The notes beneath the pieces are model-generated. The model was not told where the DNA came from and did no database searches. It was given only the letters and a program-made list of their open reading frames with translations. This document shows, piece by piece, positions 1-64,000 of a stretch of 64,000 nucleotides of DNA (position 1 is the first letter of the stretch; each line of letters begins with the position of its first letter). Where the stretch lies: positions 434,001-498,000 of the forward strand of contig BQMF02000208.1 in NCBI GenBank assembly GCA_027922465.2, in the 5' to 3' direction. The DNA comes from Turritopsis dohrnii. Lineage: Eukaryota > Cnidaria > Hydrozoa > Anthoathecata > Oceaniidae. Position numbers and translations under genes: made by a program.

Positions 1-2386
1 ATTGCTATTTTGCCAAATAAAAATAAAAAGTTTATGAAAAACATTTTTTTTATTGATAAAGATGTCTACGCTCTCAAAAGACGTTGTTGTTATCGCGACT
101 TCAGCATTATTTTGAAAAATCAATGTGACGGATGTATAATTACAGGTAGCACACATTACTGTTTAATAATGAACTGATTACCTGTTTCTTATTCAAAGCG
201 ATTAATGTGAAGCAGAAAAGCGATTCATGTGAAGCGGAAAAGCGATTAAGTGCTTCAAATCGCTTTTTCGCTTGTTATCCTTCTCCCATAACTGTCACAT
301 TTATAAAAAATGTATACAAGATTGAGTTTTGAAACTCAATTAAAGATTGAAATGCTTGGAAAAATCCTTGAATATCTGTGTGTGTGAAGGAAAATAAAGT
401 TTTGATTATACTTTATTTCTTTATCAATTTCTTATATGTAGATCTTCTTATATGATGTCATTCCATTCCAATTTATAAAGAACCTCCCTAAATTCCATTT
501 TCATTTATGCAGTTCTTTGCTTATCAACTCAAAGATCTGCTTGAGTGCACAATTTCTGTGTTCATTTTGAAAGAATGATCTTGCTGGTATTGGCTGGCTG
601 TGATTTCTTATTGGAAAGGTCTATTATCTTGTATGTAACTGAATCGATCTATCACTCTAAATTATAAATAAGATAAAATAAATAAGATATATACTGGAGT
701 TTTTCATACATCTGGTTTTGTATCTTTCAGGAACCTCTTGATTCTCTGAAAAACTTTGTATGCGTGATTAAATTGCACGCATCATTGTACCTCACAAGTG
801 CGATCACACGTTTGAAATTTACGTGTGTTATCTGATATTTAACATGATTTGAAAGTATATATACCTCCTTTTAATAACTGTGAAAGCGACATAAAATGTA
901 TTAACATCTTTTTTGACTCGTTAACATCATACACTATACCCATGATCAAAAGATTTTTTTCACATAATGATGACAAATTCAGTCGTGTGATTAAATGTAC
1001 ACCAAGGACTTTTGTTGTGTGCGTTTGTGTGCAACCACACTCATCAAAAGGTGAACACTGGCTTAGAAGCGCCAATTGATAATTTTAATGATAATTATTG
1101 GTCACGGGATGAATATCTTTGTCATTTCCTATTTATTGGTGCTCTCTAGTGTCATGTCAGAGCTTGTCCTGCAAATCCTTTTTCTCTCAGTAATGAAGAG
1201 AAAAAGCTTGTAGTGGAAGTCTTCTCTACCAAAGTGAACAAGTACTTCCAAAAGTACCAGATGTTACAAGATGATCTGATGTGTCTTCAGTTACTCTGCA
1301 GACTGACTCGCATGACGTATTTTCGTCTTTATGTAATCCAGCATAATGAAGAGGCATTTTCCTTTATTTTTCAGTGTTTTCTTAGTTATTTTCAGTCTGT
1401 TTACACATTTCTTGTGATTTTTTCATTTTGGTCTTTATTTTTCATGTTTTTCAGTGTGTTTTTTTATTTGTTTGGGTTTTTCTGCCAATTTCTGTGTCAT
1501 TTTGTTCTGTAGTATGTCATACATTATCTAGATCAGTATTTTATTTCATTATTTTATCAATTTTGGTCAGTATTTTCTAAGGTTTGTATATATATAAGTT
1601 TCTGATTTCTCACTATAAATTTTATCCACTTCACTTTTCTCATCAATTAAAAAGAGTGGTCATGGAGTCAATATACTTCTATCATCAACATCTTTCATAA
1701 ATTTCTAATTTGGGCAAGTTGTTTGAATATACTCATTCGTTGCAAACACTTGTGTCCTCCATGGCTCTTGACCCCACAACATAGCACTTTGGATTGGACT
1801 GTTTGGTCTCCTTATTGTTTGATCCGAATTTCGAACTATTAAATGCTTTGCTTGTATATACATCAACTTATTATCAATAGTTCCCCAACAGACCTTTGTA
1901 ATATTTTAAATATTCAGCTCTTCAATGAACTATTTACTTTACTAGAGGCTATTCCATTAAATTTCTCATTAATGCAATTATAACGACATATCCATGCATC
2001 CTGAATTGGGTTCTTACCAAGAGTGAAATATCACAACCTGGGTTCACTTTGTTTTAGAAAGCTTAAATCGTCTTGCAAAACCTTATCCAAACAGCTAATG
2101 AACAGTATTATACTATTATTTATTTATTCTTTTGGTTACTTCTTTATTTATATTCATTTTTCATTGAAATAGTACCTTATTAATTGGTTTTATTTTTAAC
2201 TATTTAGTCATCTCCAGACTATAGATTGTAACAATATACATGAACTAAAATCTCGAATAAATAAAGATCCACATGTTAAACATGTAGCTACTGAGCAAGA
2301 ATGATATTTAACCTTCTCCCTTAATCTCTTAGGTAACAGTATATACAAACCATCAGCTATAACTGATATTCAGTATCCCTTGCACA
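1..2386. other. Upstream non-coding stretch
   Basis: I see no supported gene here. The open frames are short and low in complexity. At about 200-275 the phrase gaagc(a/g)gaaaagcgatt is repeated, and T-rich tracts run around 1350-1510 and 2100-2160. The stretch probably holds the promoter of the DNAJC9-like gene, but no clear core element is visible. Confidence 0.5.
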
Positions 2387-3535
2387 ATGAAATTTCTTGA
2401 AGAATTAAAAGATGTATTTGGCACTACATGTTTGTATACAGCTCTTGGTATTAGCAAAGAAGCTTGAAGACAAAGACATTAGAAAAGCTTACCATAAACT
2501 GTCCTTAAAATACCATCCTGACAGAACCACAGGTGAAGAAAACAAGGAACAAAACAAACTGAAATTTCAGGTTTTATCGAAAGTCCATTCCGTACTTTCG
2601 GATTCTGAACAAAGGGCTGTTTATGATGAGACAGGCGAATTATTAGATGAAAGTGATATCTGTACTGAGCAAAGAGATTGGGAAGTGTATTGGCGAATAT
2701 TGTTCAAAAAAGTTTCAAAAAAAGACATTGAGTTAATTGAAAAAGAATACAAAGGTTCAGAGGAGGAGATGAAGGACATCAAGAAGTACTATTTACAATT
2801 TGAAGGTGACATGAATGAGGTGATGAACCATGTTTTGTGTTGTACGCATGAAGACGAGGAGAGGTTTAGCGATTTCATTCAACAGTGCATTGACCGGGAA
2901 GAACTTCCAGCATTTGAAACGTTCACTAATGAAACTTGTGATAAAAGAAAAAAAAGAAGAAATAAGGTAAGATAATATGATATATCTTGGTACTCGTCAT
3001 TTATGTTGAGCTACGTTTGCAGGGAACCTTCTCTCGGTTGAGTCTTGACTCTTTCATCCCCAAATTCTGCCCAAATTTGAATGAATACATCGGCAATGTT
3101 GTTGACCACACAACTGTTTGTTCTTGAGACGTGTCCCGTCTCGTAAAACCTCTTCCAAGGATCATAAGATTTTAAAATCTTATCAGATTATTCCTTACAA
3201 AGTCATGGCCATCAACGAAGATGGTAGAGACACGTGAAAGCAAAGAGCTCAGTTCATTCTGTGCAATGTTCCTCTTATGAAGCGCTTTCTATGAGTTTAT
3301 TTGCCACCCTTGAGTTCTTATAATTTAGGCCCTGAAAGAAGAGCAGGAAGCCGCTGCTTATGTGAAAGAAATAGGTATAGATCCTAATGATGACTTGAAG
3401 CAGATTCTGCTGCGTAAGAATGCTGACCGTGAGAAGGAGGCGAAGAGCTTTTTTGACGATCTTGAAGCGAAGTATTGTCAACCGAAAAAGCCAAAAAAGC
3501 CCAAGGCAGCGGCCGTGAAAAGAAAGAGAAAATGA
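2387..3535 (+). CDS. DNAJC9: DNAJC9-like J-domain co-chaperone (2 exons, apparent frameshift)
   Basis: Two exons are seen: 2387-2966 (donor gtaaga) and 3329-3535 (acceptor taatttag), joined in phase 0. The protein starts MKFLEELKDVFGTTCLYTALG, followed by a J domain with the HPD motif (KYHPDRTTG), then an acidic/basic helical middle and a Lys/Arg-rich end (KKPKAAAVKRKRK). This is the DNAJC9 layout; in animals DNAJC9 is a nuclear HSP70 co-chaperone that also binds histone H3-H4. If one base is discounted the length is about 261 residues, close to the usual 260. The oddity is that the start frame hits TGA at 2465-2467, and the rest of the J domain reads one frame on, as if one T were inserted near 2464. 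An ATG at 2412 opens the later frame, but it replaces the conserved N-terminus with unrelated residues. A sequencing error or a recent null allele are the two readings; the rest of the gene is intact. The family is clear; whether this copy works is not. Confidence 0.85.
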
Positions 3536-3953
3536 AATGATTTCATTTTCACGATCATTCATGCCGAAAGCAACCCCCCTCTACGCGAAACTAGTTCTTT
3601 TACATCGATCGTATGTTGCAAATTTGATTAATTTATAAAAATATTTATGCCTTTCCATGTAATCTTTTTACTAGAAGAGAAAAATTTTACCAGACAAAAA
3701 AAGGAAAATGTTTTCATAATTTATATAGACCTTTTCGGAAATTTCATCACAACAGTCATTGTTGCATTTTCAGGCTGTCCACAAGTTAACATCATTCACA
3801 AATAACTGTAGAAATGTGAAACCAGAAGATATTTTCTATGATTTAATTTCCGAAAAGTTGTATAACGTTGATTTTATGCTAGATTTTCAGCTGAAACAAC
3901 AGACACCAAGGTCAGAAAGTAGTAATAATGCTTAAAAATGATCATTTTTTAGT
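3536..3953. other. 3' flank of DNAJC9-like gene
   Basis: This non-coding stretch follows the DNAJC9-like stop codon. I see no canonical AATAAA signal close to the stop and no open frame with recognisable content. Confidence 0.4.
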
Positions 3954-4119
3954 GAGGTTCGGAATTCCCGAGTTAGTAACTCGGAAAAGTTTAACGAGAA
4001 TAAAATTTCCGAGTTAATAACTCGAGAAAAATTAAAATTTAAAAATTTCCGAGTTAGTAACTCGGTTTGTGACGTCATAATGCGTAACTCGGTTTTGTAA
4101 CTCGGGAATTCCGAACCTC
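3954..4119. mobile_element. Short inverted-repeat element, GAGGTTCGG family (MITE)
   Basis: The element opens with gaggttcggaattcccgag and closes with its complement, ctcgggaattccgaacctc. The inside repeats the palindrome cgagttagtaactcgg. The flanks ttttttagt (left) and ttttttagt (right) look like a 9-bp target duplication. It is non-coding. A longer relative lies at 23317-24002. Long inverted ends with 9-bp duplications fit Mutator-like elements, but that class assignment is inference. Confidence 0.75.
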
Positions 4120-4940
4120 TTTTTTTAGTTAATATTGCTTTATTTGTTACCAAACATTAATGGAAAATGTGTGTGTCCCGTCTTTGAGTATATGTTTTAG
4201 TTATTTAACTACAGTTACTAAGTACCCAAGTATAAAATCTAGGATATTCAACCTAGTGAAACGATTCTAAGAAATGCTAGTGCTGCATCGTCTCAAAATT
4301 TCGTGTTGCTTATTCTTTGTCGTAGATCCTGCTAGTACTGATGCTTAACTTTTTGAGAAAACGTAAGGGTCGTAAGGTTGTAAAAGCATGGCACTTATAA
4401 GCTTAGCAAATCTAGGCTCGGATTAGGGTTTTCTAAGCATTATCCCGACCCTTTTAAAAAATGCTTGAAAACTATTAATGTTCGGCTTGGCTTGACCAGC
4501 ACGTGTGTTTAAAATAGTTTCAGAAAACATCGAACCTTTTGTCAGGCAAAATTTTCAAAAGGATTTCAAGGAAAGTTGTGTTTAAGATATTTTATGTAAA
4601 ATATTTTATGTAAGAAAAGACTGTTCCTTTACTGTGTTTCATTAAAACTTGATTTACACTGCATGGCTTTTTATTCAAATGTCTGAATTTTTCTGTATGT
4701 AGGTATTAAGCATATTTTAAGCCTGATTTGACCGTTTTCATAAGCATCATATCTCAACAAAATTCATTTACTGACAAGTATACTTGAAGTATGCTTGAGC
4801 TTTATCTAGACCAGCATAAACATATCCCTGACTTTGAATTTTTCATTGCTTATAAAAAGAAATATGTAGCACTCACCAAAGTATGTTTTGTTTCTTACGG
4901 CATTTTAGCACATTCTTTCTTCAGGTGTATAAAACGGTGA

Positions 4941-5061
4941 CCCAGTGAGCATGTTTATTGAAAAACCTCTGCGAAGGAGTGCATTTCTAAAGAAACACAC
5001 ACTATTTCAATAAAAATGCTCTTCATTGCAGTGACTTTTTGACGATTCTTCCTTTAGTGGG
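4941..5061 (+). mobile_element. CCCAGTG-family MITE, copy 1
   Basis: This is one of eight copies of a roughly 120-bp imperfect palindrome. It starts cccagtgagca, runs through tgcgaaggagtgcatttcta and tttcaataaaaatgctcttc, then gcagtgactttttgacgat, and ends near tttagtggg. It is non-coding. Confidence 0.75.
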
Positions 5062-5199
5062 ATGAAACTGTGTTAAGCAACTATACTCAGGGATGTTGAT
5101 AAAATATTTTGATAGTTTATCACCCTCATAAGAAGTTTACATCATGCATCAGTTGCTAAGCAACTTATTAGCAATTTTGAAATCCGTAATGAGAGAAGT

Positions 5200-5590
5200 G
5201 GTATGTTTTTTTTGCGACTTTTGGCCAAATTCGCAAAAATAAATCCACGCAAAACGTGAAGACATGAGCGATTCGCGAAAAAAATCCACGCAAAAATTTA
5301 TGATTTTATTTGCTCATTTTTTGGCTCTGTGTACGTTTCGTATGTTAACTTATTTCCTTGTACTTATCAAGTACCCATTGGTTTTGCAATGTGGCGGCAG
5401 GCATGGAAATGGCAATTTTTGCTGCTACTTCTTAGCTATATTATAAAATACAGGCATTACACTTTGTGCTCATTCGCAAAAATAAATCCAAACATTTTCC
5501 TTGAGAAAGCTCTGAATCGCAAAAATTAATCCACGCAAAACCCTCTCAAACCGTGGCTCGCAAAAATTAGCCCACGCAAAAAAAATCCCC
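5200..5590. repeat. Short direct repeats (cgcaaaaatwaatccacgcaaa)
   Basis: The phrase tcgcaaaaataaatccacgc and close variants recur at about 5229, 5277, 5478, 5518 and 5559. The tract abuts the inverted-repeat element at 5638. No coding content is recognised. Confidence 0.5.
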
Positions 5591-5637
5591 TTAAGGTATT
5601 TTGGATGAAAAAGGTTTTATTTCGACTAGCAAACACC

Positions 5638-5748
5638 CAACCTCGTCCAAGAGGGTTTTCTGTTTTCTTGACTTTTCGATATACGGGTTTGCCGCCATCC
5701 GTATACCGAAAAGGCAAGAAAAGAAGCCCTGGGGACGAGTTTGGCAAA
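5638..5748. mobile_element. CAACCTCGTCC-family foldback MITE, copy 1
   Basis: The left arm begins caacctcgtcc and continues to cttttcgatatac. The right arm is its complement, with gtataccgaaaaggcaagaa and ccctggggacgagtttg. The flanks gcaaacacc and gcaaacgcc look like a 9-bp target duplication with one mismatch. It is non-coding; three relatives occur in the window. Confidence 0.75.
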
Positions 5749-6397
5749 CGCCTGCCACTTTTTTGTACGTTTTATTAATTTGGTCTGGGACAACCATCAG
5801 ACTGTTATCAAAAATAAAATAAAATTAACAAACGATTGGCTCTCTCGTGGTGGAGATTCCCTGGTACAAAAACGCTCATGCTGGTAATGGTAATGTTCAT
5901 AATAAACTTTAATTAAGCAGCTTGAGTTCTGAAATACTGAACTTCGTACAACGAAAAATCAAAAATCCTTTGCACAAGGATCCTGAAATACTGACAAAAA
6001 AATTTAAAAAGCTGCTTTTTATGGAAAAAAAATACATATAACCATCATCTCCATAAAAATCAATACAAAAAACGGTAGTGTTAATTTGTTAAATGATCTA
6101 TATGTAAAGCAGAGGAGTATGGGTAGTGTGAATTGTGGAATTGCCGTCAACCAACAGCATACAGTTATTTTTTTTATCAGCAACCCTAGGTAAATCTTCA
6201 AAAAAATTAAGCAACTTTCTTGAGGAGCTTTTGTATAAGCAACATAAAATTTCTAGCATGTGATATTTTTTCATAAGGTTTCATCTGCTTAACAAATTCT
6301 AAACGGAATCCGAAGTTTACCAGAGGACACACTGTAGAAGTTTATATTTGTTTTATGGTTTGATTATAAAATCTTGCTTATTTTCTTTCTCCAGTAT

Positions 6398-6577
6398 ATA
6401 TATATGTTACACGGGGATTGTGATAAATTCGGGGATTATGCATATTTACCAGTTACTTTACTTAATTCCCGATAGGGTTAGGGTAAGGGTTAGGGTTAGG
6501 GTTAGGGTTATTATGCATAATAACCGGGGAATATGCATAATTCCCAATTTATCATATTCCCCGTAACATATATATAT
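6398..6577. mobile_element. Inverted-repeat element carrying TTAGGG repeats
   Basis: The left arm (tatatatgttacacgggga, then gtgataaattcggggattat) is matched by its complement on the right (ccaatttatcatattccccg, then taacatatatata). The middle, 6474-6510, is a run of about six TTAGGG-type units, the animal telomere motif. It looks like a small mobile or foldback element that has captured or expanded telomere-like repeats. Confidence 0.65.
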
Positions 6578-7455
6578 ATATGTATATATGCCACCCGTTC
6601 GCTTGAATGTTATTTGACGTTTCAAAAGTAGAAATATTTGATAAATGCTTGAAAAAATAAAATTTATGTAAGAGCAACCGTTAGGCAACTTTTCTAGGGA
6701 TTTTAAGGCTTTTTAAAGCAACTTTTCCTAGGCGGTCAAAAGCTGGGTTGCTTATGAAAAAAAAATACGTGTATTATGTTGTTGCGTGGCTAGGATTTAA
6801 TAGTTAATGACCGGAAAAGATTAAAAATGTGGTCAACGGATTATGGTAAAATTGACAGATTGACATTCATTCTTCTTATCTCCTTAGTTTTTAAATCATC
6901 TGAAATAGCTAATACCATACTCGCCGATACATAATAGGTAATTTTTCCTTTAATCGTTTAGACGTAAACACGTATATAGGAGAGGTGGTAGCTTTATTTA
7001 AAGTACCATCTACACGGTAAATTTTATGGACGCAGCCTGAGAACAAAAACGTCAAGATGTCACTCCGCGATGAAGAGCATTTTTGTCGAAATTCTGTGTA
7101 TATTTCTATAGAAATACATTCCTTTGCAGACACCTTTTAAGAAAGTTGCCCACGGCTTTGGTTTTCGAATGTCACCAATCATTATGAAAGTCACCCCATG
7201 AAGTAATTTCTCAAATTTTGACACAAAGGACATCATCAAGTGACAAACATAAGAAACACTTAGGTTATTGTGTCTTAAACCTTTTTACTCCATTAGTATA
7301 AACACAATAAATAGGATTTACGGATTATCTCATTAAACTAAAGAAAGAGAAAATGAGTAAGAGAGATCTCTACTGTGTCACAGCTATAACCTCATAAAGC
7401 CTGTGACGACATAAACTAACTATTTCAGTTTAAAGAACTGGCAAGGTGACTACCG

Positions 7456-7542
7456 CAACCTCGTCCCCAGGGCGTCTTGCCTTTTCGATATATCTGCATG
7501 ACGGATATCGAAAAGGCAAGAAGCCCTGGGAACGAGATTGGT
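7456..7542. mobile_element. CAACCTCGTCC-family foldback MITE, copy 2
   Basis: The arms are caacctcgtccccagggcgt on the left and the complement ccctgggaacgagattg on the right, around gccttttcgatat and atatcgaaaaggc. The flanks gtgactaccg and gtgactgccg form a 10-bp duplication with one mismatch. It is non-coding. Confidence 0.8.
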
Positions 7543-7682
7543 GACTGCCGCGGTTAAGTTTCCAAAAGGCCAGGGAGGACACCCAAACATTGGAATATAT
7601 TGAAAAACTATTTTTGATTTAAGAAGTTGACTTAAGCGCTTAAAAATGATTAACTGATCAAACTTGTAAACCTCAAAAATCA

Positions 7683-7786
7683 AAGAACCCTGGGGACGAA
7701 ATTAGGTAGTAGGTAGATAACTAATTGCTTCGCCGTGTCAGTACACCGAAAAGGCAAGACGCCCTCCTGGGGACGAAATTGGGCAG
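7683..7786. mobile_element. CAACCTCGTCC-family element, copy 3 (rearranged)
   Basis: Two right-arm pieces (ccctggggacgaaatt) lie in the same orientation around caccgaaaaggcaagac, instead of in a foldback. This looks like a partial or rearranged copy of the same family. The flanks gtagataac and cagataac resemble each other weakly. Confidence 0.5.
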
Positions 7787-7822
7787 ATAACAGCTTTTCT
7801 TCTTAGTAATGTACTGACATCA

Positions 7823-8197
7823 TTGTCAAAAGCGCTTCTTAGGAAAGGAGGTGCAGTATTGGACACACCAAAGTTTCTTATCAGACATGCAATACTATTA
7901 CTAATAATATTTCTACATATGGATTTTATATTGGTAAAAGGAAAGGGAACATTAAAGATGGCACCGGCAATAACTTTAATTGTGTCTATATGTGCGTTTT
8001 TCCTTGTACAATATCGAGAAGATTATTCCATGATCTATCATTATGATGATGATACCACTAGATTCAGTCTTCACGTGTGTATAGCTTTAGGTGTTGTATT
8101 TCTAATCACATGTCTCCCAAGCTCTATTTACATTGTAATCGCGATAGTCGAAAGGTCTATTTACACTATAATATTAGATGTATCTACTATAGAGTAG
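7823..8197 (+). CDS. Unassigned ORF with hydrophobic segments (doubtful)
   Basis: This open frame of about 124 codons has three hydrophobic stretches (around HAILLLIIFLHMDFIL, MAPAITLIVSICAFFL and CIALGVVFLITCLPSSIYIV). It opens on TTG; the first ATG is at about 7919. No family is recognised. The last stretch faintly recalls a membrane helix of a rhodopsin-like receptor, but that is not evidence enough. It may be one exon of a gene or an old gene piece, and AT-rich DNA often gives hydrophobic frames by chance. Confidence 0.15.
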   Translation: MSKALLRKGGAVLDTPKFLIRHAILLLIIFLHMDFILVKGKGTLKMAPAITLIVSICAFFLVQYREDYSMIYHYDDDTTRFSLHVCIALGVVFLITCLPSSIYIVIAIVERSIYTIILDVSTIE

Positions 8198-8375
8198 TTT
8201 CATGGGACAATTTGAGTTCATCAAACTTTTTGCAGGAAAGTCTTATGAAAATGTTTGAAAGAACGAGGCATGACGTAATTTTATGCTCACTGACCCAAGC
8301 GAATGTAACAAGGTTTTCACCATGAAGTTTTAATGAACTCAATTTGTCACATGAACTGTATGTATAACATAACAT

Positions 8376-9259
8376 TGGGAGCGTTTAATTTTGAAACAAT
8401 CACAATAATGACGCACATATAGTAGAGATTCATGGACAGATAAATACTGGATTACACTACGTAATAATTAAATCTCTACTGTAAAACTCAGCAAATTGTT
8501 GGATATTCTCAGCAGTGAGAATAGGCCTTTAAAATCGAACAAAATCACTTGATAGATATTGAAATCAATGTTGAAAAAAGTGATTGAAAGCGATTTTCTC
8601 GATTGAATAAGTTATATAATTTCTCTAATAAAAAAAGACAATATTTGAATTACTTTTTCCATGTCAGGCTTTAAAAAAAGAAAACGACTCTGACGTAAAT
8701 TGTGTCATTTTAGTTATGTGTTAAAGCTTAAAGAGTATTATACCTCATAAGTCTTATGACTATGTTTAACCCACAGCCAAAACCAACCAAAAAGCTTTTT
8801 TAAAATTTCTTGTCATCTGATTCGAAAAATGAAAAAAAAAAGTTTTCTGTTTGAAATTGTGTGTTTCCTGCTTTGCCTAGTGGAAAATGCACCTCATATT
8901 AAAATGTCTTTGTGAAAACCACCACGAACATCATTTTTTTCTCAGTTTGCAAGTTTCCAATGGTTTCTATTTTCATAATTGCGTGTAAAAATTGTCATTA
9001 CTAATATTGTATCTTGGGATTGGATGGTGTCGAAAACAAATGATGCATGTCAAAAGAAGCGCGAAAAATATTCTCTGAGAGGGAGAGAAGTGGAGAATCT
9101 GCTAAATTTGTATTTTAAAAGTCCGTTTCGTCACATGCTTTTGATTTCACTGACTCTTGGATTAAATAAACAATAGCACGTTTGATTCGAAAAAAAAGCT
9201 TGTCAGTTCAAGTTTGTTTGTAGATTTATAATCTGTTTTGAAACGAGCGTTATGGTGCG
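8376..9259. other. 5' flank of the multi-lectin gene
   Basis: This AT-rich non-coding DNA runs up to the start codon at 9260. It should contain the promoter and 5' UTR, but I cannot point to a convincing core promoter motif. Confidence 0.4.
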
Positions 9260-12052
9260 ATGTCTCTGTGGAAAGCGGTTATTGTAGTTTCAACGTTATT
9301 AACTATAGGTAAGACTGTTGTTTTTGCAAAAGATGTCAAAACTAGCTTGTTATTTGACATTATACACGTGTTTTGCACGTGGATGTTTTAAACTTGAAGT
9401 CAGCGGAGAAGAGATGTTTTGAAGCCAGTGACTAAAATGTACGAACTATATGATCATAATATGCCATATTATGATCAGCTGAAATACAAATACATGTAGC
9501 ATGAGTACTGAATGAATGTAAACTATAACGTTTTGAACATGTTTAGCTTTCATAAAGAACACATGTTTTCTTAAATTACATAATATAACTTTTTAAAAAA
9601 TTCCTTACTGGTTAGATATTCGATATGCCATTTTGTATTTATGTTTTTGTATGTACAGAGATCTTTGTTTGCTGAGTAGAAATGGACAGGTCTTTTGGTT
9701 GCCACTCTCCCTCATGATAACAATTGGATCCAAAATGTCCTCAAGTATGGGATGGCGATTACGTTAAAATTTCCAAAATTTTATATACTACTTTACGATG
9801 CTTGAGGAAAAACCCTACTGCTCGATGAGATTTACCGGGCAAAAGATCTTTAATGTTTAAAAGCATTTGGATGAAAAAATATAATTAACTGAAACAATCG
9901 GTTTTGATCATCCAGATATGCTGAATATAATAGAAAATATTCACAGTTCTATTATTTCTATGGCCCTATTATTCTTCCATTATGTAGTGCTCACACCATC
10001 TTTTACATGCATTGGATGTTTTTCAGTTGGCAGATTCTATTTTTTTGAATGTTTTTGTAGAAGGGCTAAAGAAGTTGCCAAAGTGCATTATGTTACTATA
10101 AACAGCGTCTAATTTCAAAAATTTCTATGCTGTACCAACTGGTGTTACTCCCAAGTTAAAAATCTCACACACTTTTTCCGTACATTATAAAACATGAACC
10201 GACCAGAACCCAGCAGGAACCCACCAAGAACCGACCAGAACCCAGTAGAGACATACCAATACGGACCTAGCAAACGGGACCCAGGACCATAAAATCAAAG
10301 GTGGGACCCAAAACCCACGACCCTAAAATCAAAAGTGAGACCAGAGACCCTAAAATCAAAAGTGAGACCAGAGACCCTAAAATCAAGGGTGGGACAGGGC
10401 ATCTTAACATCAAAGGTGGGACCCAGGACCCAGGACTCTCAATTCAAAAGTCAGACCCGGGATCTGGGTGTTGAAAGTGTGCACAAAAATTCTCTAAACA
10501 AACAATTCTCTTGAAAAGATATTATATTAACACACAGTATCACCTTTGATCTTAGGATCCTGGGTCCTGGGTCCCACCTGTGATTTTGAGGGTCCCGGGT
10601 CACGTTTGCAGGGTTTGTATTGATGGGTCTCTGCTGGGTTCTGGTCGGTTCTTGGTGGGTTTCTGCTGGGTTCTGGTCGCCTCTGGTCGGTTCATGTTTT
10701 ATCAAGTACGACTTTTCTCAATTTTGGGGTCTCTTTATAATGCATAATTGTGTTGCAATAAGAAGGTGATACTACTGTAGTGTGTGTAGCTTTTGAACTC
10801 CTAAATTTTCTTGGTTCAGCTTCACCATTTCATTTCAATTGTATTTTGATAAAGTGCAAAGATCTAATATTTGTTTATCAGTTACATGTAGTGAGTGGAA
10901 ATTTCTTCCACTTCTCACTTTACATCATGATTATGCATTGTATTAATCAAATCGGAGATCTTGAAACTGAGATCTCAAAACGACAAAGAATTGTAAACAA
11001 AACTATTATATACCAGACTTGTAATCAACTTTTAAAGCTCTATAACATGCCAAAATATAATTTTCCATCTCAGAACTAAGCATAACTGTCCATCTGGTTG
11101 TACATAGCTTGACTAAAAGGATGTGTGTTGTGGTTGCAAGAATTTTTCTCTTAGAGAATAATTGATGAGGATCCAGAGTTGTCTGAGCATTACTGTTAAT
11201 AGTTGATAAAACCAGACAAAATGATGTGAGACCTTTCACACTTGGACTAAGGGAGTGACTTTGATAGAGTTTATTTTAGATTGCAACCCTGGCATTCGGG
11301 TATCAATAGCAGACGTTTTCTCCATAAAAATCACTTGCACCATTGTGCTTCTGTACCCTGTGATTAAAGACAAAGTAAAATAACTGCATTGAGTAGAAAG
11401 TCCAATCACTTTCGACTGTCAGTAAAATCCTTAAAAATCTTCATGAATTTTGTAGTCATTTAAGACTGTTCTCAAGCAAAAAAATATCACCCTCTCTTGG
11501 TTATGTATAGGTGTAGTCATCTACGTTTATTGTAAAGAAAGTTTTTATTGGCTTTTCACAAAGGACATTTCAAATCTGATAATTAATAATCTAACCTAAT
11601 TTTTGTTTGGGATTGACTGGATATCAAGAAGTTGAGAACATTTTATAGACTACACTTGCTTGCAATTCCTTTTCTTACAAAAAACTGTTAAAAATTGACG
11701 TTTTTATGAAAATTGACATGAAAAATTTTCCTTCATAATCTATTAACGAATGAACTTATTGTATGATGCATCAAGATAAAGTTAAGCAATACATTTAAAT
11801 TAGATTTATGCCCTAGAAACTTCGTAGTTTTTGCGAAATACTTTGTGAAACACATGGAGTTTTTTTTTGGTGCACCCAGTATGATAAATGAATAAAAACT
11901 AAAACTTTAACAACATTCAGATAAGGCTAAACATTTTTATGTTTCTATTTATAAGTACCCACTTTTGTGATTTAAAGCTGTTAATATGCTCTTGTATCCA
12001 GGCACAATTTACTGTTTCTACTACCGCACTGTAAATTTAGATGCCACCAATG
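9260..12052 (+). CDS. Lectin gene exons 1-2: signal peptide
   Basis: Exon 1 (9260-9308) encodes MSLWKAVIVVSTLLTI and has donor gtaaga. Exon 2 (12002-12052) encodes GTIYCFYYRTVNLDATN and ends at gtgagt. Both junctions are phase 1. The hydrophobic core fits a signal peptide. The upstream ATG at 9252 is in another frame and soon stops, so 9260 is chosen. The 2.7-kb intron 1 contains the foldback element at 10187-10702. Confidence 0.6.
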
Positions 12053-15000
12053 GTGAGTAAAAATGGAATATTACAGTATGAAACTTTCTTAAATATGTAT
12101 TATTTATTTATTCTAGGGCATATTCAAAGTTTGCAAAAGGAATGTCAAAAAGGATGGATTAGAAATGGAGAGTTTTGTTATTTATTTCATAATGTGACCT
12201 CTACACTTCATGGTCATTCACAGAAAGACTCACAACTAATATGCAAAAGACTCGGAGGAAATCTACTTAGTTTAGCTGACAAAATTGAATCAGATTTTAT
12301 TTCGAATATATTCATTACTGATCTTGTCATTAAGCGTCAACACTATTGGATAGGTAAGAAGTGTTCTGTTAACGTTTAAGGGGAGAAATTTTCGTAAAGT
12401 GTTGTCATCTAGACTTTCACATCTTGTATTCTGAATTGTAAAGAGAAAGTTAAAGAAGGGCAATTCGAAATGACGAACCTTGAATTTCCGAAAGGTTTAA
12501 TCACCTTCCCATCCAATTCATTTAGGTCTAAATGACATCAAAAAGGAAGGTACCTATGAATGGATAGATGGAACACCATACAATGCTAGCATCTTCCAAA
12601 ATTGGCGATCTGACAAAGGTGAACCTAACAATTTCAACAATGAAGATTGTGTTGAGACTACTTGGGATGGAAAGTGGAACGACAATGCCTGTTTTCGAGA
12701 GTTTGGATTTATTTGCAAGAGAGGCATAGGTAAAGTTAAACCTTGAAAGTGTTATTGTTCGTAATTTCAAAAGTGAAACCTTTAAGAAAATGTTTTATGT
12801 TATGCCTATTCAATGTTGTTGATTGGAGTAAGTCTCCACTTAGTTCAAACACTTGTTTATCGGTTTGTTGCCGCTTATTTATTTTATTTTTTTTCATTGA
12901 AAACACTATTGCAGTAACCTGAAGCAAATAAATAATAAACAAAATAGCACAAGCTATATGTTTCATAATCTCATGTTGTACCATTAGCAAAATTAGAATC
13001 AAACATTAATTTATTGCTTGCAAAAATGTTTTGATGGTTTCTAATTTAATACAGATAAATGAATGTCAAAACGTCATCTTAACAATGATGTTATGCTGTT
13101 CCTTTCGAACTTGTAAACAATCTTTACATAAAAGTTCTTGCATTACATACAGGATGATAATGATAATATTATTACAATACATTTTCAGTTTTTATAGTTG
13201 ACATTGGAAACTGATCTTATTTATGCTATGCAACCAATGTCAATCTGATAATATGATCTTTATGAAGAACAAAGGTTTATATTGTTGGAATGGTGCACTA
13301 AAATGAAGAGAAATTCAGCTTTTTCAATCTATGATTTGTTGTTCTTTCTAATTTAGATGACCCAACTCCTGCTCCTCCAACACTTCCTCCATTTCCAAAT
13401 GCTACCATACGTAAGTATTGTTTTACCTTACCGGGGAAAAAAAATTCGGGGAAAAGTGACCAATGTTTTTTATGGGGGTGGGGGCTAAAATTTTCCCTGA
13501 CCAAATTTTTCTCCAACTTTTACGCACCCGACCAAAAATTTTCCCCAACTTTTTTTCCCGATAAGGTATACAATAACTCATCTTGATTTTCTTTCTTCTT
13601 ATACTGTACTGAAAATAATTAGTCAGGGAAAAGTGACTAATTTCAAAATTTAGTCGGGGAAAAGTGACTTATTTAAAAAATTGGTTGGGGAAGAGTGACT
13701 AAAATTTCTTTAGGTGGCTAAAATTTTCCCAGACTAGAATTTTCCCCAACTAAATTTTTTGCCAACTTTTTTTTTCCCTGAAAAGGTATTCCAGGTTAAT
13801 TTAATTTCAAGGCGGGAGAAGGGAATAATGCAAATTCTTGAACAATAACATTCTTGTGCTATGATCTAATAAATACTAACCATTTTGTATCAGTGAATTT
13901 TAATGACATGCTCTTGTACTTATACTTATACTTGAATATTACTTTAACTATCCTACACACATAATGTACCTAAACTTTGAGCAACTTACATTAACTTTGA
14001 GCAATTGCCCTCCCCAGCAAGTGAGAGGTCGTGAGTTTGGGTCCCATTCAATCTGCTAAACTTTGTGTTGCAATTGAAAAGGAAGATTGTGTGTGATAGC
14101 TAAATACGTAAACTGTAACACATCAGATATTTGAATGTAATTGATTTTGAATATTCTTGTTCTTTTCAAGTATAAAATATAATAATAAAATTTTCATATA
14201 AAATTTTTAGGAGTTTTTATGTTGTTCCTGGTTTGTTTTCAGAACCAACCACATGTGAAGCTGGATGGATACCTTGGGGAACATCTTGTTATGGTATTAT
14301 CAGAAGATTACAAAAGACATGGCAGGATGCGCGCTCTGACTGTTTACGGAGATTTGGCGATCTTGTTGTCATAGAAACTTCGACTGAGCAACAGTTTCTA
14401 ACCAATGAAGTGTCAACTGATAGCTCTGTAAGATAAATAAAAAGTTCCTTTCTGTTGGGGATCCTTCATCAATGAATGCACATTATTGAGACCAGATCAA
14501 GTATTATTTCATCATTCCCGTTTAGGAATTTTGGATTGGGTTGTCTGATCAATCAATCGAGGGACAATTTAATTGGGTTAATGGAAAGAAATTAAATAAT
14601 TTTACAAATTGGGGAAATAATGAACCAAGTAATGATTTTGGGGGCGAAGATTGTGTTGAGTTATATGGGAAATGGAATCCTGGGAAGTGGAATGATAATC
14701 ACTGTGCATCCCTTCGTGATTATATTTGCGAGAAACAATCAGGTACTCAGTTTTTAGTCTCATAACATCTATGATTTATTCGTTTTGATTCAGTTCTCAC
14801 ACCTTGAGCATGAAGGATGAGATGAACAAAACATCACTTAATTGCATAAATTGCGACTGGTTCCAAGTAGATGTGGATAATAGATTGAAAAGGATATTCT
14901 ATCAAAAGCAATTAGATCAATGACAAAATAAATTTAGCTGACACAACAGCAACTGGCCCACATCAAATTTGTTTGTTTTTCTTCTTTACTCTTTATTCCT

Positions 15001-18000
15001 TTTGTGTAGGTATACATAACTGTCCCGAAGGATGGAAGTGGTATGGAGACTACTGTTACCAAATCAATGCCCATCCAGCTCTGAAACGATCCTGGAATGA
15101 ATCGCGTAGTTATTGCCTGGATTTTAACAAAAATTGGGAGGATAAGATTGATGTTGCAGAAGCTGATTTAGTTAGTATCAATTCAGAGGATGAGGAAAAG
15201 ATGCTTATTCGGGAGTTTCGAAAAAATGGCATAACAAGCCGCTTTGATGCATTTTGGACAGGACTGAACAGTTTAAACAGCAGGAAAGAATTTGAGTGGT
15301 CAGACAAAACCCCTTTCAATTATACAAATTGGAAGACTTCCTTTTCAAAGAATGGGCAATGCGTGCAAGCAAAGATCAATGGTGTAAGAAGTGCCACCAT
15401 TGGTGTAACAACTATTGGTTGGGAGAAAGCCTTGTGCTCTAAGAAAAATTTCTTTGCATGTAAAATTAAACGGGGTACGTACTTTTCATTCTGTGTAAGA
15501 AAGTTTTCATTGTTACAGTAATTAAGTAATCAGTATTGATTTCACTTAAGAAAGATGAAATGCTGCATAATTCCCAAAGCCAACAATAGTGGTTTTTGAA
15601 ACCAAACTTTAGCTAAAGTTAAAGTGATATTTGAATTTCACATGCTTAAAATCACTAGATAGAATAAGCTCTCTTGTTGTTTTTAGGAAAAGATAGGTGT
15701 TACAGTCCACTTGGAATGCAAAACTTTGATGTCCCTGACAGTTCAATCACATCTAACACTCAACTGTCGGTCGCTACGCCACCTGCTGCCGCAAGGTTAT
15801 ATTTAAAGAAAGGCAACTCACTGGATGGTGCATGGTGTGCTGCCAATGGCACAAAAGTCAGTTCTGATTGGGTGCCATAATTATAAATAATAGAAATGTT
15901 ACGTAGTATCTAACATATTAAGGCTGTGAAGTGTGCTGCGTTACCACCTGTTCGCCATCTAGGATTTTTATTCAATGATTTTGTGTGGTAGGTCGAAAAA
16001 AGGACCCCATGTTCGTGAATACTAAATAGAAAGAAGTTCTGATAATTACTTTTGCTTGTTATTTTGAAAACCTAATGCCATGAGTAAATCTTTAATTCCA
16101 GTAGCAGATAACCTTATGTCCTGCATTTTCTAAACTTTTCTTCAATGGGTTTCTCTCCTTATGTTTTAGTTATAAGGTGTCAATTTTGGATACAGGAATG
16201 AAACAAAATCATTTTGATATTTCAGACACCCTGGCTTCAAATCAATTTTGGTAGTCCTCAAAAGATGACATACATGGGTTTACAAGGCAAATCAAATTCA
16301 GATGCTCTTGTAACTTCATTTTATTTGCGATATTCGTTAGATGGTATTTCCTGGAGCACATACGGTGACATTCCTCCACATTCCTACTATGTAAGTTCCA
16401 ACAGAATAAGAATGTTATTGAAAGTACCAATTTCTTCATGAGCATGATCTGAAAATTACTTCATCTGCAGCAATAGCAACACGTTGGAACTGTTTTACCA
16501 TCTTTCAGCAAGACCACCTCTAACAATGCCTTCCAAAAATTTTACTTTGTTCTTATTTCAGCAATTCCGTGCATATACATATTGGCGAGACCATAATGAG
16601 AGAGTTGTAAATCTTCCTCTTCCAACACCGTTTGTTGCACAATATGTTCGAATTTATCCACTCACATGGAAGGAAGCGTGTTGCATGAGGGTAGAATTTT
16701 ATGGATGTGAAGCAGGTGGGTGCTTGTTTGTCTTTTGTAACAATCTTCAATATCAAACATAGGACTTTGAAGAATTTGCCATCATTCACTTCTACAAAAT
16801 GATTAACTATTATAACAAATGATTTCAAGCCATTTCAGTGAAGTGAGTTTTCTTTTGAAGTATTACTATCGTTCAAATACCTTTCGTATGTTACTGCTTA
16901 GATGTAAATAATCAGCAATGTGGAGTGGGATGGAATGAAGATCCCGTTTCGAAAAATTGCTATAAATTTAGTAGGAAGAAAACGTCCTGGGATGGTATGT
17001 ATTTTCGCTTTACAGGGCTGCTTTTCGATTCGGGTGTGGACAGTTTGATTAATCACCTATTTCACGTAAAGTCAGCATAATTCAACATCTCTTACTATGT
17101 GCCAACCATAGCTCTTCGCCTGATTTGTCATCTATATATTAATAGCCGATTCTCTGTCTGTTTGTTTTTAAGTCACGCAAAATGGTAGATTGAGTTGTGA
17201 TGGGATTATTTATTGTACTTTGTGCGACGTCAGTGTGAATCCATTGTATTGAAATCCTAATCAAATGCGCCGTTTAGGGAAAATAATCTTGGTAACCAAT
17301 AGGGATAACTGACGTTTTTTGGGTTTCGCGATACAGGCGATGGGGTGACGAAAAATTTGGGTCTAATTTTTTGGGGGGACGGGTGTGTGACATCAAAATT
17401 TTGATCAACGATATCTTCATAACGGTTGGTCGTAGCAAAACGATCCCATACATTTTTTTGAGCAGTTTTTCGAGCTCTTCAACATGGGCACACCTATCAT
17501 TTCAAATTCCTATATTTTATTTTTCATGAACTGGACGCAGGCTGAACATGGGCAGCGAACGACGCCACCTTGGCGGCTAGTTGTAATAATTCTTTTACCT
17601 GACTTAATTTTTTTTGTGTTGTTTTTCTTTCAGCTGCTCAAAGTATATGTGCAGCCCAAGGTGCTGACCTAATCAGTATTACTTCTCCCCAAGAACGGAA
17701 TTTCGTCAACGGAAAAATTAAGGCTTTGAGTGGACGTAATTTTGATTTTTGGTCTGGCCTAAATGACCTGGATGATGAGGGGATATTTCGATGGAAAGAT
17801 TTCTCGCCAGTTTTACTCACGAACTGGTACAAGGACAGCCCTAAAAAAAACAGTAGTAAGTTTGTATTTTAGGTTTAAGTTTCGATTCTGTATCATACTG
17901 TAGTGAACAGTTTTTTTGTAGTTATTTCTTTTACATGTTTGTATTTTCTCTAAACAAATTCGTGTTTCAGAACGAACAAACTGTGTTGCAATACGTGCCA

Positions 18001-21000
18001 GTGACGGCTTTTGGAAAGATGAGGATTGCACTAGTATTAGGAACTTTGCTTGCAAACGAACTTGTAAGATTCTTGTCATTTTGTTTATTTTTCTTTTGAG
18101 TTTGTTGTAAGAATTTTGTTGCCATTTCAGTGGTGACTTCCACTACCATTGCTTGATCTCTTAAGTCATAAATAAACTGAAGAAAAATTGTAGAACGAAT
18201 TCTTCGGGTTTTTACTCGCTATTCTGAGAAGTGTATCGTTGGATTACCTGCTGTATTGGGTTGAAAAAACATTGTTATTTATCTGTGGCAGTTCGTTATC
18301 ATATTTTATTAATTTTACTAAGATGTCATCCGGTATCCAGGGGGGAATTTTGTTGAAAAATCAGTGCTAGGGAGTGCATTCCTATGGAAATGTATATACT
18401 ATTTCAATAAAAATGCTCTTTATTGCCGTGACTTTTTGACGATTTTGCCCACAAGGTAATAGTCTTCTGATATATTTTTTGCATACTTTTCATTTTTAGA
18501 CACAAGTAAACTTGCTAAAAAAGAACCATTTAATACCAGTATGTCAGCTATTAACTAATAATTATACTTTTGTTCTTAACATCGTTGGAGCTTCTAACTT
18601 TCATGTACTACTATGTTTAGACTGGATGATTGACGCAGACTTTTATTGGGCATTTGATGATGTTCGCAATAACACGATATTTGGAACTGTACCTGCCAAA
18701 GTATATGGTACCTTATCGCAAATTAATTTCCCTGTAGCACATGGTTCTAATGCAGTTCCTAGCACAGGAATGTTCTTCAAAGGTGGTGACAGTTACGTTA
18801 CCCTTCCTTACATCGAAGCTGCATGCTTAACCAATCCAGGTGCTAGTTATTGTACGCATGGCATTACAGTGTCCTTTCGTTTCAAGTCAAGCAGTGTATT
18901 TTCTACAATTCCTGCATTTATCCTTGACAATGTTGGACTTAGTGGAAAGTTCTCCGGATTTTATGTTTCTATCGTGCACGGTCGCATAAAAACCTTCATA
19001 CAAACACGTAGGAAGTATTATAACGTTGCAGCAATTTTCAGACGGGGTATTTGGAACCATTTTGCATGCACTTGGTCTGTAAACAGTGGACTTAGAGTTT
19101 ATATTAATGGTCGATCAAGGTACAGTATTTTTATAATTGCCTTAGCCATGCAAAATTATATAAGAAATAAAATCAAATTTGGTTGGGTAAGTTATTGGAA
19201 TGATTTCTAATTGTTGTTGATTTCTTTTTAAAGTGGAACCCATATTTATGGCTCAAGTAGTTCTTTTGCTGTCTCTCCATCAAGTCGAGAGTTGTTTGTT
19301 GGAAGATCTCAAGATACAAAGAAGTCTACTGTAATGTCACTCATGGCTCTTGTTGTGTATGAGAAAGTCTTAACTTCTGAAGAAATCACATTTTTGTATA
19401 CTACGGGTAAGTTCTTCCATTCTTTACACAGTTGTATTGCATTTCGTTTTGTAGTTTGAATAAAATGGAAAGGAAAACTGGTTTGCCATTTTAATTTTCT
19501 GTAATGTTTTATGACTTATAAAAGGTTTTGCATTTTTTTGTAGTCAGTGAACTAAAGGAATAACTTTGAGGGAGGAAATTCTAATTCTAATAATATGATT
19601 ACCACTAAAAAACAGTTAATTAATTTCCTGAAACGCCAATGCATTCTTGTTTTTTCGTAATATCAATTTCTCTTAATGAACTCACCTGCAGGAAGACCAG
19701 TTTTCTATGATTGGTCTTATAAATCTTTTCCATTATCGCTAAAACTAGTTCCACATCTCCTACATGTGTAATCTTTTCTCATGAAAATGATTTCAGCGCC
19801 AAATGAGCATGCACTCAGCTCACTTTCTTTTTTCTCTTTGAGTGTTCTTTCATTTCTTTCCAGAAATATAAGGTCATGTTTTGTCAGCCAAAAAGTGTTA
19901 TAAAATCTATTGTACATGATTATTGAAGAGCATTCTATTTTTGCAAAAGTTGTGACTATTAGTAATTTCTGATGAATTATAAATCGCATTCAAAGGTATG
20001 AAGGTGAACCCTCCATGGTTTCTTCAGACCGTTGACCTGCTGGAAGAACTTATTTGAATGCTAGCCATCATTCTGGTGCAAAGACCTAAAAAATTGTTCT
20101 CTCCAAAGGTTAATGAAGTCCATTCAGTGATGTTGCATAAAGGCTGAAATACACTATTGTTTTCCAATGATAATTTTCCAATGATGCGTTCCAATGTCGT
20201 TGAAAATTAAAACTTTTTTGTGTGAATACACTATCATTAAAAATTACAAACATGGAGTCTGAGGAAGAAATAGCAGCTGCTGTCATATTTTGTCAAAAAG
20301 AGAGTCGAATACAGCAAATGAAAACAAAGAAATACACGAAGTCATGACTTAATTTGTGAAAACGAACAAAGCAGCTCACTTTCTTGTTTCGTTTCTATCC
20401 TTAATTGGTGAAAATGAACAAAGAAGCTCACTGTCTCATTTCGTTTCTATCCTTAAGCTGATATGCAGCTGATGGTTGTAGAAAATACATGAAACTTATA
20501 GTTCTGTAATGCTAGTATTTCATCTATTTTTTAACTTAGTCTTATTCAAAATGTTGTTTTTGTATAGATTCAATTCAAAATGATATTTCAATTGAAAGCA
20601 ATAGAAAAAAATGACATTGAAAATGAGAGTGTCAAATATGACATTTTTTCTGAATACAATGTCATTATCCAATGTTAATTGGAAAATTATCATTGGAAAG
20701 TGAAGATGGCAAAGGAACATTGTTACCCAAAATGAAAAATAAGCATTTTACCAGAGGGGTTAATAATGAGAGTAGACAGTATTAACGATACTCAAACAGC
20801 AGAATGAATACTTCAAACCACATCTATCAGTGCACTTGATGAAAACAGTGTCAGTTTAATACTGAAAACACTCTCTGAATGTGAGACTTGAAGAATAGAT
20901 TACATTATATGAAGGAATTTCTGTCATTTTATAGCATTCGGCAAATGTCAGTGGGGTACAATTCCCTTGGGTTCGTATTGCTACGAATTTTCTACAAATC

Positions 21001-24000
21001 AGTACAACTGGGCAGATGCATCGAAATATTGTAAAGATAATGGAGGACATTTGATGAGTGTACACTCTCCTGATGAGCAGGCTACGCTGTCTCTTGCATC
21101 TTACCTTAATAAAGAGATATGGATTGGTATGGCATGCTTCTATTTATGCTTTCTTCTTATGTAAAATATTGAGTTGTTAGCCCAATAGCCCATCTGATTT
21201 GTGATACATTTGAATCACAGACTCTTTCAATGTATACTGTAATACTTATTGATTTTTAATTTTGCAGGATTAAACTCGAAACAAGAGAACCACCTGTATT
21301 CTTGGACTGACAGCACACAAGTTGTGTTTACAAATTGGAATGCTTACGAACCAAATAACTGGAACAACCGGCGGGAGGACTGTGTGCATACATGGCATAA
21401 TGGAATGTGGAATGACAACTTATGCTACCTTTCCAAAACATTTGTGTGTAAATATAAACGAGGTAGGTCTTTGGGTGTTTAACTAGTATCTTGGGTGAAA
21501 CGTTTTTTCCTGCCTTCAATTTCTCTATCTTCCTTGTTTGTGCCTTTACCTGTCAATTATGTGACAAAAACTAAATTTAGGGAATAGTCAATAGAAAGTA
21601 ATGTCATCAAAAATGGGATCATCTGGCAGAAACCTTATTTTAGAACCATTATTATAACGTTTCCGTTGAAATTTGAGTAATTTAGGTCTCCATTGGGATG
21701 TATTACACAAACATTACGTCACATTTTCATAGCTTTCGTAATGCATAAACTCATTAATTTTTTATTTGAAGCAGGCTTAAGGATTTAATGTCTTTTGTTT
21801 TGAAACCAAATGTAACAGACAGCTTCTTGTTTTGTCTGCAATAGGGGCTTTTTTTTATGAAACAGCCAATATTTCATTATCATAGTTGAAAAAGGGCAAG
21901 ACTATCTAAATGACAGTTGTTGCTTTGCATTGAATGTTCCAGGCATCGATTAAGAAGTAATTCTTTCAGCTGTTATTTGGGTTGACTAGAAAAATTTCCT
22001 CTTTATTTAGTGTATACAGCATATAAGGGTGAAACAGAAGGTTAGTTTTTTTGGTAATGTATAATGTAACTTCTTTTGATGGATTCCAGAAAATATATTT
22101 CATGAGCTAATAATTATAAATCACAAAAATATTTCAATATTTACTGCTTAACAGTATAAATGCATTTTTTATATATGATCGAGATTTGGCCAAAACATAA
22201 GAACAACATGAGGCTTGAATCATTGTTCCAAAAATTGTCACATTCAACAAAATAAGAACAATTTTAGGCTTAAAAAGGCTCAAAGAATAAACAGCCAACT
22301 GGTTTGCTGGTTCTTATAAAAAAATGATTGTAGATTATTTCATCAAGATGTTTCAAGAACTTAATTGTGGTTCACTTATTGAGGCATTTATATCTTGCTT
22401 TAGCACCGACATTTAAGGTATCCATTCGTTATTATCAAAGGAAAACATTTGGCTGTCCTATATCCAAAAATATTCGTATCATAAATGCTCGCTACGGAAG
22501 CACAAAATACAACTGCTTCCTGAATGAGAATTTAACACGTTCCATTATTGAAAAACAATGCTTTGGATCAAAGTGTGCTGACATAGTGGCGAGTGATCGA
22601 TTTTTCAACAAAACCAACCCATGTATTGGAATTCTCAGTTGGGCCAGCAAAGCAATTTACCTGAATTATACTTGTGATAAAGGTATGGTGGGTTTTTTTG
22701 TTTGTTTTTTTTTAATTGTATTGTTAGTATTAATAATTATTAATATTTAGAGCTAGAGGATAATCGTAGTTCAGCATAATAAAATTGTAGGGTGTAACGC
22801 AATTCAAGCAGAAATTCACAGGGCATGCATTGATAGTAGTGTCCCATACACCGAAGCTTTCTATCCTGTATAAATATTCTAGAATAAATAATAAGTAAAT
22901 CTGATAAGCTTAACAAGCTGTTGGTATGATTCGCCATTAAAAGTAGATAAAGAAAATAACAAACAACAAGTTTAAAATTAAGCAAAAGCTTTTCGGTATA
23001 AAACCATCATCTTTGCATAACAAGCTGATTTCCTATTTTTTGGTGTTTTTGAAATGGATATGATAAAAGTTATTTTGTTTATTTTTATTTCCTGGCTTGT
23101 ATCTCATTTTAAAAAGTCTTCCAATGAAATTGCATTATAAACCAGAGCAGGTCATGAGAAAAATGATCTCATACGTTTTTTATGGTGCTTATTCGGAAAG
23201 AAAGCATACCCTGTGATTTTTAGAGTTTCAAAATTCTTCCTGATTTTTTGTTTCAATTTTTTTATTTTATCTTATCAGTTATTTTATCATATTTTATTAT
23301 ATCACACATTTTAACAGAGATTCGGAATTCCCGAGTTAAAAACCGAGTTACGCATTATGACGTCACTAACCGAGTTACTAACTCTGAGATTTTTAAAGTT
23401 TAATTTTTCTCGAGTTACTAACTCGGAAATTGTTTTTGGTTTTATTTTTTCTGAGTTAAAGAATATTTTTCAAGTATTGTAAGGGATATTTTCGAAAGTT
23501 CACTGGGAATAGTGTGAGTTTTTATAAAAGTCTAAGTAAGCCAAATTTGTGGCAAATTTTGAAAATCGTTCAATTTTAATGAAAATTTAACACTGGAACA
23601 AATTTGTACTGCTGCTTTCAAACATGAAGGTCAACTTGTGGATAAGGTCAAATTAGACCAAATTTGGACCAAATTTTGAAAATTGTTCAATTCTAATGAA
23701 GATGTAATAGAGGAATAACTTCGTACTGCTATTTTCGAAACTGAAGGTCAACTTGTGCATAAGGCCAAATTTTGACCAAATTGTTCAACTATAATGAAAA
23801 TTTGCACACAGAGAAATTTTATAGTGCAAGATTTTGATCTACATTAATGCAGAAATGGCATCAAAGTAATCAGTTGAGCAAGTCGATGAATATGTTAATC
23901 CTAATGATATGCTGTCCTGATATTATTTTTAACTGCAGCTGTGCCATGGCACCGCTGACATATTTTTCTACTCAGTTTTGTAACTCGGGAATTCTGAACC

Positions 24001-27000
24001 TCATTTTAACACCTTTTGACAAAATTGTTTCAATATTCTTCGACACCTAAAATTGAGTGAGCAAAGTCGTCAAAAGTCACTGTGATAAAGAGTATTTTTA
24101 TTGTAATAATGTATGTTGCTAAAGAAATGCACTCCTTCACAGTGATTTTTCAACATATTTGCCCACTGGGAAAAATATCTGCCTTGAAAATCACAAGTTT
24201 TTCTTTCTGTAGACCTCCGTTTCTATATGCATTTTTACATATCAATAAAATTTGTATTTTACTGTATTTGTTAGGAGTCACTGAAGATGTTTTTGGTTGT
24301 CCCAACGGTTACTCTGTTTTTATTCAAAACAATATTTGCTATAAACTGTACCCGATGGAAATGACTTTTGCAGAGGCACAAAAGGTCTGCAAAGCTGATA
24401 ATGCTGACCTTTTATCTATCCATTCAAGGTATGTTACAACAACAAAACACTGGTATATCTTTTTAACATATTCATGCATCTGTTTTGTAGAAAAGTAAGA
24501 ATGATTGTGCGTTTTTTTTATCTTGAAGATCGGAGAAAAAATCCACAGAAAAGGGAAAAAAACGCGCATTGTTTTTTGACGTCTTTTCTAAGACGCCATC
24601 TTTATTTATATTAATATTTGAAAACTGCAGTCCATGAGAATGATAAAGGCCGTTTTCCACACCACATAAATACTTGTAAAACTAAAGGCCAGTTTCCACA
24701 CCATAATTGTCTTTTTTCTTTCCTTTATATCAACAACTGTGGGAATGGCCTGTGGGAACGGCCTCTCATTCGAATGCTCTTTCCTGGGAATCAATCTCCC
24801 AAAGGGATATTGCGGCTTTTTTCCACCATAGCTTAATTTTTGTGAGGGGAAAAAAACTGCATGAATTTCGGTAATACGGCATAATGGTTATGATGTTATA
24901 TTTATTGGATGATTTCAAGATGGTGTTGATAGCTACATGAAGCGCAGCTTCTATTGATTTACCGTACCACGCGGTAGTATTGGCAAAAGGAAGTCGAGTC
25001 TATATGAAGTTGATATTGCAAACAATTTGATGGTGAAGTTTGAAGTATGAAATATGAAAAATCCGAGCAAATATTTTAAACATTAATTGAAAAAAATAGT
25101 TGTTAAATAGATGATAAGGCATATCTAATTAGTTTTTCATGTATTTCATTACAAAAAACAAATAGTATCAAGTGCGGCTTATTTCCCCTGAAATGTCACG
25201 TGCAGCATTTTTCCCCTAAATGACTATACCTTTCCAATTGCTGTGCAATGTTTGCCGATCAGGTGGGACTTGAAACAACAATTTATTACTTGCCAGGCGA
25301 TCGCTCTAGCCACTAAGTTACCGACCCCGATTGGAAATTGGAAATTAGCAATTGGATAGTATATACATTGTATGTGAATGGTAATTTAATATATAAAAAA
25401 TTGTTGCACATCGGTTCCAAAATTTTATAATTTCTGGTTTTATTGTAACAATGTAAGCAGTTTTTATGACTAAGGTTTACTAAAGAACCCCTGATCTTTA
25501 AACACTTCCAGCCCTCTGAATAAGGAAAAAAGACTGACAGCAAAAAAAGTGCCGTTGTATTTGAAAATTGAGACAGCAGATCATTATTTACGATGGAAAA
25601 AAATTCCGTCCTGTAAGATGTTAACGAGAGCAAAACTTGATTGATTTATTCCAGTAAAAATAACGTGGTGTAGAATAATGAGTAATAAAACAGAAACTAA
25701 ATATTTCATAAATCAAGTGCTATCTTGAACAAAAAGTTACAAAATATGTTTGTTCATCCTATTCACATCTTATAAATCGAATAGGTGACGTAAACAAATG
25801 TTCTATGAAAAGAAAATGTTTGAGAATAAAAGGAACATGTCATGGGAATTCCCAGGAATTGCCAAAATCACCCATGTGTTAGATATAACTCGCCATTGTT
25901 TTGCTATTGTTTAAGTCTTGCCATTTCTCTTGGGTTTTCCTCTCAAAAAACGAAATGAAATGTTCATTAGATGGCACCAGTTGTCAAAGAAAAAGAAATG
26001 AATGATTTTTTTTTTCATTCTTCAAGCAAGCCAGACAATCTCACACGATTGAGAAAATAGAAAGAATAAGATAGAACGAAAGAAATGAAAGGACTTATTA
26101 AAGTGTTAATTATTCAATGTTTGCATCCAAAAAATGCTGTCGTCAAAATTTTGCCGTCGTAATTTTGATTTACGGCAGCTTCACAACGGCAAAAGCTGAA
26201 TGTCGTCGTAAATTCAGAGGGCTGCACTTCTGTATTATTTTTTTCAGTATGTACTAAATTACCTCCTGTCTCAGAAATATTTGTTTTTTCAACTACCAAT
26301 TGCCAATAAATTTCAGCTACAAAATCAGTATCACAATTTCTGTTTAACATTGTTCGCTCAGAAATTAATCTCTCGGAAAGTTTGAATACAACACTGTACT
26401 GTTTTCTACAGATTTTTAGATTAATATGTACTGAATGAAAGAGTGTGTTTCTACATTGTTTTCTTTTCAATCAGAAAAAAAGTAAAACACTCCTAAACTT
26501 TGAATTTATTTCTTTCCAAAATGTTTAAATTCGATCATACACAAAGTTTATAATCTATCCTTCAGGACATTATTTATCCTGTTTGTCTTGTCATGTCTGT
26601 ATAACGTTTTTCTTTAATTAAGACAAAAAGAAAATGTAGTGAATGAAAAAGAAATTAAGTTTTTCTGATGTAGCTATATAAGACAGTGAAATAACCGGGA
26701 ATTCAAAGAAATAATTTGTGGTTTGATACCTCCAATATTAGTCATACAATCACAACAGAAGATGATTTGACAAAAGGGAAAGTGTGAATAAGTTTTGAAA
26801 CAGTTATGACAAAAGAAATGAAGTATGCTTCGACATCATGTTTACGTGATTTACTTTACTATTTTAAAAAAAAAATCAGTTCTTTGCAAGAATTTTGTTT
26901 TGTTTTTGCCAGGTTCGAGGAGCTTTACTTAACAACCTTAACTAGCACGCTCACCAAACCAAATGATATTTGGATGGGATTGAAATATGATGAACTGAAC

Positions 27001-30000
27001 CAGACGTACCAGTGGACCAATGGCAGACCACTTACATTTACCAACTGGATTAACAAGCAGCCTGATCCTAGAATCGGTCCGTATGTTAAGCTTACCATGA
27101 AGGAAGGTGCTAATCAATATATGTATTGGACAGCTGCAACAGGAAATGAAACTTTGCCATTCTTCTGCCGGAAAAGAAAAGGTACTTGTAATTTATGTAA
27201 TGGAAGCATTTGGATTCTGGTAGTCCAAATTCTCACTATTATTCTGCCAATAGAATCCAAATGCTTCATGTAACAAAATAATCAGAGGTTTTACGTTCAC
27301 TGTTAGCAGTGAACGTAAAACCTCTGATGTGTATGACGAACCTTTGCCTTCATTTCATGACAAAAAAAAAAATAAGTAAGGGCTATAAGTAGTCTTATTT
27401 ACAAAATTTTCATTCGTAGCAATATGTCGTAAATGTTCAAAATAAGCATTAGTATTAATTTATAGACTTTCATTAGGTCACATTTAAATGAATTCCTATT
27501 AAGCACGACTACAGTCATTACATCGAAAACGTTTTCTATGTTGCGTTCAATTTTGTCTCTTACTTTTAAAGTTTGTTTTCCTTTGTAGTACACGCCACCG
27601 AAGCTCCTATTGCCACTACACCCAGTAAGTCCATCCATTATTCTTTAAGACTTAGTTCTCATTGTGAATCTATAAACCATGAAGTGTGGGTCTAACATAA
27701 ACTTTTATCACACGGCATTGCTGATAAACAAATCAAAGTCAAAATATCAAAGCTCACTTATTATTTTTATCCAAACAAAATTAAGACAAGAAACAACATA
27801 AGATAAACATACATATTAAATAGGTCTTCTTGTAAACTAAGCACCACTCAATTCAAATTGATGAAAACTTAAAATTCTTGAAAATATTTTCCTCAGAACC
27901 AACTGGGAATTGCAGTTATCCGTGGAAAAAAATACTTAACAACTGCTACTATCTGAACAAGGAAAGGTAATGTACCTAATTTTCCAATAAAAATTTGGTT
28001 GTGATAGACATTGAGTTCTTTATTGTCACATTTCTGTTCAATTGCAGAATGTCCTTTCCAGATGCTCAGCAAGCATGCTCACGAATGGGTAAAGATGCAA
28101 ATTTAGTATCTTTGCATTCACTGGATGAAAATGATCGGGTATTTCAAGTAATCTCAAACGAAACGCTGTATTTCTCTTGGATTGGCTTATCTAATGAGGG
28201 TACTGTTAATGGCAAGTGCTTCTTGTTATCAATCACATTGCTTTTGTTTTTTTATTTAAAGGGTTTTTAAGGACCTGAAGCTGTTGAATGTAGATGACTG
28301 TAAATTACAAATTGTAAAAGCATTTTGAAGGAGTGCAGTTTCTATAGAAATATTCATATTATTTCCATAAAAATGCCCTTCATTGTAGTGGCTTTATGAC
28401 GATTTTGCCTACTGGGTCATATACCAGTCTTATTATCTAAATATTTGTTATCTTATTGTTTAATACGAATAGGAACGTTGACAGTTTTCTCAAATATCAA
28501 TAATTGGTTTTTAAAAGAATATTATATTGAGGTCAATGTCATTACTTTGACACCTTTTGTGTGGCAGGTTTTACTTGGGTTGATGGAACACCTATATCAT
28601 TCATTAATTGGGACACGAACCGCCCTCATACTGGCTTGCGACACTTGTGCGGTGGGATGACGTCTGGTGGGAAATGGATGGATTTGGCATGTTATTCTAA
28701 ATATCCATCTTTATGTAAGGCACCTCTTGGTAAGTTGATTCGGTTAACAGTACTGAACAAAAGTCATTTAGAATAGAAAAGGAAAGAGTAAGTTCTAGTC
28801 GTCAACAACAGTTTTTTTATTTCTGCAGTTCATATCTTTGTGTTGTCACAATCACAAGTCAATTTCTTTTACATTTTCACATTTTTTTTCTTACTAGGAA
28901 GCACTTATGAACCAACGACAACCAGTCCACCTGAAGTGACAACAACTCAAAGTTAGTTTCATTCCTGTCAGTCACAATGAGTTAAGAACTCACAAGATTT
29001 GATTCTAAAAAATACCCATATTTTTTTTTTTGTTTACAGACCCATCACTTTGTGGATCCTCGGATTGGACTTATTTTAACAACAGTTGCTACTATTTTTC
29101 AAATTCTACTGGTCTAGATTGGCATAAAGCCAAACAAGCTTGTCATATGAAAAATGACAGCCATCTCGTTAGTATACACAATGATAAGGAAAATGAATTC
29201 ATCAAAAATGAAATCAAAAGGTATATCACCCTAATAATGTATTCCATATGAATTTTTTCAGATTTAAAATTTATATTTTTTTAAATTTTTGGTAGCATCC
29301 AAAAGTTTTTAATATCCTTTTTGTATCGTAGAAGGTATGCCTATAACAAAAATGTCCTTATTGGTTTAAATGACATCTCAACCGAAAGTGGATGGAGTTG
29401 GGAAGATGGCTCGGTTTTCCAATATGTCAACTTTGATGATGATCAGCCTGACAACTGGCATGGAATGGAAGACTGTGGTGAAATTCGTCAGAATGGGAAA
29501 TGGAATGATTTATCTTGTAATATTCGTCTGCCATTCATTTGTAAGAAGAATAAAGGTACAGTATTTTGAAAGAATAATGGTGTGCATGTAAAAAATAATT
29601 TCATTGCGAAAAACTATATAGAAGTTATATCATTTAAATGCATAAAAAGAACATAGGAAATTGTGTTTAGTATGGTTGCTCTTTAAATTTAGCTAAATTT
29701 CCTGGAGTACTGCAATAGGTGATTTAAGATTTAATCGTCTCAATCAAGCATCCTTAGTTTTTTTTTGTTTTTTTTTTGTTTGTTTGTTTGGATTTTTTTT
29801 TTTTTTTAAATCACTCACCCCACTCAAGGCCGAAGCCACTACAAGGAGTGGGGCTACATAGTCCGGATGGTCATCACAGCGTTAATCTCCCCGACTAGCC
29901 TTCATTTTCCCCAAAATACATCAGGGAATCGAGCTAGTTGCAGTACCTCCAGGAGTCGTGACTTTTTCAACACCCGACCTCAGCGGGGTTTGAACCCTCA

Positions 30001-33000
30001 ATATTGGGTTCCTAAGCTCAATGCTTTAACCACTAAGCCACTACACTAACATTTCTAAATAAGAATTATTTGTAATTCTAATCACCACCCAGCTTGTTTT
30101 ATAATTGTTTTGGTTTATGCTTTCCGTTTTACTGTTTTAGGTCAGACAGAGTTTCATAACACCACAACAGCACCACCAGGTAGAGCTACTAACACTTATC
30201 AATTGTGAGGATGATCTGATGACAAACATTTTAATTGTTTTGCATAGTTATTAAGGTTTGAATGTTTTAGTTGGGAAATGCATTAAAAATCAATTTATGA
30301 AAAACGAAAAATTCTTAACGTCATCACTAGATAATGCCAACAGAAAAAGGATATTTTAGTTTTGCTTTAGGTTTTTATCAAATCTGCAAAACATTTCATC
30401 AGGCCGATTTCCATTCAACGCTTATGCCCGCGCGAACGTAGAATTTTCCAAACAGCTGCAAATGGAAATTAATAGACACGACTGGCTGAAAATATCAGCG
30501 GACGTCGACGGGCTTAAAAAAAGTTAAAATTTTTTAACTTTATTTTTGATCGCTGAGTGGACATATCTACGCTTATGAATTAGCCAATGGCAAAGCGTTC
30601 TACGTCACTCAGCGTGGATTACCTATGCCTTAAGGAAATCGGCCTTAAATCATTTCAAACTTTTCAACTTTTTTTTTTATCAAAGTAAAAGTTGGAAATG
30701 TTTTGTGTGTGTTTCCATCCAACATTTCATTTCTAAGTGTTGTAAAGAATGCAAAACATTTAATGGAGTGCGGATTTCAAATGCTAGAATAATAAGATAT
30801 TTTCAATTACACCAAAACTTTACAAGCAAAAAAGAAAAAAGAGGAAGATAAATGATTGCATGTATTCAAACTGATTAACTCTAATAACTTTGCTTCCGCT
30901 CCACTTCATCCAAATTCTTGCTTTCCAGTTATGTGGCCTTTCATTGTCTGAATTCAATAATTCTGAAAAATCACCTAATGCTATGAAATCACACTATTTT
31001 GCCATATTGGACGGTCAGTGCTGGATTGTGTGTACAAATGACTGCCCGATGTGACAATATTTGGAAAATTTTGGATTTTCTTTGTTTCACCTTAATTTAT
31101 AATAAGCAGAATGAATGTGTATGTATTTCAATTGTTCATTGATCATCTGAGAATAATAAATTATCATTTTCGCATCTCTTTTCATTTCCTTTAGATACTG
31201 GCTATTGCAAACCTGGTTGGAAACTGTATGGTCGCAAATGTTATTTGTTTATGCTTGGTACTGAAGAGCTTCGAAATTTCAAAGGTGCAACGTCCTACTG
31301 CAGGCAATGGGCTGGTGGTGACCTTGTATCCATACATCACAAGTAAGTGAACGTTTAGATATTTTTTTGGACTTAGATCTTCAAAAACCAACACACACTA
31401 CAAAACTCATTCAAAACATTTCTACATTCATCAATCTTTCCAATTGTTGATATCTTCATATTTCAATTGTGTTATGATAACAATAATATTGGCATTCAAA
31501 CCCTGTTAAAAATGTTGTTATATTTTTGCAACAATATTTAACAAACCTTAGGTTTAATATTATAGGAGAACCCTGATAATTTTTTTTGTTGTTGTTTTAT
31601 TTTATTACATTATTCAAATAACATTTCATCAGTTGCTATCAAAATTCATTGTACATCTCATTTGCTTTACCCTTTATGGACCTATGAAGAACATTATTTA
31701 CCTTCAAGACATTTGCCTGTTGTCAAACTTATTTGAATGTTTTATGTTTATAGAAGAAAACATTGTAAATTTCTTTTTGTTTAGCTATGAAAACGCTTTT
31801 ATCGTCAGTCAATTAGCTGGCGTGACAAGTTCTGTTTACATTGGTCTTTCTGACAAGCAAGTAGAGAGAAGGTTTTTATGGAACGATCAAAGTTCAGTTG
31901 ATTACACAAATTGGCATTACTACCAGCCAAGTCGTTATGGTGATGAAGATTGCGTGGAACTGTTACCTTTTTACAAGTACCGTGGTCGCTGGAATGACAT
32001 CAATTGCAAAAAAAAAACTGGATTTGTTTGTCAGCTAGGTAATTTAAGATTGATACGTGCAGAATTTTGTATTTTACCAATCATGTCAATCATGTTTGAA
32101 CAGAAAAGCAATGTGGTTTCGTCAATTCACATGTATACAATGTATACAATGTGATGCTCTATGACATTTTGTTTACAAGTAATGCAATAATCTGAAAAGA
32201 CATATGCATATACAACTCTATTGAAAGAAAGTCATCCATTTGGTTTATGCAGGGTTTTACCAGTGACATCACCAAGAATGTCACAGTATAGTTTACATCT
32301 GTTCGTGGTAGAATTGTATAATACATAGAAATTTCTTTTTAGCATCGACAGCAACTAAACCTACAGGAACACCTGTGACAACAAAAGGTATTCATCACAA
32401 TTTTTATATTTTCTTTTGTCAGCTCTGTTCATGTTTTCGAAAATAAAAACATCTCACTTTTAATTTCTATATTAGCACCCTCCGACCCTTGTCCAACTAA
32501 TTACAAGAAATTTCAATCTTCGTGTTACCGAAGTTTTGTACAAGCACAGAGTTGGTCTGATGCCCAAAAAACTTGTGAAAAAGATTTTGGCAATCTGTTA
32601 TCAATCCATGATTTGTATGAACAAGGTGATTTCTTGCTATCAGTTCTATCAAGGCCAATTATAATAATTAGAAGAATTGGAAGTAGAATTAGAATTAGAA
32701 TCGGCAGTTAAATCGATGTTTCTTACATAAATGCATAAAAAACAACATTCTTTCCACCCTTGCAATTGTTGTTTCTGTTGGCTGGCTACAAATGGCTAGC
32801 AGTAACGAAACTACTTTCTTTGCAGTTTAAGTGAAGTACTTAATGATGTAATCTTCATAGAACTTACTTCGTTTAAACATGGTGTTCATGCCTAGTAATC
32901 AAACTTATAAACTTATAATTCTTATAGTAATAATAATAATAATAAATAATAATAATCATTTATTTGGATATCCATATGTACAATGGTTCTTCATCCTATG

Positions 33001-36000
33001 TTTACAACAAAAAAGGTTCAATAATTTAATATATTCTAAAAAGTTAAATGCAATGTTAAAAAGAGAATACTGTGTGTCCAAGCAATAATTATCCATATAG
33101 GAGTAGTGAAAAGATAACTATTCCTAGGAGTCGCAGTAGAGTAAGTTTGAATAAAACCTTATAAAAATATATACATATATATATACAGAAAAAAGGGGAG
33201 AGTGATTGTTGAAAGTAAATCAAAAGTAAAAGTGAAATAACACAATGTGTTCAAGAAAAAAAAAAAAAAAAAAAAAATTAAATTAAATTAAAAAAAATTA
33301 AGATTAAATGGCATCAAAAGCATGGGCTGAATGTCAGGTGCAATTAAGAAATTTTGCATTAGATTTATCTATATAATATTTTTTTGATTCAATATTAAAA
33401 CTTCGAGCTTCAGTAATTTTTCTCACATTGAGTGGTAGATCATTATAGTGGTGGCTCATAATACTTGAAAATGATTTCTCGTGTGGGCCAGGTTCAATTG
33501 AAAATTCGTTATTTTCTTGATTACGAAGAGTTCTTCTTGGTTTTTTTAAGTTCGTAACGAGATACTTCGGCCACATACTGTCATAAACCGACTTGAATGC
33601 CAGCTTTGAAGACGAGAAAGCTACCCTTTCGTCAAAAGGTAACCAGTTGAGTTGGACTACGTCTCGAGTACTGCAAAATCTGTTGTACACATAGCCAGCT
33701 GAACTGTTTATTAGTTTTTGAATCCGTTTACTTTGGTATTGCTGCAGATTGTTGCCATAGACAGTAATGGCATAATCAACTTTTGAAAGAATTAGTGCTT
33801 CGATCAAATTTTTCCTCAGATTAAAGTTGGTCATTCTTTTTATTCGTCTTAAGGTTCGAAGAGTACTGTAAGATGTTTTTAGTAACTCGTTTATGTGATC
33901 ATTCCATTTGAGGTTCTCTTGAATGGTAACGCCGAGAAGCTTCATTGAACTCACCCTTTCCAGCACTTTGCCATTGTTACTGATGACAAGTTTTTGTTCT
34001 TCGTTAAGATTGTGACGCCGTGACATTTCGTTAGTAGACAATAACATTATTTTTGTTTTCTTAGCGTTAAAAATCAAGTTACTTTGTTTTGACCATTGAC
34101 CAATTGACGTTATATCATTTTCCAGGTCCTTGGCACATTGTTCAATCTGGTTTGCTTTACAGGATCTGTAAAATGTCGAGTCGTCAGCAAATTGTACTGT
34201 TGAACTTTTGGTATTTTCAGCTAGGTCATACACGTATAAATTAAACAGTGTTGGGCCCAAGATGCTCCCTTGGGGGACTCCGAAATTTACATAGCGTAGT
34301 TCAGATTTCTTGTCGTCAATTTGAACAAATTGTTGACGATCTGAAAGATAGTCAATGATTAGAAAGATAGTCAATGATTAGAAACAAGATTCGTAAAAAT
34401 GCGACTATTAATTTCCCCAAAGTTGCAGAATTTTATTAATTATTGTGTGTACATTGATAACCGTAACAAAAATGCATCATTAAAATATGCAAATAATTAC
34501 AATGGTATAACTACTGATATAAAAATGCTGTCCATAAATCAGGCTGGAAAATGAAGATGTTCATGGTCAAATGATCAGGTTTCTTGATTTTTTTACAGAG
34601 GAATTAAAAAGTGACTGAGAAGTTACTATGGACTTATCTAAAAATTATAAGACCTAAATGTGAACCTTAATTAACTGAATACTTTCTTTGCAGAACACAT
34701 CAATAACCACATCAATGTGTAAGCCAATTTCTTCATAATAAAAATATGATCTTAATTCTTGCAGAAACCTTACAAGTTTCCTAATCCTTTATAAAATCAC
34801 GGGAAAATGTAATTAAACGGAACACTTGCTTTTTTGTAACTCGGATAAAATTATCTTACAACATTATACAATCAGGTTTACAAAAAAAAAAAGAAAATTG
34901 TCAAACTTAATTCTAATACTATGTACAGTATATATAGTGTTAAAAATACTTTGGGGTAGACTAGGTGTAGACTTTTGAATTACAAAGAAAAGAGTAAATT
35001 TTTCAAAATAGAGAAGGAATTAGAATGACAATTTATAAACTAAATTCAAGTATTCAGAATAAACATCTCTGATTAAAAAAATACATTCATTAACATTGTA
35101 TGTGAGCAGTTATTGTTATGTACTCTTTGAATTAACGTAACTGGTTGTTCTCCACTTGAAAGAGTTTCCTATCCTTCATATGGCTGGTACATTATAATGT
35201 AGGGCTACATTATACCAGGTGTCAGGATATAAAATAAAAATAAATCTTCAGCTTGGCTTTTAATTATGAACATTCCACTTTGCACTGAAATCACAGGTAT
35301 TGAACCTGTCAATTTTCCTTACAAACAACGAACGTAAATCAAAACACATTCCAACATAAACATTCTGAGAATTAAATCAAGCCAGAAACAGTGGGTGTAT
35401 AAAAAATGGCGTATTACTGCACTGAAGACTAGCCTCTATTCTTATCTACCTTGGCTAGGGGAAAATTCGATACTGAGCTGCAGCTATAAAAGTGAACAGA
35501 GAAGAAGAAGAAGGAAACTGCCGATTTTAACATATATTTCGCCCTATGGGGAAATATATAAAAAACGTTCATTGACATAAAATTCTGATGTTATACAGTT
35601 TTTCAGTCAAATTGCAAGAGCATTTCATTTTGTGTCTTTTTTATAATTTTTTGTTTGGTCATATTTAAGATATGAATGAGCCAATTCTACAATTTTATTT
35701 TCTCTACCCGACTTCATATAAACACTTTTTTTGGCAATTCAACTCCCCTCAAAATTTGAAGCAATTTCCGGAGGGCAAACAAAAGGTCATAGCCTGCAAG
35801 ATTCAAGATATTTCGATGAAAGCCATACGCTGTATAAACACTGTATAAAGTATTCCATGTTCATTAAAGTAATTCCACCAAATTCATCAAATTAAAAGTT
35901 GCTACTGAAGCCACATACATTTTGAAACTCTATAGTAAACAACAATTAAACAAGTTTTTATTTAATTGTTTAAGGTTGTTTAGGATGAAATCAAAAATAA

Positions 36001-39000
36001 AATCAGCTGTTTATCTAAAAGTGTACTACTTTCTTTATTTTGTCCATTTCAGCATTTGTGTTTAGTCAAATGGCCGAGGTAGGATTTGAATCATGGATTG
36101 GTTTAAAAGGAAACAACCGAGTCTTTAAAATTTGGTCTGACAACTCCACTGTTGACTTCAAGCATTGGTTGTCATACAGTCGAGGTTACAATCAGAATTG
36201 TGTAAAGCAGGTGTTTTCAAACACTGTTGATGGAAAATGGAAGACTAGCGAATGTTCTAACAAGTTGCCGTTCATTTGTAAAATATCAAAGAAAGAACCG
36301 AAAGTGGACCCTCCATTTATTGGTAATTGCACATCTGGATGGACCAAATTTGGAAAAATGTGTTACAAGGTGTTTTCTGAGTCCTATTCTCGGGAAAGTT
36401 GGCCAGGTGCCCGTGAAAAGTGTAAAGGTTATGGTGGCGACTTAGTGAAGGTTTCTAGTAAAGCTGTCCAAAAGCAACTTCAATATTTGATTCGAAATAC
36501 ATGGGAAGCCGTTTGGATAGGTACAGTACTGTTTCCATTTGTTAGTTTTTATAACTTAAGTTGGATTTTTACGAATTATTTACTTAAGGGACTGTTTATA
36601 TTATGTTTATCATGCTCCATTCACTTCATCTATGTGAAGATAAGCGACTTATCAGAATGTACCACCTTTGAACAGTGTGACTAATGGTCACCTGACTTCA
36701 GAAAACACATGAGCTTTCTTATGTGTTTTTTCTTATGATTATGAATTTCCTACATAGATCAGTTGGATCAGTAAAAATGAATGGATTCATGAATTGAATA
36801 GGCATATGTGTTTGTGTTATACATGTTGCCGTGAGGAAAGATTAATTGGATGTTTGTCCGAAGAACTGAGTTCTTTATTGGAGAGAAATTTTGTTGTTAT
36901 GATTGCTAAATTCATTTAATTTGGTTTCTCAATTCATCTAATTTCATTCATTTAAAATGAAACTGAAGTGAAACAAAATTCCATAAGAAATTAGAAAAAC
37001 CTTGCCTTCAATGAAATTGCCTTTGCGAACATTTATTGGGAAAAGACCATCTTATCTGCATTGGGAAGACAGTTTTTCGTTTTGCATTAGCTAGCACTGT
37101 GATGGTAAAGTTCCAATTCATGTTCTACAGGTTTGAATGACAGACAGGAAGAGCATACATTTACTTGGAGTGATGGCTCGCCTCTTGTAGCTTGGATAAA
37201 TTGGAATGAGAATGAACCTAACGACAATTCAGGCAAAGAAAACTGTGTGGAACTCGCATCAACCACAGGAAAATGGAACGACATCAGTTGTGTCAGATTG
37301 CTTCCGTATATCTGTGAGCATCCTCTTGGTGAGCATTCATTAAATATCTGGTTTCAGGTTTCACATACTACCATGACAAAAGGGCTTCTTTTCTAGACAT
37401 ACTATGAATGAAAAAGCTAATTTCCTTTTAAAAGAAGAGTCACTAAAACTTTACTTGATGTTAAGAAGAATTTAGTTATATTTGATTATATTAGTTGTAA
37501 AGGTCTGCATCGTTGCCTAGATACATCCATGTAAACCAATGAAAAGAATGTTACTTCCTACCTTCCAGATTGTCGCGATCGTCTTGGCATGGAAAACATG
37601 CAGATTCCAGATGAAAACATCAATGCCTCATCATATATTTATCCATACTTTCCAAGAAATGCGAGGCTAAACAAGAAAGTAGATGGCAGGCCTAGCGCAT
37701 GGTGCACAAACAACACAGATGCCAACCAATTCCTACAGGTGAAATTTGTTCTTGACGCCAACCCAGTGGACAAAAGTCACTCTGAAGGAGTACATTTCTA
37801 TAGGAATTATACATACTGTTTCATTGAAAGTGCTTGTCATCGCAGTGACGTTTTTTGACGAGTTTACCCATTGTGAAATCGTATATGGTCTGACCTTTTC
37901 GACGGAATTTGTTAAGATGAGATTGGACTCCATTATGACCTATTGCAATTGCTGAAGTAATGTTTTATTTTTCTAGATCTATTTGGGAGAACTGACGACT
38001 ATCACAAGAATCAACACACAAGGACTGTTCCATTCACACAATTATGTGATATCGTACAGGCTTGACTATTCCATAGACGGTGTAAACTGGATGCATTACT
38101 CAGAATACGATGACACTGGAAGGGCTTCCACAAGGGTAATGTTTGTTTGTTTATTTGTTTGTTTGTTTGTTTGTTTGTTTGTTTCAAGAGCCATTCCAAC
38201 CATTCCTAAAAAGCTGAACGTCTCCAAACGAGAATGAACGTTTTTGTGTAAATTGCATTTCATTTTCTTTTATAGTATCCCAGTTACAAGAAATAAACTT
38301 AGTGATTTCGGCTTTAGAACTTTTTCGAAACTCTTTTTAGATTCTTCCCGGAAATCGATTCAGTTCATCTGTAGAAGGAACGACCCTCAATGTAAAAGCT
38401 GTTTATATACGAATTATCCCTGTTAAATACAAAGGGAAGATGAAGTGCATGAGACTAGAACTGTTTGGCTGTAAAGCAGGTAGGAACTTTTAACTGTTGC
38501 TCCAAGGGTAGCATATTGATTGCCAGAACGGGAAATGTTTTTTTTTTTTTTCTACACCTGATAGTGTCATGCCAGCGCGTCTTTGACAGCATGAATTCAT
38601 CCATCAGCTTAATACTCTGCGTGACAGCCGCATTGATGTTTGAGTGAGCTTTCTGTTTGAGTTGCTTAAGCATCCCTCCAATTTCCGTTACCCAAATGGG
38701 GCCGAGCTCGCACAACGCTCATTGGTTAAACATAATTGATAATAATAACAAAAGTCACTTTAGTGAACCTTACTCTTAACCTAGTATATATTGCTTTGCG
38801 TTATGTGACTGCCCTGTGCATAATATCACCTTTAACATTTATTCTTACAGTGTGTTCTAAAGCTCTTGGAATGGGTAACTTTGCAATTCCTACGAACAGA
38901 TTAAAAGCATCATCGGGCGTTGCTGAGAACGCCCGTCCAAGTGTAACAACTCCCTGGTGTCCGAAGGTAACTGTTTTCCTTTTCTTATTCTCCAAGTCCG

Positions 39001-42000
39001 CCCTAGTCGTTGATTATGCTTGTTATCCCAAAAACGTTCCAACAATCATCTTTTTTTGTTATAAAAAGGCACACATAAATATACATACCATTTCAATCGT
39101 CAATCGTGATTACATCCGTAGCCGTGTTTCTAATTTTAAAAATCATTGCTTACTCAAGTTTCATAATAGAATTTCGAAGTTTTCCGAAGTCGACGTAAAT
39201 TATTGTAGAGGTCTATTGAGTATTACTAACGCCCTTCGTTGCTTGATAGGATTCGAGAATATTTACCTAACGTTATGTTTTTAATATTAAGATTTTAATT
39301 TGACTAGAGTGACTTTAAATCTTCATTTTCCATACATCATCGTTGTTTAAATTGGTGGGCGTTATTTTCATACGATACGGGTGGTTAGGCGGTAAATGTT
39401 AAACGCCAATGAAGGTTTGATATAGGAAAATCAGCAGCATCTCGGGTTTTTTTATACCTTTCTTTAAATGGTATGTGTTTCACGTTTCGCTAAGGAACCG
39501 AATCCATGGTATCAGATCGACCTCCAGCGGACCATGAAAGTCACGCGCGTCTCAGCATCGGGCACCGGCTTCAAAGGGTTTGAACTACTATTTAGTGATG
39601 ATGCTAAAATCTGGAAGAAAAGTGTAACGCTTCAAGGGACGGATAAGGTGAGTAAGATTATGATGAGGAACCGCTGTGCTATAAAAATATTGCTCCAGAG
39701 CTGGTCATTAATACAGCAAAGGTCTAAAAGAAATATTCTGGGCAAGGGGAGGAAAGATTGACTCTATAAATCGGATTGTCTTGCAAGATGCAATCATGCT
39801 GAATCGTCACCATGTTTTGGTTGAAAGTCTCATGTTTCGAAAGAACGAGAGATTACGAAAAACTGTAACCCTAAGAGATTACGAAAAACTCTAACCCTAA
39901 CCCTAACCCATATCTTCGTTAGAGAGAACAAGACATTACCCCCAAAAATGTGCTCGCTCAACCCAGACAAAAATAAGAAAGTTTTGAGGAAAGATTTTCT
40001 GATCAAAAACATATAGAACCTGTTGAAAAGTTTTATTGAGCTTACTACGTTACTAGGTTTAGGTTCATGCTGGTTGATTCATTGCATGTCGTTGTTTTTG
40101 TCAAAAAGTAATTGAAAAATTTTTCTATTAATACTTCAGTTTCCGTATCATTGTTTATTGGGAATTTTTGATTATGTTTTCCTGTAGTTCTTTCCCGCAT
40201 CGTCCAGCACACACGACCTGGAAGTTGCTGAACATTCTCGCTATGTGAAATTCGTAATTTCGCCAACGAAAATGCCATGTTTAAAGTTTGAAGTATATGG
40301 TTGCACTTACGGTGAGTCTTTCATCATCGTCAGGTAATGAAAATAGGGACTCTACGTTGACGGTGACGCCTTAATGACGGTGAAGTCTTAATACAAGAGG
40401 AAGAAGAGGGAAAAGAGATGAAACAAACTCTTTATTATCAATCAATTAACGTTTGTATCGCTTTTCCCGTTTCGTGGTTTTCGGTATTCCGTTTCGTGAC
40501 TTTCGGTATTTTGTTTCGTGGTTTTCGGTATTTCTTTTATATACGGACAAAACCTATGTATCACGATCTCCACTCTAAGAAACATGGGTGGTGGCGGCGG
40601 TCATACACAGGTGGCCGTTTTAGCGGCTTGGACTTCAAAAAAATGCAGAATGGTTACGTGTGAGTACTTGACTTTTTTTCTTCAGAATGCGATGATGAGA
40701 TGGGTATGCAGTCAAAGCTGATTACAGATTCTATGATCAGTGCTTCATCCCACCAGAAATCATATCAACCTTCTAAAGCACGTCTCAATCAGAATGGTGG
40801 CTGGTGCGCTAAAAATATTGACAAGAGTCAATTCCTACAGGTGTGTTTTGTGGAATTCCTGTCTAGTGCGCATGTTTTAACTGTTTCGCCAAGCTGAATT
40901 GAACTCACTGAGACAATCAGTGACAGAACTTGTTCAGTTTGGTTTGCTGAAACGCATTCACGAACACACCCCATTTTACACTAGACGAACTGATCTCATC
41001 TTAGTCTAGTCGAGCTGACCACATCTTAGTCTAAACGATCTTTGAGTTCAATGTTTAGCACAAAGTATTTAACGAAACCGAACCACGCGATGAAATGCGT
41101 ATGGAAGAAAACGGTGGCTAACCAGTGATATTCTTCCGATTTTTTTTAACGGGTTTTTATTCAATTTCTCGGATGTATCGCCTTATGAGGAGTGTTAAGT
41201 TCAGGACTCCACGTGACGAGTTCTCTTGTTTTCACAGTCTTACCAGCATCATCAAGATAAAATTATATTTACTTCCACCTAGATCGACTTCCAAGCGAAT
41301 GCTCACGTGACAGCAATAGCTACGCAGGGCGTGATTGACACGAACGCCATCGAAAATTACGTCATGCATTATTACTTGCAATGGAGCGCCGATGGAGAGT
41401 TTTGGCATTTCGTACCTAAGTTGGTAGGTTTTAATTGTTTCACTTGGAGAAAAAAAATGAATAGTGAATGATGAAGATAGAACGTTTTGATGAAGTGGAA
41501 AGGTGTGAAGAAATTATTCTGTTCAAATTTTGTTTTCCTTCATGGAAAATATTTTGTCAGTTAAACCAAGAAGTGTTTGGTAGATGTTTGAAGAAAGTAA
41601 ATTTTCCAACCTTTTTATGAATGAAAAGCTAGAAAGAACCAAGTCTGCATTCTTTAGAACTCTTTATTTCAGTATCTTTGCTGGTTTTTTCTTTCATTTA
41701 CATTGGGAATGTTTATCGTCTAATAATACAATCCCATGGAACTACATTCCGGTTTTGTAGAAAAAAGGACTTTGATGCCAGTAAACGACCGGACCCCAAC
41801 TATTGGTTCCAACTATTTCTATGTCAATTCCACCTCCTGAACAACGAGTAGTTATTTGAAAGAGACGGGGGTTAGGTATATATGGAAAAGTGTCAATAAC
41901 CATTCGTCAGAAAACAAACGCGACTTTTGTCGTCTTTATCATAAAAATGTATAATCTTTATATTCATAACCAGTGAGCGAATTTTTTGAAAAATCACTGC

Positions 42001-45000
42001 GAAGGAATGCATTTTTGTACAAATTTACACACTGTTTCAATAAGATTGCTCTTCATCGCAGTGACTTTTTTGACGATTTTTGCCCACTGGGTATTAGTTG
42101 ATATTTCCTTCATTTATAATATGATAATCTTCTAATCTTCTGTCCTGGTAATAATCTTTTGTGTTAGCGGTTGATGTTATTGGTTTTTTTCTTTTCCAGC
42201 TTCCTGGTAATTCAGATGGTACATCAATCCAGAAGTTACACTTGGACCGACCTATATCTGCTCGGTATTTGCGTATCAATCCGATCGATTTCAAGAATGA
42301 CATTTGCATGAGGGTGGAACTGTATGGCTGTCCGTTAGGTCCGATTCTGTCCTTTTTCTTCAGTGTTTATCGTTAATTAGAGTCAATTTAGTCTTGCGGA
42401 ACTTAACTAATTAAAAAGGTGCATGCGCATTAAGGTGTAAGGCTATTAAAGATAATTGACAGTTATAGATAGAACTAAGGACTGAGTTCTGCTGATGTCA
42501 GCAGATCACTCATTAGAATAATAAGAAATAGGTCTGGAACTAGGCACTGACAAATATCAAAATGGCGCGCAAACGAGGTTGCTGACTTTACTCACAACCT
42601 TTATAGTAGTTCTTTCTCTTTTTTTTTTTTTTTTTTGCATAATTATGACTACATATGTCTCTTTAGAAAAAATCATTCCGACCGAAAGACCTAGCCGAAA
42701 ATATCCGGTTTCAATCCGGTTAACAGGCAGACAGTACACACCAGACTTGGCATCTCCTGGCAGTAAAGGTTTCACAGCTCTAGCAGAGCTAGTGAGTAGC
42801 GCTGTAAGTATTGTATGAGCACGTGTGAACACGCCAGTATTTCTTTGTAGTGTTCTCTTCTCCGCTTGTCTCTATGTTTCTGGTTACCGGACTTATCCCC
42901 AATGTTCCCCTAGGAAGTCTCCGACGAGATTTTTTAGTTTAAAACGTTTTCTTTGTTTACGTAAAGTTAGCTGAGATCAGAAATTAAGTATGCGACTATT
43001 ATACAATATTCTCCTGAGTTTTTTTGAGATGCTAAAGCGAATCATGGAGGTTCGAAAACTGAAAGAAACTCTCGTCTTTGTATTTTTTAAACAATGACAC
43101 TTTCCTTACACAAATATAGAGACAAGTTTACTATTTTTGATTCAACAAAGTTTTTGGACTTTTTTAGTCATTATCGAGATATACTTTCCTCCTCATTTCG
43201 ACATTTCTGTCATGTCATCCGTGATGACATGTCTTCCGTGATGACATGATAAAACGAAAACCTGAAACTAACGGCAATTTTGAAACTGAATGCCAACCAT
43301 TATGAACAAATTTGATATATAGTGTCAGGCGGGACCATACGATCCAATGCCTAGCCATGACATTGACTCCTCTAACAATCTGAACCGTCAGTACACATTG
43401 AAAGGCCGTTATATGGTATGATCATCTTTTGTGTTTTCCTCAAGGTGACCGATGTTTTTGTTAACAATGCTGGTTTTAAAGATGGTTTCAAGGAAGTCGA
43501 GATAACTGGCTTTAGGTAAGTCAGTGATAAATAATGCAACATTTGTTTTATAAGTGTTTTTTGATAAAAATGAAGACTCAGTTCGGTAGTTAAAATATAC
43601 TTCAGAGACTATTTCTGTGAGAGGTTCAGTAAAGATTAGTCCCATCTTAAGGACTTTTTAAGCAGTCCTCGTTTGATTTTAGATCAATTATCGAATTGTA
43701 GTGATGTTTAAAATCATTGGGCGTTTTTTCTGATGATTTTGTTATTTAGGCCTGGTAGTGTTATTGCCGATGTTTCGCTTACATTTTATGAGTTGGGCGG
43801 TGACGATCCCTTACGCCCACTCGAAGACGCTGTTCAAACTGGCAAGCTTGGGAACTTAACAGTTGATAAGAAATTTGTTACGGGCGGTAAGACTTTTATG
43901 CAGTGCATCTGGATTATTGAGAGCAAGGCGTATATGTGATGGAGATAAGAGGGAATACCATGATTGGATCATTACGTAGTGCCATTGTAACGCCCGGCGA
44001 GGGTATTTCAGTTTTATTAGTGAAACAAATTGTGATTCTCATGTGAGATGAAGGAAACTCCACATGTCCTCTGAATGTGTGAGTACAGTAGAACAACAGA
44101 ACATTAAGAGCTAGGGCGTTTGTGTATAAATCAACTGGTACCTTCACTAAATCATCTGTCTCGTGCAGGCTCGAGGAAGAAGAGTGTTCTGTAATCATTT
44201 TTGCTCGGAAAGTTGTCTTTCCAGTATTTCTTTTGTTCAAGCAACTAGTATCATTTTAACTTGCTTTAAACCATCCTATAAATGAAATCCACCGGTAACC
44301 GAGAAATCATGAACAGATTCGTGTTATGTTCTCTGCAAAACCATTGGTATGCGTTCCCACAGCAACACGCTTCGGTTGATTAAACTAGTGACGTCATTGT
44401 TTTTACTTTTTAGATAACACAAGCAAGAAACAAACAGGTCAGCTTTTTATCTGATTTTCTGGTCTGTTTTTTTTTATATTCAAAACGACTCTGAAATTCG
44501 CCTGAAATGATCGTTCGGTAGATTACCGTGAGTAAAGTGATAAGAAAAACATCAAAATACACTCTATGGTCACACGAGCAGACATAAATAAAATAAAATA
44601 AGTCCTCTTAAGGTTGACCAGCGTTCGGGTTTAGTTCGGTTCCGTCAACTGACTTCACATTTTGCAAGGAATCATCATCATAATAATTGAGAGGAGGAAC
44701 TATCAATTGCTTCAAGTTGCACCTATGCCAATGCTCAGTCAGCCGATGGCTCTAGCTACTCTGAGCTACTGCAGTGCTGTGACCCAAAGACGGATGGCAA
44801 GGCACTGACCACTGCACTATCGTTAAACAAGATGTTAATTACATCATTTGCCTGATATCTCATAGGTTAAGCAAGATATTAATTACATCATTTGCCTGTT
44901 ATCTCATAGGTTAAGCAAGATGTTAATTACATCATTTGCCTGATATCTCATAGGTTAAACAAGATGTTAATTACATCATTTGTCTGATATCTCATAGGTT

Positions 45001-45605
45001 AAGCAAGATGTTAATTACATCATTTGTCTGATATCTCATAGGTTAAGCAAGATGTTAATTACATCATTTGCCTGATATCTCATAGGTTAAGCAAGATGTT
45101 AATTACATCATTTGCCTGTTATCTCATAGGTTAAGCAAGATGTTAATTACATCATTTGCCTGATATCTCATAGGTTAAGCAAGATGTTAATTACATCATT
45201 TGCCTGATATCTCATAGGTTAAGCAAGATGTTAATTACATCATTTGCCTGATATCTCATAGGTTAAACAAGATGTTAATTATATCATTTGTCTGTTATCT
45301 CATAGGTTAAGCAAGATGTTAATTACATCATTTGTCTGATATCTCATAGGTTAAGCAAGATGTTAATTGCATCATTTGTCTGATATCTCATAGGCTCAAG
45401 CGGTTTATCAAGTGCTGCCAAAGTCGGTCTGATCATTTTCTTCGTGTTGGTCGTTGCTATTATCATCATTGTGGGCATCATCTATTTCAAACGACAACGA
45501 GGCGGTTTCAATATGAAATTCAAGTCGTTTTCCAACCCAGTGCACATGCGCGCTTCAGTGGATGACGACATGGATGTTCAATTCATGAACGAAGAAAACA
45601 ATTAG
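9260..45605 (+). CDS. Giant multi-domain lectin receptor: 11 C-type lectin domains, 4 discoidin, LamG-like, SUEL lectin, SEA, TM
   Basis: I resolved about 50 exons. The splice phases agree at every junction and the total is 8,211 nt (2,736 codons plus stop), which argues that the chain is right. The product should enter the secretory pathway (MSLWKAVIVVSTLLTI) and sit in the membrane by one C-terminal helix. The ectodomain is built of carbohydrate- or ligand-binding modules, so surface binding of glycans or microbes, phagocytosis or adhesion are reasonable roles by analogy with mannose-receptor-type proteins. That is inference. Most module borders are phase 1, as in proteins built by exon shuffling. 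At least five introns hold one MITE family, and others carry a Helitron, a SINE and a LINE piece. The modules are listed separately. The least certain parts are the first two exons, the start of the LamG exon and a possible extra exon at 43329-43415. Annotation pipelines could split this locus into several genes. Confidence 0.85.
10187..10702. mobile_element. Foldback element with internal short tandem repeats (intron 1)
   Basis: The left end ataaaacatgaaccgaccag, then aacccagcagg and ccaccaagaaccgacc, is matched by the complement on the right (ggttctggtcggttcttggt ... ggttcatgttttat). Inside are repeats of the type accctaaaatcaaaagtgag and gggacccaggacc. The arms could form a stem of over 60 bp with mismatches. 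It is non-coding; the class is unknown. Confidence 0.7.
12117..12729 (+). CDS. Lectin gene exons 3-4: CTLD1 (EPN)
   Basis: Exons 12117-12353 and 12526-12729 make one C-type lectin domain: CQKGWIRNGEFCYLF, then LGGNLLSLADKIES, HYWIGLNDIKKEG, the sugar-site motif GEPNN, KWNDNAC and the final FICKR cysteine. EPN plus WND is the classic calcium-dependent mannose/GlcNAc/fucose-type site, so this domain is likely to bind sugar. Confidence 0.85.
13357..13410 (+). CDS. Lectin gene exon 5: Pro/Thr linker
   Basis: This 54-nt exon between atttag and gtaagt encodes DDPTPAPPTLPPFPNATI when read with its phase-1 borders. It is a flexible proline-rich spacer, probably O-glycosylated, with one possible N-glycosylation site (NAT). 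Confidence 0.7.
13423..13790. repeat. Paired inverted-repeat elements with GGGGAAAAGTGAC motifs (intron 5)
   Basis: taccttaccggggaaaaaaa at the left is answered by tttttttcccgataaggta near 13566. A second, similar block with repeated ggggaaaagtgact runs to about 13790. Related phrases occur at 53695-53780. It looks like a mobile element present as a pair. Confidence 0.55.
14243..14742 (+). CDS. Lectin gene exons 6-7: CTLD2 (EPS)
   Basis: Exons 14243-14427 and 14526-14742 join in phase 0. Features seen: CEAGWIPWGTSCYGI, TWQDARSDCLRRFGDLVVIE, EFWIGLSDQSIEGQFNWVNG, NNEPSND, GEDCVELYGKW, KWNDNHC and YICEK. The sugar-site motif is EPS with an intact WND, so calcium/sugar binding is plausible. Confidence 0.85.
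15010..15474 (+). CDS. Lectin gene exon 8: CTLD3 (single exon, no EPN/QPD)
   Basis: One exon encodes the whole domain: NCPEGWKWYGDYCYQI, SWNESRSYCLDF, ADLVSINSEDEEKML, FWTGLNSLNSRKEFEWSD and ACKIKRG. The EPN/QPD position reads NWKTSFSKNG and there is no WND, so the usual calcium site seems lost. The fold is probably kept for protein contacts or structure. It is unlike its neighbours, which are split by introns. Confidence 0.8.
15687..16715 (+). CDS. Lectin gene exons 9-11: discoidin (F5/8 type C) domain 1
   Basis: Exons 15687-15856, 16226-16390 and 16562-16715 have phases 1-0-0-1. The domain starts CYSPLGMQNFDVPDSSIT, continues LDGAWCAANGTK, WLQINFGSPQKMTYMGLQG and FYLRYSLDGISWSTY, and ends YVRIYPLTWKEACCMRVEFY. 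Discoidin domains bind glycans or phospholipids through surface loops. Confidence 0.85.
16902..18063 (+). CDS. Lectin gene exons 12-14: CTLD4 (no canonical sugar motif)
   Basis: Exons 16902-16994, 17634-17855 and 17971-18063. Seen: CGVGWNEDPVSKNCYKF, TSWDAAQSICAAQGADLISI, FWSGLNDLDDEGIFRWKD, NWYKDSPKKN, NCVAIRASDGFWKDEDC and NFACK. The motif position is SPK and WND is replaced by WKDED, so sugar binding is doubtful. Intron 12 carries a Helitron (17131-17580). Confidence 0.8.
17131..17580 (+). mobile_element. Non-autonomous Helitron in intron 12
   Basis: It begins TCTATATATTAATAGCCG after an A and ends with the hairpin gccaccttggcgg followed by CTAG, before a T. That is the Helitron pattern: 5' TC, a 3' hairpin then CTRR, inserted between A and T. 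It shares its start and end with the copies at 62332 and 63172. It has no coding capacity. Confidence 0.85.
18335..18454 (+). mobile_element. CCCAGTG-family MITE, copy 2 (intron 14)
   Basis: It matches copy 1 through agtgctagggagtgcattcc, tttcaataaaaatgctcttt, cgtgactttttgacgatttt and gcccac. The 5' end is more diverged (tccaggggggaattttg). Confidence 0.7.
18621..19406 (+). CDS. Lectin gene exons 15-16: LamG/pentraxin-like domain
   Basis: Exons 18621-19119 and 19234-19406 (phase 2 junction) encode a concanavalin-A-like beta-sandwich of about 220 residues: YWAFDDVRNNTIFG, GMFFKGGDSYVTLPYIE, GITVSFRFKSSS, GFYVSIVHGRIKTFIQT, WNHFACTWSVNSGLRVYING, ELFVGRSQDT and LMALVVYEKVLTSEEITFLY. The pattern is that of LamG-like domains; its ligand cannot be told. 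The open frame extends 5' of the exon, but the acceptor ctatgtttag at 18611-18620 fits phase 1 and the start of the domain. Confidence 0.8.
20155..20706. mobile_element. Terminal-inverted-repeat element (intron 16), possible relic ORF
   Basis: Left ttttccaatgataattttcc is the complement of right ggaaaattatcattggaaag. Inside is a short frame starting MESEEEIAAAVIFCQKE (from about 20251) that stops after about 30 codons, and a direct repeat of aagctcactttcttgtttcg-type sequence near 20370-20455. This looks like a deleted DNA transposon. The PIF/Harbinger class is only a guess. Confidence 0.5.
20935..21462 (+). CDS. Lectin gene exons 17-18: CTLD5 (EPN)
   Basis: Exons 20935-21126 and 21268-21462. 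Seen: CQWGTIPLGSYCYEF, NWADASKYCKDNGGHLMSVH, IWIGLNSKQENHLYSWTD, NAYEPNNW, REDCVHTW, MWNDNLC and FVCKYK. EPN plus WND predicts a mannose-type site. Confidence 0.85.
22020..22682 (+). CDS. Lectin gene exons 19-20: linker and rhamnose-binding (SUEL) lectin domain
   Basis: A 21-nt exon (22020-22040, AYKGETE, donor gttagt) precedes exon 22404-22682. The latter holds a galactose/rhamnose-binding lectin domain of the sea-urchin-egg-lectin type: IRIINARYGSTKYNC, QCFGSKCADIVASDRFF, KTNPCIG and AIYLNYTC, with the expected cysteine spacing. The usual YGR and DPC motifs read YGS and NPC, so rhamnose specificity may be altered. The domain is clear; the micro-exon is less sure. Confidence 0.75.
23317..24002. 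mobile_element. Long inverted-repeat element, GAGGTTCGG family, with internal tandem repeats (intron 20)
   Basis: The ends are gagattcggaattcccgag and ctcgggaattctgaacctc. The flanks attttaaca (23308-23316) and attttaaca (24003-24011) are an exact 9-bp target duplication. The inside holds loosely repeated blocks around gaaaattgttcaattctaat and gaaggtcaacttgtg. No protein is recognisable. It is the longer relative of 3954-4119. Confidence 0.8.
24053..24170 (-). mobile_element. CCCAGTG-family MITE, copy 3 (intron 20, inverted)
   Basis: It reads in the opposite orientation: gtcgtcaaaagtcactgtga, then aaagaaatgcactccttcac, agtgatttttcaacatattt and gcccactggg at 24161-24170. Confidence 0.75.
24275..27181 (+). 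CDS. Lectin gene exons 21-22: CTLD6 (QPD, degenerate)
   Basis: Exons 24275-24428 and 26913-27181 join in phase 2 across a 2.5-kb intron. Seen: CPNGYSVFIQNNICYKL, TFAEAQKVCKADNADLLSIH, IWMGLKYDELNQTYQWTNG and NKQPDPRIG. QPD would suggest galactose, but the two inner cysteines and WND are missing: the region reads PYVKLTMKEG and YWTAATGNET before FFCRK. This domain has probably lost calcium-dependent sugar binding. Confidence 0.8.
25245..25330 (-). repeat. tRNA-derived SINE-like or pseudo-tRNA remnant (intron 21)
   Basis: Read on the minus strand it contains taacttagtggctagagcg (A-box-like) and gtttcaagtccc (B-box-like), spaced as in a tRNA. It has neither a good acceptor stem nor a clear tail. 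A short relic is likely. Confidence 0.4.
27203..27328. repeat. Two adjacent hairpins in intron 22
   Basis: The first stem pairs gaagcatttggattct (27203 on) with agaatccaaatgcttc (to 27268). The second, at 27281-27328, is a perfect 22-bp stem (atcagaggttttacgttcac plus tg) with loop ttag. The function is unknown; both lie just downstream of the exon 22 donor. Confidence 0.75.
27589..27624 (+). CDS. Lectin gene exon 23: Thr/Pro linker
   Basis: This 36-nt exon between ctttgtag and gtaagt encodes VHATEAPIATTP with phase-1 borders. It is a short spacer between CTLD6 and CTLD7. Confidence 0.6.
27897..28729 (+). CDS. Lectin gene exons 24-26: CTLD7 (GC-AG intron)
   Basis: Exons 27897-27966, 28048-28211 and 28568-28729. 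Seen: CSYPWKKILNNCYYL, MSFPDAQQACSRMG, ANLVSLHSLDEND, FSWIGLSNEGTVNGFTWVDG, INWDTNRPHTG, KWMDLACYSKYPSLCK. The sugar motif is replaced by RPH, and WND reads WMD. The second intron has a GC donor (G|gcaagt); using it gives the same spacing from WIGL to W-x-DG as CTLD2. Confidence 0.8.
28321..28417 (+). mobile_element. CCCAGTG-family MITE, copy 4 (intron 25)
   Basis: It shows ttgaaggagtgcagtttcta, tttccataaaaatgcccttc, gtagtggctttatgacgatt and tgcctactggg. The 5' end is eroded. Confidence 0.65.
28898..28951 (+). CDS. Lectin gene exon 27: Thr/Pro linker
   Basis: This 54-nt exon between ttactag and gttagt encodes GSTYEPTTTSPPEVTTTQ. It is a mucin-like spacer with many possible O-glycosylation sites. 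Confidence 0.65.
29040..29555 (+). CDS. Lectin gene exons 28-29: CTLD8 (QPD)
   Basis: Exons 29040-29220 and 29332-29555 join in phase 2. Seen: CGSSDWTYFNNSCYYF, WHKAKQACHMKNDSHLVSIH, VLIGLNDISTESGWSWEDG, DDQPDNW, MEDCGEIRQNGKWNDLSC and FICKK. QPD plus WND is the galactose-type signature, so this is the likeliest galactose/GalNAc site in the protein. Confidence 0.85.
29757..30052 (-). mobile_element. tRNA-derived SINE (intron 29)
   Basis: On the minus strand it starts near tagtgtagtggcttagtggt (A box) and carries gagggttcaaaccccgc (B box), about 60 bp into the element. It then has a body of about 190 bp and an A-rich tail, seen on the plus strand as the T tract 29757-29807. This is the layout of a tRNA-headed SINE. 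Confidence 0.75.
30141..30179 (+). CDS. Lectin gene exon 30: Thr/Pro linker
   Basis: This 39-nt exon between tgttttag and gtagag encodes GQTEFHNTTTAPP with phase-1 borders. It is a spacer between CTLD8 and CTLD9. Confidence 0.6.
30401..30646. mobile_element. Small TIR element (intron 30)
   Basis: It begins aggccgatttcc and ends with the complement ggaaatcggcct, about 245 bp apart. It is GC-richer than its surroundings and non-coding. The inside carries acgtag/ctacg-type inverted pieces (gcgttctacgtcactcagcg). A MITE is likely. Confidence 0.6.
31195..32038 (+). CDS. Lectin gene exons 31-32: CTLD9 (QPS)
   Basis: Exons 31195-31342 and 31785-32038 join in phase 2. Seen: CKPGWKLYGRKCYLF, FKGATSYCRQWAGGDLVSIH, YENAFIVSQLAG, VYIGLSDKQVERRFLWND, YYQPSRYGDEDCVEL, RWNDINC and GFVCQL. 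QPS with an intact WND: sugar binding is possible, specificity uncertain. Confidence 0.85.
32343..32387 (+). CDS. Lectin gene exon 33: Thr/Pro linker
   Basis: This 45-nt exon between ctttttag and gtattc encodes ASTATKPTGTPVTTK. It is a mucin-like spacer with phase-1 borders. Confidence 0.65.
32476..36520 (+). CDS. Lectin gene exons 34-35: CTLD10 and first half of CTLD11
   Basis: Exon 34 (32476-32625) holds CPTNYKKFQSSCYRS, SWSDAQKTCEKDFGNLLSIH and DLYEQ. After a 3.4-kb intron with a LINE piece, exon 35 (36053-36520) continues AFVFSQMAEV, SWIGLKGNNRVFKIW and KLPFICK. It then runs without a break through linker KKEPKVDPPFIG into CTLD11 (CTSGWTKFGKMCYKV, GDLVKVSS, AVWIG). CTLD10 lacks EPN/QPD (HWLSYSRGYNQN) and WND (WKTSEC), so it is probably not a sugar binder. 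Confidence 0.8.
33250..34384 (-). mobile_element. 5'-truncated LINE in intron 34, RT ORF 33334-34374
   Basis: A 346-codon open frame on the minus strand encodes the C-terminal part of a non-LTR reverse transcriptase: GVPQGSILGPTLFNLYVYDL, then the catalytic VQFADDSTFY, then MKLLGVTIQENLKWNDHI and the typical C-terminal LRTLRRIKRM and WLPFDERV regions. The endonuclease and N-terminal RT are absent. There is no stop in the frame, so insertion is fairly recent. The 5' edge has a short direct repeat (agatagtcaatgattagaa twice, 34344-34382). An A/T tract at 33256-33300 lies beyond the stop. A CR1/L2-like clade is likely but not proven. Confidence 0.8.
37131..37328 (+). CDS. Lectin gene exon 36: second half of CTLD11 (EPN)
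   Basis: It continues CTLD11 with GLNDRQEEHTFTWSDGSP, NENEPNDNSGKENCVEL, KWNDISC and YICEHPL. EPN plus WND predicts a mannose-type sugar site. This is the last CTLD before the discoidin block. Confidence 0.85.
37569..38479 (+). CDS. Lectin gene exons 37-39: discoidin domain 2
   Basis: Exons 37569-37738, 37977-38135 and 38341-38479, phases 1-0-0-1. Seen: CRDRLGMENMQIPDENINAS, NARLNKKVDGRPSAWCTNN, NQFLQIYLGELTTITRINTQ, YRLDYSIDGVNWMHY and VYIRIIPVKYKGKMKCMRLE, then LFGC. This is the standard discoidin sandwich with its first and last cysteines. Confidence 0.85.
37761..37873 (+). mobile_element. CCCAGTG-family MITE, copy 5 (intron 37)
   Basis: cccagtggacaaaagtcact, then gaaggagtacatttctatag, gcagtgacgttttttgacga and gtttacccattg mark a diverged copy sitting just after the exon 37 donor. 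Confidence 0.65.
38140..38184. repeat. (TTTG)n microsatellite
   Basis: About eleven GTTT units in the first bases of intron 38. A simple repeat. Confidence 0.8.
38851..40311 (+). CDS. Lectin gene exons 40-42: discoidin domain 3
   Basis: Exons 38851-38966, 39495-39647 and 40188-40311, phases 1-0-0-1. Seen: CSKALGMGNFAIPTNRLKAS, VTTPWCPK, EPNPWYQIDLQRTMKVTRVS, FELLFSDDAKIWKKS, SRYVKFVISPTKMPCLKFEV and YGC. It is shorter than the other three discoidin domains. The telomere-like aaccctaaccctaaccc near 39895 is in intron 41. Confidence 0.8.
40686..42338 (+). CDS. Lectin gene exons 43-45: discoidin domain 4
   Basis: Exons 40686-40840, 41283-41423 and 42200-42338, phases 1-0-0-1. Seen: CDDEMGMQSKLITDSMISAS, GGWCAKNIDKSQFLQIDFQA, YYLQWSADGEFWHFV and ARYLRINPIDFKNDICMRVE, then LYGC. 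The last donor (G|gtccga) is weak. Confidence 0.85.
41969..42091 (+). mobile_element. CCCAGTG-family MITE, copy 6 (intron 44)
   Basis: accagtgagcgaattttttg, then actgcgaaggaatgcatttt, gcagtgacttttttgacgat and tttgcccactgg: a well-kept copy with both inverted ends. Confidence 0.75.
42667..43886 (+). CDS. Lectin gene exons 46-48: SEA domain
   Basis: Exons 42667-42803, 43445-43515 and 43750-43886 encode a SEA domain: YPVSIRLTGRQYTPDLASPG, FTALAELVSSA, VTDVFVNNAGF, EVEITGFRPGSVIADVSLTF, then a 40-residue C-terminal part. FRPG|SV is the self-cleavage signature known from MUC1-type SEA domains; an intron falls between R and P of that motif. A SEA domain just before the membrane helix is typical of mucin-like receptors and suggests a non-covalently held, sheddable ectodomain. 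An extra in-phase exon is possible at 43329-43415. Confidence 0.8.
44414..44437 (+). CDS. Lectin gene exon 49: juxtamembrane micro-exon
   Basis: This 24-nt exon between ctttttag and gtcagc encodes DNTSKKQT with phase-1 borders. It links the SEA domain to the transmembrane exon. Its size makes the call moderate, but skipping it keeps frame, so the model survives either way. Confidence 0.55.
44822..45393 (+). repeat. 13 x 44-bp tandem array of 3' splice sites (end of intron 49)
   Basis: Exactly 13 head-to-tail units of 44 bp (13 x 44 = 572). Each reads gttaa(g/a)caagatgttaat, then tacatcatttg(c/t)ctg(a/t), then tatctcatag, with a few single-base changes. The last AG (45392-45393) is the acceptor of exon 50, so each unit carries a copy of that acceptor and its pyrimidine region. 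The array is non-coding; every unit start contains TAA in the frame of exon 49. Confidence 0.95.
45394..45605 (+). CDS. Lectin gene exon 50: transmembrane helix and cytoplasmic tail
   Basis: It encodes GSSGLSSAAK, then the helix VGLIIFFVLVVAIIIIVGII, then the stop-transfer YFKRQRGG and a tail of about 35 residues ending MDVQFMNEENN and TAG. The tail has KSFSNPVH, close to the FxNPxY endocytosis motif but with H instead of Y, and an acidic VDDDMD cluster. Confidence 0.85.
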
Positions 45606-47044
45606 GAACAATTTCGTCACCAAACTCCTGCTGTTACATTTTTAATAAGTATTATAATTTTTAAGATCAACTGTTACTTTGGAAAGTAAAAAAATAGTGT
45701 TACTATATTTTAGCTGTAAATGTTTATTTTAATAGAATTATAAAGTGGGTCTTGCGACACGCGTTTGACACGCGATATTTTGGATGCGTTTCGTGCCATG
45801 TGACTCGTGTCGCAGCCCTTGCAAGAATTTTTGACGGTCTGTAAAATATCACGCTATATTCTACAACTACTAAGTACCTAGCGCGTACTTTCCATTCATG
45901 GCGTTCATCCATTGTTGTGAACACGTGTTTCTTTAAGTAATACAAAAGAAGAACGAAAAGTCATTTGTGGAAACTACATGCTGCGACTACTTGTTTTGAT
46001 CTGTAGAAATACTTACGAACAGAGAATCCGTTGGAACTTTCCAGTACCAGCTATATTTCTCCGTCCGCTGTCGCTTTCGAAATTTTACACGACATCAAAT
46101 GATACTTGGTAGTTCTAAGGTAATTTTTTACGATAATGGATCTTTTGTTTAGAGAACTATTTAACGATATGATAACTTTGCGATAATGAAACGTAAGCAT
46201 TCTTTAGGTAACCTTTGATAACGAAAATATGGCAGCTGATCAAGTGTTTCATGTTGATAATGTTTCATTTGGCGCTTCGTACTGTTTTTATTCTTTTTCC
46301 CTCGCTTGTTATTTTATATGACGGAAGGGTGTGTCAGGGTTGGGGATTGGGGTAAGAAGGGGCGAAGGATAAAAATAGGTACGGTTCGTACTTTCAAGAA
46401 CAAGAAATTGCATCTGCTTTTTATCAATTAATGACAAAAGAGTGTTGTATATTTTGCACCCAAAGAGGGCGTCAAATCGAGAGAATTCGAGTTAGCGCCC
46501 TCTGTTCATAAGGTTCTTTTTAGATATTAGGGTTGTATACTTCAATTTTCCCTCCACTTTTTTAATATTAATCTCAATGTGATTTCTAATTCATTTTTAA
46601 TCATATTTTTTTCTGTATTTTTTCTGACAACTGTAAAAGTAACCGCATGATATTGACTTTTCTTTTTCCCCGGTTTTTTTTTTTTTTTATTTTTTTTGTT
46701 CTTTTTTTTGTTTTTTGTTTTTCAACTTTTAGGAACACTCAGTCCATTTATACTAAACTTAAATTTGACTTAAGCGATATGACGATTTAAAAATTCTACA
46801 TTATATGATATCGAAGAAGTCCCAGTCCGCCGTTGGATTCGAGGTTGTTGACATTGGTATCTAAGAATTGACGTCATTCCATCGTTGATGTACATGGTGT
46901 CCGACTCAAGATTTGAAAAAAGTGAAGCAACTTCATAATATTTCATTCAAAACTGAAAAAGTCTCTCGCATATAGGCCTAAATACAAAGGCGGGCTTGCA
47001 TGCGGGGTAATAGGGTGAAAAGGTGAAGTTGCAGTGTTTTGATA
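45606..47044. other. 3' flank of multi-lectin gene
   Basis: 3' UTR and intergenic DNA. No textbook AATAAA stands close to the stop; aataagtattataat at about 45642 is the nearest variant. A T-rich tract lies at 46665-46725, and a short hairpin (agagggcg ... cgccctct) at 46464-46502. No gene is seen. Confidence 0.45.
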
Positions 47045-47460
47045 ATAGGGAGCTTACGAAACTACGACGGCAACGTGGACGACGACGTGAGGCAAACAAA
47101 AGATCCACTTTACTCCATAGATTTGCTTTAAAATAGAAGTCATTTCACACTATACTATTGGGAAATGTTTTTAATTTTACTAATATCATTATTAGATTTG
47201 CACGTTCTACACACAACGTGAAAAGTAATATTTTGAAGTCGCACTGAAAACGAAGACGTGAGAATAGCAGTACTTCCGATAAATTTTCCTCGGTTCCTTC
47301 ATGATTCCGTCTCTCAAAGTTCAAAAAACAAACTTCAAAGGCATTATAAATAAACTTCTTAACTCAAGTGTATAGTTTCTGCTCTTTTGTGATTCATAGA
47401 AGATGAATATCTTGTACGTCGTCGTCCACGTTGCCGTCGTACTTTCGTAAGTTCCCTAAT
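47045..47460. mobile_element. TIR element with ACGACGGCAACG ends (MITE)
   Basis: Left tagggagcttacgaaactac, then gacggcaacgtggacgacga, is the complement of right acgtcgtcgtccacgttgcc, then gtcgtactttcgtaagttcc. The arms of about 42 bp match with few differences. The roughly 330 bp between them has no open frame. Confidence 0.8.
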
Positions 47461-48166
47461 GTTCTTGACTCTCGACAGTATAGAATAGCCGAAAAGTCAG
47501 AGCTGACATAATACACAAAAAGGTAACGTGCAAATGTTCTTGCCTCGTTCTAGTCGGGAAGCTTTGGAGACGAGGTTGGGGATTTTCATTATACCAATGG
47601 TAAGCAAGTATTTGCCTAGTAGTAGAGTGCTAAACATCAGAGAGAGCGGTCGTGGTCTGATACGTCACTGACCTTATCAGTGTTAATAATAAGACACGCC
47701 CATCAAAAATTCAACTAGTTCGGACTTTAAAGGAATGCAATATTTACATTTTCAGTTGGACCAGTGATTCAAATCAATCGAATGTTTTTAAACTAAGCAC
47801 ATTCATTCGAACGTGCACTAAAGAAATATATGAACTTGGAGCAGGATATATAACCAAAACAACGATAATTTCCGTTTCAGGCAATAAAGCTTACCCACAT
47901 TTCAATATCTGCCCTTTCGTACTAATTTCAGAACTTGAAGAGGACATCCTGAATAAATATTGAAAATAATCATGGAAGCGAAGTTGTGTAGATGTCATAT
48001 TAGAATTATAAGGAGTCACCATTATGCACTGTTTCTGTGAGTATCATAGGGGCCTGTTGTGGAACAAAATCCGCATTATCTCATCGACCTACAAGCAGAG
48101 AAGGACTTCACAACTTTTATGAATCGATTTATCGAAATTTTAATATAGGCAGTTATGAAACTACCT
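47461..48166. other. Intergenic stretch
   Basis: Nothing recognisable apart from a lone cgttctagtcgggaagcttt / gagacgaggttggg phrase near 47553, which may be a worn half of the CAACCTCGTCC element family. Confidence 0.35.
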
Positions 48167-48264
48167 CAACCTCGTCCCCAAGGCTTCTTGCCTTTTTCGA
48201 TATGCTTTCTTCGCCGCCATCCGCATACCGAAAAAGGCAAGAAGCCCTGGAGACGAGGTTGGAA
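48167..48264. mobile_element. CAACCTCGTCC-family foldback MITE, copy 4
   Basis: Arms caacctcgtccccaaggctt and its complement agccctggagacgaggttg surround cctttttcgatatg ... cataccgaaaaagg. The flanks gaaactacct and gaaactacct are an exact 10-bp target duplication. Confidence 0.85.
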
Positions 48265-48684
48265 ACTACCTTTCTTAGTTACTGTTAAGAACTTCAAACT
48301 GCTGTTGGTTTTTATGATCAAACCGACCAATCAGAACCGAAGTTCACGAGTCACGTGCATATTGTAGACAGCTTTTATATAGTAATTCCCCATAACGTCT
48401 TACAGTCTCAACCATAAAACTATCAACTTTCAGATGTTACTCCTACTCTTTAGAAATCCATGGTTACTTGTGCAAAAATGTGAAATAACATACGAGATTA
48501 ACATAGTGTTTAGCATACATTCTTCTCTTATTTTAGCTGGCTTACAAAAACAAAATAGCAACCCCTCAAAACAACAGGAGGTAGCCATGTTTTTACATTC
48601 TTTGTGTGTTTGTTTCAGCATAATGAACATCAAGTCGATCAGACTCAAAACATTTGTTTCGGTGTTGTATATTTTATCAGAAGA

Positions 48685-49467
48685 TTATCGGCCACAACAC
48701 GTTGGTGCACATGAAGGCATGCACATTGGCATGGGTGGTGGTGGTGGCGGTGGTGGGGGAGCCATCATCATAATTGGTTGTTGCATTGGTGGGCTGCAGC
48801 AGTTTGTTGCTTGACAAGCGGTTGGACATGCGGCCTGTTGCTGCTGAGAAATGATAGCCATCCAGTGGAGACAGATTGGTGCACATGGTCGTGGAGGTGC
48901 AGCTGGCATTCCTGGTGGACCGCATGGTCCTGGTGGTCCACATGGTCCTGGTGGTCCCATCATACCACCCATACCAGCTGGTCCCATCGGTCCCATAGGT
49001 CCCATCGGTCCCATTGGTCCCATTGGACCAGGGGCACCAGGTGCTCCTGACATGGCCATACCACATCCTCCCATTGCTGGAGCACATGGCATTGATACTG
49101 GTGCTGGTGCACATGAAGGGGGCATGCATGGTGGTGGTGCCATTGGTGCACATGCTGGTGGGAGACATGGTGGCGGCGGCGGTGGAGGTGGCGGCGGTGG
49201 TGCGGCAGCTACACAGCATTGAGTACTACAAGCTGGGGCGCAAGATGGTGAGCAAGATGGACCACACATCTGTCTTTTTGAGCCTGAAACCAATTCATCA
49301 ACAAACATTTACTGCAAACAGCTAGTAAGGATATGACAACTAATTAAGCGAATTCAGAAATTAAACCGTATTAAGGTATAAATACTTTATCAATCAAACG
49401 ATATTCGATTAAAAGCAAAACATACCAGCTGTGTCGTTCTTTTTATCTCCTGGAGCACTTCTCCGTT
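48685..49467 (-). CDS. Minicollagen (nematocyst capsule protein), 3'-terminal exons
   Basis: Minicollagens are secreted, disulfide-linked collagens of the nematocyst wall, found only in cnidarians. Exon 49283-48685 starts with propeptide end GSKR and then QMC; the N-terminal cysteine-rich domain follows with canonical spacing C-x3-C-x3-C-x3-C-x3-CC. Next come a run of 11 prolines, a second looser cysteine region, 16 unbroken Gly-X-Y triplets (GAPGAP, five GPM, ... GPCGPPGPC), then further cysteines, a nine-proline run and the end [13 protein letters not shown] small exon, 49467-49426, joins in phase 1 and adds [13 protein letters not shown] to the propeptide. The signal-peptide exon is not securely found; an upstream piece ending at 49828 fits by phase only. 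Oddities are cysteines inside the collagen triplets and extra cysteine-rich domains, as in the more derived minicollagens. Confidence 0.9.
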
Positions 49468-49827
49468 CTAAACATAAAACACAAATAACACAATCCGATT
49501 TTTCGGCTCCATACAGCTATTTCTCAACACTATGACTTTGATGCTGTATACATACAGAAGTGAGAACCTTTATTCCATTAGTCAAGTTCAAATGTGTTTT
49601 AATCAAAAGAACATCACCCTCAATTCTTCACAAGATGCAAAGTATCTACACTGATCACACCAACAGACAACAACTAGTGCTGTTATGAATTATAATTTTC
49701 ATAAATACCATAGCAAACACGACTTGAAAATACCATGACTGGTCAGATTAAGTGACCAATAAGAATGCTGGCTATCGTGCCCTCACACGAACAAACGCCC
49801 CTAAAATGCTTATAAAAGTAAGATTAC

Positions 49828-49919
49828 CATCATCTTTTACTTCACGTTCTTGATGAATAATTTTCCCATGGTACATATAGGCTTCTTTTACTAAACGAAA
49901 AGCACACAATGTTTGTTTA
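49828..49919 (-). CDS. Possible upstream minicollagen exon (doubtful)
   Basis: On the minus strand, cttcttttttcag and the donor gatg|gtaatc bound an open stretch ending KIIHQEREVKDD whose final phase (1) matches exon 49467-49426. It would extend the propeptide. It lacks a signal peptide itself, so at least one more exon would be needed; no convincing candidate was found up to 50.4 kb. Confidence 0.25.
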
Positions 49920-49975
49920 CTGAAAAAAGAAGTTACTAAGGCGTAAAGGCGTACGTAAGGCGTAAAGGCATACAA

Positions 49976-50610
49976 TTTGAATTATTTTCTTATATTCTAT
50001 AACAACGCCATTGTCGTTAGTATTTAAAAGCACCATAAGAATTCACGTTCCGAGGAATCACATTCCAATACTTCACTTTAATTTAACAGCATATGAACGT
50101 AATTTACGCGCATAAAAGCCAGCAGTCTGCCCTGAGTTTTGTACGATTCGACAAAAGCCACACTACAAAAAGGGTTCATTCAATACTTTTAGCTCCTGAT
50201 TTAAGAATTTAAAAGTTAAATTTGTGTAGACATATTGACATTCGAGATATCTTCGATAAAGGTTTGTCTCGCTTATGCTGTTTTATGTACTGACCAAATG
50301 TATCTAAGCGACAGGGAGATTGAGTCCATCTGTAATAACCGGGTCTACGTATAGTTAACATAGAGACGCATATAGCAATTGGACATTCGATTGCTGAGTT
50401 TCCTAAATATTCTTATTGGTTAATTTGCACATTCGATTGGTAAGTATGCATGTCTTATTGGATAGCTACAATGCTGTGAAAGCTTTTAACCAATCAAAAA
50501 TCATTATTTTATCAATAGGTTTCTTTTATGAACATTCCAGACGCATATAACATTTTTCTGAGGTGCTCGGATGACAGTGTACAGAATTACTCGCGGCTAG
50601 TTTACTACTT
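49976..50610. other. Intergenic stretch
   Basis: AT-rich DNA without supported genes. It may include the minicollagen promoter and first exon, but nothing can be assigned. Confidence 0.35.
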
Positions 50611-50730
50611 CCCAGCGGGTAAATTTGTAGAAAATCACTGTGGAAGAGTACATTTCTATAGAAGTATACACACTATTTCAATGAAAATGCTCTTCTACAC
50701 AGTGACTTTTTGACGATTTTGACTACTGGG
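50611..50730 (+). mobile_element. CCCAGTG-family MITE, copy 7
   Basis: cccagcgggtaaatttgtag, actgtggaagagtacatttc, tttcaatgaaaatgctcttc and agtgactttttgacgatttt, ending gactactggg. It is followed almost at once by copy 8 in the same orientation. Confidence 0.8.
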
Positions 50731-50733
50731 TTT

Positions 50734-50854
50734 TCCCAGCCGGCACATTTGTTAAAAAACCTCTGTGAAGGAGTATACTTCTATAGAAATATACACACTA
50801 TTTCAATGAAAATGCTCTTCTACACAGTGACTTTTTGACGATTTTGACTACTGG
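50734..50854 (+). mobile_element. CCCAGTG-family MITE, copy 8 (tandem with copy 7)
   Basis: cccagccggcacatttgtta, ctgtgaaggagtatacttct, tttcaatgaaaatgctcttc, agtgactttttgacgatttt and actactgg. Its 3' half is nearly identical to copy 7, which suggests a local duplication. Confidence 0.8.
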
Positions 50855-51263
50855 ATTTTTGATTCAATCTTCAATCTTTACTACATTTTACCCCATATCC
50901 ATTTCCTCTCCTTTTTGCAGTGATATTATTTTTGAATTTTATTACCCCCTTACCTGTAAACATCTTCAAAAAGGAAACAATCTCTGAAAAGTCTTCATGA
51001 TTGACAGATAGGTAAGCGTCGCTCATTGTATGTTAACTTGAATTGATCAGTTCTTACAAAGTACAGCACAGAGCTAGGGTAAGTGCAACTTTTTTTTATA
51101 TATATAAGAATATCGTGTATCGCGTTCAACATCAATCTCTCAATCCTGGAAATGAAATCAACCTAACTGTATTTTAGTACTTTAATCATTGTTCTACAAG
51201 AAAAACCTAATGGCCAAAATCGTTGAAAATCAATACGACGGAGAGCATTTTCATTGAAATTGT

Positions 51264-51364
51264 GTTTGTATTTGTGTAAGTTATAGAAAGTTCAAATTAT
51301 TGGAATTCTTGTGTATTTGTGTAAGTTATAGAAAGTTCGAATTATTGGAATTCTTGTGTATTTG
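51264..51364. repeat. 46-bp tandem duplication
   Basis: tgtatttgtgtaagttatag, then aaagttc(a/g)aattattgga and attcttg, occurs twice in a row with one base difference, plus the start of a third unit. Confidence 0.8.
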
Positions 51365-51383
51365 AAAGAGGGGCTTGTAAAGA

Positions 51384-51623
51384 CTGGTTCAGACCTGACA
51401 ATCACGGCGATTACGACGATTAAAATTTAGTGTAATCGTCATAATCGTCTAATGTGAACACTTTTGTAATCGTCGTAATCGTTGTAAACGGCTGTCGTTT
51501 ACGACGACAAAATACCAAGTGTTTAGAAATACTTGAGAGTGTTCACACCTGGCGATTGGCGATTACGACGATTCATTTTTATTTTAATCGTCGTAATCGT
51601 CGTAATCGTCAGGTCTGAACCAG
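51384..51623. mobile_element. Palindromic TIR element rich in TCGTAATCG (MITE)
   Basis: ctggttcagacctgacaatc and its complement gtcaggtctgaaccag bound about 240 bp. Inside, gattacgacgatt and its complement recur many times, so almost the whole element can fold on itself. It is non-coding. Confidence 0.85.
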
Positions 51624-51663
51624 GTTTAAAAGATTACTAAGAAAATCATTAGAAAGAGAAAAC

Positions 51664-51727
51664 AAAGGAGATATACCTATTTTACAGTGAGCAACAAAGG
51701 AGATATACCTATTTTACAGTGAGCAAC
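51664..51727. repeat. 32-bp tandem duplication
   Basis: aaaggagatatacctatttt plus acagtgagcaac appears twice in a row, a simple duplication. Confidence 0.8.
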
Positions 51728-53412
51728 AACGACAAGGAGAAACAGGACGACTATTGAATTCGTATGCATCTTCACTGAGCAATCTAGAAAGTAGAACCAA
51801 AAGCACTTCCAAAAACAATTCAAGAAAATATGAAGCCCGTTTTGCTCAGTGCGCTGGTATACAAATATTTGGACCATTCTTCTGAACCATTAAAAGGAAT
51901 TATACGGTTGAAGATAACTCACCAAGCAAAATACCAGAAGGATGCAACTGTAGACTGCCGAGTGTACTAACAATATATTTTGCAAGATCGATTATTGATT
52001 TCGTCAATTATGAGATCATACGGAATATGAGTTTTAAACATTGAAATCATCACTTTCGGCTATGAGCTTCAACGTAAATATTTCACGGTTCATTAACCAT
52101 CTAACTGCCATAGTTGAATTAACTAATTTCCTTTTAATAGTCTATTTAGATATATGAAAATAAATGTCTGCGGCGAGGTTTATGGTTTTTTTCTGTGTTT
52201 ACGTCTGATAGAGATAACAACGTACTATCTGGCCCGTCTTAATAAACGTGATGGCGTTTCTTATACAACAACATTTTACGTGCAGCGTTTATTAGAGGGG
52301 GGTAATTTGTCAGAGGGTGGTAATTATTTCAAAATGCAAAAAAATTTTGATTTTTAATGCAGTTATTTTTCTAAAATAAATCCGTGGTCAACCAATGTTA
52401 CTGTCCTTATCACATCGAAATTTTCGCAGCTAAGTAGATCTCATTCTGATAACAGAGTGTGTGAGTCTTTTTTGTCTTTTCAATGTGGATCAAAATTTCA
52501 ATAATTAAGGCTGTTTTCTAATAAGCTTTGCTCTATTCAGATGCGGTTTTAATTAGAGGGCGTTAATCAGAGGGCGTTAATTAGGGTGCAACGTTCAACA
52601 GAGGAAATACGGTATCAAATAAATAAGAAGAAATGAAATGTTTAATCCACAAACAAATTTTTTATCACCTGCTTATAACGAGCACCTGGGGTAGGAAAAA
52701 CGACTGTGATTTTGATTGCGATTTCAAACGTTAGGTCTCAATAGATAGCTTATAGGTTATTAACAGCGAGTGCGTTAGTATTCCAACGATTATAGAACAA
52801 CAAACTTACCTGCTAAAACGATCCGTCGAAACTTTTCATTCAGACAAAATATATTTTTGGCGGTCTGAGATTAAACTATTTAGCAATATAGACTCTGGTT
52901 TCAGTGGTTTGGTATAAGCAGGCATTGTTGTTTTTTTTCCCTAGTCCTAAATGCATCGTATATTGGGACGATAAGAAAAGACCATGCGACAGGTAGAAGC
53001 GCCTTCAAATCTTGGTCTGGTTGAAAGAGAAAGCTCTGGGTTTTTACCACACAATGATCATGATTGCTTATTGGATTGGTGCAAAGAAACACCAAAACTT
53101 CCTGTAGTCGTATTATGACGTCATGTTAACGTCAGCAGATCTCGTTTTAATGATGTTGACATTTATTTGAAATTCTCATACTAGTTGTCACTTGAACCAA
53201 TTAATCACAGTAAATGATTTTTGAGACCGATTGAATGCATGAAAACGAGGCTAAACTAAGATGGAATAACGTTCGAGAGATGTATTGAATAAAAAAAAAG
53301 CAATTTTGCTCTTTTCGAGAAAAATATACAAATGGGGTTATACACACGGAGGATATCTAAAATCATTCTTCCCAAATGAGAATAAACGTACTGGTCGGGT
53401 GTCATTAAAGTC
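51728..53412. other. Intergenic stretch
   Basis: No gene supported. Around 52280-52320 and 52550-52600 there are short repeats of the form agaggg(c/t)g(g/t)taat(t/c), ending near aaatacggta, perhaps the worn edges of another repeat. Confidence 0.35.
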
Positions 53413-53490
53413 TTTGATCGACTGTATCTCTTTCACGGTTGGTCGTAGCGATACGATCCCATACATTTTTAAATAAGTTTTTCAAAAGAT
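53413..53490. mobile_element. Helitron-family fragment
   Basis: cacggttggtcgtagcgata, then cgatcccatacattttt, matches the inside of the intron 12 Helitron (17420-17480) closely. The ends are missing here. Confidence 0.55.
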
Positions 53491-53689
53491 CTACAACGGA
53501 TCAGACTTTTTCTTCGCTATACTCTGATTATATTTCCCGTCACATTTTTCGAGACACCGTTTTTTGTTTTAGACACGGTAAAAATTGCTAGTTTTATCAC
53601 ATGACGTCAGAAGTGATTAAAACCTATATTTGTAAATGTTTACGTTGAACGCAAAAGCGACAAGACGAGATTAAAATTTATTACTGCTA

Positions 53690-54511
53690 ATACCTTATCC
53701 GTTAAAAAAAAACCGGTAAAAAGTGACTAAATTTTGAGCAAGTGACTAATATTTTTTACCGGTTAATATTTTTCACCGACTTTTTTTTTTTTTTTTTTTG
53801 AATTTTTTCTTCTTAATTTTCTTTTTTCTTTAATCTTTTAGGTCAAAATACTTCAAAAACTTTATATTTTACCTACCCTATTTGTTCGAAAAAAACTTTT
53901 TTTAAATTTATTAATATAAGATGGGCACTAGATGGGAGAGTGAAAGAATCAAGATTTTTTTGTTTTTGTTTTATGAAATTATTTGTACTCATATATTCGT
54001 CACGTACGTGTATTCATTAACATTTCTTTATGACAAAATCTCAACAATAAACATTTTTGATAAGCAAAATGTTTTCGATAAATTAAGATGATAATCTAAA
54101 CGATAGTCATTTTTAATCATCTATGGTTGCTCAAATGTAGCAATATTCAATAAAACCATATTAATGTTTGTGATATACTATATATATTCAACCAACACAA
54201 TATATATATTCAATGAAACATTATATTATATTTTAATACCTCGTATTATTCAATGATATTATATTTATGTTCATCGACACATTATATATTCAATAAAAAA
54301 TCAAATATATTCAATGTAATATGTATTTAATATGTTCAGCAGAAAGTCTTTGTGTTCAATAAACCATATTCCATTGAAATCATTATTTTTATAGTAACTA
54401 CTTATATAATAACCTTGCGTTGTATAGTCTGTGTTTTAAACTCAGTCTGGTCACGGAAATCTAAAATCGTGCAGGTCATCCTAGCAGGACGAATGTTGTC
54501 AAACTTGGAGC
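53690..54511. other. AT-rich tract with a GGGGAAAAGTGAC-type repeat remnant
   Basis: At 53695-53780 taccttatccgttaaaaaaa, aaaaagtgactaaattttga and ttaccggtt resemble the intron 5 repeats. From 53930 to 54340 the DNA is very AT-rich with many tatattcaat repeats. No gene is seen. Confidence 0.4.
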
Positions 54512-55042
54512 TCAAATCAACAGATTTTCGTCAGTTACATAAGAAAAGCCAGTTATTTCTTTCAGTTCACATTCTTGTGCTCTCCTGTAAACACTCCACC
54601 TGGATACTAAGAGCAAGTCAGAAATATTTTTCCAAGTAAATTCTGTTGTAGGAGCTAGCCTGAAGTACAACAGAGTTTCTTCAGGAATGTTATACTTGGG
54701 CTTACCTGGACCATGACTAGGCATAAATGCTACATCTTCTTGATATACTGCAAGTCTCTTTTGAATTGGTGTATCATGTCTCAATTTCCTTTTTATTTCC
54801 TGTGTGAATATTTGCAAACGCTTTATTAGTAGAGAAAGCAGACTAGCTGACATGACAATCATTTTGTCCAGGAATGAGAACACATTTAACCCATCCAAAG
54901 AATAAGCCTTTTGCCCAATACGATTTACTAAAAGGGCTATTTGACGGAAAAATTCCTGGATAGTGGATGTATCTCTATGAATGATGTTTACATTAGCTGC
55001 CGCCATATTTTTTCTAATTCCTGCAAAAATTAAGCCTGACAA
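54512..55042 (-). pseudogene. Fragment of a multicopy integrase-type (transposon-derived) protein
   Basis: The open frame reads QEFFRQIALLVNRIGQKAYS, then GPGKPKYNIPEETLLYFRL, then a helix-turn-helix-like FTWKNISDLLLVSRWSVYRR and SYVTDENL. From memory this order matches the N-terminal part of proteins that animals carry in many copies and that continue into an integrase catalytic core. No catalytic core follows, so only one exon or a broken copy is present. The family call rests on recognition by eye. Confidence 0.45.
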
Positions 55043-55312
55043 TACTACCTGTTCAATTCCCAGACCAGATTACAAACTAGTATTTCGTTGACCATATATT
55101 GTGTGGTTGAATATTATTTCAATCCATTGCATATATAAGAAGTCACAAACATGATAAGATATCGTGAACATATAATAACTTATATATAATATATACAACA
55201 AGCATTATAAATATAGCATATTGATAAATCGTGTCGAATATTAAAATTCGATAGATATATTGTGTGATTGAAAATATAAAATACTTCATTGAATATTGGT
55301 ACATCTGAGCAA

Positions 55313-56258
55313 CCATAATCATCTTGGTTAAGTTGGTTCTCAACTCTTTGTAGCACTGCATTGGCTGTTTCATCTGCCTCTGTAATTCCGGCAGCTTTAA
55401 AGCAATTAAGGATGGTCTCTTTTTGGCTACACAAGGTATAAGTCTAAAATCCATTAAGCATGCATTATTTTTAACTCAACAAGACCCAGAGATACTTTAA
55501 CATCTGCAGGATGTATGCCTTGCCCGAGCTGCTTAGAAACTTGCTTTGCGAACCATTCGTTATACTTATTTGATATGAAAGACTTGCCTGTCTAGTTTAC
55601 CGTTATGTCAAGTGGTTAAAAGTTCTTCGTGAGGTTATGTCTGATCTAAATTAAGGATAAGTTCTTTCGATACGTCATGCTCTTCAATGATCGTTGAAAT
55701 GATTCTCTGGAAAGTAAGTTTTTCTTCCAGTAAAAACTGTTTCGCTCGATCTTACCGGTTGCACCCTTTTTTTGGCCAAGCCATTGATTTTAATAAAGTG
55801 GAACCTCCTTAAAGCGGACACTTACGGGACCAGAGATTTTGTCCGCTTTAGAGAGGTGTCCGCCTTGGAGAGGTTTGGCTTATTTTGGCCAGAAACTTGG
55901 AAGAAATTCCACTTGTAAGTCGGGAACCCATTAGGCATGCCCATATTACCCTTTGCTATTGCCCAGTCAGTCATTCTTCTTGAAATCACTCCTCACGCAG
56001 CAATACGCACTCCAGTCACCACGTCTTTCACTTTTGTAAGCAATTCATCCTCAAATTTGGTCTTCCTTTCGTTTTGTAAGCAGTAACATTATTCTGGTTT
56101 TTTTTATCCTTTCCAATTTTCCTTTTCCAGTTATTTACTGATGTTCTTAGAAAAGTATACTTCGGGTACTTCTTTCCAAACTTGGCCAGAGCAGATTTTG
56201 TTCCATTTAGTAGAGCGTATTTACCAACTTCAATTTTAATTTTATTTCCTAAAATCTC
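55313..56258 (-). pseudogene. Decayed Tigger/jerky-like (DDE) transposase
   Basis: On the minus strand, pieces in several frames follow the order of a pogo/Tigger-type protein. First come KSALAKFGKKYPKYTFLRTS and VNNWKRK (DNA-binding region) and KGRPNL. Next are worn pieces equivalent to FQRIISTIIEEHD and ELILNLDQT, then YNEWFAKQVSKQL and the C-terminal ETILNCFKAAGITEAD. The catalytic middle is largely deleted, stops are frequent, and a different repeat (ggaacctccttaaagcggac ... ttgtccgctttagagaggtg) is inserted at 55800-55880. It is dead. Family recognition is moderate; decay is certain. Confidence 0.6.
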
Positions 56259-56260
56259 GT

Positions 56261-56328
56261 GATCTAATACTGGATTCTCCCAACCTTGGTTCGGATGTAA
56301 GATGGTAGCCCATCTGTGTCCGACCTCT
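56261..56328 (+). repeat. Left inverted terminal repeat of DIRS element
   Basis: 68 bp starting gatctaatactggattctcc, an exact reverse complement of 61173-61240 by eye. Weaker similarity (aaaatctcg against cgatttta) may extend it outward. Confidence 0.9.
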
Positions 56329-56483
56329 TTTTTCAACCGTTCGTTGCAGAAGAGTGGATGTAAAAGAAATATTATTGTGTTTTTATCGCAAATTATCAAC
56401 GTAACCATCTTCAGTATTCAGCAAATATTGATATAATTTAGTTGAACGTATTCTGGACATTTTTTCTTGTTATGTATTTTATT

Positions 56484-57417
56484 ATGGAGGCTGAAAATAC
56501 AACCGAATTTACTACAGAGAGTCTTAACGACAATTCTGCTGCAGTAACAAATGAGGGGACAACCGTAGTTAATGAAGACGGTAGACCCCATAAGCGTGCT
56601 CGAGAATTTGATGACGAGCATTGCGAAGAACCTGTCATTAAGAGGTTCAAAGTGGTGTCTTCGGAAGACACACACAAGTGGAAACTACCGACTGAAATGG
56701 CTGAATACGTTAACAGCCACTTTCAACATTTTATTCCGGAGAAGGATGTGTATGAATCCATCCTGTTCGAGAACCCGGTTCCATCAAATGTGGACCTGCC
56801 ACAGTCAATGGACGATTTTATTGTCCCAATTTTAAAGAAGTCTGAGTTGGCTATAGACACATCTTTTTCTAAAATTCAACAGAAGATGGTCAATGTTTTG
56901 GGTCCATTGTCTCAAGTCTGGCAGTCTATTGAGTCTATCAAAAATAGTAATGATGCTGAAGTAGAATTCTCTTTACATGATCTGGCTGAGAATATCGATA
57001 AAACTATCATTTTGCTGGGTCAAGTATTTCAGGCATTGGCTTATCAACGCAGGTACAATGCACTTTCTGATAATTATGAAGGATCATAAAAAAGTCAAGG
57101 AAACATTGAGGGAGAAAGCAGATATTCTTGAACAAGAGCACAAACTCTTATTTGGTGAAAAATTTCAATCTTATGTAACAGAAACCGTAAAAGCTCGACA
57201 AAGATCTGAAGATTTGTTCAAAGATTTAAATCGTGACAAAATGTCTCAACGTCGTCAGCCCTTTCGATCAGGCCCCCCACCAGAGAACAGACAAGGCAGG
57301 AGCAGTGGGGGCAAAGATTTGTCTTCACGAAAAGACAAATCTCAGGTAAATTTAAATTACAACAAGAAGTCGCTTGGCTTGAAGACTTCAGGACGTAACA
57401 CAACGATGCATATTTAG
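56484..57417 (+). pseudogene. DIRS gag-like ORF, frameshifted
   Basis: The first frame (ATG at 56484, stop near 57089) shows a charged N-terminus with a basic patch (HKRAREF), then helical KWKLPTEMAEYVNSHF and an ALAYQRR region. Similarity continues from about 57077 in another frame with KVKETLREKADILEQEHKLL and GEKFQSYVTETVKARQRSED, ending in an Arg/Gly/Ser-rich tail. One indel near 57075 separates the parts. This is the capsid-type gene of DIRS elements; in this copy it is broken. Confidence 0.65.
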
Positions 57418-57439
57418 TCTCAAAAATACAACGTTGCCG

Positions 57440-58090
57440 AATTGCCAAATTATGTTCAAATCTAATAAAATGACTGGCAAATTCAAAATCAGCAACTTCT
57501 AATTGTGCGTTGTAGAAATTTTTATGAATGTTATAGAACTTTCTAAGTTTGATTCAAATTTGGCCCGAATTACCCATTTCTGGTCAAATCTGACAAAATG
57601 ACTGACAAATTCGTAATCAGCACCTTTCATGTGATCGGCGCAAAATTTTTTGAAATTTGAAGAATTTTCTAAATTTGGTCAAAATTTGACCTAAATTGGC
57701 CAATTTTAGTCAAACCTGGCAATATAATTGTCAAATTTGAAATCAGCACCTTTCAATTGTGATCCGTGCAAAATTTCATGAAAATTGAAAAACTTTCGAA
57801 ATTTGGTCCAAATTTGGCCTAAATTGGCCAATTTTAGTCAAACCTGACAAAATCATTGTCAAATTTGAAATCAGCACCTTTCAATTGTGATCCGTGCAAA
57901 ATTTCATGAAAATTGAAAAACTTTCGAAATTTGGTCCAAATTTGGCCTAAATTGGCCAATTTTAGTCAAACCTGGCAATATCATTGTCAAATTCGAAATC
58001 AGCATCTTTCAATTGTGCTCTGTGCAAATTTTCATGAAAATTGGTCAACTGGAAGTCCTAATTTGACCAAATTTGTGAATTCGGCGACGA
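57440..58090 (+). repeat. 128-bp tandem array inside the DIRS element
   Basis: Five or so units with a period of 126-128 bp. The phrase cagca(c/t)ctttcaattgtg starts at about 57490, 57618, 57744, 57872 and 58000. Units include atgaaaattgaaaaactttc and tttggtccaaatttggccta. Copies near 57744 and 57872 are nearly identical; the outer ones are more diverged. No coding potential. Confidence 0.85.
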
Positions 58091-58211
58091 TGTCATGTAA
58101 ACGCTGCACGAAAACGTTCATAACTTGGAGGAGTAGTGGTAGTAGTAGGAGGAGGAGGAGAAACCACGGGTATTTTAAATACTTTACTCCACCACGGGTG
58201 TCCTAAAGTCA

Positions 58212-59087
58212 AAAAAGAAACTTTCTGCAACATCACACCAGATCTCCTCCATCACACAGAATACAACAAAATCCATCCTGTGGTAAGAAAATTATTTTCA
58301 AAAAATATGCCACAGCCAAATCAACTAGCAGGAAGATTGAAACATTTCCTGGAAAACTGGGAAAATTAACTCAGGATCAAAACATCCTGTCTATAGTGCA
58401 GGGTTACACTCTACCATTTCAGCAAGATCCATTTCAAAACAGATTACCACACAAAACAAAAATGAGTTTGTCACAATCTCAAATAGTGGAGGAGGAGATC
58501 GACAGTATGTTGAAGAAGGGAGCTATACAAGAAGTTTCTCCAGTAAAGGGACAATTTCTGAGCAACTTGTTTGTAGTAGACAAAAAGGATGGAGGTTACA
58601 GGCCAGTGGTAAATTTGAAGCACCTGAATGCCTTTCTTCCCTACCAACATTTCAAAATGGAAGGCCTCCATCTGTTGAAGGATCTGTTGAAAAGGGGAGA
58701 TTACATGTGCAAGTTGGATCTGAAAGATGCATATTTACAATTCCAATACACAAAGCGTCCAGAAAGTACCTGAGGTTTGTGTGGGAGGGAACCCTGTACG
58801 AGTTTCTCTGCCTGTGCTTCGGTCTGGGTCCAGCACCACTGATATTTACAAAACTTCTAAAAATTCCAGTTGCACTATTGCGACGTCTAAGAGTGAGACT
58901 GATAATTTACCTCGACGACATGTTGATTTTAAGTCAAACCATGGAAGAATTGATCCAACACAGAGACACGGTAATCTTCTTTTTGCAACAACTGGGGTTT
59001 GTGATAAATCACAAGAAATCAATATTAACCCCGACACAGAAAATAGAATTTTTGGGGCTTACAGTCGATTCTGTGAAAATGGAATAA
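58212..59087 (+). pseudogene. DIRS reverse transcriptase region, frameshifted
   Basis: Pieces in three frames: LAGRLKHFLENWE (to about 58366), then MSLSQSQIVEEEIDSMLKKG, FVVDKKDGGYRPVVNLKHLN and CKLDLKDAY (58396-58735), then IPIHKASRKYLRFVWEG, CFGLGPAPLIFTKLLK and the catalytic IIYLDDMLIL (about 58905), GFVINHKKS and IEFLGLTVDS. A TAA at 59085-59087 ends this frame, though the next block continues in the same frame. Two indels and one stop make it non-functional as sequenced. Confidence 0.8.
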
Positions 59088-59135
59088 GCACTCACCCCAG
59101 AAAAAGCATCAAAGATTGGGAGCCAGTGCCAGAAC

Positions 59136-61117
59136 ATGATAAAAAATCCCCAGACAACAATTCTGGAGTTAACACGATTAATTGGAAAGTTAGGAGCCAC
59201 GGCCCTAGCAATCTTACCAGCAAACCTCCAATTACGGTATCTACAGCGAAAACAAATCCAAGCAATGAGATCGTCAGGGTCTTACCAAGACAAAATTTGT
59301 CTAAACAGGGAGTCCCTGGAGGAGTTACAATGGTGGGTGAACAATCTGTCTTTATCCAATGGAAGGTCCCTAATTCTTCCTCCAGCAGATCTGAATATTT
59401 CGACAGATGCCTCCAAGAAAGGTTGGGGGGCCCATTGCCAGGGAAGGTCAACGGGGGGTCCTTGGTCCAAGGAAGAACAGAAATTGCATATAAATATCCT
59501 GGAAATGAGAGCAGTGAAATTAGCTTTGTTGACTTTCACAAAATTCAGAGAAGTCAGTCATGTTCACTTACAGATAGACAATATGACAGCTCTGTCTTAC
59601 CTTTTGAAAATGGGAGGAATCCAAAACAGAGATCTTATAGCCCTTTCAAAAAATATATGGGATTATCTTATATCTCGAGGGATGATATTAACCGCGGAAT
59701 ATATACCAAGTCATTTGAATATAGAAGCAGACAAAGCTTCGAGGGAACTAGAAGACAGGAGCGAGTGGAAGCTAGAAGCAAAGATATTTCACCAAATTTG
59801 CAAGAAAATGGGGGTTCCCAATGTGGACTTATTTGCATCTCGAAATTTCTCATCAACTTCCACAATACATGTCCTGGAAACCCGACCCAGGGAGCATAGC
59901 AACAGATGCTATGGCACAAGGCTGGTCAAATCTCTTCCCTTATGCATTTCCTCCATTCAGCATGATCGGGCGAGTTATTACAAAGTTGAAAAAGGAAAAA
60001 GTGAGAATGATTTTGATAACACCTGCTTGGCCATCCCAGTCTTGGTACCCATTAGTACTGGAGATGTCAGTACGCAACCCCATACTGTTACCTCAAAAAA
60101 AGAACTTACTAATAGATCCTCTACAGCGAGTGCATCCTCTAGTTTTATATCAGTCATTGCGACTGGCGGTATGGATGGTATTCGGTCTCGTTTGGCAACA
60201 GAAGGCATATCAGTCAGGGCTTCAAAACTTATCTGTAATTCCAGAAGAGAGGGCTCAGTTAATGCTTACGAATCGGCCTGGCGAAAGTGGTCTAGCTGGT
60301 GTCGTGAACAACAAATTGATCCCTTTCGATGCTCTGTGGCCTACGTTCTTGATTATCTTGCTCACCTCTATGGTCAAGGACTCGCTTACCGCACAATAAA
60401 CGGGGCAAGATCAGCTATTTCATCATACTATGACAGGGTTAATGGTTTGCCAGTTGGTCAACAGTCTTTGGTGTGTGATTTATTGTCAGGTGTCTTCAAT
60501 AATAGACCACCTCTTCCTAGGTATACTTTTATATGGGATGTGGAAAATGTTTTAGTATATTTGAAAAGTTTAACTTGTGCAAAAAATTTGTCGGACAAAT
60601 TGCTAACACTAAAACTGTCAATGGTTTTAGCTTTAACGGCTGTTTCAAGATGTTCAGAATTAAAATTTCTTGACATCAGATATATGGGCCACACAGATTC
60701 TGTATATGCCTTTACTTTTTCCAAATTAACCAAGAGCTGGCGGCAAGGTAAACCTCCTCCTCGACTTGAGTTTCATAAATATGAACAGGATGAATCAGTT
60801 TGTGTAGTATCTTTACTTGATGCTTATTTACAACGCACTAAAGGTTGGAGAAATGAAGGAGGAAAAACCCAATTGCTTCTTGGTTATGTCAAGCCGCATG
60901 TTGAAGTTGTAAAAAACACTATTTCCGGCTGAATTAAGCAAGTGCTTCATAATGCAGGCGTTAATGTGGACATTTTTAAACCCCATTCAACCCGGTCAGC
61001 TTCAACATCCAAAGTTGGGGTTGCCGGTTTGAGTATTGAAGACATATTAAGGCGGGGAAATTGGTCCAACAGTTCCACTTGGCAAAACTTTTATAAAAAA
61101 AATATATATTGAGGAGA
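59136..61117 (+). pseudogene. DIRS RNase H and tyrosine recombinase region, with internal stop
   Basis: A long frame of 598 codons, 59136-60932. An RNase H-like part shows NISTDASKKGWGAH, INILEMRAVKLAL, LQIDNMTALSYL and IPSHLNIEADKASR. A tyrosine recombinase follows: AYESAWRKWSSWC, then VLALTAVSRCSELKFLDIRY with the first catalytic Arg. After TGA at 60930-60932 the same frame continues with FKPHSTRSAS (His-x-x-Arg) and STWQNFYKK (probable catalytic Tyr), ending at 61117. The TGA stands where a Trp codon would be expected, so one change may have silenced the recombinase. Confidence 0.8.
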
Positions 61118-61172
61118 ATGCCAAGTTTGAAGAGACCCTTTTAGGAGGGAATGTTTCAACTACGCTTTAAAC

Positions 61173-61240
61173 AGAGGTCGGACACAGATGGGCTACCATC
61201 TTACATCCGAACCAAGGTTGGGAGAATCCAGTATTAGATC
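61173..61240 (-). repeat. Right inverted terminal repeat of DIRS element
   Basis: 68 bp ending ggattctcc-complement ... gtattagatc, an exact reverse complement of 56261-56328. Confidence 0.9.
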
Positions 61241-62331
61241 TTACTCGATTTTAGTCATAAAATCGGAATTCCATTGCGGGCGCTTCGCGCCCTTACGGAA
61301 TTCTTCAATTCGTTGAGGTGTTATATATGTTGTTTAATGTTTTCGATGTTTACAAGAAGATTGTATTTCATTATTTATGAACGATATTTCTGTTTAATTT
61401 ACACTAGCAGAAGCGTCATTAGTTTTTTTCGTAGCTGTTACAAAATAATTTCTCAGATCTTTGACTCTCTACATAGTTAATTATCATTCAAAATTCCATG
61501 ATGTGTTCAATAAAGAAAGAACATCATTGGATGATTCAAATACTTTTAAATAATAAAGTAAATTCTATGATTTCATTCAAAATTAACGTTCGAAATTTGA
61601 AATTGTTATTGTTTTAACCTTTCTTTATGACACAAAGAGTTACAAGAAGAAGTCTCAGTTACTCGTTCGATCATCATTTAATCATCATTTCACCTTCTTA
61701 GATTATAGATTGCCTTACAGATTGTAGCTTTGTTACGGTAGCAGCGGTAGCGAATACCGTATTGAAACACCCGTGGACTTCTCCTCCTCCTCCTACTACT
61801 CCGGCCGAAATGGCAATCAGTCTGCAATTTAGAGTCTGCGAGTCCCCGTTAAAAACTCAATATACATTCTAATGAACGAACGCAGCCTTTTGAATTTTCG
61901 AAGGTTTTAAATCACATACATTTAAAATACGTTTTCTTTGATATTTTATCACTTAATTGATGAAGGAATGGATATTAATCAAATAGGTCTACATAAGGCG
62001 GGACTTTTAGTTACTCATGGTACTGAATCAATGTACTTTGGCACTTGAAAATAGATATGTTTTTCGTGTCAGTAAAGCACAGATCAGACTTTCTTGTTAC
62101 TTTCTACGTTTGTTAGCTATCTGTTCTGTCTTTTATCATCAAGGTTTTCAAAAATCGACTTAAAAAAAGGCAGTTATCTGTTCGAATTCATTTTCGGTTT
62201 CAAGAAATTATAATTCAAAACATACATTTGTTTTTCGAAGAAACGGGTTTTTTTTTCTACATAAGCTCTTATAAAAAAAACGTACGTTATAAACAGCTCA
62301 TGCATGTATTATTCTTTTGTCCTCTAATCTA
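61241..62331. other. Intergenic stretch with a (TCC)n/(ACT)n motif
   Basis: No gene. At 61768-61802 cacccgtggacttctcctcc and tcctactactcc form the complement of ggagtagtggtagtagtagg and aggaggagaaaccacgggt at 58130-58175, next to the 128-bp array. The two sites may be ends of one repeat family. Confidence 0.45.
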
Positions 62332-63171
62332 TCTATATATTAATAGCCGATTCTCTGTCTGTCTGTCTGTCTGTTTGTTTGTCTGTCACGCAAAATGGTA
62401 GATTGAGTTGTGAGCGAGATTATTTCTTTTTTTGTGTGCGACGTGAGTTCGAAGCAAATACATTGCAACCCCAATCGAACGTGACTTTTTTTGGCTGATG
62501 AACTAATAGGAATAACGTTTTGTTTTTATCATTATTGTTAGTTTTATATTCCACGTTGACTTGGCTTTGAAAACAGTACATCAACTAAATACAAAGAAAC
62601 TAACTGATTAAATATTTTGGACAAAAAGCAGCAGTGGCAGAACGTGGCAGCATATGTTCGGTTTGCCTAACTCTTGCCTGACTGTCTGAGACGGGTGAAC
62701 TTTTTTTTTGAGCAATCAAAATGTTTAAAAACCAATAGGTAAAAAAAGAGTATTATATCAAAACAATTTTTTTTTTCTTTTAACAAATTAATTTCTTCTT
62801 TTAATTGTTAAGCGTTCTGATCGAACGTTTTTTATTCTATTTATTCATTTAGCACGTGCCTTTTTTCTCTCCTCCGTCGTGATGTTTTTAAGAAGAGAAA
62901 CTATTTCCCCCTTACGTTTGATAGCACCCATGTTAGAGTGCGTAACTTTTTTAAAACAAAAGCTAATAAAAAGTTGAAGTTTTCTCTTTCTACATTTTGA
63001 GTGTATTGTTACACTGATAAAAGATTGGTTTTATCAGAGGTTGTGACTTCGAATATGCTTCTGGTTGAACACAAGTTGTACGAGCCGTTTATAAGGAAAT
63101 TTGACGTTTATTGATACAGTGATACAGAGCAGGTGAACATCGGCGGCGAGCGACGCCGCCTTGGCGGCTAG
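62332..63171 (+). mobile_element. Non-autonomous Helitron, copy A
   Basis: Starts TCTATATATTAATAGCCG after an A and ends with hairpin gccgccttggcggc overlapping CTAG, followed by T. About 840 bp, no transposase. A CTGT microsatellite lies just inside the start. Abuts copy B directly. Confidence 0.85.
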
Positions 63172-64000
63172 TCTATATATTAATAGCCGATTCTCTGTCT
63201 GTCTGTCTGTTTGTTTGTTTGTAAGTCACGCAAAATGGTAGATTGAGTTGTGAGCGAAATTATTTCTTTTTTTGTGTGCAACGTGAGTTCGAAGCAAATA
63301 CATTGCAACCCCAATCGAACGTGACTTTTTTTGGCTGATGAACTAATAGGAATAACGTTTTGTTTTTATTATTATTGTTAGTTTTATATTCCACGTTGAC
63401 TTGGCTTCGAAAACAATACATCAACTAAATACAAAGAAACTAACTGATTAAACATTTTGGACAAAAAGCAGCAGTGGCAGAACGTGGCAGTATGTGCGGT
63501 TTCCCAGTGTATCCTAAAGCTTGCCTGACTGTCTGAGACGGGTGAACTTTTTTTCGAGCAATCAAAATGTTTAAAAACCGATAGGTAAAAAAAGAGTATC
63601 ATGAAACAAAATACTTTTTTGCTTTTGTCTTAATAGTTGTCTTAATTTCTTTTAATCGATTTCTTTTAATCTATTTACTCTGATCGAACGTTTTTTATTC
63701 ACTTCATTCATTTAGCACGTGCATTTTTTTCTCCTCCCGTGTGATCTTTTAAATAGAAACCATTTTTTTCACCTACTTCTGACAGCACCCATGTTAGAGC
63801 GCGTAAAACAAAAGCTAATAATAAGTTGAAAAGTTTTCTCTCTCTGCGTTTTGAGTGTATTGTTAAACTGATATTTGATTGGTTTAAAATTGTAAAGAAA
63901 AACCATGTAAAGTTCACGTTCGGAATGCATTGTGTAAAGCAAGAAAGTCTGCTGACATTTTAAATGCGACCGCGACAATAAACGGCTGAGTTAAGAACAT
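63172..64000 (+). mobile_element. Non-autonomous Helitron, copy B (runs off the window)
   Basis: Begins TCTATATATTAATAGCCG at the very next base after copy A's CTAG. It follows copy A closely (agtcacgcaaaatggtagat, ccaatcgaacgtgacttttt, gcagcagtggcagaacgtgg) with small indels. Its 3' end is beyond the window. Confidence 0.85.

Follow-up and report, generated by a model that had tools for sequence, protein, structure and literature searches.

The window analysed here, a stretch of 64,000 nucleotides from Turritopsis dohrnii, carries on its forward strand a large predicted receptor gene of the C-type-lectin/discoidin/SEA kind, and the last intron of this gene holds a tandem array of 44-bp units (Table 1). 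Exons were called with a home-made dynamic program trained on seeds chosen by eye in the same window, and in the final run 24 of the 38 seeds fell entirely within called exons; the splice consensus values of the first model, as well as the U1 5' end used below, were entered by hand. The predicted product comprises C-type lectin in 11 stretches, four F5/8C domains and one laminin-G-like domain, and after the SEA domain there follow one membrane helix and a short tail. With the exon that was read by eye the SEA domain reached E = 2.8e-13, compared to 5.7e-6 in the full predicted protein without this exon. Cnidarian sequences account for 12 of the 17 named matches to the C-terminal 578 residues of the receptor.

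Several further features were observed in the surroundings. Upstream lies a DNAJC9 gene, with its best named matches by E-value in Clytia hemisphaerica (58%), the shrew Sorex fumeus (49%) and Hydra vulgaris (52%) and other matches of up to 62%. An open frame at 33334-34374 on the opposite strand, within the receptor span, matches reverse transcriptase (E 7e-16), while overlapping open frames at 58341-60932 (+) with reverse-transcriptase and weak, sub-threshold tyrosine-recombinase-like matches look like a retrotransposon. Six telomere-like TAGGGT repeats are found inside the contig at 6473-6510, a 128-bp tandem repeat with similar units at 57456-58043 and at L007:5355-6220 is apparently a dispersed satellite, and tandem 18- and 9-bp repeats at 48910-49026 run through long open frames that are possibly low-complexity or collagen-like coding sequence, without a Pfam match in the two frames scanned.

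Table 1. Features of the receptor gene and of the array in its last intron (window coordinates).
Feature	Position	Strand	Basis or remark
Receptor gene span	~12 kb to 45.6 kb	+	home-made gene model
Upstream exons: C-type lectin, F5/8C and laminin-G-like domains, sub-threshold SUEL-lectin match	12002..42338	+	gene model and Pfam
Probable exon, SEA start (IIPTERPSRKYPVSIRL..LVSSA)	42667..42803	+	read by eye, acceptor provisional
Exon, SEA middle (..FKDGFKEVEITGFR)	43445..43515	+	gene model and Pfam
Exon, SEA second half (..PGSVIADVSLTFY..)	43750..43886	+	gene model and Pfam
Penultimate exon, 24 nt, linker DNTSKKQT	44414..44437	+	enters and leaves in phase 1; predicted
Array in register	44823-45394	+	572 bp = 13 x 44, head-to-tail, no indels
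Alternative exon starts	44866, 44910, 44954 ... 45350 (12 sites, steps of 44) and 45394	+	in-register units
Unit junctions AG/GTTAA(G/A), 12 candidate dual-specific sites (acceptor and weak donor)	44866..45355	+	sequence
Last coding exon: SSGL.. linker, membrane helix GLIIFFVLVVAIIIIVGIIYF, cytoplasmic tail with FSNPVHM	45394..45605	+	gene model and homologues
Junction to last acceptor: ACAAACAG-GCTCAAGC; k-mer ACAAACAGGCTCAAGCGG		+	predicted
Junction to any upstream acceptor: ACAAACAG-GTTAA; k-mers ACAAACAGGTTAAGCAAG and ACAAACAGGTTAAACAAG		+	predicted

C-termini were read for seven of 20 matches to the receptor, three of which (P0001, P0002 and P0008, whose entries show neither C-type lectin nor SEA domains) were not used. 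The remaining four homologues, P0010 to P0013 (27-37% identity), all end in a membrane helix and a tail, and the C-terminus encoded by the last exon is similar in P0010, P0011 and P0013. Together with the gene model these C-termini place the predicted boundary of the last coding exon, in support of the earlier note, which had taken the 13th AG of the array as the acceptor of the exon with the membrane helix. A SEA domain is precomputed for P0010 and P0013 and absent from the domain lists of P0011 and P0012. The penultimate exon was called at both exon penalties of the second model run and was absent from the stricter first run; the number 49 which it had been given depends on the gene model, the exon itself and its phase of 1 being recovered in the second run. 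It is one of several very short phase-1 linker exons which the gene model places between domains (the others at 22011-22040, 27589-27624 and 30141-30179), and these could be cassette exons altering spacer length.

The array was detected by TRF at 44822-45394 with a period of 44, 13.0 copies, 96% matches and 0% indels; it has the top score among the 42 TRF rows of the window, and no second TRF array is found at the locus. Aligned in register, the units show a mean pairwise identity of 0.960, and the 14 substitutions relative to the consensus are confined to six unit positions across the 13 units. Units 3, 6, 8, 9 and 10 are identical, units 5 and 12 are also identical to each other, and units 4 and 11 have variants in common over a distance, as in ordinary array turnover; from such variants common to non-adjacent units we infer that they spread by unequal exchange or slippage. 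The sequence tatctcatag, followed by g, closes all 13 units, so that the description from which this analysis started, 13 units of 44 bp each ending in tatctcatag with possible exon starts from 44866 to 45394 in steps of 44, was borne out by TRF and alignment and, for the exon starts, by the acceptor scan. Branch points follow a yUnAy rule, and a branch-like TTAAT motif lies in the last unit about 27-28 nt before the AG, free of the variant positions of the array; at this distance from each AG, TTAAT is a candidate branch point. The GC content of the array is 0.302, compared to 0.324 for the introns of the gene overall, 0.429 for the last exon and 0.410, close to that of the exon, for the part of the last intron upstream of the array.

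The strength of the repeated acceptors was assessed with a 23-base matrix based on the called acceptors of this gene other than the last, 46 in number. From 54 called acceptors and 54 called donors, 7 and 11, respectively, had been dropped as doubtful, leaving sets of 47 and 43. The 47 acceptors scored 7.59 +- 2.94 bits (leave-one-out) and the last acceptor at 45394 scored 5.87 bits, a value reached by 6.5% of 1114 other intronic AGs. Slightly below it, at 5.68 bits, are units 1, 3, 6, 8, 9 and 10, while units 4, 5 and 12 (6.77), 2 and 7 (7.60) and 11 (8.69) lie above. At least 5 bits were obtained for 13 of the 36 plus-strand AGs of the array, and none of the 22 AGs scored in the last intron outside the array, where AGs less than 40 nt from the intron's donor were omitted, exceeded 3.6 bits. 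Judged by the matrix, the upstream copies are putative acceptors of roughly the same quality as the real one. Since they are not clearly weaker, the acceptor itself would give the last site no advantage.

The consequences of upstream splicing follow from the reading frame. The penultimate exon ends in phase 1, and joining to an upstream unit reads ACA G/GT TAA, i.e. glycine and stop before the membrane helix. Translation over acceptors 1, 2 and 12 gave ...DNTSKKQTG-stop and over acceptor 13 the membrane form, and GTTAA likewise follows the AG at the remaining nine upstream acceptors, in agreement with the claim that each of the 12 would yield a single glycine and a stop. If the 24-nt exon is skipped and an upstream acceptor used, the end is ...VTGG-stop, and if the last intron is retained it is ...QTGQLFI-stop, four residues further on. 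As far as the frames predict, failures at the last intron give a soluble ectodomain. Because intron retention yields a soluble end as well, truncation is generic here and the stop does not point to design. A coding repeat was also considered and rejected, as 44 is not divisible by 3 and splicing enters a frame in which TAA follows immediately. An upstream-spliced mRNA would carry the membrane exon as 3'UTR. The earlier expectation that such transcripts escape nonsense-mediated decay stands for the exon-junction-dependent mode; decay is also triggered by long 3'UTRs, and this mode may still act.

With respect to origin, the unit was found in the assembly at this locus only. A 20-base unit core, allowing up to 3 mismatches, matched the window 12 times where 0.01 matches would be expected, and a 31-base core at the same tolerance gave 13 forward matches in the assembly of 435.9 Mb and 891 contigs, counts which may be lower bounds; all 13 lie within the array, no reverse match was found in the assembly, and the reversed control gave none. 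The array therefore looks locally born, and a dispersed repeat or satellite was rejected as its source, since the assembly holds no other copy of the 31-base core with up to 3 mismatches. A search with the whole array likewise returned one place. It is very unlikely, in our estimation, that the array, though real, has a true copy number other than 13 through allele choice or consensus error. Thirteen near-identical units would invite such an error, and the available part of PMC3087553 describes haplotypes of 6 and of 3 units alongside a version in the draft genome that is apparently misassembled; however, 573 bp would be short in relation to long reads, the array sits far from the ends of a contig of 701,849 bases, and its single copy in the assembly leaves none to compare. 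Among paralogues of the membrane exon none proved useful: a single weak match was found (E 0.005, 45% identity, query residues 1-51, locus L023), which from its translation looks like a fibronectin-type-III receptor and has no tandem repeats in the 3141 bases examined. With regard to the mRNA, none of 318 candidates for the 191-aa C-terminus of the receptor reached E 0.001.

To see the array among its neighbours, minisatellites with a period of at least 15, at least 3 copies and at least 100 bp were surveyed in 264 kb of its contig, i.e. the window and a further 200 kb. Minisatellites proved common, and of the 11 arrays found, the 44-bp array included, it has the most copies. Two of the other ten (L012 and L021:276-617) carry, on one strand, roughly one acceptor-like AG (at least 5 bits) for each unit, four have fewer (L021:9210-9824, window 57456-58043, L005 and window 10276-10431), and in the remaining four none was found at this threshold. 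Acceptor-like signals are thus repeated in other arrays and need no selection. That only two of ten carry about one per unit nevertheless counts against a neutral reading, and what distinguishes the 44-bp array is that it includes the predicted real acceptor and has the signal in all 13 units.

A function of the repeat as a DNA or RNA element unrelated to splice choice, such as clustered homeodomain-like sites (TTAATTA) or a recurring hairpin, we regard as extremely improbable. Homeodomains prefer TTAATTA-like sites, and TAATTA occurs 12 times in the array compared to 47 times in the whole window, but any 6-mer of the unit is repeated along with the unit. A small hairpin can form in some units, but the folds were not clearly better than those of shuffled sequences (z -1.38 to +0.43 for 4 of the 13 single units, -0.84 for a pair), and a hairpin function was rejected on these grounds. 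A compensatory change between unit positions 5 and 29, sought by eye, was rejected as well: both positions are changed in units 4 and 11, unit 1 is changed on one side, to a mismatch, and the changes are too few and not independent. A ribozyme or known RNA was set aside, the Rfam scan of the window returning no family at gathering score; a sub-threshold SNORD24 match (E 0.96) lies outside the array.

With acceptors of similar strength competing for one donor, the repeat number could set the ratio of membrane-bound to soluble receptor, any of the first 12 sites leading to a secreted ectodomain. This was one of two readings which the earlier note had offered, the other being a neutral expansion that is tolerated since splicing goes to the last site. 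The anatomy invites it, in that the 12 upstream sites are about as strong as the last and end in the same phase-1 glycine and stop with or without the 24-nt exon, and a rule of site choice can be cited in its favour: in Reed and Maniatis (1986), as described in the available part of PMC9225289, proximity favours the first of competing 3' splice sites under intron definition. Such a rule, or one of first come, would favour the first acceptor here and likewise counts against neutrality. As in those experiments, similar tandem acceptors compete for one donor; that source concerns in vitro assays, whereas the present locus is a natural, 13-fold case before a terminal exon. Despite these points we consider a ratio set in this way unlikely. 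In all four homologues the chain continues into the membrane helix, intron retention would give a soluble end too, and amphioxus arrays of this kind are reported, in the portions of PMC3087553 and PMC3902484 available, not to alter mRNAs. The last intron, at 956 nt, is one of 32 among the 50 called introns that are longer than 250 nt, and with so many long introns a cross-exon proximity rule would favour the last site; such a rule is described for 5' sites in the accessible text of PMC9225289, and by analogy the exon-proximal 3' site would be favoured under exon definition. The low GC content of the array compared to the last exon points the same way; this argument is weak, since the rest of the last intron is close to the exon in composition. 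It should be noted that the SEA domain could already allow shedding. SEA domains have a self-cleavage motif, and the domain adjoining the membrane helix (42667-43886) contains FRPGSVIADV, which resembles this motif and makes another route to a shed ectodomain, at the protein level, possible.

The 12 AG/GTTAA junctions, together with the AG/GC at the last border, invite a further model, in which an upstream acceptor would be used first, a CAG/GTTAAG donor would be recreated, and re-splicing would continue until AG/GC is reached, rendering early use self-correcting. AG/GT is present at 12 of 12 upstream borders, and duplexes of the regenerated donors with the U1 5' end come to -7.2 kcal/mol, with one bulged U, at 10 of the 12 junctions and to -5.6 kcal/mol at the other two, compared to -6.9 for the exon's own donor (from a duplex table that takes in 50 of the 54 donors called, among them doubtful ones). 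The available part of PMC10809524 describes human AGGT sites that can act as donor and acceptor, and in the polyubiquitin gene UBC a tandem array with AGGT at its unit borders. There, according to the same source, the units are coding, in frame and 228 nt long, with isoforms detected by RT-PCR; here they are intronic and 44 nt long, a length not divisible by 3, and the sites are candidates whose donor is weak. Drosophila recursive ratchet points, as far as PMC8605326 could be accessed, resemble the junctions in that an acceptor directly abuts a donor-like GT and differ in lying within long introns, in contrast to 12 such points within 572 bp with a poor donor. Against repeated re-splicing stands above all the donor itself. 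CAG/GTTAAG scores 4.96 bits compared to 7.17 +- 1.83 for the 43 called donors (12th percentile), and among intronic GTs given the same CAG 54% of 1358 score as high or higher, while 39% of 1341 intronic GTs pair with U1 as well or better. Matrix and duplex differ in how they rank the regenerated donor, and by neither is its signal better than background. In addition, seven of the ten other arrays contain AGGT on one strand, with 2 to 12 occurrences each. On the sequence evidence we treat stepwise re-splicing as possible but not favoured, and its probability as low. We are similarly doubtful of a combination in which repeat number would set secreted versus displayed lectin receptor and re-splicing via CAG/GTTAAG would provide partial rescue.

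The closest counterpart known to us from the literature covered are the amphioxus 'mirages', minisatellite-like duplications at intron/exon boundaries that vary in length and are reported, in the accessible portions of PMC3087553 and PMC3902484, not to disturb splicing. In both systems tandem repeats carry a splice acceptor at an intron/exon boundary (in BflGb6 at the 3' end of an intron), and many highly similar units contain AG/GT signals; here the boundary is the predicted start of the last coding exon, and all 13 units contain the signal, at 5.68-8.69 bits. The differences are that the host is a cnidarian, that the unit measures 44 bp compared to 150-160 bp in BflGb6 and 10-72 bp in Adh3, and that 13 copies are present in contrast to 3-6 in BflGb6, where haplotypes differ with 6 versus 3 units (PMC3087553, in the part available). 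Moreover, BflGb6 units include exon sequence, whereas the 44-bp unit contains the first exon base (G) only, the unit start GTTAAGC and the exon start GCTCAAGC being similar by eye; with at most one exon base inside, the array abuts the boundary rather than clearly spanning it. Use of an upstream site would here give a defined truncated protein. Repeats of this kind are not without effect everywhere, and in human paralogues tandem repeats are described to activate cryptic splice sites and so to alter splicing (PMC2812944, as far as accessible).

We propose as the probable explanation that the array is a local boundary minisatellite, a cnidarian counterpart of the mirages, whose last site is mainly used. 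A locally born minisatellite would have duplicated the last intron's 3' splice site, its units would have spread by unequal exchange or slippage, and the array would be tolerated because the copy beside the transmembrane exon still works. The last exon would be recognised as a whole, so that most transcripts use the acceptor at 45394, and the upstream copies would act as intron, with at most minor use leading to a soluble protein ending in ...KKQTG. A point against this explanation is that no AATAAA which could define the exon as a close poly(A) signal was found just behind it, the first one lying at 47883; the variants AGTAAA (45685) and TATAAA (45739) are present nearer downstream. The array itself, the comparable strength of its acceptors, its uniqueness in the assembly and the outcomes of the reading frame are direct observations; site choice by the spliceosome, exon definition and neutrality of the array are the steps which we infer. 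Of the two readings offered at the outset, the anatomy common to both was confirmed, and neutral expansion is the one we judge likeliest, leaving that proposal partly supported.

The locus suggests that boundary minisatellites of the amphioxus type also occur in cnidarians; we make no claim to a first case, the comparison covering open-licence literature. With 13 near-identical acceptors, one donor and one real exon, it constitutes a natural experiment on 3' splice site choice, in which the first AG, the nearest site and exon definition are the rules at stake. If only the last site is used, this would be an in vivo argument that acceptor strength and proximity yield to recognition of the terminal exon. 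If upstream sites are used, the number of repeats would alter how a lectin receptor is anchored.
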